Under the pieces are notes generated by a model that saw nothing but the letters and a program-made list of their open reading frames with translations, ran no database searches and was not told where the DNA came from. Positions 1 to 64,000 of a stretch of DNA of 64,000 nt are shown here, one piece after another (position 1 is the stretch's first letter; each line of letters opens with the position of its first letter). Source of the stretch: Phytophthora sp. 'mugwort' (Eukaryota > Oomycota > Peronosporomycetes > Peronosporales > Peronosporaceae); NCBI GenBank assembly GCA_033558025.1, contig JAUCEF010000018.1:1426001-1490000 (forward strand). The letters run 5' to 3'. The translations under genes were made by a program, and so were the position numbers.

Positions 1-32
1 CGCCGACTTGTTCGGGGGACCCCGCGGAAGCG

Positions 33-470
33 ATGGCGAGTTGCCACAGCCTTCTGAACGTTCATCGAACGGATATGATCGCTTTGCATGGCCGCCAACA
101 GCTCCTGGAGACGCCATTGGAGCGGGAGTTGCGCCAGGCGCCCAACGTAGACGCGGAGAGGCACCGCCTGTGGGCGAAGGTGGATCGCCTGGAGCAGGAA
201 TTGACGCAGACTGAGATGCGTGTCCGTCATTCGCTCGAAGAGCAGGTCGGGTGGATCAGGGATCTGTATGACCGCGTCCGACGCCTGGAGCGGCACCCGC
301 CTGTCGAGCCTGTGAGGGCTGCTTCTGCTGCGCGGCCGCCATCGGCGCCTGTGAATGAGGAGACACTGATGCCCGTGGTACAGAGCGCTCTGCGTCGCTA
401 CATGGGGGTCTCGGACAGACTTGGCGGAAGGCGCTCCGTCTCATGGTACGCTTTGAGCATGCCGGCGTAG
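33..470 (+). CDS. Antisense coiled-coil ORF next to the pol 3' end of element D
   Basis: An ORF of 145 codons runs opposite to the minus-strand retroelement D and may begin before the window. Residues about 40-85 form a clear heptad-like coiled coil rich in E, R, L and Q (segments such as ERHRLWAKVDRLEQEL), followed by a short Ala/Pro-rich stretch. Its 3' end overlaps the last ~70 bp of the D integrase frame, tail to tail. The position (between pol and the LTR that should lie left of the window) and the coiled coil match the antisense ORFs of elements B and C, so I infer an element-borne accessory protein. No domain of known function is visible, and only part of the protein can be seen. It could instead be a chance antisense frame. 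Confidence 0.45.
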   Translation: MASCHSLLNVHRTDMIALHGRQQLLETPLERELRQAPNVDAERHRLWAKVDRLEQELTQTEMRVRHSLEEQVGWIRDLYDRVRRLERHPPVEPVRAASAARPPSAPVNEETLMPVVQSALRRYMGVSDRLGGRRSVSWYALSMPA

Positions 471-1550
471 AACATTGGATGCGTCTCCATGGACGATGGC
501 AGATCCAGCGTGTAGGCGTTGCCGTGGACACCAATGACCGTGAACGGCCCCACAAATCGTGGCCTGAGTTTTGTGCTCCCACCGAAGACACTGCGTGTAT
601 AGGAAGATTTTTGTTATTTAATAACACCAAATCTCCAATTTTAAACACTTGTGTGTTGTTGCGCCCATGGCGGCCACTGTTTTCCTTTTGTAGATCTTGG
701 GCGGCTGCCATGGCGTCACGGACGCGAGCACGAATCGTTGCCTCAGCCTCGATGAAGGAAAATAAAGTTCCGTTTCAGGGGTGGACGTACGCCTTTGAGA
801 CCTATTGGGTCGTTGACGACAGACCCTCCCTCATTCAAATCAGACGCCGGAGGCAATGATAACGGCGTACGCGGATGCCGCAACCCATTAACGTAGAACG
901 GGGTGAACCGCATTATTCAGCGCAAATTCCACTTGGGTCAACAGCGTGCTCCATTCGTGGGTTCTGCCACGCAGACACTGCGCAAGACGTCTTCCAAGAC
1001 ACGGTTGACGCGTTCGGTTTGACCATCGGTCTACGGATGGTCCGTCGTGGATATGTCCATCTTCGTACCGAGAAGTCGGAATAGGTGTTGCCAGAAATGA
1101 GACACAAACCGAGGGTCTCTGTCACTGACAAATGCCTCTGGGAGGTCGTGATGACAGGAGACATTACCAATAAAGAGCTGTACCGCCTGCACTGCTGTCA
1201 CACTCTTCTTCACGGCCACCAGCCGTCCCATCTTGCTCATCCGGCAAACGAAGACCAAGATGCCAGTATGGCCTCTGCCATCGGGCGGTAACTCGAAGAT
1301 GAAGTCCATGCTCATCGTGCGTCAACAGACAGCCGAAACCGGCAGGCTCATCAGTTGCGCTGCCGAAGCGAGCGAGAGTTTTACCGTTGGCACGTCTCGC
1401 ATGTTTTGACGTAAGATCGAACCCACTTATACATATGGGTCCACCTGTAATCCCGTGCCACTGACTTGTACGTCTTTTCTCGACCCAAGTGGCCGCTAAG
1501 CGCCGTGTCGTGGGCCTCAAAGAGTATTTACTGCCTCGGGGCGTCGTCAT
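398..1550 (-). pseudogene. Element D integrase (broken)
   Basis: Minus-strand Ty3/gypsy integrase in several frames. The catalytic core is recognisable at about 1315-1031 (SMDFIFELPPDGRGHTGILV, then the second acid in FVSDRDPRF). The C-terminal part at 711-398 contains the typical FKIGDLVLLNNKNLP block, and in a neighbouring frame a HPMFYAGMLK block before a TAG at 400-398. Integrase inserts the cDNA into the host chromosome. Frameshifts between the zinc-binding part, core and C-terminus mean no intact protein is made. No chromodomain is visible after the C-terminal block. Neighbours upstream are the RNase H and RT of the same element. Confidence 0.75.
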
Positions 1551-1580
1551 TGGGTACGACCAGGCGAGGGTCCTCTTTGT

Positions 1581-2260
1581 CTATTTGGTAGTAGAGAAGG
1601 CCCTGAGAAAGGTTATAGCGGTGCAACCGTGCGTGTTGACCGTAAGTTGGGCATTCCCAGAGCCCGCGCGCAGCGCTTGTACCAAATCTCTGAGATTGTC
1701 GTCTACTGTGTAAGCTTCACGGAGCAGCCCGTCGAGCGACGACTCGAGAAGCACAGCGTGTGTTAGCTCGTAGTCTGGTCTCCTGGAGAGCGCGTCTGCT
1801 AGGATGTGTTGCTTGCCCGGCTTGTGTAAGCCACCATGAAGTTGTACTCGGCGAAGAACGATAGCCATCGCGCTATGCGCTGAGGGAGATGCGGCGACAA
1901 GGTCGCCGTCCTCAACGAGGCACGGTCAGTGTAGATCACAAAGGACTTGTTGCCCAGCAGATGAACCCTGAAGTTCACCAGCGCGTACTTCATCGTGAGG
2001 GGTTCCTTGTCATGGACTGGGTAGTTCTTTTCCGCAGCCTTCAGCTGCCGGGATTGGAGCGAGATCACCCTCTCCCTACCATCGGCATCAACTTGGAGCA
2101 GGGAACAGCCATGGCAAAGTCAGAGGCGTCACACACAATGCTAAACGGACGATCCTCGTCGGGGAGTACCAGGATTGGGACACTCTGCAGACTCTACTTG
2201 ATGGCTTCGAATGCTCTTTGAGCCTCATCGGTCCATGACCATTCCGCTTCTTTCTTTAGG
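1581..2260 (-). pseudogene. Element D RNase H domain (broken)
   Basis: Two overlapping minus-strand frames carry the RNase H that follows RT in Ty3/gypsy Pol. Visible blocks are YPVHDKEPLTMKYAL and the strand containing FVIYTDRASL at 2068-1799, then the C-terminal HILADALSRRPDY motif at 1868-1581. RNase H degrades the RNA of the RNA-DNA hybrid during reverse transcription. The two blocks sit in different frames, so the domain is frameshifted. Only one RNase H is present, unlike elements B and C. Confidence 0.7.
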
Positions 2261-2267
2261 AGGTTCG

Positions 2268-3102
2268 TCAAAGGCCTGGCCAACTCAGCGTAGTTCTCGC
2301 TATACTTGTAAGTTGGCGAGGCCGAGCCACTTGCGCAGATCCTGCTGGGAATAGGCACAGGCCACTGCGAGATTGCTCAATCTTCTCGGGGTCAGCCCTT
2401 ATGCCATCCTTCCCAAGGAAGCACCTGAGGAACGGGATTTCTTCTGCGCTGAAGATGCACTTGTTAATGTTTGCATACAAACGGTTCTCCCTCATGCACA
2501 ATAAAACCCCACGGACGTGTGCAATGGGCATTTTGACGTCGGTCTTTCCATCCGCAGCACGGCTGTGAACGAAGATGCTGTCGAAGTAGGTCTACACAAA
2601 GTGCCACAGCGGCCGGAATAGCTGTGTCACCAAGCGATTAAACGCTGCTGGTGCGTTGGATAGCCTTGGGGCATCACCAACCATTCCCACAAAATCCCGC
2701 TGGGAGTATCCTGCTGTCAGAGGAATATCCGATTCCCGCATCAGTAGTTAATAGTATCCATCGACCATGTCGAGCGCGCTGAACACCGTGCAGCCCACCA
2801 TGTCGGGGCTCTGCAACGCATCCTTCCGAGGAATAGGCGTTGACGCCGGGACGGTCCTCAATTTCTCCCGCCTTCAATGACTTGAGGAAATCGACGTACG
2901 ATATCTCCTTGAGCTCCATGAGCTCCGACACCTCGGGTAAGGGAGTTAGCTCAACACCCGCCTTGCAGTTTCCCGTGAGTGTATCAACGACCACGGTGGT
3001 TGGCACCCCGCTTACTGGGCCATCAGGTAGGGATGCAACCTCGCTGTCAATCCCTCGTGGGAGCCTCTGCTCGACCACCTTGGGTTGTGCGACGTCCGTC
3101 AT
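2268..3102 (-). pseudogene. Element D reverse transcriptase (broken, YFDS active site)
   Basis: Minus-strand RT of a Ty3/gypsy element. The start is seen at 3102-2800 (ELKEISYVDFLKSLKAGEIE is the usual pre-RT segment) and the palm-thumb end at 2531-2400 (ANINKCIFSAEEIPFLRCFL). The catalytic YxDD box should lie at 2588-2571. There the reading is Y-F-D-S, so the second catalytic aspartate is replaced by serine. A stop codon lies just before the box (reading V-stop-T-Y-F-D-S). Several frameshifts split the domain. The gene is therefore inactive for two independent reasons. Confidence 0.75.
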
Positions 3103-3113
3103 CAGCGTCTTCC

Positions 3114-3814
3114 TTATATGCGTGAGCGCTGAACCAGCTCTCGGACGCGTTGCCTTGTGTGAGCATCTGCTCGACCACGTTGGGTTTCAGAAATGACCAC
3201 TCGTTCGGCAGAGCCGGCGAAGTGTCGTTTTCCACGTGGCACTCGGTGCTCGTGCACGAACCCGTCACGGGGTGAGGAGGAGACATGACCAGCCAAAGCT
3301 CGATCCACGAGGGGGTTGTGGCTAGCACCTATGGTGCGCCTGCGCCAGTCGATCCATGACTCATGCTTCACAAGCCAGGGCATGCCGAAGATCAGGTCGT
3401 ATCGATCATCCATGCCGAGGATAATGAATGGTTCGACCGAGTTGGAGTCGTCAAATTTGACAGTCAAAGGGAGGAGAACCTTCGGCGTCGATACAATTGA
3501 ACCAGTCGCTAAGCGAACAGACACATTATGATTACTCTTAGAGTCTTCTAAAGCTTTAGCATACAGTGTGCTGTTCCTAGCAACGCTGGGTTTTTGTTGC
3601 GAAAAAAATTGTAGGACGCTCCTGAATCGATCAGGATGGCCATAGGTTCTTCATACCCTTTGAAGCTGGCGGTGACGACCACGAGATTAGACCGCGTAGC
3701 GGCCACCGAGAGAAACAACAACGTTGTCTCAGGGGCTTGCTCCCCCGGGACCGGGAGGTGGCGAAGCCACCATTGACCGGAAAGAGCGGAGTCTCCCAGC
3801 TGGGCGTCCCGCAC
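3114..3814 (-). pseudogene. Element D retroviral-type aspartic protease
   Basis: The active-site strand reads PMAILIDSGASYNFF at about 3650-3600 (D-S-G in place of D-T-G, normal for retropepsins). The second half, DLIFGMPWLVKHESWIDW, lies at 3524-3300 in another frame. The enzyme would cut the Gag-Pol polyprotein. A frameshift near 3550 separates the flap region from the C-terminal half. It sits between gag (upstream on the minus strand) and RT. Confidence 0.7.
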
Positions 3815-4516
3815 CTACTGGGAGCCGTCGTTTCCGACAAGTCGGACTCAATAACATTGAGCGATGGCGACCCGAGGTGGCCTTGCCACGGTTGACTCGC
3901 CACGGGTTTGTGGGGTAATTGCGACGGAAGTGGCCTACTTCGTTGCAGCCGAAGCAGCGACCACTCGCTCGTGGTTTCTTCAAGGAGAGTCGAGCCGACT
4001 CGGCTGAAGAGATCTCCATGGGGGTGGGGCTCTCAGACGAGTCCGAAGGATCAGCATGCCCCTGTGCAGAACGGACACAGTGGTCTTCCAGCAGAGCGAG
4101 GTGTACTGCCTCGTTAAAGGTCTTGGTTGACGCCGAAAGAGCTCCGTCCGCACCGGACCCGTGCGAACACCGTCCATGAACACCGTGACCTTCACGTCCT
4201 CCGAGATAGGACCTCCGGCCATAGCCATTCCAGGTTTTACAGTTCCATGACATAGTCTTTGAGGGAGCGCTTGTCTTGCCTGCATTACAAGAACAGGGAG
4301 CGATTGCGATACGCCACGTTGGCCAACAGGAAATTCTTGCGGAGCTCCTGTTCCATGAATGACCATGAGGTGAAATATCCCGGAGACGAGGTCTCTCAAG
4401 CGATAGCCCATGGACGTGCCCGACCTCCTAGGTTGGACAGGGCGAAGGCGACTTGAGATCTCAACGCGGGCTCTCTGCTCTTTTGCAGAGACTAGCAACT
4501 TGATATTCACATCCAC
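3729..4516 (-). pseudogene. Element D gag with one mutated zinc knuckle
   Basis: Two overlapping minus-strand frames. The downstream one contains a retroviral zinc knuckle, CFGCNEVGHFRRNY, at about 3955-3905. The CX2CX4HX4C spacing is kept, but the last Cys codon TGC has become TAC (Tyr), so zinc and RNA binding should be impaired. The upstream frame (to 4516) holds capsid-like sequence with frameshifts. Gag packages the element RNA. About 240 bp of leader separates it from the LTR at 4760. Confidence 0.65.
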
Positions 4517-4759
4517 AAGTTCAATTAAGAAACCTGCAGGTCTTACAGATAAAGTTTGAGAAGAGTGAGGGGAATCCAGCGAAAACCTGCTCGCCTAGAA
4601 GGTTAACCATCTTCTCTAAGGTGGCCCAGTGGGCATCCGAGAGTTGACGGAAGTCTCGGCAAGAGGGCATTCGACTCGCTGAGTCTTCCATATTCAGTGC
4701 GAACTTGACTGCTGTATCAATCCGCGACAGTGGCGGGATTGACTACAAGTGCTACCAGG

Positions 4760-5230
4760 TGTGAGGGGGGGTCACACGCACCCTGGCCTGAGGAAGCGTA
4801 GCTTTAGTCGAGACAGACGCCCTGCGTCTCTGTCTTCTTGTCGCACGTGGAAAGCCTGACTTTCCAATAGTCCGTGGGACAGGGTTCCCACGACTTGCGA
4901 ATTTCTAGGTTAGATGTAATTGAATCTTTATTAACATGATCCTATGTTCCTACTTACTGTACACTGCCTAATTAATGCATCCCCTAAGTCACTGGTTTAT
5001 CAATGGGTGGTTCTCAAGCCATGTCTCCTTCCTAAATGCGATTCGTACCTAAAGGTGTATCTCACCTAGGGTACGATTCGTACCTAACTGTGTCTCTGAT
5101 CTAAGTGCCATCCGTACTTAGTGGTGTGTCTTCTCTCCTAGATACGATCCGTACCTAGTGTATGGGCGTCCATATTGTGTGGTCACACCAACTGGTCATG
5201 GGCCATCCATCAGGAACACGCCCCGTTACA
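4760..5230 (-). repeat. 5' LTR of element D (471 bp)
   Basis: Read on the minus strand the segment starts TGTAAC at 5230 and ends CTCACA at 4760, so both ends show TGT...ACA. Two bases further on, the minus strand reads TGGTAGCACTTGTAGTC (4757-4741), the expected position and TGG start of a primer-binding site. Inside, a motif close to gATTCGTACCTA occurs several times between 5030 and 5165. The partner 3' LTR would lie left of the window, so the boundaries are inferred from the ends, the PBS and gag orientation only. Confidence 0.65.
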
Positions 5231-6457
5231 CATGCAGATCGCGGCCGGCCTCTATCGACTCTGATTAATACTTAGCGGACCGTAATCGAACAAGGTCAGC
5301 CCTCGATCGGATCGGTACACCCTTCTGGCAGATCGGCATACAGGTTCGGGCATACGGGATCTGGCAGATCGGGCCGATCCGGCGATCAAGGTCGGAAGAT
5401 CAGGCTGATCCGGCTTCCGCAGATCGGCCTACAGGCCTTCGTCTGAGATCGGTCAGAGCGGATCGCCCTTGCGGTCAAGCTTGAGCAGATCGACAGCGGA
5501 GTTGGCAGATCGGGCCGATCCGGCGTTCAAGGTTCGAAAGATCGGGCTGATCCAGCGTCCACAGATTGGCCTACACCCCGTCGTCCCAGATCGGACAGAT
5601 AGGATCGACCTTGCGGACAAGATCGAGCAGATCGGGTTGATCGGTATTCTCCGATCGGTATACGTGTTCTGACATAAGCGATCCGGCAGAACGGGATTGG
5701 ACCAGCAATCATCTTCGGGCATGGGCGAGTGTGAGGACGGTACGTGTTGAGTGCTTAAAGAAGGGCAAGCTTCAGGAGATTCAGGTGGTATGAGATAGGG
5801 TTCAAGATGTGAAGATAGGGCCAGAAAAGGATAAGTAACAATCAGACTCGAATTTATATTGGACTACTTAGGCGTTTTTAAGTGCCGCTGGAAGGGATCC
5901 ACATTGGCCCTCCAATGTATCAACTAGTCCAAGGTAGCAGATCAAGCGTCGCGGTGTGAGGGTCGGATCGTATATTGGCCGACCCTCCCCCACGGTAGTG
6001 AACTTCTGCTTAAGCGCATACCCCGATCGATCGGCATTCAGTGCTTGGCTGACGATCCTCTTGACTCAACTCGCAAAAAGATCCCGCTAAAAGAAACGGC
6101 AAGCAACTCAACTCAAGAAAAGGAACAACTCCACACGGCAACTTCGCCCTCAGATCAAGTCCAGGCCGCCGATCAAAGGTCGACTACCTTATTTCAGAAC
6201 CAATAACGGCAGCAGAGCGAAGACCTCAGCGCTGCTCCACGTCCCCATATCCCGCCAGGACGTTCAAGACTTTACATGGCTGCATCCTTCGGAGTCTCGA
6301 GAGAGCAGATCCAGCCCACCGACGGGTACACAAGGTGCGACCAAGTTCAACTGATCACGGATCATCGGGGAACCCCCTCCGTTAGTCGTTGTCTGGGCGC
6401 AGTTGGTAAGCGGATCGGGTCTTAAGCATATTTTGACCGATCCCGCTACACTACACT
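5231..6457 (+). mobile_element. 3' end of a family C retroelement (antisense-ORF segment plus LTR), 5'-truncated
   Basis: From about 5660 to 6457 this stretch matches 53000-53689, the 3' end of element C: shared landmarks are an AAGAAGGGCAAGCTTCAGG block, a TTGGCCGACCCTCCCCCAC block and the end GACCGATCCCGCTACACTACA. The part 5280-5700 is extremely rich in GATC and reads antisense as low-complexity protein, as expected for the N-terminal part of the family C antisense ORF. Nothing of gag or pol is present. It lies between the D LTR and a DDE transposase remnant. Confidence 0.6.
5363..5643. repeat. 141-bp tandem duplication, GATC-rich
   Basis: The block starting GGCAGATCGGGCCGATCCGG at 5363 is repeated, diverged, from 5504. 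The period is 141 bp with two copies. Both copies are dense in GATC. Spacer-repeat logic is absent, so this is not a CRISPR array. Confidence 0.65.
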
Positions 6458-6508
6458 TTTTACTGCAGCGTGGCGCTCGGAAGAGTACGAAGAGCTTCAA
6501 CAATCTGC

Positions 6509-6890
6509 CACGATCGTCATTGCCACAGACAACGTCCAGCCCACAGCGACGTAGAGGACCTGGCGCGCGAGTATGTCGCTGCAGATGGCATCGTCAGCCT
6601 GAACAAGCTTGCGGTGGTTTGCCTGGGACCTTACAGTCATATGCTAAACCCCATTGAGGGGTGCTGGAACTCTTTGAAGCCAAGATGCGGGGTTTTATGA
6701 CGTTTAAAGAAAGCAGGAATTCTTAGTCGCGGAGAATACGACTCGTACACGGTGCACCGGCTGGCATTGATGAAGGAAGCGGTAGCGGTGTCCAAGAGAG
6801 TCATAACGCGCCGGCTGGTTTGGCGCTACGAGCGTCATTGCCTACGCCACGGTTTTGCTGCTGAAAGAGGCGAAGAAACGCAGCTAGGTA
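6509..6890 (+). pseudogene. DDE_3 (Tc1/IS630-type) transposase C-terminal remnant
   Basis: Translation in adjoining frames gives TIVIATDNVQ, where the second catalytic Asp lies in the TDN step. It continues through a HSDVEDLAREYVAADG stretch to VVCLGPYSHMLNPIEGCWN at 6610-6670, which holds the catalytic Glu of the family signature PYSPxLNPIE. Downstream a basic tail (RRLVWRYERHCLRHGF) can be read to about 6890. The N-terminal half including the first Asp is missing; the family C LTR fragment abuts it at 6457. Frame shifts occur near 6560 and 6700. Transposases of this type cut and paste at TA. Confidence 0.65.
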
Positions 6891-7498
6891 CCCGAAGTGT
6901 TCTGTAAATACCAATACTGTAGACTTACAGTTTGGTTGAAAAACGAGAATGCGTTTTTTGGAAATCATAAATATGCGTTTTTTGTTCTCTTGGCCCATCT
7001 CTGTGTATCGCACTTTGCAGGCTGGTCGACAAAATTGGCAAATTGACCGGGAATTGGTGTAGAATCATCATTACTACAGATCACTCTAGAAACGGAACAC
7101 ATAACTATCTTGCATATGTCTTACAAATTGAGTTAAATCAATTTGACATGTTATTATTAAATTTGAGTGCGTCTGAGACGTGTCACGGTCCTCAGTCAAA
7201 CGACGGATTGGCCCAGTGCATCGGCAAGATGTACGCGTTTGAGACGCAACGCCATGCGCCCGATCCCTGACCGCCACAAGCGTTCCGAGTGTACTTCATG
7301 GTGTCTTCGTTGCCGGTCCATCCCGAATTGATGGCGCAGCCCAAGGTAAGTGACAGGTCAACGGTTTTGGACCTCCCGATGTGCTCGAGAGGCGAAGTGA
7401 GCTTGCGTTTTGTAGGATTACGCGCCGGCAAGGCTGCCGCCGGCTCAGGTCAGTCGTGATTTTCCAAAGTTAAGAACAAACAACAGAAAACGACAATT
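6891..7498. other. No assignable gene
   Basis: The first ~130 bp is AT-richer than its flanks. A few short frames occur at 7040-7430 but none shows a motif I recognise. It may hold the lost 5' end of element A, but I see no LTR ends. Confidence 0.4.
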
Positions 7499-9143
7499 TT
7501 GCATCATCGGTACACTGCTCTGCACTTCCTAATGACCGGCCCAAGGTACACGACCCCGGGAACGGCCGCGACAGTTAGGTGGAGAAGCAGGGTATCTTCT
7601 CACGGTTGCAGATTCGCAAGTGCAGAGAGCGACTCGCTGGGACGAGCGACTACGGCATCTTGGCTAAGGAAGTCCAAGGCGAAGGAAAAGGATCGTGGGG
7701 AACGACATGAGTACCCACAGTGCGTCAGGTGAAGGACAGGACAATGAGACGGGAGACGGAAGAGGCGGATGGGCCTCCCCACTGGGTGCTGAAGCACATG
7801 AACCTGTCGAGATTTACGCGGAAGATGAAAGTGAGGCGAGAGTCGAAGCGCGAGGAGGAGGTCGAAGGTGTTCTGGCTGACGAAGGGCACGGTGATGATG
7901 CGGAACGCCGCATCTACAGGGACAAGGGGCTCAAGCTGGCACCGGGAGAGCCCAAGGCATGTCACAGACGGGAGCACTGAGTCCTTCCTGGAGACACCGC
8001 GCGGGCGAAAAATGTTCTAAGATTGCCTCGCGCAACTGCACGCAGCCGGCTCCAAGCGAGGTACCCAGGTAAAGGGGGTTCTGGAACGGCGGGAAGAAGC
8101 GTTCCGTTTGGCTACAGAGGCAACGACCCGGACGGCATGGCCCACGACCTCGATGGCATCCTCGCGACCTTGGTTGATGTTCGTGGAAGATGCCCACGCC
8201 GGCGTGCCAATGGTTACGCCAGCCCACCCACTGGATGATCAGCAAGTGCGGCCTAGTGAGGGCGACCCGCGCCTGGGAACGATGGAGCAGGAAGAAGGCT
8301 CCGAAGTGGGACCTGGGGCGACCGGTCTTGCTGGTGGGACGTCCTCTGCAGCTCCTGTGAGCTCCTCGATGGATCACACTGGGACGGCCCCAGTGCAATC
8401 GACCGTGACTCCGAATGTGGAGACTGGAACGCCGACGGCAAATCCAGAGCCGCAAGCGTTCCTAGTGGAAGCCATGAGTCATGCTCTCCGGATGTATTCG
8501 ACGGGTAGTGGGTGTCTATACCGGCGAGGACATCTCCGGCTATGGCGTCTATGTCTCGTCCGATGTCAGCCCCCGCGAAATATGCGCAACAAGGGGGCAC
8601 GCGCTTTTAAGACCTGACCGTATCGTTCCGGATCGGATGCCTGCGTCTACGGTAGCTATGTCCCAGGTACCTGTGTCAACCCCAGCCAGGTTGTCCATGG
8701 CGGCGATCCCTTCGTATGGGGGCGTGTTAATCGAAGCCCCAGGTGCTAGAGGAATCAACACGGGATCAGGATCGCTCCCTCCCGGAGTATTCTGTCCTCC
8801 ATTCCAACCTCAAATGGTGACCAGAACGGGATGGGGAGCTACTGCTGGAATGTTGCCTGCCTGGTCGACCGCCTACGCGAGCGCGGCGCCTATGCCGATG
8901 ACTGGGACAGTATCTTAGATGCCTGGAACATCTCCGGTGAATAAGGCTACGTTTCGAGGACAAGCGGGGTACCAAGGAAGGAAAGTCGACTTTTTTTTCG
9001 CAGCAGCAAGGACCGCCAGGGACCACGGGCTACTCGCTTCCGGGGACGGAGGGACTCAATGACTACTACGGGACTTCCTCACTAGGCGGCGGCGTATCAG
9101 TCCGCCCAGGCACACTGCAGGTTATCCTCCCCGGAACTACTAT
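7499..9143 (+). pseudogene. Element A gag, N-terminal region (broken)
   Basis: A chain of overlapping plus-strand frames with hydrophilic, Glu/Gly/Pro/Ser/Thr-rich translations (for example DGPPHWVLKHMNLSRF near 7770 and a Pro/Thr-rich run at 8240-8460) leads directly into the capsid segment at 9144. No known domain is visible, but composition, strand and position fit the N-terminal part of a large Ty3/gypsy Gag. Several frameshifts separate the frames. Confidence 0.45.
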
Positions 9144-10140
9144 GTGATCGGATCCCGACCGAACTGCGGCACTGTGAAGGTGATCGTTCCCTTCTATTTG
9201 GACTCTGCTACGAGCGAGAGAGCTGCGGCATTCTGGCGTTCCTTCGAGAAGTTCACGTACGGTATGGATGGTCAGATGAGGTTGACGGCGTTTGAACAGT
9301 GCCTCAAGGGCCAAGTGGGTCAAGAGTGGTGGTATAACTACGGGCACGACTGCTTCGAGTCTCTGCGAGTGCGTTTCCGTAAACGCTTTATCTGGCAGAC
9401 GCCGGCGCAACTATGGAACCGTCTCAAGCCTACTAAGAGAAACAAGGGAGAATTAGCCGAGGAATGGGGGGGATCGGATCTCGACTATTTGCGAGGCTCT
9501 CAATTACAATGAGCCGCGCATGAGACTCAAGTTATTCCTCGACGGCCTACGAAACAAGCAGATGAGAGCGATGCTCAACTCAAGCATGACCACGTCGATT
9601 CCTGCTCCCTGTTGCTACAAGAACCTGAACTTACCCGTCGAAGAGGAGAACGAGTTCGCTGGAGATGGAACGGTCCAAACTGGAACCAAGGACGTGACGT
9701 CGAATCAGTCTCAGATGCTGCAACAGTTGCAGCAGATGAACAAGATGCTGCTACTGCTACAGCAGAGCTCTCGAACGTCCCACCGTGGACAGATCAACGC
9801 TATCGCTCAGGCTCCGTCTCAACTGTTATGCGTTCCGCCTCCGAATGGGAACGCTGGGTCTCCGCTTGAACTGCTTCGAATTCGCCTAGGACCTGATACG
9901 CGCACTACGGAGAGTGAAGCGGTGTGTGGCCGATGTGGACGTCGGGTTGCAGTCGGGAGACTTGCCCACGAGGGATGGGTCAATGCAATTGCTGCCAAGA
10001 GATGATCACCATTTCATGACGTGCAATAGGCCGAGGCCCCAAGGGACGGAGAACATGTGCGATGGAGTGTTTTCTTTGTGGAGAGAAGGGCCACACCGTG
10101 ATGGAGCGCCCAGGCGTCGATAGGCTGCGCGGCATGATGA
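9144..10140 (+). pseudogene. Element A gag: capsid and zinc knuckle (broken)
   Basis: The first frame (9144-9512) shows the retrotransposon Gag capsid pattern: RAAAFWRSFEKFTYG, then LKGQVGQEWWYNY, then FRKRFIWQTPAQLWNRL. A frameshift joins it to 9520-10005, which adds a Gln-rich linker (LQQLQQMNKMLLLLQQ). Near 10055-10105 a zinc knuckle reads CFLCGEKGHTVMER, in which the final Cys has become Arg. This is the nucleic-acid-binding end of Gag. It belongs with 10802-11450 and, across the inversion, with the protease at 23572-24490. Confidence 0.7.
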
Positions 10141-10310
10141 GGAACGCATATGCGGTGAGAACGACAGCGCCCACTACCTTGACCCGACAATGAAGGGAGC
10201 AAGAGGAAGAGAAATAAAGTGTCGCTTCTTCCTCTTGCCTAGTTGACAACACATGGAGAGTTGAAAGCTCGCCGATTGATCAAGTGAGTGGGCTCGAGAA
10301 GACTTTCGGA

Positions 10311-10543
10311 CGGGAAGTGAAGGAAAACGAAGGTGCTGGAGGTATTCTCGCTCAGCAGAACATGACGGGAAATGCGGAATTGGAATTGGAATGGAACGGA
10401 ATGGACCATCCCATGGAGGGGATTGGTCCTAAGAACAGGAGACTCCCGGAAGGGAAGTGAAGGAAGGTAAGATGATCGAGGCGTTCTCGCCGAGCAGAAC
10501 AGGACGGAAAACGGAGTAAACGGATTTGGAACGAATGGAACGG
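10311..10543. repeat. 140-bp imperfect tandem repeat in element A
   Basis: A block starting GGGAAGTGAAGGAA near 10312, followed by TTCTCGC(T/C)CAGCAGAACA..GACGG and a GGAATGGAACGG end, recurs about 140 bp later from 10452. The tract between is rich in GGAAT/GGAAC pentamers. It lies between gag and the pre-protease segment and looks like an internal expansion. Confidence 0.55.
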
Positions 10544-10801
10544 ATTACCCAACGGAAACGAGTGGTCTAGAGGGAGCTGAAGTCGAAGGCGGATCGGATA
10601 TCCCCGCTTCAGCTCAAGTCTCTACGAAAGGAACAACAGAACGTTTGCAGGAAACTCAAGAGGACCCAGAGATAGCAACGGAACCCCCAAAGAGACTCTG
10701 AAGGACCAGAAGGGGTGCGACATAGAGGAAGAGGCAGACACGATGTCTTCCAACTCGACAGCGGCTAATGGAGCACTTCGAATAGTTGTGAAAGACGCGG
10801 A

Positions 10802-11450
10802 ATGCATTTAGAAGGAACGGGTATCGGCGATAACGGACATGGCCGACGCAGACAAGGTGGAACCTGGGGCTGCGAGGCGGGTGGCGAGAAACGATGTACT
10901 GAAGGGAGGGACACTGCGAGTCGCTACGGGCGCTTGTTTTGCGGGAAAGAGCTCGATCAGCTCGAGGAAGAAGACAGTGGATTGGCGAAAGTGGAACCGG
11001 ATGAATATGATAAGGAAATGGAGGGACGGCTGTTCCCGCTGGACGAGGTACAGGTCCAGCTACGGTTAGAGCGGAACGCCAGAGAATAAGAGAAGGCGGC
11101 GTTGCGGATGTGGGCGCTGAGCTGGGAATACTAGTGGAGGTACGAACTGACGACGGATGTTTCGTCTGGAGCGCTCTCGACACCGGAGTACTGGTTGGGC
11201 TGGTATGCTGAGACGCTGGAAGCGTCTGAAGAAGCCAAGCGTGCCAACCGGAACTTCAGATCGCGAGAGACCCCGAGCTGCGAGTTACCAAGGGGTAGGA
11301 ACGCGACATCGGTTGCCTCGGACGAAGGGAAGGGCACGGAAGTGCCGACGAAGGTGTCTGGGGCCGAACTAAGCCGGGAAGGATCTCCGAGCGTTAGAAC
11401 GCGAAGTCATATGGCATGTGCGAGGGACTTGCGGAATCGGAAGCTTGTCC
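10802..11450 (+). pseudogene. Element A pre-protease segment, ends at the inversion breakpoint
   Basis: Frames 10802-11089 (KVEPDEYDKEMEGRLFPLDE) and 11157-11450 (LSTPEYWLGWYAETLEASEE) carry the acidic spacer that, in my memory of Phytophthora Ty3/gypsy elements, precedes protease. The element A reading stops at about 11450 and the next bases belong to element B gag. The matching continuation of A is on the minus strand from about 24490 downwards. This makes 11450-11456 the left breakpoint of the proposed inversion. Confidence 0.55.
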
Positions 11451-11454
11451 CCAA

Positions 11455-13236
11455 AGATGCTGGAAGAGGCCGGCCTTACGGCAAGAGCGTTCGACGCTGA
11501 CGACCTGTTCCAGTTGGACGCCGACACGATCCGGATCTCGGCCGCGTCGCTTTTCAACTTGCTGAAGCCCCTCGTGGACGAGCGATCGGCGGCCGCAGCG
11601 CCCGAGACCAAGACCGAGCTCAGCTCGATAATCGAGGCCAAGGCCGGATACGTCTCGCCGCCCGAGACCAAGGCGGCGTACACCAGGTCGCCGGAGTACC
11701 ACACCGGATCATCGCAGTACGCGTCGGCTACGTTCAGAAGTCGGATCTAGCAGCTCAGTGGAGCCGCGATGGATGTCGCTTGGGCCAGCCGGTGTCGCGA
11801 TGCTGTAGTCACGTTCTGCGAGCACTCTGGCAGATAAGATCCCGGCTCCGCGTCTGGCGAGACCGTTGCCAGCCTGGATCCGATTAGCGGGTCCGGTCCA
11901 GGAACCGACGAGTGGTCTACGTATTTCCAAGCGGCTATGGCACGTTTCCTGAGCGAATCTCAAGAGGCCAGGGCTCCGCGACCGGCTCCGTTCTCACGCG
12001 GTCCGGGATCGCAGGATGTCGACATGGAATCGGTGGGATCACAAGATCACCACCCCGAGCACTGGGAGTATGATCCGGATGATCTCGACATGGGATCCAC
12101 GAGACGCACGGCTACGACAATGGCAGAAGTCGTTCTCGTTCTGATTGGATCGTCGACGGTTTAACGCGTCAAGATACCGGCCATCTTGGATCTGAAAGAA
12201 TTCACAGGCAAGGATCATGTCGAAGAGCGTGCACGAGGGTGGATCAGCAAAGTCAAGTCTGCATTCGCGAGGGGTCAAGCTACAGACCAAGAGAAATGCC
12301 TTACATGCGCGGATCTGCTCACCGGGCCCGCGAGGAACTGGTACAGGCAGCTGAGCCGATCCACGCGGTCGAAGTGGAGTGACTTGCTCAGGAGCTTCCA
12401 AACGCAATACTGCGGATTGGGAGTCTCGGTAGCATGGCAATACTACCACGCGCGCAAGCGCGCAGAAGCCACCGCTCTGCACCCCCTCAACGTTGCAGGC
12501 ATGCGCGCGAGACTGAAGATCAAGGATGGCGACGCGAAGGCCCGTCGCGAGCACGTGGAACATTTCATCGAGACTCTGGCAGACCAGGATCTTGCGGATC
12601 AGCTCACACTGCTGCGCTTGGCTGACGCGGATCTGCTGGAGGACGTGCTGCGCGCGCGAAGTCGCGCCAGAAGAAGTCGACCGGATCCGGTAAGTACCGA
12701 TCCAAGCCGAGTCCTGCGCCACCAAACGGCGATAGCGCGCCAGCCCGTGCTGTGCGCGCTATCAAGATCCCCGATTCCGGATCCGAGTTCGGATCGGACT
12801 CTGAGGAGTCAGGATCCGAAGGCGAACTGTGCCGAGCGTACGTGACGGCGGCAAGTGACCAGTCTCAGGCAGTTGCAGCAGCGGATCCACCAAGAGCACC
12901 GGATCCTGGGCGCTCGAACGATGCGCCAGAGGATCCTCGACAGCAGGATCGCCGCCCGCGTTTCGGCAGAGATGGCCAGAGACGATGCTCGCACTGCGGG
13001 TCTCATAAGCACTCGGATCCTGGATGTTGAAAGCGTCTGATCTGTCAGAAATGAGACAAGAGAGGACATCCGTCTGATCGGTGTTTCATCGTGTGTCGTG
13101 GCTGTGGCGAACTCCACGATCACAGATCACAGCAAGTGCCAGATGGAAGAGTTCTACAACCTCATCCGTCAGTGGTTCGACCCCAGCAAGCATCCGGGAC
13201 TACTACCTGAGACTGCGGAGAAGATGCTAAACTAGG
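11455..13236 (+). pseudogene. Element B gag, middle and C-terminal part
   Basis: Begins inside gag at KMLEEAGLTARAFDADDLF, which aligns with LMKEAGLVAGAFDADDLF of element C. The capsid region is at 12186-12660 (LKEFTGKDHVEERARGWISK, then GPARNWYRQLSRSTRSKWSD). Three Cys/His modules follow at 12985-13130. The first, CSHCGSHKHSDPGC, is a perfect CX2CX4HX4C; it is followed at once by a TGA. The second has lost its second Cys, and the third reads CRGCGELHD. The N-terminal part of this gag lies at 24495-25110 on the other strand. Confidence 0.75.
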
Positions 13237-13479
13237 ACGCTCGCCGGTTTTGAACCCGATACGAGAGAGCGTTCTGGCTCATTCATCTATGCATTCGTGG
13301 AAAAGAAGCCGAAGGATCAGGTTAGCGGATCGCGAGCTGATCTATTTGGTAATACACATGAACTTCATAAGAAACGTACGGCTATGGTTGCAAGGTCTTC
13401 GACCTCTTGACGACTACCAACGGTCCGAGGTCACGATGACTTTGGATCTGCGGCCAAGCCAGTCGCGATATTGGAAGTA

Positions 13480-14150
13480 TCATGTTCCCCGCAAACACTT
13501 CAAGCAGGCGAAAGCGAACAGCAAGATCAACAGTGTCAAGGCTGTGGCGCTTCTTGACTCAGGATCCGAGGTGTCGATCATCGACGCCACCTTGCTCGTA
13601 AGGTAGGATGTCATATCGACACAAGTCAGAGTCAATAATGCCTCGGAATTGGTGAAAAAGCTGAATGTCGCGGAAGGATGCACACGGATCAAGCTTACCT
13701 TGGCGGGATCCTTGGTGTACTTCTACGACGTCTGGGTGGGAAACGATCTGCTGCCGCACTACCAAGCCATCCTTGGCACGGACTTCATGGTCCAAGCTGG
13801 ATCTCGGCGACGGATCCTTGTGCCTGTCAGACGAGGTGCGAGTCATATTGCAGGGGCGCCGCCAGATCTTCAACGACAGAGCCCGCCCGACATTCGTGGG
13901 CAAACATCTGATGCTGGGGGTCGCAGACTCCATGGAGTTCCCACTGCGGATCCGTGTGTCTGACAATGAAAAGCTGTGGTTAGCCCGCGGTGAGCGCTGG
14001 GTGCCCCCCCTGGCTAAAGGCCCGGGCAGGATCCTCTACTTGCATCTTGCGAACCTGGGCGACAGGAAGCTGATCTTGAACAGGGATGTGCAAATCGTAC
14101 TATGGCTGGCCGGGGTCATATCCCTCATCAGCCGGGCTTCGTCTCTGTAG
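13480..14150 (+). pseudogene. Element B aspartic protease
   Basis: The catalytic strand reads KAVALLDSGSEVSIID at 13540-13585, followed by a frameshift and then the body of the domain (IKLTLAGSLVYFYDVWVG and the second motif AILGTDFMV at about 13768). Element C has the same blocks (FLDTGAEVSLLD, IKITLAGSLVYFFDIWVG). The enzyme would mature Gag-Pol. A one-base loss just after the catalytic strand, relative to C, destroys the frame. Confidence 0.7.
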
Positions 14151-15222
14151 GACCCCGGCGTACGCGAGTGGCAAACCCTGGCGTGGGAAGCCACAACGGA
14201 TGCGGCATCCGCCGTAGCAGCGGCGCCGCCAGCGCCGGATCTGGAGCCCGCAGTTGATCGGGGAGAGTACGACCCGCCGACCAGGATCCTGCCGCGACCG
14301 AAGGCATCTGAATCCACAGGAAGTGAGGACGAGCGCCAAGAGGCGTACCGGGTGGCGCTGACCCGCCCTCTGAATGCAAGTCAGGGACAGAACAGTGCGA
14401 CGCCTGATTTGAGACATGAGTGTAATCACGCCCTGTCTCATGCACCCGGTATCGGTGACGTGCATGCAGGATGGACAATCGGCAATCGGCGCGAAGGTCG
14501 CGATATCTGACGGAGGCCCAAGAGAAGCCTCGGTGGTGCAAGAGGGTGTGGCAGACGCGCCCGAGGACAACGGTAAAAATGAGACCTCACACGACCCCGC
14601 CTGAGCCTGGGATCCCGAGATCGACCCGTCGACGGACGTCACTGTCGCGACACGTGTCACTGATTTTTCGGTGGGGAAGATGAGGCGATCAGGCGACCAG
14701 TCACCAGGCCATGTACAAGGACGGGGCCACGGTCTCATATCGTCAGGAACACCCGACGGCCGCGCGAAGGGCGCCTCGCGTGGCGAAGGCCCCAAAGGGA
14801 GTTGCGCGCTCGGGACTGGTGGGAAAGTTGCGCCAGGGGAAGACGAAGCGAACGGTGCCGCTCACGAAACCGACAGAAGCTTGGGGGCTGAGCAATCGCC
14901 GTTGATCGACGTGCTGGAGTCAGGTGACCTTCTGGAAGTGGATCTCCCGTCGGAGGCGCTGGATCAAGCCAAACAGCTTCCAATCGAGGATCCCGCGGAC
15001 AAGCCCAAGGCCCGAGTCAAGGATCTCGCGGAGGATCGCCCGACGGAAGCGGCAAGAACGGATCTGGACGGTGGCACCAAGATTCATGACGACTCGAAGG
15101 AGGATCCAGTCGAGGATCCCGAGGTCTGCTACCACGACGGAGGCACGCTGCACGCCGAAGAAGTGCAAAGCGAGCTGGCTGTGCTGCCAGACATAGCACC
15201 CACCACGTCAAGGTGCGGATAG
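14151..15222 (+). pseudogene. Element B protease-RT linker, acidic and low complexity
   Basis: Several plus-strand frames, the longest 14671-15222, rich in Asp, Glu, Gly and Lys (for example ESGDLLEVDLPSEALDQAK). No domain is recognisable. Element C has an equally long unassigned stretch at 46400-46785, so a long linker seems to be part of this element type. It is broken by frameshifts near 14600 and 15220. Confidence 0.45.
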
Positions 15223-15224
15223 AG

Positions 15225-16330
15225 GATCTGCAAGTGGTGGATCCTGGGGTGAACATAGAGGAGGAGATCCGTCACCTCCGCGACATTATCTGGTCCTACC
15301 AGCACTTTACTGATACGGCAACGCACTGCCTCCTGCGGCTGTAGGCGTGGTATGTGACATCGATGTTGAAAAGCCACCCCAATCGCACAACGTGTGCGAA
15401 AGATCGCCCCCCAGTTCCGCGAGAAGGTATCGGATCTGCTTAAGGGACTGCTGTCGGTCAAGATCATACGCCACTCAACGTCTCCTTGGGCATCCCCAAT
15501 CGTGGTGATCATCAAGAAGAATGGTATGGACATAAGGTTGTGCATTGATTACCGCCTGGTCAACGGTCTTACTAAGCTGATGGTCTACCCGATGCCCCTG
15601 ATCAACGATCTGCTTGAGGATCTAAACAAGGTGCTGTGGTATTGCTCGCTGGATATGGCGAGTGGCTTCTGGGTTGTGTTTATGACGGATCGCGCTCGTG
15701 CTATATCGGCATTCGCCACGCCGTTTGGCCTGTTTGAGTGGAACCGCATGCCATTTGGACTGAAGAACGTCCCACAGATCTACCAGAGGCTAATCGACAA
15801 CGCACTGTACAGCTTCTTGCGGATCCATCAGCGGCGGATCGAGGATCCTCAACGGACACCTTCGAAGGAGGAGATCCGGAGAAAGTAGGTGAACCTTCCG
15901 TACTGGTGAGTTGATCCTACATCGATGACATACTTGTTACGGCCGGATCCTCGGATCATTTGTGCGAACGAGTGAAGCACCTGTTCGCCACCTGCGGCAA
16001 GTGGAATATCTCGATCAGTGTCGCGAAGAGCTTCTGGGGACTGAAGAAGGTAGATTACCTCGGACATCGTGTATCCATCGAAGGCTTGGAGGCTCCTGCG
16101 AAGGATCTCAGTGCGCTGGTGGATCTGCCATTCCCGAGATCTCTACGGTCTATGCAGTCGTTCTTGGGTAGTCTGAACGACTACGGACGCTTCATTGAAG
16201 ACATGGCGGTGTACGTGTCGGTGTTGTACGAGCTGCGAGAAGTGGATTTCGCCGCGATGCGTGCTGAGAGCGGGATCGCTGTCAACGAAGGGAAGATCGG
16301 CCGAGAGATCCTCGAAGGCGGGGCCCCCAG
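15225..16330 (+). pseudogene. Element B reverse transcriptase
   Basis: Pre-RT sequence (RIEDLQVVDPGVNIEEEIRH) starts at 15215. The main RT frame 15394-15888 shows STSPWASPIVVIIKKNG, then LCIDYRLVN, then the first catalytic Asp in CSLDMASGFW, and the FGLFEWNRMPFGLKN block. An in-frame stop comes at 15886-15888, but the catalytic YIDD box is intact at 15918-15929. The thumb and connection follow (WGLKKVDYLGHRVSIEGLE, MQSFLGSLNDYGRFI). Some catalytic residues survive, but frameshifts at about 15380 and 15895 and the stop inactivate it. Confidence 0.8.
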
Positions 16331-16454
16331 TTCGATCAGGATCCGGAGGCGTCAGAGCCGAAGTGGATCCGAGCTAGAGCAGCGTTCTCCACACTGAAGA
16401 ACAAGATCGCGACGACCCCGATCCTCCGACACTTCGATCCGGAGAAACAGCCTA

Positions 16455-16815
16455 TGCTGATCGTCTATGCCAGCGAGTGGGCAGTATCCGCCTCCCTGGT
16501 GCAGGATCACGACGGCATATACTTGCCCGTGTGTTCACGAGCCGCACGTTGAAGTCGGACGAATTGAACTACGGCGTCGTACAGAAGGAAGTGCTAGCGC
16601 TGATGCGTATGCTGGATCTGGGTTATTTGATTCTGGTCGGCGAAAACCCCTGACGCGGCACTCGACGCTTGCTTGGCTGTTCCGCGCCGCACGGCTCCAA
16701 GGGCGGCTCGGACAATGGGCCGCGCTGCTATCGCCCTGGACGTTAGAGATTACTAAGTGCACGAAAGGCGAGAATGAGATATTGGAATCGCTGGCTGCGT
16801 GTGTAACGCCATGAT
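16455..16815 (+). pseudogene. Element B first RNase H (ordinary Ty3/gypsy type)
   Basis: Follows RT directly. Recognisable blocks, in shifting frames, are MLIVYASEWAVSASLVQDHDG, LNYGVVQKEVLALMRMLDLGY, then TRHSTLAWLFRAARLQGRLG and QWAALLSPWTLEI. This is the normal retrotransposon RNase H and connection. Element C has the same blocks at 48060-48440. A TGA ends the reading at 16814, just before the second RNase H. Confidence 0.65.
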
Positions 16816-16820
16816 CGATA

Positions 16821-17330
16821 GTGGATCAGGCGCTGGTAGCAATCGCACCGCGGAAAGAGCCCCATCGAGCAGTACAGACTCCGATCCCTATAGTGAAGCC
16901 CGACGAGGAGCTTCTGGTCGCTAGTTTCGATGGATCCGCCCGAGTCAAACGCGGCGGAGGCGCCTTCAGAGCTATCCTGTGGAGGTGGGCTCGAGTGGAC
17001 GGTGGTCAACGCGGAGTCAGTATGGGCAGAAGTATGACGGTCAACGAGGCGGAGTACGGTGGACTGCTGTTATGCTTTGATCTGTTAGAAGGACTGGATC
17101 GAGGACGTTTGGTGATCTGTGCGGACTCCAATTTGTTGATCCGACAGATGAAGGGCGAGATCGACTGCAAAGCTCCCGCTTTGACGTTGTTGCGGCAAAG
17201 GGCTCTACACCATCTGAGATCCTGGCCGGATCACGATCTGCTTCACGTCAAGCGAGCATGGAACGCCAGCGCAGATAGTCTGGCGAGTGCGGCGTTAAAG
17301 CGGGAAGCAGGTACCGAAGTGATGGACGAC
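16821..17330 (+). pseudogene. Element B second RNase H (archaeal-type, aRNH)
   Basis: A second RNase H fold sits after the ordinary one, in one open frame (16821-17528). The four acidic residues of the family can be seen: Asp in VASFDGSARV (about 16929), Glu in TVNEAEYGG (about 17050), Asp in VICADSNLLIRQMKGE (about 17125) and Asp in WNASADSLAS (about 17275). The GGGAFRAILW and LLLCFDLLEGL blocks and the HVKRAWN strand are typical of archaeal/plant RNase H1. All catalytic residues are intact here, unlike most of the element. Its extra activity probably supports primer removal; that is inference from the Tat and Chronos literature as I remember it. Confidence 0.75.
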
Positions 17331-17524
17331 CAGACACGGAAGGATCTGGTGATGCTAAATCGGCTACCCGAAATCCTAACCACAGCTGTCGAGGATACTA
17401 CGCTTCGCATTGCAGCCATGACGACTAGATCCCGCCGGAAGGTCACCAGCCCCAGTGTGCTGCACGAAGAGGCGGTCCGCCAGCTGAGAGTGGATCGGAT
17501 CCGACAAGCTCAAGACGAAGAAAA

Positions 17525-18790
17525 GTGAATCTGAACCTCAAGAAGTACCTTCAGGGGGATGTGAAGGATCTGGAAAAGGACGAAGCTCGGGAGTGCAGCA
17601 ACGTGGCTGCTGACTGTGAGATGGACGAACAGGACCTATTCTACTACTGCCCGCCGTCTGCGAAGGTGGAGGAACAGATAGACGGGTTGCGTCGTCTTGT
17701 CGTGCCCGAGACGCTGCACGAGGATCTACTGCATCACTATCACGTCAGCCTGGAGGACGATCATTAGGGGATCAGACGAACATACCAGCGGATCCGGGAC
17801 CACTTTTATTGGCGTGGACTCTTCAGGAGCGTCCAGCGATTCGTAGGTGAATGCGTGGATTGCGAGACTGGCAAGGGGCGACCGACCATATGCGGCGGGT
17901 TACCCGGCAATATCCAGGCCACCTACCCTTTTCAGGTCAGAGCGATAGATCACATTCCCTTGCTGCCCAAGTCGTACAAGGGCCACACGGAACTCCTAAT
18001 CTGGGTAGATCTGTTCACCGGTTACGTCATCGCCAAGGCGAGTGTATCCCGGACAGCCCAAAGGATCGCGGAATCCTACGAGGAATGTGTGTTCCGGCGC
18101 TTCGGTGCGAGCGAGGTGATCCGGCATGACAGGGAGCCTGGCTTCATGTCTGACTTCCTTCAAGGCGTTCAATCGGATCCTGGGCCAGAGAAAGCGAGCC
18201 ACCATGGCTTATAGGCCCCAGGCGAACGGGACTGCGGAAACGCATGGTGCAGACGGTGACGAGACCCAGACCAGCGCTGCTGGGACGAGTACGCAGAGCG
18301 CCTGACCTTCGCTAGCAACACGGCACATGATCGGATCCGAGATGACACCCCTTTTTATCTTGTGCACGGTTGGGATCCACGCATGACACTAGAGGCAACC
18401 CTCCCGCTGGGCAGCAGGAGACGCGAGATCGGGATCCACGTCGATGGCGGTACCGGATCCAGTGCTATTACCGGCAGGCGAGAGCGGACGTGGACGAGAA
18501 GCTGAACGGCTATTACGGATCGGGCCGAACGCCACAATGATAGCGTGGATCCGCAAAGGATCGAGGCCGGCACTCGAGTGTGGCTATATCTGGATCGAGT
18601 CAAGGAAGGATACGCGCGGAAGCTAGCGCATATGTGGCGTGGTGCCTTCCGAGTGTTGAAGATGGTGCAACTTTCGCTGCCCAACTGGAGACAGCGGGGA
18701 CAGATTACACCCTTTTACGGTGGTGCATGTGTCCAAGTTGAAGCCTGTGAGAGCATTCTCCGATCGACCAAAAACATACTTGGCCGTCGA
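17525..18790 (+). pseudogene. Element B integrase
   Basis: Zinc-binding HHCC module: His in LLHHYHVSLEDDH (about 17730-17765, ended by a TAG), Cys pair in GECVDCETGKG (about 17850-17875). Core: first Asp in RAIDHIPLLPKSYKGH (about 17945), second Asp in IRHDREPGFMSDF (about 18125), then RPQANGTAE-like sequence with the catalytic Glu near 18230. The C-terminal part near 18600-18740 reads ARKLAHMWRGAFRV, matching element C. At least three frame breaks are present. Integration and, through the chromodomain that follows, site choice would be its role. Confidence 0.75.
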
Positions 18791-18829
18791 TGAAGGCGGA
18801 TCGTCTCGACTTCGACGAGGCACTGTTAC

Positions 18830-19080
18830 TTGAAGACAGCTGGGATCGAGGGCTAGAAGAAGGGGGAGTACGAAGTCGAGAAGATCAGCGACATGAGGTC
18901 GGGCCGTCGAACCCGCTATGGACGATTACTGCGCGAGTTCAAGGTATACTGACGAGGCTACGACGAGCCCACCTGGGTTGAAGAGGCGGATCTGAACTGT
19001 GGGGCGCTGTTGCGTGAGTTCCGGCAGGATCGGGCCAAGAGGATTCGTTCCAGGCAATGCAGTCGCACGAGGAAGCTTAA
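18830..19080 (+). pseudogene. Element B chromodomain at the integrase C-terminus
   Basis: From 18866 the frame reads EYEVEKISDMRSGRRTRYGR, then LLREFKVY, a TGA, then RGYDEPTWVEEADLNCGALL. Element C has the same module without that stop (YEVEKIADLRSGRRTRYGR ... PSWVDEADLNCGALL). The stop stands where the family has Trp (WKGY/WRGY), so it is a TGG to TGA change in an aromatic-cage residue. Chromodomains on integrases are known to bind histone marks and steer chromoviruses to heterochromatin. Confidence 0.75.
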
Positions 19081-19635
19081 GTGGTGAAAGCCACGGCAGC
19101 AAGCTGGTTGCTGTAGGTGGTACTGAGGTTGAAGGCTTGCACGAAGACTGCAGGTGTGAAGGGGGAGGATCCACGTTCACTATTCGGTTTTGTACGTGAC
19201 GAAGTTGGTAGAAGCTCCGCGGGAAGGCCGTGAGAGAAGAAGAAGGAGGGTTTCCGGCTGGCGAGTTGGTCGCCACGGCGGATGAAGCGAGAGAGGATAC
19301 AGGGAGGCTGCATGCCTAAAGATGGAAAGGAGAATGAGTGTGCATGTGACCAGAAGATGCGGATCAGGTGAAATAACTAAGCTCGCTACAAGGATCTCGG
19401 ATCCGACGATGAACGGAGGATCTGAGAACGATGAAGATACGGCATACGCAAGACAAATTAGCTGAAGCAAGATATTGAATGGATGCCGACATTCAAGACG
19501 AATCACTACCGCTACTAAGTTAGTGGCGTACGACGTAGACTACTCATGATCCGAAGCGGACGGAGAAAACGTTATGCAGAGCCGGCCGATCTGGCGAGAC
19601 GGATGAGGAGTCGGATCCGTGCGGAAGTGATTGTG

Positions 19636-22404
19636 TCACGGGGCGCTCCTGTCATAGTCCGCGAGAGCCGCGGTCAGAGCTTGGAGCGGATCCCGTCTCT
19701 CTGCAACCGCCCCGCGCCCGGGGAACCACGTAGTGCCTTCGGATTGCAGAGGGAAGTGCATGAACACCGGATCTAACAGCAGGTCCAGGTTGCAACAGCC
19801 CGTCTGACGAGCTTTTTCGAAGATCTGGCCTTGCAGATTCCGGAACTTGGCGCAAGCATGTGAGCTCCGATTCTTGCGTGTGCGTCGCGCTCGGACTTGG
19901 GCATCGGGAAGGAGTGCGTAGCTTCACAGTAGGCCTGACGGTGATCCTCCTCGTAGGCCCGGTAGCTCGTGGCGAGCGCTGCTACCTCGGCGGATCTGGC
20001 TGGATCGAAGTCAGCGTCTCCAGGACTGGTACGTCGAGGGCCTTCCACGGCTCCTCTCTGTACAGAGCCTTGATGTTCTCTTTCGTGAGCAGGCTCGGAA
20101 CATAACGCGAAAGATCCAATTGTCCCCCGTGACTGGCCCGCTCAGGGAACATCCACCCGACCGAGAGCACACGGTTGTCGATCAGGATCCGGGGCTTGAG
20201 GGTGTCGAAGATAAGCACACTAATCTGGGAAAGATCCCAAGGTGCTACCTCTGCCGCGACCACGACCCGCGGCTGATGGAAGCCGGGGAGAAAACTATCT
20301 GCAGGACCGAATGGCTGGGAAGGGGGATACGTGGCGGGTATAATGGCTGGAGAGGTCGGATTGGGTGTGCCGGCTGCCTGAGTCGCACCTTCCACCTCTT
20401 CCTCCGCTTCGGCAGAAGTCGGATCTTGGTAGACCACGATGGGGGTAGCTTGAGATCCCTCGCCACCGGAGATCTCCGCGGAAAAACTGCGTTGACCGGC
20501 GTCGAATCGGGATCGCACCAGAGCCATCTGGAGTTCGTCGTCATCGGCGTCGTCGAAAATCGCGTCCGAGTCGACGAGCCCGGCGTAGGATCCATTACTC
20601 CTAGAGCTGGGATCGGAGCTAGATCCAGTTCCTGAGCTGGGTAACTCGTAGTCTCCGTCACCGACCTCAGCCGCGGTGTCAACAACGAGATCCAAGGAGG
20701 ACCCTGATTGAACTGAAGGCACCTTCGAGGCTGATCCGGAGGCAGTTGCGCCATCCACCGCAGGGAACGAGGAACAAGGCACCTCGTTCGGCGGGCTCGG
20801 ATCCTCGTGGCGAGGAGAAGCGGGTGGCCGCACGGGCCTCCTGGAAGAAGCCTGGTCACTGTGAGCCACGGCATTAGACCGCCCGCAAGGTGCAACCGAA
20901 GAGCTCCGCATGGCGGCCGAGGCGATCGACGCTAAGTTGTCGAGAGCGCTGTCCCGCTCCATGACGGCCGAGTCGTGCTTGCCGAGCAGGCCTTGGTGAT
21001 CTTGCGACAGAAGCTCATGCTGACCGCGGAGTCGATCGAGATCTTGGCGGACCAGCTGGTACGCTTGCTGCATGTCGGAGATCTGCTCAAGGAGATCTCT
21101 CTGGGCATTGAATTAATTCTGCCCCTCCTGCATAGCATCGTCGAGACCGAGGCGCGCCTGATCGCGTTTTCTAGTGAGCTGAGTCACTTGGACTGCCGCA
21201 GACTCCAGATCTCGCCGAACTTGAGCGCCGGTGCAGATATTGGTGTTCGCGCGGGTCACCTGACCCTGGGTCCTCTTGAGCTCCTGAGCGATCGTGTCGC
21301 GAGCCACCTCGAGTGTCTTGTGATCCACGCGGAGATTACGGAGCTGGTCTTGCGTTATGTGCGGTGAATCTTCGGCACGCGCGTAATCCCGATAAGCTGC
21401 TCCCAGCGAGCGCTTCAGGCGCTCGAGCTTGATGCTCGGGCAACATCTAGCTTGCCCACGTATGATCGTGGACCTGGTGAAGATCCGCGCGACGACGCTC
21501 AGCCTTGTCATGGAAACCCTCCAGCTAGAGGGTCCGCTCACCTCGAACGTGCAGCTCGATCCGTGCAGCATGCAGATCTGCCGCGGGAACTGATCCGTCG
21601 AGCCGTTGGTGCACTTGATTCAGCTCTTCCCGCAGTCGCTGAGCTTCACGTTCCAGATCACGGACATGCTGCTTCCGCTGCTCGTGGCTGCGTTGGAGAT
21701 CCGCATTGTCCTTCTGAAGGCGAACGAGACCTTTGAACGCCGTGTCGCGCTCGGATCGAGAGGCTTGACACTGCTACTCGAGGTTGGCGGATTGTCGCCT
21801 AAGCCCGGTCACTTCATCTCGCAGATCCTGCACATCCTGGACGAGGGAAGGAGCAGCCCTCGGCAGATCGGCTGGTGCGGCACTGTCATGGTCGGATAAA
21901 CGACGCTCCAGGCCGATGGCGTACGATTGTAGGCGTGTGTACGCCTCCGCGCTGGTCTCCTCTAGCAAGGCGTAGCGCGCCAGCAGATCGTTAAAACCCT
22001 AGACCTCCACGCGGAGGCGGTCAGCTTCTTGGCACGTTTAGCTGCGTGACTTGGCGGATTCGAGCTTGAATAACGTCGTAGCGGTGCTGGACGAAGTCCA
22101 CGAACGAATGCGCATTCGTCCAGTTGGGCTTGACCAGCGCGTGAACTTCCTCGTTGTGACGATGCGCGGCAACCAGATCCCTCTTATCTTCCTGGTGCTT
22201 AGCCAGCAGCTCGTCGTAGGCACCAACGAAGGCGTGGATAGACGTTGCTGCGGCTGCAGCGGATCCAGATCCAACACCACCGGTGTTGCAGCCGCCGAAG
22301 GATCCGACGGTGTGTGGTCACAGTGTGCACGCGTGGAGGAGGACCGTCCGGAGAAAGGCGTGAGGCGTGGCGTCAGTATTAGGAGCGCTGTGGGCGGACA
22401 ACAT
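19636..22404 (-). pseudogene. Element B antisense accessory ORF (about 920 codons, decayed)
   Basis: On the strand opposite to gag-pol, between the chromodomain and the 3' LTR. It starts at an ATG (22404) about 100 bp inside the 3' LTR and ends at TGA 19638-19636. The longest intact piece is 363 aa (21073-19982). N-terminal third: alpha-helical and coiled-coil (HAFVGAYDELLAKHQEDKRD near 22220; QLRNLRVDHKTLEVARDTIA near 21330; LVRQDLDRLRGQHELLSQDH near 21050). Middle: acidic Ser/Pro-rich, disordered. C-terminal third: blocks shared with element C: LSQISVLIFDTLKPRI with GWMFPE, TKENIKAL, then DHRQAYCEATH and the terminal LDLLLDPVFMHFP...TWFPGR (about 19790-19700). Function unknown. A few TGA stops and frameshifts interrupt it. 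Confidence 0.7.
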
Positions 22405-22506
22405 GGTGGAGATGCTTGATCTGGGTAGACGGTAGTGGGTTGAAGTGTGGATCACGTGACACGGTGTGTTACCGTTGCGCAGTAGTCATAACGTGTCAGG
22501 GGCGGT

Positions 22507-22937
22507 TGTGGTATTACAGATCCGGATAAGATGGAATTTGACCGGCAGACGGAAGATCCATGTCGCCAGCGGCAGCCATAACAGCGTCAAGCTGATGGTA
22601 TCGGATCTGTATATGGTACGGATCCTGGATCCGCCCCGTGTGGTAAGGTCTAAGTACTAGATCCGATCAGTTTAGTTCACGCCGGGTTGAAGATCCGTAG
22701 CTAAATGGAGGTAGAGTGGAGACGGGTGGCCAGGAATAGGTCAGAGATGGGACCCTGGGTTATAAGTAGTCCGTAGGATCGGTTTTGGGATGGGAATTCC
22801 AGCCCGCCGACGGGTACACAAGGTGAACCATTCAGCAACTACACGGCCGTCGGAGTACCCCCCTCCGTTAGTCGGTGTCGAGTGCAGTGCGTGTGAGTTG
22901 GGATCCTACTGAATTTCAGCGGATCCACTCTACCACA
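22507..22937 (+). repeat. 3' LTR of element B (431 bp, internally deleted)
   Basis: Starts TGTGGTATTACAG and ends CTCTACCACA. It matches the minus-strand LTR at 25111-26007 at both ends, but a single gap of about 465 bp after GGGATGGGA (near 22795) is missing relative to that copy. It lies directly downstream of element B internal sequence. The bases to its right, TTCCC, are the complement of GGGAA, a candidate target-site duplication (see the 5' LTR). Confidence 0.8.
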
Positions 22938-23560
22938 TTCCCTTCAGCCTTAGATACACGATAGGGCTACTGTTAGATCGGGGTATGCGTTCCAGTGTCA
23001 TGCTGAACCTCAACAGATCTGTACGACCCGGTTTCTTTGAAGTTTTAACGAACATGTCCCGAAATCCCTTCAGCGTCTCGACAGATCTCGACAAAAGAGC
23101 ACGTTGCTCGGCGCTTAAGGAAGACCTTGGCAATCAACTTCAAAGTCGTTTTCACTGCTGCAGTCCATCGTGACAGCTTCTGTAGCTTCCGTTCCTCGGC
23201 AGATCGTCTCATCCTTAAAGGTAGCGTCGAGCACGGCACTTATGTTCTCCGTCGTTGGTCATCTGTATCAAAGGTCGAAGCTGGAACGATGGCCACTGCC
23301 GCAACGTAGGTGCCCGCCTGAATCTCGATCTCGTTCGTCGAGGCATTGAAGACCTCAACCAGCACCTGTCCTTCAGTTACTGAGCATAGAGTCCTAGCCA
23401 CACGCAAAGACTTATCGAACCCCCAAATACCATTCGCTAACACCACCGCGTGGGCCTTGGCCGTTCCTTGGACCCTTGATCGTACCAATGTCTGACGACC
23501 GGGCTCTATACGTACAGTCGAAGCTACGATTGCCGCGTAAGTTTTTTCAACTCGCGTCAC
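22938..23560 (-). pseudogene. Element A protease-RT linker and start of RT (inverted piece)
   Basis: Minus strand. The frame 23560-23240 has the linker typical of gypsy elements (VRIEPGRQTLVRSRVQGTA, then VLVEVFNASTNEIEIQAGTY). The frame 23133-22930 gives the first RT residues: LSRSVETLKGFRDMF, PGRTDLLRFS and, at the very edge, a segment equivalent to YRVSKAEGNV. The RT text stops at 22938, exactly where element B LTR begins, and resumes on the plus strand at 26008 (VMESEIQTYL-like). This is the key evidence for the inversion. Confidence 0.7.
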
Positions 23561-23571
23561 CCCTAGTGGTA

Positions 23572-24490
23572 TTACGTCACAAGTTTCTTCAGCCTCATCA
23601 TTTGCTCCTCGAGTTCGATCACCGCACGGAACGATCGGAGCGAGTCCTTTCCAAGAATCACGTTGGCATGCAATCGATCGGTCACTACGAAAGGCAGCGT
23701 CGTCACGAGCGTTCCCAGAGTCACGGGCAAGTCAATTATGCCCTTTACTCGAATCTCGTGCCCCGAGACGATGTCCAGACTGCCATTATATGGACGTAGC
23801 GCTTCTGACGCTCGACCCAATCGTTCCAATACGTGCCTGTCGAATAGACTAGTGACGGCACCCGTATCAGCCAGCATTTTGGACGGGCAACCGACAATTA
23901 ACCCACCAGATAACGCTTCGATACCACCGATGCTGCAAATCACGCGCTTCCCATCTGACACGACACGCTCGTCATCGTTTGGAACGCTGTCTTTGTCCAT
24001 CTCGCGGAATCCCTCCTCCTTCTTGCCCTCGGCGCTCTCCGTGCGTTCACCATATACAGTTCGGGCCATTATTCGACTGTTAGCGCCTCGTCCGTCTCCG
24101 ATATTTCCGGTGGTATAAAAGATATTGATTTCGTTACTTTTTGTCCAACGGTCGCCACGACCGGTCCCTGTACATCGGGCGGCTTCCACTTCCGAACACG
24201 CAACTTAGTCCGGACGGGGGACGCTTCCTGATCGTAATATCGCCGGGTCCAGGTAAGCATCCTAGCCGGGAGATCTGTGCTTATGACCCCTCCGACGTTC
24301 ACGATGTACTCATGCAGAGCGTCTTCTTATGGAACTTGTCATGCACCGGGGGTACCTCGCTGTCGGAAACCTCGAATTCCCGACTCTCGAGCCCCGCGTC
24401 CGTCCGGCTCTTACCATCGTCCTCTTCCTGCCTTAGGAGCTCGTAAATTATACTCCGCATCAAGGAACACCAGCTGAACGAGAACGTCCC
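23572..24490 (-). pseudogene. Element A aspartic protease and upstream spacer (inverted piece)
   Basis: The frame 24189-23572 is a retropepsin: active site KMLADTGAVTSLFDRHVL at about 23885-23830, second motif LHANVILGKDSLRSF at about 23680-23640. The frame 24302-24069 and a short one at 24480-24300 (RSIIYELLRQEEDDGKSR) form the spacer upstream. The spacer should continue from 10802-11450, which lies on the plus strand at the other end of the proposed inversion. GATC is not enriched here, in contrast to the adjoining element B pieces. Confidence 0.7.
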
Positions 24491-24494
24491 ACGA

Positions 24495-25110
24495 TCGTTC
24501 CCAGCAGGTCCATCACGGCGTCCAGCTTGTTTGTGGTTGACGACGGGGGCGACACGGGTCCGGTGATGGATCCAAGCTGCTTCAGCAGCAGGATCCGCAT
24601 CACTGGATCCTTGCGCAGGAAGTCGTTCAGCTCCGTGCGCATGTGCGCCGAATCCAGTTTAGATTGTGACCAGGTAGACTTCAATACAGCACGAACTTCG
24701 CTATCCGAGCCTAGTGCCTTGAGTTTCTTCCGCGCGGCCTTCGTCTTCTTAGTAGACGTGGCACTTGAGGCCACTGGGTGGTGGTGGTGGTGGTGGATGA
24801 AGGGTCATTCGTTCTCGCGAACAATCCTTCGTCCGGCAGGTCCTGGCTCGCGTCAAGACCTGTGGGGGTCCCCGAAGGGGCCTGGGGAGGAAAGCGAGGT
24901 ATCTCTTCCTAATCCGTTGCCAGACCATCCTCTCTTCCGTCGGCAGAGCTCCTCCCAGGGCTCGGCCGATGCGTGGATCTCTCTGCAGCGACGCCGTCGG
25001 CGATCCAGTCTCCTCGGAGCTTCATTTCCCGATCCATTGCTCGCTTGCGAATCATCTTGGAACTCACGGTGAAATTCCGCGTCGCCAAGAGATCCGAGCA
25101 CGCGCACCAT
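24495..25110 (-). pseudogene. Element B leader and gag N-terminus (separated from the rest of B)
   Basis: Immediately after the 5' LTR the minus strand reads A-TGGTGCGCGTGCTCGG, a likely primer-binding site starting one base in. Further down, a frame 24774-24460 carries a basic start (TKKTKAARKKLKALGSD) after a run of seven His codons. It continues with LNDFLRKDPVMRILLLKQLG and KLDAVMDLL. Element C gag has LREFLIHDPVMSIMQVRQIG and KLDAVKTLFQLMKEAGL at the same place. The B reading ends at KLDAVMDLLG near 24495 and continues at 11455 (MLEEAGL) on the plus strand. GGATCC occurs three times in 24560-24620. Confidence 0.75.
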
Positions 25111-26007
25111 TGTGGTGGAGTGGATCCGCTGAAATTCAGTAAGGTCCCAACTCACACGCACTGCGCCCAGACACCGACTAACGGGGGGGGGGGGGGGGGG
25201 TACTCCGACGGCCATGTAGTTGCTGAGTGGTTCACCTTGTGTACCCGTCGGCGGGCTGGTACTGCCCTCTCGTTTACACGAGATGCGCACTTGGTAGGCC
25301 TTGGATGTCCTTTGGGGACTTGAGAGGGGGGGTGGATCTGCGCGGGTATTCCTGCGCACGAGATCCGGTGTTGATTTGGTCTTGAGCTCTTGCGTAAACC
25401 CGTAATATAAATACGGGATCCGGTGTTGTTATTTCTGGAGGGTGTCCTTGCTTCTTTGTAGTTGTACTTGTTCCTTTACAATGCTTGCCGCTTCCAATAG
25501 CGGGATCTTGAGGGGTTTGAAAAACCAAAGGGCTAGCGCGACCTGGCCAAGCTATCCAGGGGCTGCCACGTGTGCAGGAAGATCGCCACAGTTTAGACTT
25601 GGTCTATGTATGAGGACAATAGAAATCCCCTATACTATAGTCAAATCTGCCTTCCAATGCAAATTCGGTTCTGATTTATACCTTAGCCTATCTACCTTCG
25701 GATCCCATCCCAAAACCGATCCTACGGACTACTTATAACCCAGGGTCCCATCTCTGACCTATTCCTGGCCACCCGTCTCCACTCTACCTCCATTTAGCTA
25801 CGGATCTTCAACCCGGCGTGAACTAAACTGATCGGATCAAGTACTTAGACCTTACCCCACGGGACGGATCCAGGATCCGTACCATCTAGAGACCTGGCGT
25901 GTCGCATGGTCCGATCCATCAGCTTGACGCTGTTATGGCTGCCGCTGGCGACATGGATCTTCCGGCTGCCGGTCAAATTCCATCTTAACCGGATCTGCAA
26001 TACCACA
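25111..26007 (-). repeat. 5' LTR of element B (897 bp)
   Basis: On the minus strand it runs from TGTGGTATTGCAG (26007) to CACTCCACCACA (25111), perfect TGTGGT/ACCACA ends. It pairs with 22507-22937 and holds the ~465 bp missing there. A run of about 18 G (25182-25200) replaces the short C-run of the other copy. To its right is GGGAT followed by element A RT; with the TTCCC to the right of the 3' LTR this makes a near-perfect 5-bp target-site duplication GGGAA/GGGA(T). Confidence 0.85.
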
Positions 26008-26440
26008 GGGATGTCATGGAATCGGAGATACAGACGTATTTAGATCTCGGTCTAATTAGACCCTCCACTAGCCCGTGGGCTAATGCGGTACTCATGATAC
26101 GTAAACCGATGGCGGGATCCGATTTTGTATTGATTACAGAAAACTGAATGCCGCCACGGTTAAGGATTGCTACCCCATACCACTAATCGACGAGATCTTG
26201 GACGTTCAAGGGAACGCCAAGATCTTTTCGGCAAGGAATATCGCGTCGGAATCCTGGAACGTCTCTATGGTTCCTAACAGTGTCGAGAAGACAGCGTTCA
26301 CGAGTAAACTTGGGCTATTCGAATGGTTGGTAATGCCGTTCGGACTATGCATTTGTACTGATGCAGATGTCTGCCAACGCCACCACGGTTTTCTCTTCCT
26401 CTCGGGGGCAGCGTCGCAGCTTAGAATTTTGAGTGGTAAC
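26008..26440 (+). pseudogene. Element A reverse transcriptase, continuation
   Basis: Plus-strand RT in shifting frames: a VMESEIQTYLDLGLIRPSTS-like start, then WANAVLMIRKP, YRKLNAATVKDCYPIPLIDE, DVQGNAKIFSARNIASESW and FTSKLGLFEWLVMPFGLC at 26198-26350. This is RT fingers and palm up to the MPFGL motif. The first catalytic Asp (usually FSxxD) is changed to Asn in SARN. The text decays after about 26430. It directly continues the minus-strand RT start that ends at 22938. Confidence 0.75.
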
Positions 26441-27098
26441 TAAAAGGTGGATATCGGTATTTTGGGATGTATCTGTCTATATGCGATTTTGAGCATGTAA
26501 GAAAGAAGCATGTGAATGGCTCGCCCCGGGGTGTAGGTCTTAACCCGCTGTACAGCACAGTACGGTAACCCTCTACATACGAAATGTGGTACAGACAACG
26601 ACTAAATAAACCGGCAGCGCTGAACCCCATCCCACATAGTACAGTTCAGCTACTGCACGTGACAGAAGAACTCGGCACTGACAAAAGTCAGGCGATAAAA
26701 TGACTTCCAGTCGCCAACAAAAGGACTGATTTGTTAGATAATTACATAATCTCGCTGCTTGATTGGTTTAAATTACGTGCTCCAGCATTTTAATGGCTAA
26801 TTTGAAATCGATTAACTATGGGATGGATCGGGCAAAAGTTTTTCGTTGCCGGCTTTATTAGTCGTTAATCCCTTCTTATTGGCAGCTCTGTATCTGTATA
26901 GCTACGGTAATAGAAGTGCTTGTGCGCACCGTAACATACCTGCTAACTACGTCCCGGCAAACAGAATAGTTATGCTTGAATATAGTTAGTGGACAGTTGT
27001 GAATCACAACTTGTGATACTTGTTTTATGTAGTCGCACATAATGTTAGTGAACTGCAGTGTGTGGCCCCGAGCATTTTGGTTGTCGACCCCCTGCACC
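26441..27098. other. Intergenic, no gene seen; border of the repeat tract and the gene island
   Basis: AT-richer sequence without an ORF carrying a recognisable motif. The last ~300 bp should contain the promoter and 5' UTR of the coiled-coil gene that starts at 27099. I see no TATA box or clear oomycete initiator. Confidence 0.5.
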
Positions 27099-28090
27099 AT
27101 GATCTCGCGTTTGGGGCTCTCCGCCGCCGCCAAGAGCGGCACAGTTGCTCGAGCGGTACGCCAGCCTGCCTTACCTACATGCTATTGCGATGCCGCCATG
27201 TGGCTAATTATTTATTTCTGTGCTAACACAGCTCACAACCTCTGCTGCTGGCGCCTCCGAGACGTACTCGTTCGTCCAGGCGCGCTCTGAGTACCGCAAT
27301 GAGATTGCGTCGATGCGTAAGGACTTCATGGAGGAGGAGAAGCGGCGTAGAGAGAAGCTCGCGCGTGATGCAGAGTAGGTGGCGGTGGTTTGAGGAGCAT
27401 AAGAAGAGTGGACGGAACGCTAACTCTGTGGTTTCACTCGTCCCAATCATGCAGGGCTCAGCGCCAGAGAATCATGAAGGCCAAGGCGGCCCGACTAGAG
27501 ATTAAACGCCAGCAACAGGCAATCCGCGCTAAGGAGGTCGCTCGTGAGAAGGCCATACACGATGAGAAAGTCAGGTGGGTGTTTCTGCTCCATCGAACTT
27601 GGCGGTGCCGCAGGACACTGCGCGCTAGCTATTACTCTGGAGGTCGCAGACAGACAACATCACAGGATAGCTGACGAACTATGTTACTTCCTGCAGAAAA
27701 TACTTCGAGGAGAAGGTTGTGGTGCGCCAGGAGAGGAACGCCGAGGTGGAGCGTCGTCGTGAGGCGCTGGTGGCCTCTTTGCGCCAACAGAGCACCAAGT
27801 GGACGACTGAAGATAACTACTCGGAGAAGCTTAAGGAGGACGTCTTCATCTACTCTCCGTTGCAGATTTCGGCCCGGGGCTCGTTTAACCCGTCGAACAC
27901 GTCGGGTAGCGCCGTTTCTTGGTTGGAGAAGCTCCAGCGTATGAAGCCTGCTGGCATGCATGACAGCAGCGACGAGGCCGCTGCGTCCACTGTTGCGTCG
28001 GCTGCCGACAAGGAGGATGCCAAAACGTACGTTTCTAGCGACGACGATGATGACGTTGATGCGTCCAAGCCGAAGAAAGAGGAGGAGTAA
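27099..28090 (+). CDS. Mitochondrial-type coiled-coil protein, 237 aa, possibly mS26-like
   Basis: Four exons placed by GT-AG signals and frame: 27099-27155, 27232-27374, 27455-27574, 27697-28090; total 714 nt. Intron 1 has a clear branch-type CTAAC before CACAG. The first exon encodes MISRLGLSAAAKSGTVARA, a good mitochondrial presequence (Arg, Ser, Ala, no acids). Residues about 30-150 are a long charged coiled coil (EEEKRRREKLARD, IKRQQQAIRAKEVAREK). It is followed by STKWTTEDNYSEKLKEDVF, then a Ser/Asp-rich tail ending in acidic DDDDDVD and KKEEE. Coiled coil plus a W-T-T-x-D-N motif with a presequence resembles mitoribosomal protein mS26, but this is a guess. The gene itself is well supported by frame continuity. 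Confidence 0.85.
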
Positions 28091-28398
28091 GGCAGGAAGG
28101 TCTGGAGCGACCCGTTCGCCCGTCTCTCTTGCTGTCATTTGCACCAGTACACACTACCTAGACACTCTTTGAGCTTATTTTCCACTGCGTTGACGTGCAG
28201 AGTGCAGCTCTGAGCTTTCTATGGTCGATAGAAGTAGATTAAGCTTCGTCTAGGAGACGCTTACTTAGTTGAAGCTGGCGTTACTACAAATAAGCTGGTG
28301 GATCCATTTCGTACTTAGTACAGATCTGGGAGGGAGGACCTCGTCGAAAAATCTTAGAATCTTTTAAGCCGAAGCAGCAGCAGCGCAGTTGAAGAGCG
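28091..28398 (+). promoter_or_regulatory. Intergenic region with presumed V-ATPase B promoter
   Basis: 308 bp between the upstream stop codon and the start codon of the V-ATPase gene. It must hold the 3' end of one and the promoter of the other. I see no certain core element; a CAG-repeat-like GCAGCAGCAG lies just before the ATG. Confidence 0.35.
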
Positions 28399-30402
<2,004 letters not shown>

Positions 30403-30610
30403 GTGAGCTTGTCATAAAGTGTTCGTCCACCCCCGCATCATTGGGCGAAAACGTTTGAGGCAGTGATTGCTGCGTTGGTGGTAATGGAGAATAAGTACAC
30501 GCGAGGACTCCGGCATCACGCTTTGTCTCTTTTTTCTAGTCCTGCACTCTCTCCGTGTCGTTCCAAATGGTGAAGAACTTGCAAGTAAAATGAGAGCTGC
30601 TTGAAAAGTT

Positions 30611-32116
30611 TTAAGCTACTTGTTTGGTGGTACTGGCAGCGGGTTGTTTGCGCCTTCGTCGCCTGATAGCTGGTAGTGGTTGTGCAGACTGCCATTCAGG
30701 ATCTGTATGTTGAAGCACGAGACGACATTGCCGTACACTGAAGTGCCGCTTGCGGCATGATTCACACATTCGTTTGAACTGGGGTGCTTTTGCTACAGAA
30801 AGATGCACACACAGCGGCGTTAGTGGATGTGTGGAATGTGAGGCAACGGCGCGTTAAACTCACCTGGTGGTCGAACGGGTACTACACTTCGTGCTGGTAA
30901 AGGTGTCTGCAGCTGTGGCTGCCACTGCTGCATAGGCATTAACCCTCCGACGGCTTGAGGATTGAACATAAGTGGCGGTGCTCCAGGAAAAGCGAAGAGT
31001 ACGTTGAACATGGAGTGTGCTGGAGGCAGTGCGATCTTAGGGAGGGGGGTTCCAACTGCACTCGGCTTAATCTGCAGATCAATGCCAGCACTAGGTGCTA
31101 CTGGAATGGGTGGTACCTGCACCATTGAAGCAGGTACTGCCAAAGATGGAGGCACTGCTAACTGGCTTGCAAGCAGTAAGTTCATGGGCGTCATGGGAGG
31201 TGCAGAGCCGGCTGCAGTGCAATCTTTCGAGGCGTGCAAGAACGCAGCGATATGTTGGTGCGCACGTAGCTGATTTGCCAGCGCTAGCCCTTCACTTCCT
31301 TGCTGGGTATCCTTGTCGTCCAACATGCCGTTTATGTTCTTATTCATAATAGCACTGACGCCTTCCTCCTCAAGCACCTGATGACGCGATTTAATCCACT
31401 GCTCCTTCGATCGCTGATTCTCGCGAACCTTTTCCTCTGCCTCGATAGCTGTACGCAATGCACCACACTGTGCCTTCTTTCTTACCGATTTTTTCTTGCC
31501 TCCCGCAATTTTCTCCGTCGTGGAAACGAGTGCTTCTCTATCCCCAGCTTCAGCAGTCAAATCGACTACCACACGAGACTCTGATTCATCGCTCTTCTTC
31601 TGAAGAAGTCGCAGCAGCATTAGCCCCATTAGCCCCATAGAGAAAGATAACATCAGTGGCAGATTCCGTACTGTGCTGGTTGCAATGAGACTACTGTTAT
31701 TGCTGCTGTTCGTGTTGCTGTAGACGCCGAACATGGAGTCGATGAACTCGGCCATCTCCATCAGGTCTCGATGTAGAATGCGTTGGTAACTAGACACCAA
31801 TAGAGACACCAAGTCAGTACCGCATCTCACTCTGCATTGTGTTATCTTCAACAAGCGCAGAAACTCACGCAATGAGTCCTTCCACATCTCCTTCCGCTTG
31901 GCTCTCGGCCGCTGCTACGATCATGTCCTCGTTGACGTTTAGCATCTGCATACACAGCCAAAGCTGTAGGTTTCAGCACCTACAGACAAAAACAAAACAC
32001 AACAAGAGGGGCGCGCGTACGTCTGCAAAAACATCCGCGAAGGAGGACGCGCCGCCGCTGTCGTCGTCATCCACCGCAGTCGCAGGCGACGTCTTCCAGC
32101 GCAGGCCGCTTGTCAT
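30611..32116 (-). CDS. SSXT (SS18/GIF-like) domain protein, 426 aa
   Basis: Four exons on the minus strand: 32116-32021, 31945-31869, 31789-30864, 30792-30611; 1281 nt, frame closed. The join of exons 1-3 creates MLNVNEDMIVAAAESQAEGD followed by the YQRILHRDLMEMAEFIDSM block. This matches the SSXT/SNH pattern of SS18 and plant GIF coactivators (MLxEN..LI......G....YQ..L..NL..LA.IAD) at residues about 33-75. These proteins link transcription factors to SWI/SNF remodellers in the nucleus. A coiled, Lys/Glu-rich middle (KVRENQRSKEQW) and a long Pro/Ala/Met-rich tail follow. The last exon adds CESCRKRHFSVRQCRLVLQH, a possible small zinc-binding motif, and a basic end (RRRRRK). An ATG 45 bp upstream (32161) is an alternative start. 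The gene converges with the V-ATPase gene, 208 bp away. Confidence 0.8.
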
Positions 32117-32207
32117 TAGGCAGCAAATTACATTTTGGCGCGATGCGATTAGGGGAAACATAAGAGTAGCCCCTATTTCGCGCCACTAGATATCAAAATT
32201 TGATCTT

Positions 32208-32256
32208 AGTCTGGACATTCTTAAAAGTACATATAGATAGTTAAGATGTCCAGACT
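32208..32256. repeat. Stem-loop in the spacer between two minus-strand genes
   Basis: AGTCTGGACATTCTTAA (32208-32224) pairs with TTAAGATGTCCAGACT (32241-32256): a 16-bp stem with one bulged base and a 16-base loop. It lies between the SSXT gene start and the stop of the next gene. It could be a small mobile-element scar or an RNA 3' end structure. Confidence 0.6.
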
Positions 32257-32323
32257 GATGAATAGTGGTAATTAAAATGCTAATTTTGTCTTTAGTATAA
32301 GTAAAAAATAAAATCTTCTAGAA

Positions 32324-33052
32324 TCAAGCCTCAAAATCGCTATCTGAAATGTCCTCGTAGACCCACTGGTCCTCTGCCTGCTCGGTGGCGGTATCTACCG
32401 TGAACAAGTCTCCCTCTGTGCACAAAACAATAGTTCCTTAGCAACCAAGCTGAACACGTAAACCCAATAAGCCAAGCCCCGGACGTACCGCTGCACGTTT
32501 CCCAGTCCAGCATGTCAGATGCCAATCGCTCTGTCTGCGAACGCGCCAATTGTTTCTGGGTCGCCTTCCTCTGTTTCTTCGCTTTTGGTCTCGTTGGAGA
32601 CACGACAGCGCGCGGTTTCTTTTTCCTTTTCGCTGTCCCCATGGCAGGCTCCCACACATGCGACCGTTGTGTTTGTCGAATCGTCTGTGTCGCTTCCGGA
32701 CGTGCCGCTGGCTGCCGTGCTTGTCCATCGGCAAACTCGCTGATCTGCGAGAGCACATTCAGCTGTGACGCGGGCGACAGCAGCAACTCTCTCTGGGAAA
32801 CTTGGTCAGCCCCTAAGCATGCATGCTACCGACTTAGTGGCTGTGCCGACCTTCAGTAATGCAACAAACTTCCTTACCTGCTTGCCGAGGCTCTGAGGCC
32901 TGCGAAGTGTACGGCTCACTCGACAGCAACGACGTCTCCGTCGCCAGCGACTGCCGCCGTTCATCGACCGCGGCCGTGTGCGACCAAATACACGGGGATA
33001 GGGGCGAGTCCTCGCCCAGTACCGTCTCGGCGTCGCTGCTGCTGCTGGCCAT
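32324..33052 (-). CDS. Small basic nuclear-type protein, 188 aa, unknown function
   Basis: Three exons on the minus strand: 33052-32878, 32788-32489, 32415-32324; 567 nt, frame closed. The second acceptor is a CAGAGAG stack; only the third AG keeps the frame. The N-terminus is Ser-rich (MASSSSDAETVLGED), the middle strongly basic with several candidate nuclear localisation signals (GTAKRKKKPRAVVSP, RPKAKKQRKATQKQ), and the C-terminus acidic (TATEQAEDQWVYEDISDSDF). No known fold is recognisable. The basic-then-acidic plan suggests a chromatin or RNA-associated protein, as inference only. It is divergent from the C2-domain gene, with only 104 bp between start codons. Confidence 0.7.
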
Positions 33053-33156
33053 CGTCAACCAAGTTGAAGTGATGACAAAGAGTGTAATTCGTACTTAACA
33101 TAAACTGTGATTACACGCGTTCTGAAGCTTTGTGTCATAATCGCCGCTTTGCCGAG
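33053..33156. promoter_or_regulatory. 104-bp bidirectional promoter region
   Basis: The start codons of the basic protein (minus) and the C2-C1 protein (plus) are separated by only 104 bp. The segment must contain both core promoters and both 5' UTRs. It includes TTTGTGTCATAATCGCCGCTTT, which loosely recalls the oomycete initiator (TCAnTnnnn-CA/TTT), but the match is weak. Confidence 0.5.
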
Positions 33157-36100
33157 ATGGAGCTGCGCTTCCGGGGCAAGAAGAACGGCGAGGGCGCGGA
33201 CGCCGTCGGCTTCTGGTAGGCACACGTTGCAGTGGAATGAGCTGCTGCCGTAATCATCCTCTGTTAATGAGGTTTTCTCATCTGCATTGCTGTCCGTTGC
33301 AGGCTCTGCGAGGGATTGAAGAAGCGTCGCGTGCTGGGCAAGAAAGCGCAGTCGCTCACGTCGGCGGCGCCCGAGTGGGAGCTAACGCGTGTGCTGGAGA
33401 ATACGGAACTGCATTTCATGAATGAGTCCACGGGGCTTGTGGTGCCGCGTGACGAGGAGATGGGCAAGTTCATCTCGGAGCGCGACGTGGTGCGGCTCTG
33501 CTCGACGGATGAACTGGAGGCGCTGCTGGAGAAGTTTGCGACGCGCGACCAGGAGGTGGCGGCGGAGATGATGAACCCCAAGGCCACGACTCCTATCGGC
33601 GCGGCCCTGTAAGCCTCTTTGTCGTCGGTCGCTGGAGCTGAGGGGACTTAAATCCTGACGATGATGTCGTTCTTGTGTTGCTGGCGTATGTAGATCCCGA
33701 TTGAAGAAGATCGGCGTCACCAACCCAACGTTGAAGAAGCTGCAGAAAACGCTGGACGAACACACGAATCCTCATTCCACGACTAAAGGCAGCGAAGCGG
33801 ATGCATTGGACCAATTCCCCGAGGTGGATCCGATCTTTGAGAGCGGAGAGGTCGAAGAGATCACTGAAGGCACTGGAAACCACCCAAGAACATGTGATAT
33901 GTGCGAGGTTTCGTGGCCTGACGATGCTTCGGGCAGTATGTATCAGTGGACGAAGCTGGGGATTGTCACCCACCAAGGGTGCGCCCAGTTCACTTCTGAT
34001 GTGCTGGCGCAGCATCCTGAGATTACAACTCGTGATGAGTTTCTGAGCATGTCCAAGACGCCAGTGTCGAGCTTGAATAAGCCAGGTACTTTCCACGTAA
34101 CGGTGCATCGGGCAATGGAACTACCAGGGACGCAGATAATTGGGAAGCAGGCGCCTTATGCTAAGCTATCATTGCTTCCGTGGAAGGAACCAATGCAGAC
34201 CAAACCTGTTGAAAGTGGTGGCCGCAATCCCGTCTGGATTAGTATGCATGACAACGCGATGCAGTTCTCACACATGTACAACAGTACCATCACACCCATC
34301 CCGCTGCTTGAGGTCGAGGTGTACAACTCCAACTACCTTTCCGACGATCAAGTTGCTTGCACATTGGTGGATATGAGTCCATTGCTTCGATATCCTAATG
34401 TCGAGGCAAAGAGATGGTTCACTTTGTCATCTCGAGCCCTGCTAACGCAAAGCACAGGCCAGCCTAAAATCATGCTCGCGATCAAGTTTGTACCGACAGA
34501 GGGGGAGATCAGCACTACCAATGCGCACAAGTTCCGCGTCCATCAACTCAAGTCCATTGGGCTCGCAATACCAATTTGCGCAGTTTGTACGTGCGATTGC
34601 GATCACCGAGATAAAAAATACTTGATTAACTGGTATGCTCATTTGTATTTAATGCTGCATTTTAGGTGACCGTTCCATCATGAATGCGTTGAAGAGTATC
34701 TGGGGTTATCGGTGCGAACTCTGTGGAATTGACGTGCACAAAGGGTGCATGATGAAGGCTACAATCCAGTGTGAATGTGTGGCCCAGGAATTATTAAGCG
34801 CTGGACAGGAGGAACAGGAGTATGGAGGTATCAATTTCCGCGTACTGAATGATGGCGTGCTGCGCCCATCAGGGGAGCTCTACGTGACTTTCCGTGGTTT
34901 GCATTTGTGCACAAAACACTGTCGGGACGATTTTCATGCGAAGAATATTTTTGAAGGGGACACGTATTGTCGGCTGAACTTCGACGGGATCGTGCACGAG
35001 ACGAGTCCTGTACTGAAAAGTGCCGACCCGATGTACATGGAAAACTTGTGCTTTAAGGTCCGCCATCCCAATTCGACCTTCCGCATCGATGTCATCGATT
35101 TCAACTCGGATCAGTGCATTGCACAATTGAACGTGTCACTCTTCCAGCTTCTCCAACGCAAAGCTGACAAGTTTATCCGTACAAACCCAACGCTGATGAG
35201 TTTGCGCGACCCGCTCCGCCATATCAGCCTGAACAATGAGACGAATCAAGCTGCAATCAATGATTCGTGGGCGGCATTGCCAATCCTGGATGACAGAGAT
35301 CATTACAAGTTATCACCATCTCTGGGATCTAAGCTTCAGCCCGGTGATATGTTAGGCTTTGTGCTTATCGATTTGGAGTATGTGGAGCACAAAGAAGACT
35401 TACTCCGCGTCCGGGTGGACAACGATTCTTCTCTTCTTGAGCGCGAGGACAAAGAGTTTTCAGTGGAATCGTTGCGAATTACAATTGAGCGGTTTGGCCG
35501 GGCAGTTAAGATTTTCCAAGGGATTGATGCCGAGTATGCCAGTGTCATTTCTTGGAAGAACAAGAAGAAATCTGCAGTGTTCTTCATTTCGTTCTTGTAT
35601 GGCTGCCTGTTTGCCGACTTTGAGTACGCTCTGTCGTATATCTTTGGAGGAATTCTAGTGTACATGCTGTATCGACTGCATCTTCGACTTGAAGGGGCCT
35701 TTACAAGGCGTTGGGTGGGATATGAAGAGTACGAGCTTGAACAAGAGGAGGCGCAGAAGCTTTACAAACCATTAGCAGCTTTACACGTTGCTGTCCACGA
35801 AGCACATCTCTCTGAGGAGACGGACAGTCTTCTCATGGAATCTCAGTCGCGTTTGAAGGACGTCTCGTCATCAAAACTTGGCTTCTATGTTCGTATCAAT
35901 TACCGCCCCAATGACAAGCAGTCCGAAGCGGGCGACATGGTACTAATTCCTTCTGGCTACGATGAGACTACTGTCGCCTGGACGAATGTAGTGGGGAAGA
36001 GCCGGAAGCCGACGTGGCGCAAGAGTTCTCTTTCAACAGCAGGGGCCATACCAGCTGCGAAACTACGGAAAACGCTTCCGTTCCGGAATTTCAACGTGTC

Positions 36101-37232
36101 TTGGCGTCATGATCCTAGGGTATGCACTTGCGATGAATGTGTTGCATTTCAGCAAAACTTGATGGAAGAAGCATCAGCGTCGATTGCAGCCCCCAGCTGT
36201 GGTATCGATCATCATGCCTACTATTTTCCGATCCCACAAGCGTCTCGGAAAAACTTTTCTGGTCGTGATGATCTGGTGCCGTGGTCGTCGTTTCCTGGTC
36301 TTCTGCAATTTGATTTGTGTATTTCTTTAAGCGGTGAAGCGAAAGAAACGCCGGATTTGATTGCTGCGACCGCGATGATCCCGCTTCGGAGTCTTCTGAA
36401 GCGGGATGGCACCTCGAGTGAGATGATCCTTCCATTGTCTTCATTCTCGACGCCAGATGCCGTAAACAGCTCCACAGATTGCATTTCTCAAAGCTCAGGA
36501 GAGAAGCCCGAGAGTGATTATTTGCTTGTTCGCGTTGAGTTTCGGGTTCCTGAGGACAGTCAAATGTGCTCGAATGATAAACTTTTGCGGGACGAAGCCT
36601 GTGGCACACAGGAGGGGAGACCTGCCAACGCAACTGCCCCGCGGAAAAAGCGTCGTGTTAGTCGTACTGAGCGCAGCTTTTCCGAGTTTGTGTGCGAGAG
36701 CATGGTGGAGAAAGAAAAGTCCAAGATCATTGGTGCGAACTTGTTTGATGCGTTCTGGAAAGTGAAGGACACGATTGCACAGCTACAGAACGAGATTGGC
36801 CGTGCGTGTGGTGCTCTCGCATGCGCTGATAACCTTTTGAACTGGACACATCCATGGAAAACGGCAACTGCTTTTGTTGTGGTGGCGATGATGGCTCTGG
36901 TGTTTTCGGTTGTTCGTGGACGTTGGGCGATTCTTCTCTTTGGGCTTACGGAATTCGGCGCGGTATTCGTAGACGATGCTCCCACAAGCAAGCGTGTCAG
37001 AAAGATCTTCTGGAATTACCTATCGTCGCTTCCTACTGATCAGGATCTAATCGAGTTGTACGAACCCGAGCGCGCCGTGTATATGAAAAGGCGCAAAACG
37101 CAGCAAGAAGAAGACAAAGAAACGGCAGTTCGTCTCCGCTACCACGCACTGTGGATTGGTAACATTTCATCGAAACTCGAGGGAGATCGCAACACTAAGG
37201 TGCGCTCTGCCAAGTTAATTGTCTCACTGTAG
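33157..37232 (+). CDS. Multi-C2, C1-domain membrane protein (MCTP-like), 1274 aa
   Basis: Four exons: 33157-33215, 33303-33608, 33694-34586, 34666-37232; 3825 nt, frame closed. Domains in order, approximate residues: Cys/His cluster 188-220 (CDMCEVSWPDD ... THQGC); C2 253-395 (GTFHVTVHRAMELPG ... PLLEVEVYNSNYLSDDQ); C1/diacylglycerol-type zinc finger 400-455, completed only by splicing (CAVC from exon 3, then CELCGIDVHKGC and QCEC from exon 4); C2 485-620 (GELYVTFRGLHLC); first membrane hairpin 723-760 (FFISFLYGCLFADFEYALSY); a divergent C2 790-1045; second membrane pair 1150-1190 (AFVVVAMMALVFSVV); basic cytosolic tail. The C2 plus C-terminal membrane plan recalls MCTP proteins, which tether membranes in a Ca2+/lipid-dependent way. 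The insertion of a C1 finger is unusual for that family. Confidence 0.9.
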
Positions 37233-37769
37233 TTTTATTGATTGTTCTAACTTGTGTATGGCTTTGCGACCTGGCGTTTATTGTGGTGGTGTTCACTAGG
37301 ACTACTTCATGGTGTATCGTCCGTATCGCTTTTTGTTATGGAAAAGCGAAGATGACGCTGAAGAGGGCTCCCAGCCGCATCTACAGCTCGTGGTTGGTGC
37401 TTTATGCTATGAAACCTGGACATAGCCTTCGAGTGCTTACTTGTAGTTTTGTTTGTGCTTCTGTGAGAATAGTTTGATAACCCACAAGCGATCACGGATA
37501 AGAGTGATGACAAGGTGTTCGCCTTCAACGTTTCAGGAATAAACAGTAACAGAGGCGAAGGTGAGAGACCTCAATCGGTAAATACTGCTTCCGATGACTG
37601 TGCTAACCGGCGCTATCGTTGTATGTGCTGAGCAGAAACCCGCGTTTTCACGTTGGAATCTCTAGGAAAGAAAAACTCTCTCCTGGATACTGTTCGCCAG
37701 AGCTGCAGGCTGTAGCTTTTTCCCGATCATTCGTTGCGGGTATAGATCGATTGGTAGATCCTCGCGTTT
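37233..37769. other. Spacer between convergent genes, no gene seen
   Basis: 537 bp between the stops of the C2-C1 gene and the SET gene. It probably holds both 3' UTRs. A 79-codon plus-strand frame starting 6 bp after the upstream stop has a hydrophobic start but no other sign of being real. Confidence 0.5.
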
Positions 37770-39020
37770 TCAATTACTGCTTTGAAGGACAAGATCCTCG
37801 AGTTTGCTTACGATCCCATCTTCTGTGCTGCTTCCTATTTCTCTTTTGATAATCTCTAGCTTACTGTCAATATGTCCGAGAACTTTCTGCAAAATTTGTC
37901 TTCTACCAGTCCTGTATCTGATAGCTATGCACAAGCGATCAGAAGTACCCTCTTGCAAGAGTTGCTCGTCCTGCTTGACAGTTCCCCACCCACCTATCGT
38001 TTCAGTCAGAATATCACGCAGCCAATCCAAGGCATCGTACAGTGCTGTTAGTTCAGAAATATCAGCTGTAGCTTCGTTTCGGTCTTCATCCGGCACTGGA
38101 TCTGCTAGCACTGCGAGAAAGCTAGGTGGGAATAACTCATCCAGCGAGCTTTGATGGTCGAGACGGATCACTCGTTTCAGAAAGCGCAGTTTCTTACCTC
38201 GCGGACCAGTTCGTTCTTTACCAATCTCGACATCGACGTAGTCCCATTCATTATCGGTCAGTGCAAAGCCGTAGTCGAGTAGCAGCTGAAAGTTGGACCG
38301 GCGGCCGTATGAGTTGAACACCTCTGCGCCCTTCGTGAAGCTCGTGGTTGCCGACGGATAGAGTCGAAACAACCCGTTGTCGTTCACGTCAAAGTCGTAC
38401 TTGGTGGCCACATTGGTGTGGTTGAGGCAGTCTGCGAACGGAACAAGAGCTGTCCAGGGCAGTCTCCGCCCGAACGTCCGAGCCTGGATCGTCTTCCACG
38501 CGAACTTGAACTTGTCGAAGGTGTAGAGCGTCTCCGGGAACTCACCTGGGTACTTGTCTTGCAGTCTGTTCATCACACGTCGGTAATAGACGTCGATCTC
38601 GGATGAGCGCCGCCTCGCTGCGTCCACGAGTCGCTCATCGTGCAGCTCGCGGAGCTCGTCGTGCGTCCAGTCCAGCACGCTCTCAGGATACGGTAGGATG
38701 GCCAGGTACGGGTGGAAGAAGGAGCGCTCCGCCAGCAGCAACTCACGCACGATGAAGAGCGCCAGCACAGGGTCCTCGCGTGTGAAGACGTCGCGGTTGT
38801 CCATGAAAACGGCTCGCAGTTGCGGGTCTTGCCAGCACACGTCTTCTGAGATGAGCAGTCGCCGAGGGATGCAGAGCATGGGCTCGCCCGTGGCGATGGT
38901 CTCGGTAGCCACCGTGCCACGCAGTCCATTGGGCGTCATTACTGGCCACTGCAGCTTCGGGAAAGTCGCGCCGTTGTCCCGCAGCCACTGTAGGAAGCGC
39001 AGCTCGGCCGGCGATGCCAT
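37770..39020 (-). CDS. SET-domain protein methyltransferase (Rubisco LSMT/SETD3-like), 416 aa
   Basis: Single exon. The N-terminus has the split-SET start (FLQWLRDNGATFPKLQWPV, then LRGTVATETIATGEPMLCIP). The iSET helix region has LLLAERSFFHPYLAILP. The C-terminal SET half holds the signature PFADCLNHTN and FNSYGRRSNFQLLLDYGFAL, the cofactor-binding and catalytic-Tyr region of this subfamily. Downstream helices (about residues 280-400) form the Rubisco-LSMT substrate-binding domain. Members methylate Lys or His on non-histone proteins (Rubisco, actin, ribosomal proteins) with S-adenosylmethionine; the substrate here cannot be told. Start chosen at MASPAEL, with no better upstream Met. It faces the C2-C1 gene tail to tail. 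Confidence 0.9.
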   Translation of the reverse strand: MASPAELRFLQWLRDNGATFPKLQWPVMTPNGLRGTVATETIATGEPMLCIPRRLLISEDVCWQDPQLRAVFMDNRDVFTREDPVLALFIVRELLLAERSFFHPYLAILPYPESVLDWTHDELRELHDERLVDAARRRSSEIDVYYRRVMNRLQDKYPGEFPETLYTFDKFKFAWKTIQARTFGRRLPWTALVPFADCLNHTNVATKYDFDVNDNGLFRLYPSATTSFTKGAEVFNSYGRRSNFQLLLDYGFALTDNEWDYVDVEIGKERTGPRGKKLRFLKRVIRLDHQSSLDELFPPSFLAVLADPVPDEDRNEATADISELTALYDALDWLRDILTETIGGWGTVKQDEQLLQEGTSDRLCIAIRYRTGRRQILQKVLGHIDSKLEIIKREIGSSTEDGIVSKLEDLVLQSSN

Positions 39021-39495
39021 CGCTCTCTAAATACTTCGGATACAAATGCAACAATAGGAGGGATTTCCATAATACAGTGCCTATGTACATACAGAAATCT
39101 TGCCGACACATAAATGTATTTTGACGGTGGTTACCGTATGATCGTAGTCCTAGGCGTCACAAAAAGGCAAATTGTATTTTATTTTAGTAAAACGGCGGTA
39201 CAAATTAGTATTCATCAAAAAGTGATGGTGATGTACTCATTAATCCCTTACTTCGCTTATGTTGTACGCATAAGCACTGTATACCCTAATTGCTTTTCGT
39301 CGCAGTGTCTCTGGTATGTTGGACCTCCAACATAAGACTATTTTATAATTGGAATTTGTATAATGCAATTGAACATGGATCACTATAGTGAAACCAAATC
39401 ATTTTTGTGTGCGTAAAACGGTCACGTGCACAGGCTTAGGTTTCAGCCAGTGTTGAATATGGTAAAAAAGGGAACACCTCACCCACCACGCATAA
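39021..39495. other. AT-rich spacer with a 20-bp palindrome; start of the repeat tract
   Basis: No gene. Contains TATGTTGGACCTCCAACATA at 39315-39334, palindromic except for the central two bases, and nearby CTTATG/CATAAG half-sites (39258-39275). The same CATAAG/CTTATG pairs recur at 41383-41398 and 42345-42376. Confidence 0.5.
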
Positions 39496-40583
39496 ATGGC
39501 TCACAGCCACCAGCTCCTCATTCTTCAAAAAGACGTCAAGGAGTCAAGATGGTCGCACCGGTTGGGGAAGACTCCGCGGAAGCAGCTAACTGAGCGAGAG
39601 CGGCAGCAATGTCTCGAAGCACTGCTCAGCGAGCGTCACGGGCGGCGCCTCAGGCGAGCGGCTGCGAAGGAGGCGACAACCAATGCCGATGCAAAGGAGA
39701 CGACAACCCGGACGACGGCGAAGGAGACGAATGGGCGGGCGACTGCGAAGAAGACGAAAGGACGGGGGCAGCAGAAGAAGAACCTCAAGGACACCGCGGC
39801 CGCACCCAAGGACACGGCGGCAGCCAAGGGCACCACGGCGGATCCGAAGAACACTGCAATGGGAGCTAAGGACAAGGAAGAGGCGACGCGGGCTACTTGG
39901 CGATCACAACAGCCCCGGTCTCTGTTGTAGAAGTCGTGGCTGATATTGTGGCATCCGTTTCAAGTAGGGAGGCTCCAGCACCTGTGCAGTCTCTTGTCTC
40001 ATCTGCCATTGACTTCAAGCACGCCGCAGCGTGAACGGGCAGCGCAAGGACCATCAAGAAAACCGTGCCGCCGTGTCTTCCAAGATAATGAAGAGGATGA
40101 CGACGAGGTACGCTATATTGATATTGTCCATCATAAGGAGGTATGCTGTTTACGATGTAACCAACATACGTATAACATACATTGTATGCTATGAACATGT
40201 TTAGCTGTCAAGCGACGGAGTTCAGACCAAAAGCGTTCGTGACGCTACGTACGTCATTCGTACCTGTGCTATGGACACCGATCCAATTTGTGGATCAGGG
40301 AACTGATCAATGCGCCGGACTAAACTCAAGCAAGGACCCGGACCTTCATGAGGAACCAGAAGACGAAGGAGATGATGATGAGGATAACAGCTGGGAGGGA
40401 GATTGGAATATCGGTGACCTTACCGATGAGGAGCCTGACCAATACATGAAGGAGCTACCTGACTCGATCTGGTCGTCAGCCGCCAAGGATCCTCGAATGA
40501 TCTCAGCGATGCGCCAAACTGGCTGGGAGTACGGTATGTTGATCGCATCCAACATAACAATCAAGCATGAAGGTTATGTGTAA
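39496..40583 (+). pseudogene. piggyBac-like element, 5' region (basic then acidic ORFs)
   Basis: The frame 39496-39930 is Lys/Arg/Ala/Thr-rich with a repeated AKETxxRxTAKKT pattern. The frame 40182-40583 has a strongly acidic part (EEPEDEGDDDEDNSWEGDWN) ending in TGWEYG, after which a GT-AG intron (40534-40634) leads into the transposase. An acidic N-terminus followed by a DPSKFGP-type start is normal for piggyBac transposases of oomycetes as I recall them. Whether the basic frame belongs to the same gene is uncertain. Confidence 0.45.
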
Positions 40584-40634
40584 CATCCTTATGTAAGGAC
40601 TAATCTAATGTTTCAATTTTGTCTGTCTGCATAG

Positions 40635-42250
40635 ACCCCTCCAAGTTTGGCCCGGACCCGACCTACGAAGGTTTATATGATGGTCCATACGGTCCAAGCG
40701 ACAGCGTGCCGCGCGTGGCCGACGACCCACTCGCTTTGCGTTTTTTACTTCATGTCCCCGAAGCTGTGGTTTCAAATTGCTGTAGAAAGTGACCGGTACC
40801 GAGCACAGTCCATCCCTCTGCGAACGCGTACAATTCGGTCTCAACAGCGCCGAAGAGATGGCGTAGTCGAGGACCTGGGGGAGATTCGCCGCCGCTTGGC
40901 TGGCGTACCGGATATTGAAGCGTATGAGGTGTTGTACGTCATGGCTGTCCTCATCGCGAGAATACTCGCACCGATTCGGAAAGGCATCGCTGCACATTGG
41001 TCTGTGAAAAAGGTGGGTGCTCTCCCTGCTAACCGGTTTGGGCTATTCATGGCAAAGCACAGGTTCTTCCACATCATGGGGTACCTGCATTTTTTTTAGC
41101 AACAAGTCCCCGCAAGCCCGCCAAGACCGTGCATGGAAAGTTAGTCCTGTTGTGGACGTGCTACAGCGTACATTTTCTCGCGGGTATAGGCCCCCACCGG
41201 TCATCAGCTTCGATGAAGCAACGCTTCCATCACGCTCTCGATTCAATCCTATGTGCCAGTTCAACAAGGACAAGCCGCATCGGTGGGGTACGAAGGTATT
41301 CGTCGCGGTCTGTGCGACGACCACGTATGCGTGAGGCACAAGATTGGGGTGGCAAGTTTCGGCATGCCACCAATTGTTTTTTGGCATAAGTGCTTATGTT
41401 GACTCACATCCACCTTTATAAGCATCCATTCACTAGTGAGCCATCATAATACTAACTTATGCGAACTGTTTGTTTTGGCGTTGCACTGTAGACTCGAAAT
41501 TTATTATGGAGCCAAGACGCATCTTCAACACACCGGTTCCAGCGGACAACAATTCTGGAGAGGCTGCAGTTCTTTGGAACATCAATGCTCTTCTGCTCGG
41601 CTCACCGTCGTCGCCATGGCGTCCGGTTATCACTGACAGGCTTTACACTTCCGTGAAACTGGCATTGGAGCTGCTACATATACCCATTTATCTTACGGGC
41701 ACGATTCAGACGGATCGGGCGGGAAACGCGCAGGGCGTGATCACTACCAAGAAATACAAGACCGTGAACAAACGAAAGGTTATAGTGCCACCCCAGGGCA
41801 CCACTAAGCTGGCGCAAAACAAACAGTTTCCGCAGCATACGGCATCAATGTGGATGGACCGAAACCCGGTCCACATGCTGTCGAGTGGAGGCAGCAGAGC
41901 GCCAGGCACAGTCAGTAAGTATCTAGTTGGTTATCATTTTTTAAATGGCTTCTCTCGGATTGTTTGCATGTATTGTAGTGCGCCGAGTCCATGGCGAAAT
42001 GCAACCCCTGGCTGCCCGAAACTGATCCGCGACTATCACCGCTGGATGGGCGGGGTCGACGTCCATGATCAGCTCCGGATGCAGCGGTACAGCGTCCAGT
42101 TGTCCTCAAGTCGCGCAAGTACTATCGGACGTTGTTTTTGGGCTGTTTGATATGGCGCTCGTCAACGCTGTCATCGTGTTCCGCTACCACAGAAAGGTGA
42201 GGGTGAGTAACAAGCGGCCGTCCAAGCACTTTGCGTTTTTGAAGAGCTGA
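40635..42250 (+). pseudogene. piggyBac-like transposase (DDE_Tnp_1_7), decayed
   Basis: Blocks in order: FGPDPTYEGLYDGPYGPSDS (40650); LPANRFGLFMAKHRFFHIMG (41025); the first catalytic Asp in PVISFDEATLPSRSRFN with KPHRWGTKVFVAVC (41195-41320); VLWNINALLLGSPSSPWRPV leading to the second Asp in VITDRLYTSVKLALELL (41625); PIYLTGTIQTDRAGN; and the third Asp in YHRWMGGVDVHDQLRMQRYS (42050). The last block is the hallmark of the family. Intron-like gaps occur at 41335-41490 and 41912-41979. Frameshifts near 41095, 42010 and 42105 disrupt it. piggyBac transposases cut and paste at TTAA. Confidence 0.75.
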
Positions 42251-42544
42251 TGGAACAAATATTTGCGATCGACTCGGCAAGGCGTTCAAAGCTATCGAAG
42301 TACGTGGAATGTTGAATGGACAACATAAGCGCCGTGTGTGTGGCACAGACATCTAACATAAGGTCTAACTTATGTTGGATATGTTCTTTTTGCTGACAGG
42401 AAGCAATTACCGCGCGGGAGCGGACAGCGGCGTCGTCTGCGAGAGAGAGAGAGAGATCAGCACCACCGGATGAAGTGGATGCTCTTATTGATGGAGTTCA
42501 TTGCCTTGAGGAGAATCCTGACGCTGTTAAGGGAGAGCAAGGTG

Positions 42545-43001
42545 TGTGAAGCGGCGTCAACGCTCGTGCAAGGTGTGCGCCATCTACAAAGTCCAGCCTA
42601 GGAAATTCACGAAATATTTTCTGCCCCGAATGCTGTAACGGAAACCGACGGTGCGTCGCTGGTGAACTATGGATGATGAGAGTCGGTCTTATGTGTACTG
42701 TGTTGCTGCAGAAAATACCTGTGCAACGCAGGGCGTGATGGAAGAGATACCTCCTTTCGTATTTGGCACCTCGAGTGGAAGAACGGGAACGAAAATTTCC
42801 CCTTCAATTCTAGACGGCCCCAAGACGCGTGAGCGACCACCAGCATCGCGGCCGGCCAAGAAGCAAAGACGACGGGCGCTGGGGGCTGCTAGCGGCGACG
42901 GTGGCGGCGACGGTGGTGATGAAGGTGGAGATGACGGTGGTAGTGGTGGTGACGGCGATGGTGGCGGCGATGAAGGAGGAATGGCAGATGATGATGCGTA
43001 G
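42545..43001 (+). pseudogene. piggyBac C-terminal zinc finger and acidic Gly/Asp tail
   Basis: Near 42550-42655 the sequence reads RQRSCKVCAIYKV, then KFTKYF and, after one inserted base, CPECCNGNRRC: the Cys-rich finger at the end of piggyBac-family transposases. The frame 42669-43001 that follows ends in a repetitive GGDGGDEGGDDGG tract encoded by a GGTGRTG-type microsatellite (42895-42975) and may be a separate or read-through frame. Confidence 0.5.
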
Positions 43002-43217
43002 ATTTTTGCAGTTTTATGCGGTGCAAAGTGGAGCTATGCAACAACCATCAAATGAAACTTTATTTTTTTCCTCTGTATCATCGTCTATTCATTCTGCTGG
43101 GCGTGTGCAATGATACAAAAAAGGGCGTCTCGATAAACAGGACATTTATTATGTAGATTTAGCCAACTTAAGTGATCGTATGAAATCATTCGTCTACATA
43201 ACAGCGCTGTATGTTGG

Positions 43218-45262
43218 ATGTGTCTTTGCTACATGATCGACGCCGAAGAAGAAGAAGATGAAGAAGATGATGATGATGAAGAAGAAGAAACTGAAGGCCC
43301 GGAGCAGAGGCGGAAGACCAGGTACAGGTGTCCACAGCGATCTAGGCTGAAGATGCCCTGGAGATCATATACCACCCGAAGACCTTACGTGAGTTCTTGA
43401 TCCACGATCCGGTAATGTCGATCATGCAGGTGCGCCAGATTGGGGACTTGAAGGGCCCGATAGGGAGACCACAAGAGCCGTCAAGCAAGCTGGACGCTGT
43501 GAAGACACTGTTCCAGCTAATGAAGGAAGCTGGCCTAGTGGCAGGCGCTTTTGATGCCGACGATCTCTTCAATATAGATCTGGATGTGATCCGATCAACG
43601 ACTTAATACCTGTTCGAGACGCTGAAGCCTCTAACCGGCGAATTCCTGCAAACCCATGCCGCGATCAAGGCCCGCCAGTTAAGCCGGAGGTCAGTCTGGG
43701 TCGTCTCACTACGCTTCGGCCACCTCGGAGCCGGATTCTGACGGCTCGATCGGCCCGCAACGGTTGCAGTTAGGCCCATCAGACGCGGCCCTTCTGCGAT
43801 CGCGCTTAAAGGCGTCCGATCAGACGTCTTCAACGACAGATCCGCGGAAGAAGCTGCCTCCATCCGCGACCAGAGAGAAGACTGCAGATCCGCCAGACGC
43901 GCCGAAGGACCAGTTGGAATCGTATTTCCAAGCAGCCATGGCCCGTTTTCTGGGAGGAACAACGTATGATCACTGCGCCCAAGATGTCAGTTCAGAAAGC
44001 CCATTTGGGATCACAAGACGTGGGCATGGAATCGGTAGGATCGCCGCGGCACCAGCCGTCTCTCGGTGAATATGACCCAGATGATCTGGATATCCCAAAT
44101 GCAGGACGTGTGGCGGTCGCCACAGCCGCAACCGGACCGGGAGGTGCCTCACTGATCCAACGCGTCCGAATCTCAGCGATCTCAGACTTAGAGGAGTTTA
44201 CCGGCAAGGATCAAGATGAAGACCGAGCCAGAGCGTGGGTCAGTAAGGTCAAATCGGCGTTCCTGCGAGATCAGGCTTCCGACGAATCGACATATCTGAC
44301 CTTCGCCGACTAGTCACAGGACCGGCCAAAACCTGGTACCGACAACTCAGCCGATCGACCCGAAACAAGTGGAGCGATCTGCTTCGAAGCTTTCAGACAC
44401 AATACTGCGATCTGGGCGTCTCAATTGCATGGCCGTACTACCATGCGCGTAAGCGGTCAGAAGGGTCTCCCTTGGACTACCTCTACCGGCTGAACGTCGC
44501 AGGCCTGCGGGAGCGGTTAAAGATCAAGGACGGCGATCGAAAGATCGTCGGGAACAATCGATCACTATATTGAAACGCCGGGGATCCGGACTTGGCAGAA
44601 TAGTTGACACTATTTATTTATTTATTTGCGCCTTTCAGATGCTAACGAGCTGGAAGAAGTCCTCCGCGCGCGTGAACGGGCCAAGAACAGACAAAAGCGA
44701 TCCGTCTTCGGACTCAAATACAGGCAGAAGGCTCCGACGTACGCACCAGCAGCCGCCACTAAAAAAAAAAAAAAACGAGCGGTCCGTGCTATCCAGACCC
44801 CGCGTCTTGAGTCGGGATCGGATACCAGTTCCGATGGATCGGTCGGATCGGACTCAGAAGGTGACCTACGTCGCATCTACTTTGCCTCGTCGGATAATGA
44901 TCCAACACCTACTGGGGGCGAGCCAAACGTGCCTGATCGGCCTTCGCACGGACGAACCCAGACGGAATCAACGTCTCTTGAGCGTCAATCGCCATTACCC
45001 GTGGACGGATCGGATCGAAGTCGGTGCTCCCACTGTGGGTCCCGGAAGCAGACGGATCTCGGTTGTCGGCGACGTCTGACGTGCCAGAAATGCGGCAAGA
45101 GAGGCCATCCGGCAGACCACTGCCTTTTCGTATGCCGTGGATGTGGTGAGCTACACGACATGTGCAAGTGTCCTATGGAAGAGTTTTACAACCATATCCG
45201 CCAATGTACAACCCGACCAAGCATGCAGGGATGTTACCTGCGATGGCAGAGCATATGCTAAA
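43218..45262 (+). pseudogene. Element C gag
   Basis: Starts with a (GAA/GAT)n tract (43243-43290) in the Lys-rich N-terminus; in the gag frame it reads KKMMMMKKKKLKA, aligning with KKLKA of element B. Then FLIHDPVMSIMQVRQIGDL, KLDAVKTLFQLMKEAGL and GAFDADDLFN (43390-43590). Capsid: FTGKDQDEDRARAWVSKVKS (44190), then a GPAKTWYRQLSRSTRNKWSD-type block (44320). A 16-base (TTTA)n insertion at 44611-44627 breaks the frame. After a 15-A run (44760) come three Cys/His modules at 45020-45180: CSHCGSRKQTDLGC, CQKCGKRGHPADHC and CRGCGELHDMCKC; the first has Thr where the His of the knuckle is expected, the second is perfect. No 5' LTR is present upstream. Confidence 0.75.
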
Positions 45263-45539
45263 CTAGGACGCTCGCCGGGTTTGATTGGAATCCGGTACGA
45301 GCCGAGCGTTCTACGTATTGCGACAGCAACAAAATCTACGCGATAATACATGTGATCTACATGAGAATCCTATTGCTAAGATCTCGAACCTTCGTCATGT
45401 CGACGTATACCGTCAATGGGACGTCATGATGGCCTTAGATCTCCTCCAGGAGAATCTCGAGGGTATTGGAAACATCATGCACCGGGAAAGTGGTTTCGAC
45501 AAGCGAAAGCGACAGGCTAGATCAACAATGACAAGGCCA

Positions 45540-46400
45540 TCTTATTCTTAGATACTGGTGCCGAGGTGTCCCTTCTGGATACCGCCTTTGCTCGTAAGAT
45601 TGGGTGCTATATCGACATGAGTCAGAGCCAAGAGTGTGTGTGGATCGGTGAAAATGTGTATGTCACGAATGGAAGGACGCGAATCAAGATCACGTTAGCA
45701 GGATCACTGGTGTACTTTTTCGATATATGGGTTGGAGATCTTGCTGGCCAAGACGCATCCTGGGCATGAACTTTGCTGTCCCTGCTGATCAGGCTAGATC
45801 TGGCCGATGGGTCAATTTGTCTGCCGGACGAGATCCAGATCCAACTCAGTAAACGTCGGCAGCCCTACAATGACAAGGCGAAAGTGGTAACGTTAGATCA
45901 GCATCTCCAGGTTAAAGTTGGGGATCAATCGAGTTACCGCTCCAGTTACGGGCATCCACAGATCGCGAGAAACTATGGGTTACACACAAAGATCAATGGG
46001 TGCCGACGGCGACAAAGGGGCCAGGGAAAACACAGTATCTGTTGTTGACGAATATCAGCTACAGTCGACTGACTCTCCAACGGGATGTACGGATTGCGAT
46101 GTGGCTAGCAGGGGTTCCCCGCTTGCCAGGTTTCGTGTCGATCGGATCGCGTCGATATACGGAGTGGCAGAATCTAGCGTTCCAAGCGACGACGGAAGCA
46201 CTTCCTCCGGATATAGATGGATTGGACCCTGGACCCGCTGTAGAACGCCCAGAATATGCCACGCCGCGTGCAATACTACGTAGAGTCCCGATTTTCGATA
46301 ATGAGGCTGTCATGGCTACACCATCTACCGCAGTTAGCCGATCTGGCGTGACAAACCCCGATCCCTCAAGGGAGAGAAGGATGCATCGAGATCACCGCGT
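45540..46400 (+). pseudogene. Element C aspartic protease and start of the linker
   Basis: AILFLDTGAEVSLLDTAFAR at 45538-45597 contains the D-T-G active site. IKITLAGSLVYFFDIWVG follows, then after a frame break an ILGMNF-like second motif near 45765 and LDLADGSICLPDEIQIQL. Downstream frames to 46400 are shared in part with element B (for example the TLQRDVRIAMWLAGVPRLPG region). The protease matures Gag-Pol. A TGA at 45767 and the frame break inactivate it. Confidence 0.7.
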
Positions 46401-46785
46401 GTAACGTCGCTCAAGGTGGAAGGTGGTGAGGAGGAGCCCGATTCAGCTACGGCGGTCGCCCAAACTGACACCCCGACTGTAAGTCAGGCTGACGAGGTCA
46501 CGATGGTGGCAGATCAGGAAGGACACATCGAGCTGCGGTCGGATCTTGCCCGAAAATGTTTCGGAGGGCGAGGAGATACAACACAAAGTTAGATTATCGG
46601 ACCTGCATGAAGATCGGACACGAAATCACTTAGATCGACCCAGTCTGACTAATCCCGATTGCCGTGAAGATGGTGACCCGACTGAAAACGACTCTACCAT
46701 CATGAAGGAGGGGAGATGAAGACGGAAGACGTGGACAGAGAGTTAGCGGTGCTGCCCGAAGTCAAGATTGCTACGACGGAAGAAT
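46401..46785 (+). pseudogene. Element C protease-RT linker
   Basis: No domain is recognisable. The translation in shifting frames is rich in Asp, Glu, Thr and Val, like the longer linker of element B at 14151-15222. It joins directly to the pre-RT block at 46786. Confidence 0.4.
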
Positions 46786-47960
46786 GACGATCGAGGAGAT
46801 TCAAGTGGGAGATCCAACATATAACATCCCTGAGGAGATCAATCGACTTCGACAGATGATCTGGAAGAGACGACACCTCCTGATCAGCAAAGGCAACGCG
46901 CTGCCTCCGGCTGCAAGGGGTGTTGTTTATGCGATATCGATGTAGGAGGTGCGAAGCCCATGGCGCAGCGAGTACGGAAGGTGGCGCCGCGCTTCAGGAA
47001 GAAGGTATCGGATCTGATCAAGGAATTGTTAGCAGCCAAGATCATTCAACATTCGATTTCTCCATGGGCATCTCCGATCGTGATCATCATTAAGAAGAAC
47101 GGAGTGGATATAGGGCTGTGCATCGACTACCGGTTGGTGAACGATCTGACACCTAATGGTCTACCCGATACCACTGATTAACGATCTGTTGGAAGATCTG
47201 GACAAAGTGCTATGGTATTGCTCATTACACATGGCGAGTGGATTCTGGGTGGTCCCGATGACCGATCGAGCTCGCGCGATCTCGGCCTTCATCACACCTT
47301 TCGAGTTATTCGAGTGGAATAGGATGCCATTCGGACTCAAGATCGCGCCGCAGATTTATCAACGGCTGGTAGACAACGCCTTTTATGGATTCATGAAGAT
47401 CTCAAAATCCGAATCTACGTGGCGACGCACGGATGTGTTTGATGCAGGAGAACCCGAAGATACCGGCAAACCTTCCGTTTAGGACGTAGATCATATATCG
47501 ACGACAGCCTAATCACTGCCGGAACTTGGGATCAACTATGCGATCGGGTGAACGCCTAGAACGCCTACTGGATGCCTGTGGCAGATGGAAATTGTCGATC
47601 AGTGTCGTCAAGAGTTTCTGAGGACTAAGAAAAGTGGATTATCTAGGGCATCAAGTGTCGATCGAAAACCTGGAGGCACATCCGAAGGACGTAAAGGGGG
47701 TAACCGACTTGCCTTTCCCGGAATCGCTCAGATCGATGCAATCGTTCCTAGGCAGTTTGAATTATTATAGCCGATTCATTGAGGATTACGCAATTTATGC
47801 AGCAGTCTTGTATGAGCTGCGTGAAGTGGATTTTAACGAGCTGAGGAAGCGTCAAGATCTCCATCAGGCTCTCGGTGAAATTTCCCCAATCTCGATTTGG
47901 ACGTTCCAGATCCAGACAGATCCAGCTATCCTCTACCCGATCCACCGAAGCCAGTCCTGA
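46786..47960 (+). pseudogene. Element C reverse transcriptase
   Basis: Pre-RT MTIEEIQVGDPTYNIPEEIN starts at 46784; GNALPPAARGVV and QRVRKVAPRFRKKVSDLIK follow. RT blocks: SISPWASPIVIIIKKNGVD, LCIDYRLVNDL, CSLHMASGFW (the first catalytic Asp has become His), FELFEWNRMPFGLK, IYQRLVDNAFYGF. The YIDD box is intact at 47494-47505 in a shifted frame. RKVDYLGHQVSIENLE and MQSFLGSLNYYSRFIED follow at 47630-47790. TAA/TAG stops and frameshifts interrupt it. It is closely collinear with element B RT. Confidence 0.8.
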
Positions 47961-48059
47961 GTGCAGCAGACGATAAGTGGATTCGTGCGTCCAGATCCTT
48001 TAACAAACTGAAGGAGAAGGTCGTCGCTACTTCGATCTTGCGTCATTTCGATTAAGATC

Positions 48060-48996
48060 GTCAACCCGTGATAGTTGTTTATGCCAGTGAGTGGCGATCT
48101 CGGCCGCTCTGATGCAAGAGCACGATCGCGTGTACCACCCAGTAATGTTCGCGAGTCGTACGCTAAAGTCGAATGAAATTAACGGCAACGTGGTAAAGAA
48201 GAAAGTGTTGGCCTTGTTGCGAATCTTAGATCTAAACTACTACATGTTGGTTGGACGACAGATCCGGATCCTGACCAGACACTCGACGCTGGCGTGGCTC
48301 TTCAAATCGCCTGGTCTCTAGGGACGATTAGATCAATGGCTGCACTCCTGTCGCCATGGACGCTGGAGATCGAGAAGTGTACCAAGGGAGAAGATGAGAT
48401 CTTGGGGACGGTCGCCGCCAGCATTGCACCTCGGTCCAAGGTGGACGAGGCTTTGATCGCGATCGCACACAGGAAAGAACCACGCCGTCAGATCCAAGCA
48501 CCAATGCCAGTAATAGGCGCGGACGAGGAGCTGTTTGTGGTGAGCTTTGACGGTCTGCACGAGTAAAACGAGGTGGCGGAGCCTATAGTGCAATTTTGTG
48601 GAAGTTACCTGAGTGGACGGTTTTGAAGGCTCGATCCGATTATGCCACGGATCTGACTGTGAACGCGGCAGAGTACAATGGACTTCTGCTATGTTTTGAC
48701 TTGTTGGAAGGAATGGAGCAAGAACGTTTGGTGATTTGCGGTGATTCAAATCTGGTAATCAGACAAGTACGAGGCGAGATCGACTAAGGTACCTGGATTG
48801 ACGCTGTTGAGGCAGAAGGCTTTGGATCGGCTCAAGGTCTGGCCAGACCACGAACTGTTACACGTGAAGCGTGACTGGAATGCTAATGCGGACAGTTTAG
48901 CTAGCGCTGCGCTGCAACAGCAGCAAGGAGTGAGCGTCAACGAGGTGGAGGCGTATCAGGATCTGGTCACGCGGAATTGTCTGGATGAGATCCTAA
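48060..48996 (+). pseudogene. Element C ordinary RNase H followed by archaeal-type RNase H
   Basis: First domain, 48060-48440: AISAALMQEHDRVYHPVMFA, SRTLKSNE, KKKVLALLRILDLNYYML and RHSTLAWLFK, then SPWTLEIEKCTKGEDEI. Second domain, 48520-48950: first Asp in FVVSFDG, Glu in TVNAAEYNGLLLCFDLLEG, Asp in LVICGDSNLVIRQVRGEID, last Asp in DWNANADSLASAALQ. The order and residues match element B, so the duplication of RNase H function predates the split of the two families. A TAA at 48564 and a frameshift near 48790 break the second domain. Confidence 0.75.
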
Positions 48997-50690
48997 TGAT
49001 CAGATGGGAAGATACCGTGGCGCGGATCTCGCCAGTAGCTACCCGATCAGGAACCAGACCCGTGCACCGACCGACAGGTTTGGACGAGGTTTGTGAGAAA
49101 CTCGGTGCTGATCGTATCCGACAGGCGTGGAAAGCAAGTTTGAAGAAGTATCTGACTGGTGATGTGACTGAACTCACACAAGATCAGGCTAGACTGTGTA
49201 GTAAAATAGCGTCGGACTATGACGTCGACGATAATAATCTGCTGTTCTACTGTCCGCCTACCGAGCGATCGGAAATAGATCGGGACGGATTGATGAGTCT
49301 GGTCGCGCCCGAGACATTCCACCTTGATATCTTGCATCACTATCATGCGAGCGTTGAAGGTGGACATCAAGGCATTGGCCGTACCTATCAACGGATCAGG
49401 GATCATTTCCACTGGAGAGGTTTATATCGCAGCTTGCTGAGATATGTGGGTGAATGTGTAGATTGCGAAACTGGAAAGGGTCGCCCCACGATCAGAGGTG
49501 AATCGCCTGGGAACCTCCGGCGACATAGCCTTTTCAGATCATTGCGATGGATCACATACCGTCGCTGCCGAGGTCGTTCAAGGGCAACACTGAACTACTG
49601 ATCTGGGTAGATCTGTTCACAGCATATGTGATCGCGAAGGCAAGTGCGTCTAGAACGGCACAGACGATCGCCGAGTCGAACGAAGAGTGTGTCTTCCGGG
49701 GATTTGGTGCTAGCGAGGCGATTCCCACATGATTGAGAACCCGGATTCATGTCTGACTTCTTCCGAGCGTTAATAAGATCCTTGGACAGCGACAGAAGGC
49801 GACGATGGCGTACCGACCACAAGCAAACGGAACACCGGAACGGTACAGACCATAACTCGAGCTTTGAAAATGTATGTTTAAGATCTCAACCAGCAGGATT
49901 GGGATGAGTACGCGGAACGACTGGCGTTTGCGATCAACACGGCCCAAGATCGAGTGCGAGGGGATACACCGTTCTATCGCGTACATGGATGGGACCCCAG
50001 ATCAACGTTGGAAGCCACCATACCTTTGGGTAGTACTCGCACCCGAGATCGAGACCCTAGGAGATGGAGGTATTAGATCCGCCGTTATTACACAACGGCA
50101 AGGAAACAAGTCAATGTAAGCTGAAGGAGGCGATTTCAGATCGAGCCGATCGGTATAAAATGAAGAGGCCTACCCACATCAGATCGAAGCCGGATCTCAA
50201 GTTTGGCTGTATCTGGATCGCGTGAAAGAAGGATATGCGCGTAAGCTAGCACATTTGCGGCATGGTCCGTTCCGAGTTGCAGAGAAGATCAACGAATACT
50301 CATTGCGCCTCGAGGTGACCAGAACGGAGTATCGGCTCTTCCCGATTGTACATGTGTCCAAGCTGAAGTTGGTCAAGGAATTCCCAGATCGGCCACAGAT
50401 CGCGTTGCTGTACCAGCTCGGATCGACTGAACGAAACCCTGTTGCTCGAAGATAGCTGGTCACCGGATCTAGAGGCAGATGAATACGAAGTGGAGAAGAT
50501 CGCTGATCTGAGGTCAGGTAGAAGAACTCGGTATGGACGGATCTATCGGGAAATTCTGGTACATTCGAAAGGATATTCAGACCCCAGCTGGGTAGATGAA
50601 GCCGATCTCAACTGCGGAGCACTCCTTCACGATTTCCTTTGGGACAGGCTAACCGGAATCGTTTCGGTGTGATGCAGTCCCACGAGGAAT
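48997..50690 (+). pseudogene. Element C integrase with chromodomain
   Basis: HHCC zinc module: ILHHYHASVEGGHQGIGRTY and ECVDCETGKGRP (49330-49490). Core: MDHIPSLPRSFKGN with the first Asp (49547), LLIWVDLFTAYVIAKAS, second Asp in a PHD-stop-EPGFMSDFF reading (49728-49765) where an Arg codon CGA has become TGA, and YRPQANGT with Glu shortly after (49818-49840). The C-terminal part reads ARKLAHLRHGPFRV and HVSKLKLVKEFPD. The chromodomain at 50480-50640 is intact: YEVEKIADLRSGRRTRYGR ... YSDPSWVDEADLNCGALL. The role would be heterochromatin-directed integration, inferred from chromovirus integrases. Confidence 0.8.
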
Positions 50691-51129
50691 AGTGAGATCG
50701 AGGGGATCGCGGCGAGTTGGTCACCGCGATGACGGATCGGAAGAAGGATCTATGAGAAGACCATAGATCGGAGGAAACGGGTGATGCATGTGACGTTATG
50801 TATGTAAATCCGCACAAAAATTCGAGAAAGTGACGAAGGCAATCCGGATCGGGTACGCTCCAGACGAAGTAGTAGGACGCATGAAGTCCCAAGCAGTCAA
50901 GACGGAAGGAAGTAAGTGTGGATGAAAAGAAAAATGGCTAAGATGAATGCAGGGAGACCTACTCACGAACGGCGGCTTCACACGAAATTGTCGGGATGGA
51001 AGACCAGAGCCAAGTGTAGAACGAACCGAGGCAAGGGTCGAACTTGTTCCGAAGTCGACCGATCCGGTACGTCGGATATTCCGTAGGCCGATCACGAAAT
51101 TAGTTGCGCCAGAGATCGGCGTTGTCAGC

Positions 51130-52980
51130 TTCACGTAGGGCCTCCTGAAGGTCACAGCAAGGTTGGCTGCCCGAGATGCCCGACCTGGATACCAAGTCCC
51201 ATCGTCCGTCGTGGTCGGGAGGTGAAGGAAGAAAGGATCGAGTAATAGATCCAGATCGGCCCACCGCTCACGTATCATTAGAGGAAATGAACGGAATAAC
51301 GCTCGCCAGCTGTCGCCCGCTCGGACCCGCCTTGACGACGACCATGATGGTACTGCTCCACCACTGGGTCACGACGTTGTTCGGCGGTAATTGGGAGATA
51401 TGAGTCGTCTCCCAATAAGCTTGGAGATGTCGTCGCTCGATAGCGACAAGAATCTGCGATCTGGGCGAGAGTGGTATTCGATCTGCGATGGAGCGGCAGA
51501 TCGAAGGTCAGGGTCTCCTCCGGGTTATCCAACACCTCGCAGGGTCGAGCGGCGATCAAGGCCGTGATGTTTGGACCAGTAATCAAGTTGTCCAGATAGT
51601 CGGTACCGGCCCTGGGGGCGCGAACTCCTCGCACGCGCCGCGAGAACCGCCAGCCAGAATGGATGGGGAGCCGGACGGTCAAGGTGCGCCATAGTATGGC
51701 GGTTACTTGAAGCTGACTCAAAGTCATCGCTGGCCACGGATCGATCTCGGCCTGAGTAAGAGCACGAGGCTGATCGTATCCAGGCAGTGAGATCGAGACT
51801 GGGAATAGCAGCGGGACCAATGGCCGCCGAGGAGATCCAGGAGGGGTAGCCGGAGGAAATTTTTCCGGCATCGGATCTAGCAGAGCGTTTAGATTCAGAA
51901 GGAGAAGCTGGCGGACTTGGGGAACTAGGCCCACCCTGAACAGCCGCGGGACTGCCGCGATCAGAGTGTCCAGGACTCGTCGGTTGACGAGCCGCAAGTG
52001 TCTCGTCAGATTCGTGTAGGGAGCCCTCGGGGGTGCCAGGATCGGCTATCTCGATTCGGTTGAGAATCATCGCCGCCCGGGGGGGGGGGATCGGCGACGA
52101 GCTTCAGAACGAGATTGGGACAAAGCGGCCAGCACTTGATCATCGCTGTCCTCCTCTTCGTCTTCTTCACCTTCATCCGATTCTGTCAGTCCGACTGACG
52201 GGGAGCCTCCGTACGGGACGCAACTGAGTTATGTACACTGTCGATCCCCGGACCATCGTCGCCGATCTCTGGCTGAGGCTCGGATTCGGCTAGGAGAGCG
52301 ACTCTCGCCGAGGCAAAGCTGCCTGAACCTTGCGTCGGGGCAGTCGGAACTACCGGGCGGCCAGTAGCAGGAACGGGCCGAACTGCGCAACGGATGCTTA
52401 GGCGAACGACCAGGTGGAGAATGGGAATTCGATCGGCTGCGTTCCCGTTTACCAGATCGAGGGGGGGGCAGATCCACTAGGGCTCACTAGCAGTACCATC
52501 TCGGCGAGACGCTCGGTGACCAGGTCGATGCCCGTGCCGATTCCGTCTTGGTCTGACTTAGCCAGTGGTAAGCGGTCTGAAGATCTGCGATCTGGTTATC
52601 CAGCGCAGGGTTGTCCGCCGAGATGTACCCAGCTCCACACCTGCATCTTAAAATTGTCAAAGGGAGTTAGGTACGACTCAGCTAACTCGACAGACAGAAG
52701 ATCATGTCATCTTACGGGCGTCAGCAGATTTCGTCGCAGCTGTATCCCATCACGGATCGCGGCTGCGAGATCAAACTGTAAAAGGAGATTGGTATCGACC
52801 TCAGCTTGAAGGCAATCTCGCCCGAGTTGGAGCCGATTCCGCTCCGCGCGAAGTTGATCACGCTCACGGACGAGCTCGCCAGCAGTAGAGGTGCCGGTCC
52901 ATCGACTTGTGGATGCCGGACCGGCTACCGGAGCGGAAGAAACGACCCGATCGGGCCTGATCTGGGCTCGGCGGAGTTCG
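51130..52980 (-). pseudogene. Element C antisense accessory ORF (decayed)
   Basis: Same place and strand relation as the element B antisense ORF. N-terminal side (about 52900-52690, minus): coiled coil TAGELVRERDQLRAERNRLQ and QAEVDTNLLLQFDLAAAI. Middle: Ser/Pro-rich, disordered (SPSPPASPSESKRSARS near 51920). C-terminal blocks: TLSQLQVTAILWRTL with GW, TGPNITAL and EVLDNPEETLTF (51720-51490). Then a RRHLQAYWETTH-like block (about 51430) and the terminal LDLLLDPFFLHLP...TWYPGR (51255-51180). Each block aligns with element B. Frameshifts separate the pieces, and the exact start and stop are not determined. Function unknown; no known domain seen. Confidence 0.65.
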
Positions 52981-53689
52981 TTCCCCGGGCCGATCGATGT
53001 TGGCAGATCGACATACGCGTTCGGGCATCCGCGATCTGGCAGATCGGGATTCGATCAGCAATCATCCTAGGGGATGTGCAAGCGTGAAGACGGTACGTCT
53101 TGAGTGGTTGAAGAAGGGCAAGCTTCAGGAGATTCAGGTGGTACGAGATAGGGTTCAGGATTCTGGGAAAATAGGACCAGAAAGGGATAAACAACAGTAA
53201 CGGATATTGGCCGACCCTCCCCCACGCTAGCAAACTTCTGCTCAAGCGCATACCTCGATCGATCGGCATTCAGTGCTTGGCCGACGATCGTCTCGACTCT
53301 CAACTCGCAAGATCCCGCTAGAGGAAGCGGCAAGCAACTCAAGGAAAGGAATAATGTCACAGGGCAACCTCGGCCTCGGATCAAGTCCAGGTCCCGATCG
53401 AAGGTCAACTGCCTCAGATCGGAACCAATAACGGCAGCAGAGCGAAGACTTCCGCGCTGCTCCACGTCCCCGCCTTCCGCCAGGACGTTCAAGACTTTAC
53501 ATCGCTGCATCCTTCGGAGTTCCAAGAGAGCAGATCCAGATTATCAACGGGTACACAAGGCGAGACCAAGTTCATCTGATCACGAATCATCGGGGAACCC
53601 CCTCCGTTAGTCGGTGTCTGGGCGCAGTTGGTAAGCGGATCGGGCTTAATCATATTTTGACCGATCCCGTTACACCACACCTGAATTGT
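52981..53689 (+). repeat. 3' LTR region of element C (left limit uncertain)
   Basis: Matches the fragment 5660-6457 throughout and the element B LTR at its 3' part (ACGGGTACACAAGG ... CCCCCTCCGTTAGTCGGTGTC). It ends GACCGATCCCGTTACACCACA at about 53689, where sequence of a pogo-like transposase begins. By analogy with the 897-bp LTR of B it may start near 52790, but no terminal TG is certain. The 5' partner is missing at the other end of the element. Confidence 0.65.
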
Positions 53690-54925
53690 TCGTTTGATGG
53701 TGGCTACCGTTTTCTCGTTTGCTGCCATGGCCCTGCCTTTTTCTTCTAGCCGTAGTGCTCTCAGTTTAGACTTCAAAGGACCCATGATTCCAACGGGCCA
53801 ATGGCTGACACACCGAGGTGGAGGTTTTAGGCAGATGGCTCAAAAATGTGATACTTAACGAGAGAGCGCAGGTAGAAACCCCACACACGAGCGTCCATCC
53901 AGGCCTTCTTCTCAACAATATAACATGCTCTGAATACACAATGCAGTATAGCAGTTATCATAAAACCCCTTTATACGAATATACGTACCTTCCGGATAGG
54001 TAGGGAGCTCTTCATGTTCTATTGCGCCGTTTGGCTCTCATCTCACAATAAATAAACAGCGGTAATTTCGTTCCATCGACACATATCGTACACACTGCTG
54101 CTATTCTTGCCGAGTGCTTTTGCTGGGCCAAAATTGGCACGGTCTTGCCTTTTGGTGAAACGATTTTTTTTTTATTGATTGGGGGGGGGTCTCGTAATAT
54201 ATTGCCGTCTCGTCCATTTTGTAGATATCACTAGCTGATAAGAACCAAACCTCTCCTTGAAAATAACCGCAGACGCCTCTGGAACTGCTTCAAGGTCAGC
54301 ATTTTTTCCTAATACACAGATAAAGAGCACCAACTCACGATTTAGCATCACAAAATACACTAGAGAGAATAAAGAACATTGTACAGCATATACCTTTAAT
54401 CCGCTGGGAGTCCGTTGGACGAAGCCGTGTCGGTAAGCGAAATGTCTGAGCAACCGCAGCAACGATTCATAGGCGGTACTAGTGTCCTCCGTGCGTTCGA
54501 CATATCCATGTAGCCAATCGTAGCTCTCACGGACAAAGACGGCCATGAAGCACGCTTTTAGAGTCTCGTCGGGTGTCTTTAATGTAAGTGATTAGCTTCA
54601 TGCGGACGGTACGCTCTCCGGTCGCCCTCGCGCTCTCGGGAGCGTTTTTTCGCTTCCTTCAAACGCAAACATATATTGCTTCCTCTTGTGCCAGTCGCAG
54701 AGTTGTCATCTAGGGACACCTTGCGTCCGAGCTGCCTCGCGTTCAATCATTCCCTCCGTCGCACGCAATATCTCCCTCTTTTTCTTAAAGGTGTAGTGCT
54801 TGCGGCGCTTCTTTCCGCTAGCCGTCACAGCTGAAATCAGCACTTCGACATCATCGAAATCGGTCAGCTGAAGTACAACGTCCTCCGCTGCCGAGCTATC
54901 GTTTTCGATTTCACTGTTGGCTGCC
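53690..54925 (-). pseudogene. pogo/Tigger-like transposase remnant (DDE_1), cut by element C
   Basis: Minus strand. HTH part at about 54900-54680: KKRRKHYTFKKKREILRATE, EREAARTQGVP, an in-frame TGA, then a LCDWHKRKQ-like end. A further exon at 54585-54400 (ESYDWLHGYVERTEDTSTAY) precedes an AT-rich intron with GT-AG ends. The catalytic region at 54300-54090 in a shifted frame reads DIYKMDETAIYYETPPP and VPILAQQKHSARIAAVC, the DDE_1 core with the first Asp. The C-terminal MGPLKSKLRALRLEEKG and VATIKRTIQVW lie at 53785-53690 and are truncated at the end of the element C LTR. The 4-5 frame breaks make it a pseudogene. Confidence 0.65.
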
Positions 54926-55312
54926 TCCAGTTTACCGACCGACTAGTTATTAGCCAGCTGCTAGCCAAACGTGATTCGCTAAAAGTAATCGTAGGATTTA
55001 AAACTTTCATCGGAGATAGTACATTATCAACATTATGGTCTCTGTTGTCTTGGAATTTGACTGACAGTTTGTGGCGGCAGTTGCATTCTGTCCGTCGCTA
55101 TAGCGTGATGCGGCCATTTAGAAAACGGGGCAGTTAGCGCTAGGGCATCTAGAAGCAAGGTGGCGATTGTGGAACATGCAAACGAAGTGCCGAGATGCAG
55201 TGCTATTTTGTGTACGTAGATTAGTCGCCATGTCAAGGCTGCCGTCGGCGACCCTGTCGTACCGCACGTCACGTTTCTCAATTTACTGGAGTGCTGGCCA
55301 TACTGCGGCTGC

Positions 55313-55518
55313 ATGAATTAGGATTCGACTTGACATAATATTTTGATTGAGAGATTTGGCATGGCTGAACGGCAATGCAAACTGTTACAGTGTTCATGAA
55401 TTAGGATTCGGCTTGACAAGATCTTTTTGATCTGCATGAATTAGGATTCGACTTGACATGATCTTTTTGATTTAGAGATTTGGCATGACCGAACGGCAAT
55501 GCAAGTTGTAACAATGTT
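55313..55518. repeat. Short tandem repeat, 83-bp unit
   Basis: Unit CATGAATTAGGATTCG(A/G)CTTG occurs at 55313, 55396 and 55436. The first and third units are about 83 bp and share a GAGATTTGGCATG..CGAACGGCAATGCAA end. The middle one is cut to 40 bp. No coding potential. Confidence 0.65.
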
Positions 55519-56635
55519 CATAGCACACCACAATAACAATTCGAGTGTGTGATTAAGCCTCCACCAAGAATGGTCAAGGCTAAACAGTAGCAAAAAGGCA
55601 AGGATTTCCGTTTCTGGTGGCGTTGCGAGATGTGCGTTCCTGCTATCGCCTGTTAAACTTGAAGGGTGGTATTGTAGTCGACGGGGCTGCGAAAAGGTGG
55701 ATATATATCACAGCACGCTTGTCAAGAAAAAGCACTAAGCGCTTAAAAATCTTGGCGCGGGAATCATATTCGAGGCACCGGAAACTGAGGCGTACACGGC
55801 CCTGGAAAGCACGGAGCGTAGAAAAAGACAACGACAATTGCGGAAGTTTCGTGTACCATTTCTGAAGCCCCAAGTGAACTGTCGCTCTCTGGTCTAATGG
55901 AGCTGCGCTGGTCGTAGCTGCATGATTTTGAAGATGAAGCAGCGTTAGTTTGTCGATTAATAAATGCGTGCGTCACATTGAGGCTAGCAAGTTTAATACA
56001 TGGCCAATACATGAAGGAACCTGGAATATATATGTACGGTGCCGCTGAGGCTTCATGAGGCCATTTGCAGAAGGGTTAGGCCGACAAAGCGCAGTGGCCA
56101 TCACTTCGCATTATTGCCGCTGTAGCGCACACATGAATCTAGCCCCCTGCATAATACTTGGTTCTTCGTACTGCGTAGAATGTGAACTGGAGGGCCAGTG
56201 CGACAGACGCTCGGGATCAGAACGCCAGGAAGGTAAAGCTAAACTTGCATATATGTTAGCTAACAACATACATATATGCAGGGCGTGCAGAAGTGGGGGG
56301 GGGGGGGCAGGTGCGAGGACGCAGCGCGGGGAAGCGCTGGCGTCCGACAAAGGCAAGAAAGAAGAAAGCCACACAAGTGCATCTGCATCCTCCTCTCCAA
56401 GCCGAGCCCCGGAGACATTCTGGCCCCGTCTGTCGTGTGTTTAGTGCTTACTTTTTTTTTGCGCTATCCTAAAGTTGCTGTGATGGCGTGGACACTGTCC
56501 CGTCATCATCCACGGTAATACTAACCAAGACAGAGGTTGGCTAGATGCGGCCGACGCGGCCTTCTTGTTATCACTTTCACTTTTTTCTGCATGAAGAGAG
56601 ACGAGTATCGACCTTGTAACCGTGCCCCGAAGCGT
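55519..56635. other. No assignable gene
   Basis: Frames at 55617-55865 (+) and 56055-56444 (+) lack recognisable motifs and have no support. The stretch includes a run of about 13 G at 56294-56307. It could contain decayed transposon sequence. Confidence 0.4.
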
Positions 56636-56820
56636 ACAGTGCACATTATGGTTGCAGCATACGATAGGATCACGCTAATGTGGCCTTCAGTAACATCTCC
56701 TTGGAATTGCTTCTAAACATGGTGGGTTCCAATCTAACGGGGCGAGTTTCCACTTGAGGAATCCAACGGACCCCAAACCGAATTATTTTCAAATTTCGGG
56801 CACCAAAGCGGATTCCCCTA
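56636..56820 (+). repeat. Repeat R1, copy 1 (about 185 bp)
   Basis: From ACAGTGCACATTATGGTTGC to GCGGATTCCCCTA. The inner part begins GGTTCCAATCTAACGGGGCG and contains TCCAACGGACCCCAAACCG. It recurs in the same orientation at 63184-63370 and, for the inner part only, inverted at 61522-61597. Confidence 0.75.
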
Positions 56821-56911
56821 ATAAAACACCAGCTGCCCGGGAACAACCCGAGCCGACACTAAACTTTAGGCTAAACTTTAGCACTTCGTACGCTTCTGCC
56901 AAACGTACAGA

Positions 56912-57359
56912 TTATGTGGACGTCTTTCCGCGAGAAACACGCCCATGTATAGTCGGAAGAGCCGGCACATCACTGTATTGGCGTAGCATGTTTATCACCA
57001 GGGTATCATAATGAAGAACAAGTTTATGAGGAGGGGCCACAAGCAGTTTGATAGGACAAAATAGAAGACACGGCAATGCACCTCCCTTCCTGCCAGCCCT
57101 CTGGTGCGACGGCGTCATCTTGATCACTTGAGTCGCTGCCCTCCACATCGCATAGCGGCTCCTGCTCAGGCTTCGGCTTGTCATGCAGTTCCAATCCTGG
57201 TCCGTGGTGAGCGCGCGGCCGCAGTTGCGGCGGATGGCGTCCTGCTGCACGAGGAGCTTCTCCACAAAACATTTGCCATTTACGAGGCGGTCCGGAGCTA
57301 CGCCGCCAGCGATCGCCATGTTTGTTGGTAGATATCCCTCTCAGATCACAAGTGCACAT
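56912..57359 (-). other. Unassigned minus-strand frames
   Basis: Two overlapping frames: 57319-56912 begins MAIAGGVAPDRLVNGKCFVE, and 57359-57024 contains KPEQEPLCDVEGSDSSDQDD. A single frameshift near 57190 would join the start of the first to the acidic second. I recognise no domain; it may be a transposon accessory gene or a gene fragment. Confidence 0.3.
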
Positions 57360-58086
57360 TCATCCTCCCGAACCTCGTGTAGCATCCCACACTGCCGTAT
57401 CACACGACGCGCAGAGGCGAATAATGACAAATAGAGCGCTAAAGTTCAAGAGATATGAAAAAGGGGCTTGCGATTTCGTCTCTCAGCTTCCGCTCTCTTC
57501 TTTCATCTTTCATTTACAGATTCCCCGGCAAGCGCTCTGTTGAGCTTCGCTAGTACCTAGTCAGTAGCAGTGAGCGGTGTGGTAACAAGGCCCAGTGCTG
57601 TGAAGTTAAGGGAGAAGTTCGGCTAGAGTATGCACTGGGATGAAGCGCACATCTCCGCCAGACGAGGTACGTATCGTTCGTACTGGATATCTACTGTAAG
57701 GATTCTAACTGTTCATTGTAATGGTGTGAGCCTCGAGAAAGCGATACTTGTAGCCTAATAAGCCGCCTATCAGGTACATCATGACTTTGGTTCACACTGG
57801 TTGCCATCACCTAACCATACACCGTGTTATTAGACGTTCCTTTAGAATGACACAGATGACATCCATACATTGATGGCAACAACCAAGATTAATTATTTCT
57901 CCTCTTGTAGCTCGCAGGAACCTCGAAGGTAACTATGCATCTATACAGCAAATATAATTGGTGTCCATTACTGAGATTTGCTCCTTTCTGTCTCGTATGC
58001 AGCATGAAGACCGCGCACTTTGAAGGGGCACTCGCCAACAACATATTCTCCCGGGAGAATTCCTACACCTGCTTCTTCTACCTCAC
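57360..58086. other. No assignable gene
   Basis: Nothing recognisable on either strand; short frames only. It lies downstream of the MULE transposase 3' end. Confidence 0.4.
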
Positions 58087-60120
58087 CTAGCGTATTGGTG
58101 TAGCTCTAAATATTATGGGCAGGAAGCCCGCACTGGCTGCAATGGTAGTCGTTTCTCTTCTTCGTCTGAGCAGCGGTAACCTGACTATCGAAAAAGATAG
58201 CAGCTTCGGCACTCTCTTCGTCATAGTTTGGCGAAGAAGATACCGATGACTGGCGATGCGTTGAGCACGCTGTCGAGCTTGGACATTCACCCCGATTGTG
58301 TTTTCTTTTGCCACCTCTGATGATATCAGCCCTGTCTTTTGGACGTAATTGTGCTCGACCAGCTTGTCTATACTTTGGAGGTGGTTTCACTGAATCGGTC
58401 CACTCAAGCTGATCGTAAAGTGGCAGCCGAACTGATACCGACCCGAACGCTTCAACCATCTTCGGTACCGCATACGCGTCTTGAAAAAAACTTCTTCACG
58501 TCCCAATGAGGCCGTTCACTGGTGGGTGCTTTTGACAAGTCGTACAAGACGGCTTGAATATGTCGACACGACACCTTGAGCTGTTCTGCCACCGTGCAGC
58601 GTGTGCATATCCCCAACGCCATGTTGACTTCGTAACGGTGAGCACTTCCGGAGGCATTACGAGGATCGAACGCATCGAACACATTAAAAAAATAGGATGC
58701 GATCCCCGGATCACTGTCTGCGAGGCCACACGCAGCTTTTCATCGTCGAAAATCTTTTTTGCGTGAGGGGATACGTCGAAGTTAGCCTCACTCCAGGCAC
58801 TGACGAGCTTCTTCCGTTTCTTAAGCACTTGCAGTGCACGTGCACAGTAAGCCATTAGCGACCCGAGCACTAGTTTATTCCTTACCCCTTTCCAGAGGAG
58901 ACCCTTGTTGTCACCTTCGACGGCACTTGTAGACCGCACTCCGAACAAAGGTAGCGAGTCTCCATGCTTCAACACTTTACCCCACGACTTGGACAGCCAC
59001 GCGGATTCTTCTATCGTTGGCTTCATGTTACCGGCTACAGACCAATCCGTAGGGTGGATACCCATGAAGATAGATTCAAACCGACTCCTCCACTGACTCC
59101 TTGGCTACTACATTTGAGATGCCACGCGGGTACGGTGCAACGATGGCATCCACCGCTTTGTCAGATGTTTGAGTTGATGAAGCTCCTTGTAAAGCCAAAA
59201 TGTCGTCTTTCACGGACTGCATGCTCAACTTCAAAGACTTAAACTTGTCCATCGTTTTAAAACGAGTATGGACGCAGCAAAACTTCAGATGCACTTGCAG
59301 TCCCAATCGTCGCAATAGCGCCTGTGCTCCTAGTTGTTTTCCGCGGTCGCAGAAGGTTGGCCTACCATGCAAATTCACGCCAGCCACGATGCAATCACAG
59401 AAGAACCATGCAAGATTATCAATGGTCTCTTTGTGAACGTACGCCACTGCAACCGGAACCGTTTCCTTCTCTCCGTCTCTGCCGATTAACGTTAGACAGA
59501 TTCCGTTGTAGAGAGCGTCCTTCATGTGTGTGCCGTCGCATTCCCACACCGGCAAAAACGAATCTTGCACACACACAACACTCCCTAGCGATACGAAAGC
59601 ACGAAAGAAACCTGCCGCATGAATCCAACTGACAGCACACGCGTGAACCTGCGTTTAACTCCGCAAACTGCTTCAGGAAACTAGGGAGACGCCTGTATTC
59701 AGCGACGGGTCGACTTTCCGCAAAGACTTTGTATTCTGAATGTTGCGGTAAAGCAGAGCAGACTGCTTATGCAGATCGATCCCATGTATCGCCTTCATGA
59801 TGTTTACCACTCGGGCCTTGGACGTGCCGTAGCCGTCAACAATGCAGCATTAAAACCAGGTTGCTCCAGCAAGAATTCACTCTTCATCTCCGCGATGCTA
59901 CTGCAAAATTGAACATGTTGAAGGTGCATAGCCGAAATGTACCACGGTTCATCCGGAACGTGTGAAAGTTTTGTTTTTGGCTTCTTTCGAGTCTTCTTGT
60001 GCGGATCTGTGCTAGTCTGCGCTGACCTTTTCCGAGATAGAGCTATAAACCACTTACAGCCCCCTTCCGCGCCGGCGCACAACCACTTCTTGTGATTTCC
60101 ACCGCCCTTGTTCCGCTTTA
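58087..60120 (-). pseudogene. Mutator-like (MULE) transposase 1
   Basis: Minus strand, in order: N-terminal Cys-rich part at 60082-59804 (CAGAEGGCKWFIALSRKR, PWYISAMHLQHVQFCSS), a frame-broken middle, then the MULE catalytic core at 59576-59076. The core has first Asp in PVWECDGTHMKDALYNGI and second Asp in RPTFCDRGKQLGAQALLRRL, followed by CCVHTRFKTMDKF. The helical region is at 59065-58680 (RSTSAVEGDNKGLLW), a SWIM-type zinc finger at about 58625-58560 (CTRCTVAEQLKVSCRHIQAV), and a C-terminal knuckle HCSQCGLPAH at 58140-58105. Four or more frame breaks. The family moves DNA with 8-11 bp target duplications. Confidence 0.75.
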
Positions 60121-60561
60121 TACTCTTGTTGTGTTAAACGCATCGGCGCGGATAAACACACCAGCAAGCTTCAAGTCTGCAAAATGAATGTGTAGTTTAG
60201 GCTCCACATCCGAAGCGAGACACCAAGTCGATCTTGGCAAACGAGCCTTGCATCGCGCTCATCTCAAGCTGTGTTTTCTTCTAATGAACATATGTTTCAA
60301 CTTCATGGGGCTCTAAACTAAAAAAATCCAATCAAACACGACCAAAGTGGTCCCTCCTGATAAACTTGTCCTTTGTTGTGGTACCCTGGTGATAAACATC
60401 CATTGGTATCGATATAGATGACTGCAGCAACTGCAGTTGGACTGCCGCAGATCGGTGCATGCCAACGAAATAACTGTTTTGCAGCTATCATTTAAAAAAA
60501 TAGCATACGTGTTGATGTATTTTGTGAGGAACAGAAGTAGCATTTGTGTGTCCAATGCTAG
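60121..60561. other. No assignable gene
   Basis: Short frames only. An 80-codon minus-strand frame at 60313-60555 has no motif. It lies between MULE 1 and the inverted-repeat element. Confidence 0.4.
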
Positions 60562-61488
60562 TACACTCCGCGACAGATTATATCAGCCACCCACGTCGGT
60601 GGCTGTAACTCAGTCAATTTTTTATAGTTAGAATCTGCTGTTAAATATGCTGTTCGTGCTATTGTCCAGAACCGGCTATACGTGTTAACGAGGACGATTT
60701 CGACGTACACGGGAGGGCCCCTATACAAGCGTGCGGTTTTAGCACAGCGACAGATTAGATCACACATCTCAGCTATATTAACTTTAAGTATAATGTAACA
60801 TAATGAATGTAGCAAGTATTCACACAAGCTTCAATTTCTACGACGGAAAATCTCGTCCGGCTTTCGTATGGATAGCAGTGACGGCCCAACAACTTTGTTA
60901 CCCCTAGATATACTTTATAACCATTAGAATTCAGGTCACTACTACAATTGCTACCATGGAGGCTCGCAATGTGAGTCACACCTACCTGGATAAAAATCCA
61001 CTCATATTGCTACTGTATTCCATACAACAATGCCGAATTAGCGACACCTTCAGGGCGAGCTGTGCTAGTCCTCGGTCGTTATTGTCGGCTGTATATAACT
61101 CCTGGAATACGATCCCTATGGATGATGCGGACTAGAAAGAGGCACGCGTACAATTTTAGGAGGTTGTCAGCGCCTCAAGGCAGCATTAGGGTGAGTAGCA
61201 CCACGAAGCCCATTCATCTGTTGTACTTGTGTGAATACTTGCTACATTCATTATGTTACATTATACTTAAAGTTAGTATAGCTGAGGTGGGTGATCTAAT
61301 CTGTCGCGGTGCTAAAACCGCACGCTTGTATAGGGGCCCTCCCGTGTACGTCGAAATCGTCCTCGTTAGCACGTATAGCCGGTTCTGGACTATAGCACGA
61401 ACAGCATATCTAACAGCAGATTCTAGCTATAAAATTGACTGTTACAGCCACCGACGTGGGTGGCTGATATAATCTGTCGCGGAGTGTA
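60562..61488. mobile_element. Non-autonomous DNA element with about 265-bp inverted repeats and TA ends
   Basis: The left arm starts TACACTCCGCGACAGATTAT and the right arm ends with its complement CTGTCGCGGAGTGTA. The arms (60562-60828 and 61226-61488) match almost throughout, with a few mismatches and small gaps, and share CGGGAGGGCCCCTATACAAG. The centre of about 400 bp has no ORF with a transposase motif. If the outer TA is the target duplication, it is a Tc1/mariner- or pogo-type foldback/MITE-like element of about 0.93 kb. Confidence 0.8.
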
Positions 61489-61521
61489 AAAATTAGCGAT
61501 ATCCCGATACAGGGTTATTTT

Positions 61522-61597
61522 TAGGGGAATCCGCTTTGGGGTCAGTATTTTGAAAATAACTCGGTTTGGGGTCCGTTGGATTCCTTTAATTGGAACC
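61522..61597 (-). repeat. Repeat R1, copy 2 (inner part only, inverted)
   Basis: TAGGGGAATCCGCTTTGGGG to ATTGGAACC is the reverse complement of the inner part of R1 copies 1 and 3. It is followed at once by ...GGTTCCAAT (61618-61626), giving a 9-bp inverted pair. Confidence 0.7.
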
Positions 61598-61909
61598 TAT
61601 CCCCAATCTTACGGGTAGGTTCCAATCCAATGAAAAATGAATCCCGAATTCTACTACAGTTATTACTCCATTATTTTGTAGCATGTATTCAAAGTGAACT
61701 AAAAATAACAGAATGTTGCTTGTTGCTTTCTTTTCTGTAAATGACATGTAGCATTTTTATGTAGCTATATGCTCAAAGTATCATATCTCCTTTGTGTACT
61801 TAGCCGTAGCCTGTGGCTTGTGAGTAGCCCGTACACATTCCGTAGGCTAGGTGTTCAGTGTACGCTGACAGCTTGGTGCATGCTACTGTCAAGCCGTATC
61901 CTTGGAACT
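61598..61909. other. No assignable gene
   Basis: AT-rich stretch after the inverted R1 copy, without a recognisable frame on either strand. It leads into the 3' end of the MULE 2 fragment. Confidence 0.4.
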
Positions 61910-62449
61910 TCACACAAGACCTTCCATCAGGATCTCTTGCTGTTTCCTTTGTAGGGCCCGTTGAGCAGACCGCTTCTTCGCTTCCTTCTCCCGTCGAACG
62001 CAAGTTCGTAGGTTGTGCCCCGCCTTCCGACATCGCGAACAGTGTATCGAAGAGTCGCCATTGATATACTCAGAACGGCTGCTCATCCAAATCTTCTTAG
62101 GGCGACCTCGAACGGCTGGAATGGCGGGAAGCTTCAAATTGTCGTTTATCAGGAACGACAGGTGGACGGTCTTAGCGCTCCTCTCCACACTTTTTTGCAG
62201 CCTAACTACCGAGTAGTATTCCGAAATTTCAGTCAGAGGATCAATTCCGCGCGAAACTAGTGCCGCACACCCATGTACGCATGGATACTTGAGCTCGGTC
62301 CATAAACCACACGAACACGGCCTAAGCGCTATGTTTACCGTGGTATAAATGTTGTTGGATTCTCGCATGACTTCAACCGCATCTTCAGAAACTGGAGAAA
62401 ACAGCCACTTCCGTCCAATGAGCAGGTTCTTAATAACCTTTCCTTTCAC
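61910..62449 (-). pseudogene. Mutator-like (MULE) transposase 2, C-terminal fragment
   Basis: One open frame of 179 codons. It contains a SWIM zinc finger, RPCSCGLWTELKYPCVHGCA (CxC...CxH), an EYYSVVRLQKSVER segment, a basic GRPKKIWMSS and a terminal zinc knuckle HCSRCRKAGHNLRTC (CX2CX4HX4C) with a Lys/Arg tail. SWIM plus knuckle is the normal MULE C-terminus. The catalytic core is absent; upstream (62450 onward) the sequence changes. It is clearly different from MULE 1. Confidence 0.75.
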
Positions 62450-62580
62450 TCACGAAACAAAGTCATCGCCCGAAGACTTGTACTTGAGTCGGCGCTCGTA
62501 GGTTTGGTATTGAGCTTTCCGAGTCAGTCCCTGGAAAACGCGCTGGTGTTATTTGTATGCTTCTTAACTGCAACCGTACG

Positions 62581-63057
62581 ATGGCGACGGGCAGGTTCAC
62601 CAATAACTTTGCGGCCAAGCACGGAGGCGGGGATTACCGCATCGAGTACCGAGACATGCACGAGAGCGCCGTCGACGACCCCTCTCTGCTGGCTACAGAG
62701 TACAACAGAAACGCCTTCATCGTGGCGCAGCTTCGAACCATCACGACGCGCCTACAAGTACTCGAGGAGCTGGTGAGAGTGATTGCACGACCGGTGCCCC
62801 CGCGGAAGATTCACCATCGTCGGAAGAAGAAGAGCAGTCCGAGCCGAGCGAAGAAGAAACCGAAGCACCAGCTCGTGAGGAAACGCTGGACAGCCAAGTT
62901 GACGAATCGTCAGAAAGGAGGGAGGACAGGACGAAGAGTCTGCGCCACCGGCAGTACCGGCCCCCAAGACAGCGAAGCGCCGCGCTTCCTCTATGCGCGT
63001 GGCCGACGATGCGGAGCAGAAGAAGAAAGAAAAGCGACTGGCCACTGAGATTAGACG
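62581..63057 (+). pseudogene. Unknown ORF with conserved-looking N-terminus and charged tail
   Basis: ATG at 62581 gives MATGRFTNNFAAKHGGGDYR, then a helical part (TRLQVLEELVRVIARPVPP). At about 62805 the reading becomes Lys/Arg-rich, while the next frame gives an acidic Ser/Glu-rich run (SSEEEEQSEPSEEETEAPA). Near 62930 another switch leads to APKTAKRRASSMRVADDAEQ and a stop near 63066. Two small frameshifts in one ancestral coding region would explain this. No family recognised; the setting among transposons suggests a mobile-element ORF. Confidence 0.4.
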
Positions 63058-63183
63058 CCTCACTTAAGTACGCCTTCGTGGGTTCGTTTTGTCTACAGGG
63101 TACACTTGGGCACGTGGATACAGTCGCGTGTTAAGGTACACTTTAGGTACAGCATACCTTAAGGGTACAGATCACGCGTGGGG

Positions 63184-63370
63184 ACAGTGCACATTATGGT
63201 TGCGGCATACGATAGGATCACGCTAATATGGCCTTCAGTATACATCTCCTTTGGAATTTCTTCAGAGCACGGTAGGTTCCAATCTAAGGGGCGAGTTTCC
63301 ATTTGAGAAATCCAACGGACCCCAAACCGAATTATTTTTAGAATACGGACCCCAAAGCAGATTTCCCCTA
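63184..63370 (+). repeat. Repeat R1, copy 3 (about 187 bp)
   Basis: Direct repeat of 56636-56820 with scattered mismatches, including the ACAGTGCACATTATGGTTGC start and the AATCCAACGGACCCCAAACC core. Confidence 0.75.
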
Positions 63371-63533
63371 TTTTTTACGGATCTTTATTCTAGACCAAAT
63401 TTGGTAATATATTCGTAAAATACCGAGAATAACATTTGTTCCGAAATTTAGACCGGATCCGCAGACGACCCAATAAAAATTCTACCGCTACGCCAGTGTC
63501 CCTATCGAGGCTCGCGCTAAAGATGCGGGGGAG

Positions 63534-64000
63534 GTGAAGCTTAGTGAGAGAAACATACCCACTTCGGATTTGACAACACGCAAGCGAACTGAAGAAACCG
63601 CGCCCTCCTCGAACGCTAGTCAAAATGTCGACGCATCTCCACCTCCTACATCGGCACCCAGTCACGTCTGTGACTTAAACTCAGCCAACTCGCAGCCACT
63701 TCAACCATTAGTGTCACCCCCTGTGACATCCAGTACTCCCTCTTCTCGCTCGATCCAGCAAGCTTAGTCACTTCAAGCTCACCAAGCGGCCGAGGTACGA
63801 GGTAAAAGCAACAAAAGCGTAAGCGAAATATTCCAAACAGCGATATTGCTGTCAACCAGGCATCAAGCCCATTACGCCAAGAATCCTGGGAGAGTGGCGC
63901 TGGAAACGTTGGGAGCGAGACTAGTGGCGAGAATGGCATCTTTTTTCGCAGCGTATTGGCGGAGGTTGCCAACGACCAAGACAAACGATAATGCTGAAGA
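63534..64000 (+). other. Unassigned Ser/Pro/Thr-rich frame at the window edge
   Basis: The frame 63534-63767 translates to a low-complexity sequence (APSSNASQNVDASPPPTSAP). After a TAG other frames continue with SSPLRQESWESGAGNVGSET to a stop near 63990. No domain. It may be the tail of a transposon protein or chance. Confidence 0.25.

Follow-up and report, generated by a model that had tools for sequence, protein, structure and literature searches.

Antisense genes of long terminal repeat (LTR) elements have been described in several lineages. In plant Retand elements such genes lie between pol and the 3' LTR, TRP28 is encoded by 97% of clusters, and the genes have been proposed to act in regulation (PMC11963269). 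Antisense genes are also found in Grande (GENE23), RIRE2, and Boty of Botrytis cinerea, and a nuclear location has been reported for GENE23 (PMC7264820). Some of the plant antisense proteins have SMC-like, topoisomerase-like, or checkpoint-like domain matches (PMC11963269, PMC7264820). Among retroviruses, HTLV-1 carries the antisense gene HBZ, which has minus-strand promoters in the 3' LTR and a nuclear product (PMC10186651, PMC11963269). Oomycetes of the Peronosporales and Pythiales harbor Chronos elements, which combine the native Ty3/Gypsy RNase H (gRNH) with an additional archaeal/plant-type RNase H (aRNH) and have a chromodomain behind the integrase (Ustyantsev et al. 2017; PMC5348765). 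The main text of that paper does not contain the word "antisense," and the legend of its scheme gives open reading frames and pol domains with no antisense gene (PMC5348765).

We analyzed two elements, B and C, in a window of 64,000 nucleotides from Phytophthora sp. 'mugwort' (assembly GCA_033558025.1, contig JAUCEF010000018.1, positions 1,426,001 to 1,490,000). The antisense slot between pol and the 3' LTR is already known, but neither the oomycete case nor its protein family was found described in the literature matches listed. No report of an oomycete antisense gene of this kind was among the literature matches listed, a coverage that mostly leaves out subscription journals. The accessible text of PMC10508981 does not contain the word "antisense," and that of PMC12477816 holds no such antisense-gene report. 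Plant Retand/Tat elements resemble the oomycete elements in the slot of the antisense gene (PMC11963269) and in their dual RNase H (PMC5348765), whereas they belong to another host lineage and, according to the 2017 tree, to another element lineage (PMC5348765). They differ further in that the conserved domain of the oomycete protein is C-terminal, behind a coiled coil, with no TRP28 match among the matches listed. Boty, a non-plant element, has an antisense gene in this slot as well (PMC7264820). Chronos shares with B and C the dual RNase H and the chromodomain behind the integrase (PMC5348765).

Judging from a domain plan that matches in gag, reverse transcriptase, dual RNase H, integrase, and chromodomain, B and C appear to be Chronos-like Ty3/Gypsy elements. 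On the plus strand of B we found a gag piece at 12165..12842 (Retrotrans_gag, E = 6.6e-4, under the Pfam cutoff) and a reverse transcriptase at 15370..16394 in two pieces, 15370-15885 and 15915-16394 (RVT_1, E = 1.4e-13 and 7.2e-7). The gRNH at 16268..16549 (RT_RNaseH_2, E = 1.3e-8, over the cutoff) is apparently degraded, and the usual aspartate motif was not seen in it by eye. The aRNH follows at 16815..17525 (RVT_3, E = 5.8e-9, over the cutoff), where D-E-D-R-D residues could be read by eye, and then an integrase piece at 17768..18211 (Integrase_H2C2, E = 3.3e-9; rve, E = 8.1e-5, under the cutoff). Matches to RVT_1 and Integrase_H2C2 were over or at the cutoff. Pol ends with a chromodomain at 18866..19021, recognized by eye in the window copy and containing one internal stop. 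Comparison of copies placed the 3' LTR (TGTGGTA...TACCACA) at 22507..22937 on the plus strand, without about 450 bases found in other copies. A further, inverted family-B LTR at 25111-26007 (minus strand) includes the ~450 bases absent from the B 3' LTR.

In element C, the aRNH lies at 48548..49127 on the plus strand, where the B aRNH aligns in two neighboring segments (55 and 59% identity), and a frame with a chromodomain ends pol at 50367..50669, also on the plus strand (Chromo, E = 0.045, under the cutoff). Chromo was matched at E up to 0.1 in all six copy pieces that we searched, which had been picked by motif; two of the six were over the cutoff of 25.1 bits, one per family (L017 of family B, 27.2 bits; L050 of family C, 27.8 bits), while L009 of family B scored 20.0 bits, under the cutoff. 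The gag-pol regions of B and C are 66-70% identical by blastn. Elsewhere in the window are two C2-domain frames over the cutoff (33701-37232, plus strand) and a SET/Rubisco-LSMT-like frame just under the cutoffs (37770-39020, minus strand), all probable host genes.

The antisense gene of B (19540..22404, minus strand) sits between pol and the 3' LTR on the strand opposite gag-pol and is present in the window as a broken copy, delimited by a conserved start and a family stop and backed by the selection described below. Its ATG, at 22404-22402, is where the first-pass annotation had put the start, and it is conserved: 12 of 13 covering family-B copies keep it, the remaining one having GTG. The proposed end at 19636 did not hold. 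It is a stop of the window copy, and the family stop, a TAG kept in 17 of 17 family-B copies (from a set of 18, window copy included), lies ~100 bases farther on at 19542-19540. Among the frames listed, the longest open piece in the window copy has 363 amino acids (aa; 19982-21073), and the remainder of the gene is spread over other frames with stops. From its translation, and with bounds that are approximate, the predicted protein has an N-terminal coiled-coil region (21074..22233, minus strand; periodicity in database relatives) and an acidic middle part that is rich in Ser and Pro and contains an SRS-type motif (20290..20990, minus strand). Homology searches, alignments, and a structural model delimit a C-terminal domain (19540..20290, minus strand) that contains the sequence blocks of the first-pass annotation and ~45 aa past the motif TWFPGR.

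In C, where the antisense gene is likewise a broken copy, homology extends on the minus strand over 51034..52986, both bounds being approximate. Alignments to most copies stop near its N-terminal side: 12 of 16 other copies stop at 52965-52990, one continues to 53194, and three stop earlier. Because most copies stop aligning at 52986, the stretch 52986-53680 of the window copy may represent inserted DNA or an LTR of another kind. It forms a repeat pair with 5326-6456 of the window, and the two are about 82-90% alike. The antisense protein piece of C matched B-family copies with E values of 1e-9 at best (window B copy, 2e-7), and a B-family piece matched C-family pieces down to E = 2e-16, although blastn gave no B-C DNA match in the antisense region. 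The similarity thus persists at the protein level after divergence of the DNA, as the first-pass annotation had supposed, and by sequence comparison the two antisense genes belong to one protein family. The C-terminal domain common to both spans about 230-280 aa. All four of the blocks claimed for it are present in B and C, but the last is not terminal, as about 45 aligned residues follow it. The long antisense frames once described in the two elements thus mark a real gene family, but both window copies are broken and neither holds a single open frame.

To measure constraint, we aligned 20 family-B copies and the window copy to window coordinates and removed three near-duplicates (L010, L013, and L020, 99.1-99.8% like a kept copy), leaving 18. 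Changes at two-allele sites were classed as shared, for the most part passed on by the mobile lineage, or as private, for the most part of later date; sites without exactly two alleles and codons with gaps were left out. The minimum codon coverage was 8 copies for B and, for C, 7 (frames chosen by stop counts) or 6 (other test). In the B antisense frame, shared nonsynonymous/synonymous (N/S) changes numbered 196/170 (ratio 0.39) and private changes 603/198 (1.03; Fisher P = 3.9e-13; P values for selection assume independent sites). The pol frame of family B had ratios of 0.40 for shared and 0.68 for private changes, the latter not quite neutral. Over the antisense region, the antisense frame had 76 stops among 13631 codons, and each of the five remaining frames had between 205 and 494.

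The first family-B test had used picked segments, and the repeat chose frames by stop counts alone. With frames chosen in this way, the antisense strand again showed constraint (shared versus private, 0.42 versus 0.99, P = 3.9e-11; larger windows, 0.42 versus 1.02). Neither the region's sense strand (0.69 versus 0.84, P = 0.13; larger windows, 0.87 versus 0.79) nor the antisense strand of pol (0.88 versus 0.83, P = 0.69) showed a significant signal. The 363-aa frame, which was fixed beforehand, gave 0.45 versus 0.92 (P = 2.6e-4). A mirror of the signal (0.49) appears in the sense frame whose third codon positions coincide with those of the antisense frame, but 494 of the 13606 codons there are stops; for the 363-aa frame, the mirror gave 0.49 versus 0.96 (P = 5.5e-4), with stops in 148 of 6184 codons versus 20 of 6197 in the antisense frame. 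In family B, constraint on the antisense frame is thus about equal in strength to that on pol; purifying selection kept the frame while the family was mobile, and neutral decay followed insertion. For family B, then, the selection on the antisense protein suggested by the first-pass annotation was borne out. The signal in family C, in which 16 of 17 sequences were kept for the stop-chosen frames (L038 was dropped), is weaker and depends on window size (150-base windows, 0.61 versus 0.90, P = 0.011; 210-base windows, 0.73 versus 0.88, P = 0.24).

Of the copies examined, 20 from family B and 13 from family C, none has a full-length intact antisense frame, a finding that the first-pass annotation had counted against such a gene, yet in family B the frame is selected. 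The longest antisense piece in these copies, among pieces of 150 aa or more, has 337 aa. The copies are 84-88% like B over long matches, with a few pieces lower or higher, and the pol frame of family-B copies is broken too (110 stops in 8906 codons). One family-B copy (L023) has a local inversion of its reverse transcriptase/RNase H part. Two family-B inverted pairs (G000 C9:2712388/2720069 and C3:2732758/2752629), each 99.8% alike, are recent inverted segmental duplications.

We then asked how often antisense domain and aRNH occur together in the genome. Considering the first 62 of 162 matches to the B aRNH, with duplicated segments counted apart, we found the antisense domain downstream and on the opposite strand in 45 places and on the same strand in none, at a distance of 1.4-3.8 kb (median, 2.2). 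The other 17 places lack a downstream domain; one is beside a local inversion and 16 have none nearby. Antisense places numbered 83, derived from 132 matches (several per copy), with 5 more matches in the aRNH count. Given 45 linked and 17 unlinked places, the gene appears to be usual in this element group, though some members may lack it. In a cruder count based on the Pfam RNase H, 82 of 111 RVT_3 matches were included and tandem-array copies left out. Of the 21 pairs that resulted, 19 were opposite-strand and 2 same-strand, both of the latter beside second copies; 19 of the 82 places were involved. A ~6.73-kb unit that includes a frame for an RVT_3 RNase H forms long arrays at G000 C12:3.31-3.42 Mb (minus strand) and C13:2.06-2.16 Mb (plus strand); many units are open over 2184 aa, most with identical scores, and the arrays are perhaps of a non-LTR element.

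Two profile searches retrieved 7 and 28 database proteins, 32 different ones overall, all named Phytophthora or Nothophytophthora and most annotated "hypothetical protein." No relative outside these two genera was found among the candidates scored. The longest, PHYSODRAFT_257355 of P. sojae (767 aa), has in order a coiled coil, a basic cluster, an acidic and SR-rich stretch, a Ser/Pro-rich linker, and the C-terminal domain. This architecture is retained, in the parts covered, by relatives from other species of Phytophthora and Nothophytophthora; the Nothophytophthora entries are partial and stop short of the coil. All of these database proteins derive from gene models, in some of which defects may have been spliced out, so that they support but do not prove the existence of intact genes. 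A periodicity of 3.5 residues was detected in 10 segments, picked by eye, of 9 database proteins (0 to 45 of 2000 shuffles were as strong). The proposed N-terminal coiled coil is thereby upheld in the relatives; the one coil piece of window B that was tested did not have significant periodicity (197 of 2000 shuffles as strong). Among 16 N-terminal parts, 13 contain a two-part cluster of basic residues resembling a nuclear localization signal (NLS), compared with 1 to 57 of 500 shuffled sequences.

The structure prediction and profile searches that the first-pass annotation had called for gave a helical core with no Pfam or PDB relative among the matches listed. In the model led by P. fragariae P0011, this core covers about residues 64-263, with pLDDT up to 98 by block, whereas the first 63 residues fall under 50 though conserved in sequence; the mean is 69. 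A longer model was poorer (mean, 57). The helical C-terminal domain contains basic residues. Foldseek and VIA returned nothing credible as a fold relative of this domain, no Pfam match to it was among the matches listed, and no bZIP family was among the matches listed, which included 25 of 113 matched families. HBZ contains a leucine zipper and is shorter than the oomycete antisense protein. Of the traits of an HBZ-like nuclear regulator, the oomycete protein shows an NLS-like cluster.

On balance, we think it probable that oomycete Chronos-like elements carry a selected, protein-coding antisense accessory gene whose product is a probable nuclear regulator of the element's own LTR. Because the start codon of B lies 103 bp from the 3' LTR, the promoter is probably in this gap or in the LTR, although an oomycete start-site motif had no match near the B 3' LTR. 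Transcription would start from a minus-strand promoter located within the 3' LTR or next to it, and the protein would be made apart from gag-pol. It could then self-associate through its coiled coil and, given the predicted NLS-like cluster, enter the nucleus, where the C-terminal domain may bind a partner such as element DNA or chromatin, the integrase, or a host factor that acts in silencing or transcription. Our bet is that the protein would act in trans to regulate or de-repress its own LTR, or else to control silencing, by analogy with what has been proposed for HBZ-type and plant antisense genes.

Other readings must be weighed against this regulatory one. The NLS-like cluster, the long coiled coil, and the basic residues of the helical domain would also suit a structural or delivery protein, either a particle component or an adaptor that takes the pre-integration complex to the nucleus or chromatin, and a part in carrying that complex into the nucleus has been discussed in the case of plant antisense proteins (PMC7264820). 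We consider such a role rather unlikely: the element already has Gag and an integrase with a chromodomain, manufacture apart from gag-pol would better suit a regulator, and no credible capsid fold match was obtained, though the protein may have such a fold. The shared slot and orientation, and the dual RNase H of both element groups (PMC11963269, PMC5348765), raise the question of whether this is the TRP28 antisense gene of plant Retand/Tat, by descent or transfer. This seems improbable, as sequence profiles gave no PF04195 match in 13 members or 9 proteins, PF04195 was not among the 25 of 113 matched families listed for 37 members, and Chronos and Tat lie apart on the published reverse transcriptase tree, though a single origin may still hold (PMC5348765).

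A foreign gene or another element, inserted and carried along unused, might account for the restriction of relatives, as far as candidates were scored, to Phytophthora and Nothophytophthora, but its position is the same in B and C and there is inherited purifying selection, and we give this reading very little credence. We give still less to the idea that the antisense RNA itself matters, for example as double-stranded RNA tuning silencing, or that the conservation stems from the sense strand. Sense and antisense small RNAs do occur along two LTR elements of P. infestans (PMC3522703), and the mirror sense frame carries a signal. However, codon constraint is strongest and stops are far fewer in the antisense frame, start and stop are conserved, and B-C similarity of the protein remains where the DNA no longer aligns, which disfavors this idea for family B.

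The finding bears on accessory genes of LTR elements more widely. Antisense genes are known in plants, a fungus, and retroviruses. The family may explain a set of Phytophthora "hypothetical proteins," and one Phytophthora relative is named after autophagy, probably owing to its coiled coil. It is conceivable, and we put this forward tentatively, that Chronos independently arrived at a pair of traits seen in plant Tat/Retand elements and some retroviruses, namely, capture of a second RNase H and possession, beside the 3' LTR, of a long antisense gene for a nuclear coiled-coil protein, which here would be a new family with a new helical fold. Elements with dual RNase H would then have a general need for an antisense regulator. 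A selected orphan antisense family in oomycetes, in elements with dual RNase H as in plant Tat, makes the question of convergence testable, both as to which trait came first and as to whether the antisense protein controls the LTR.
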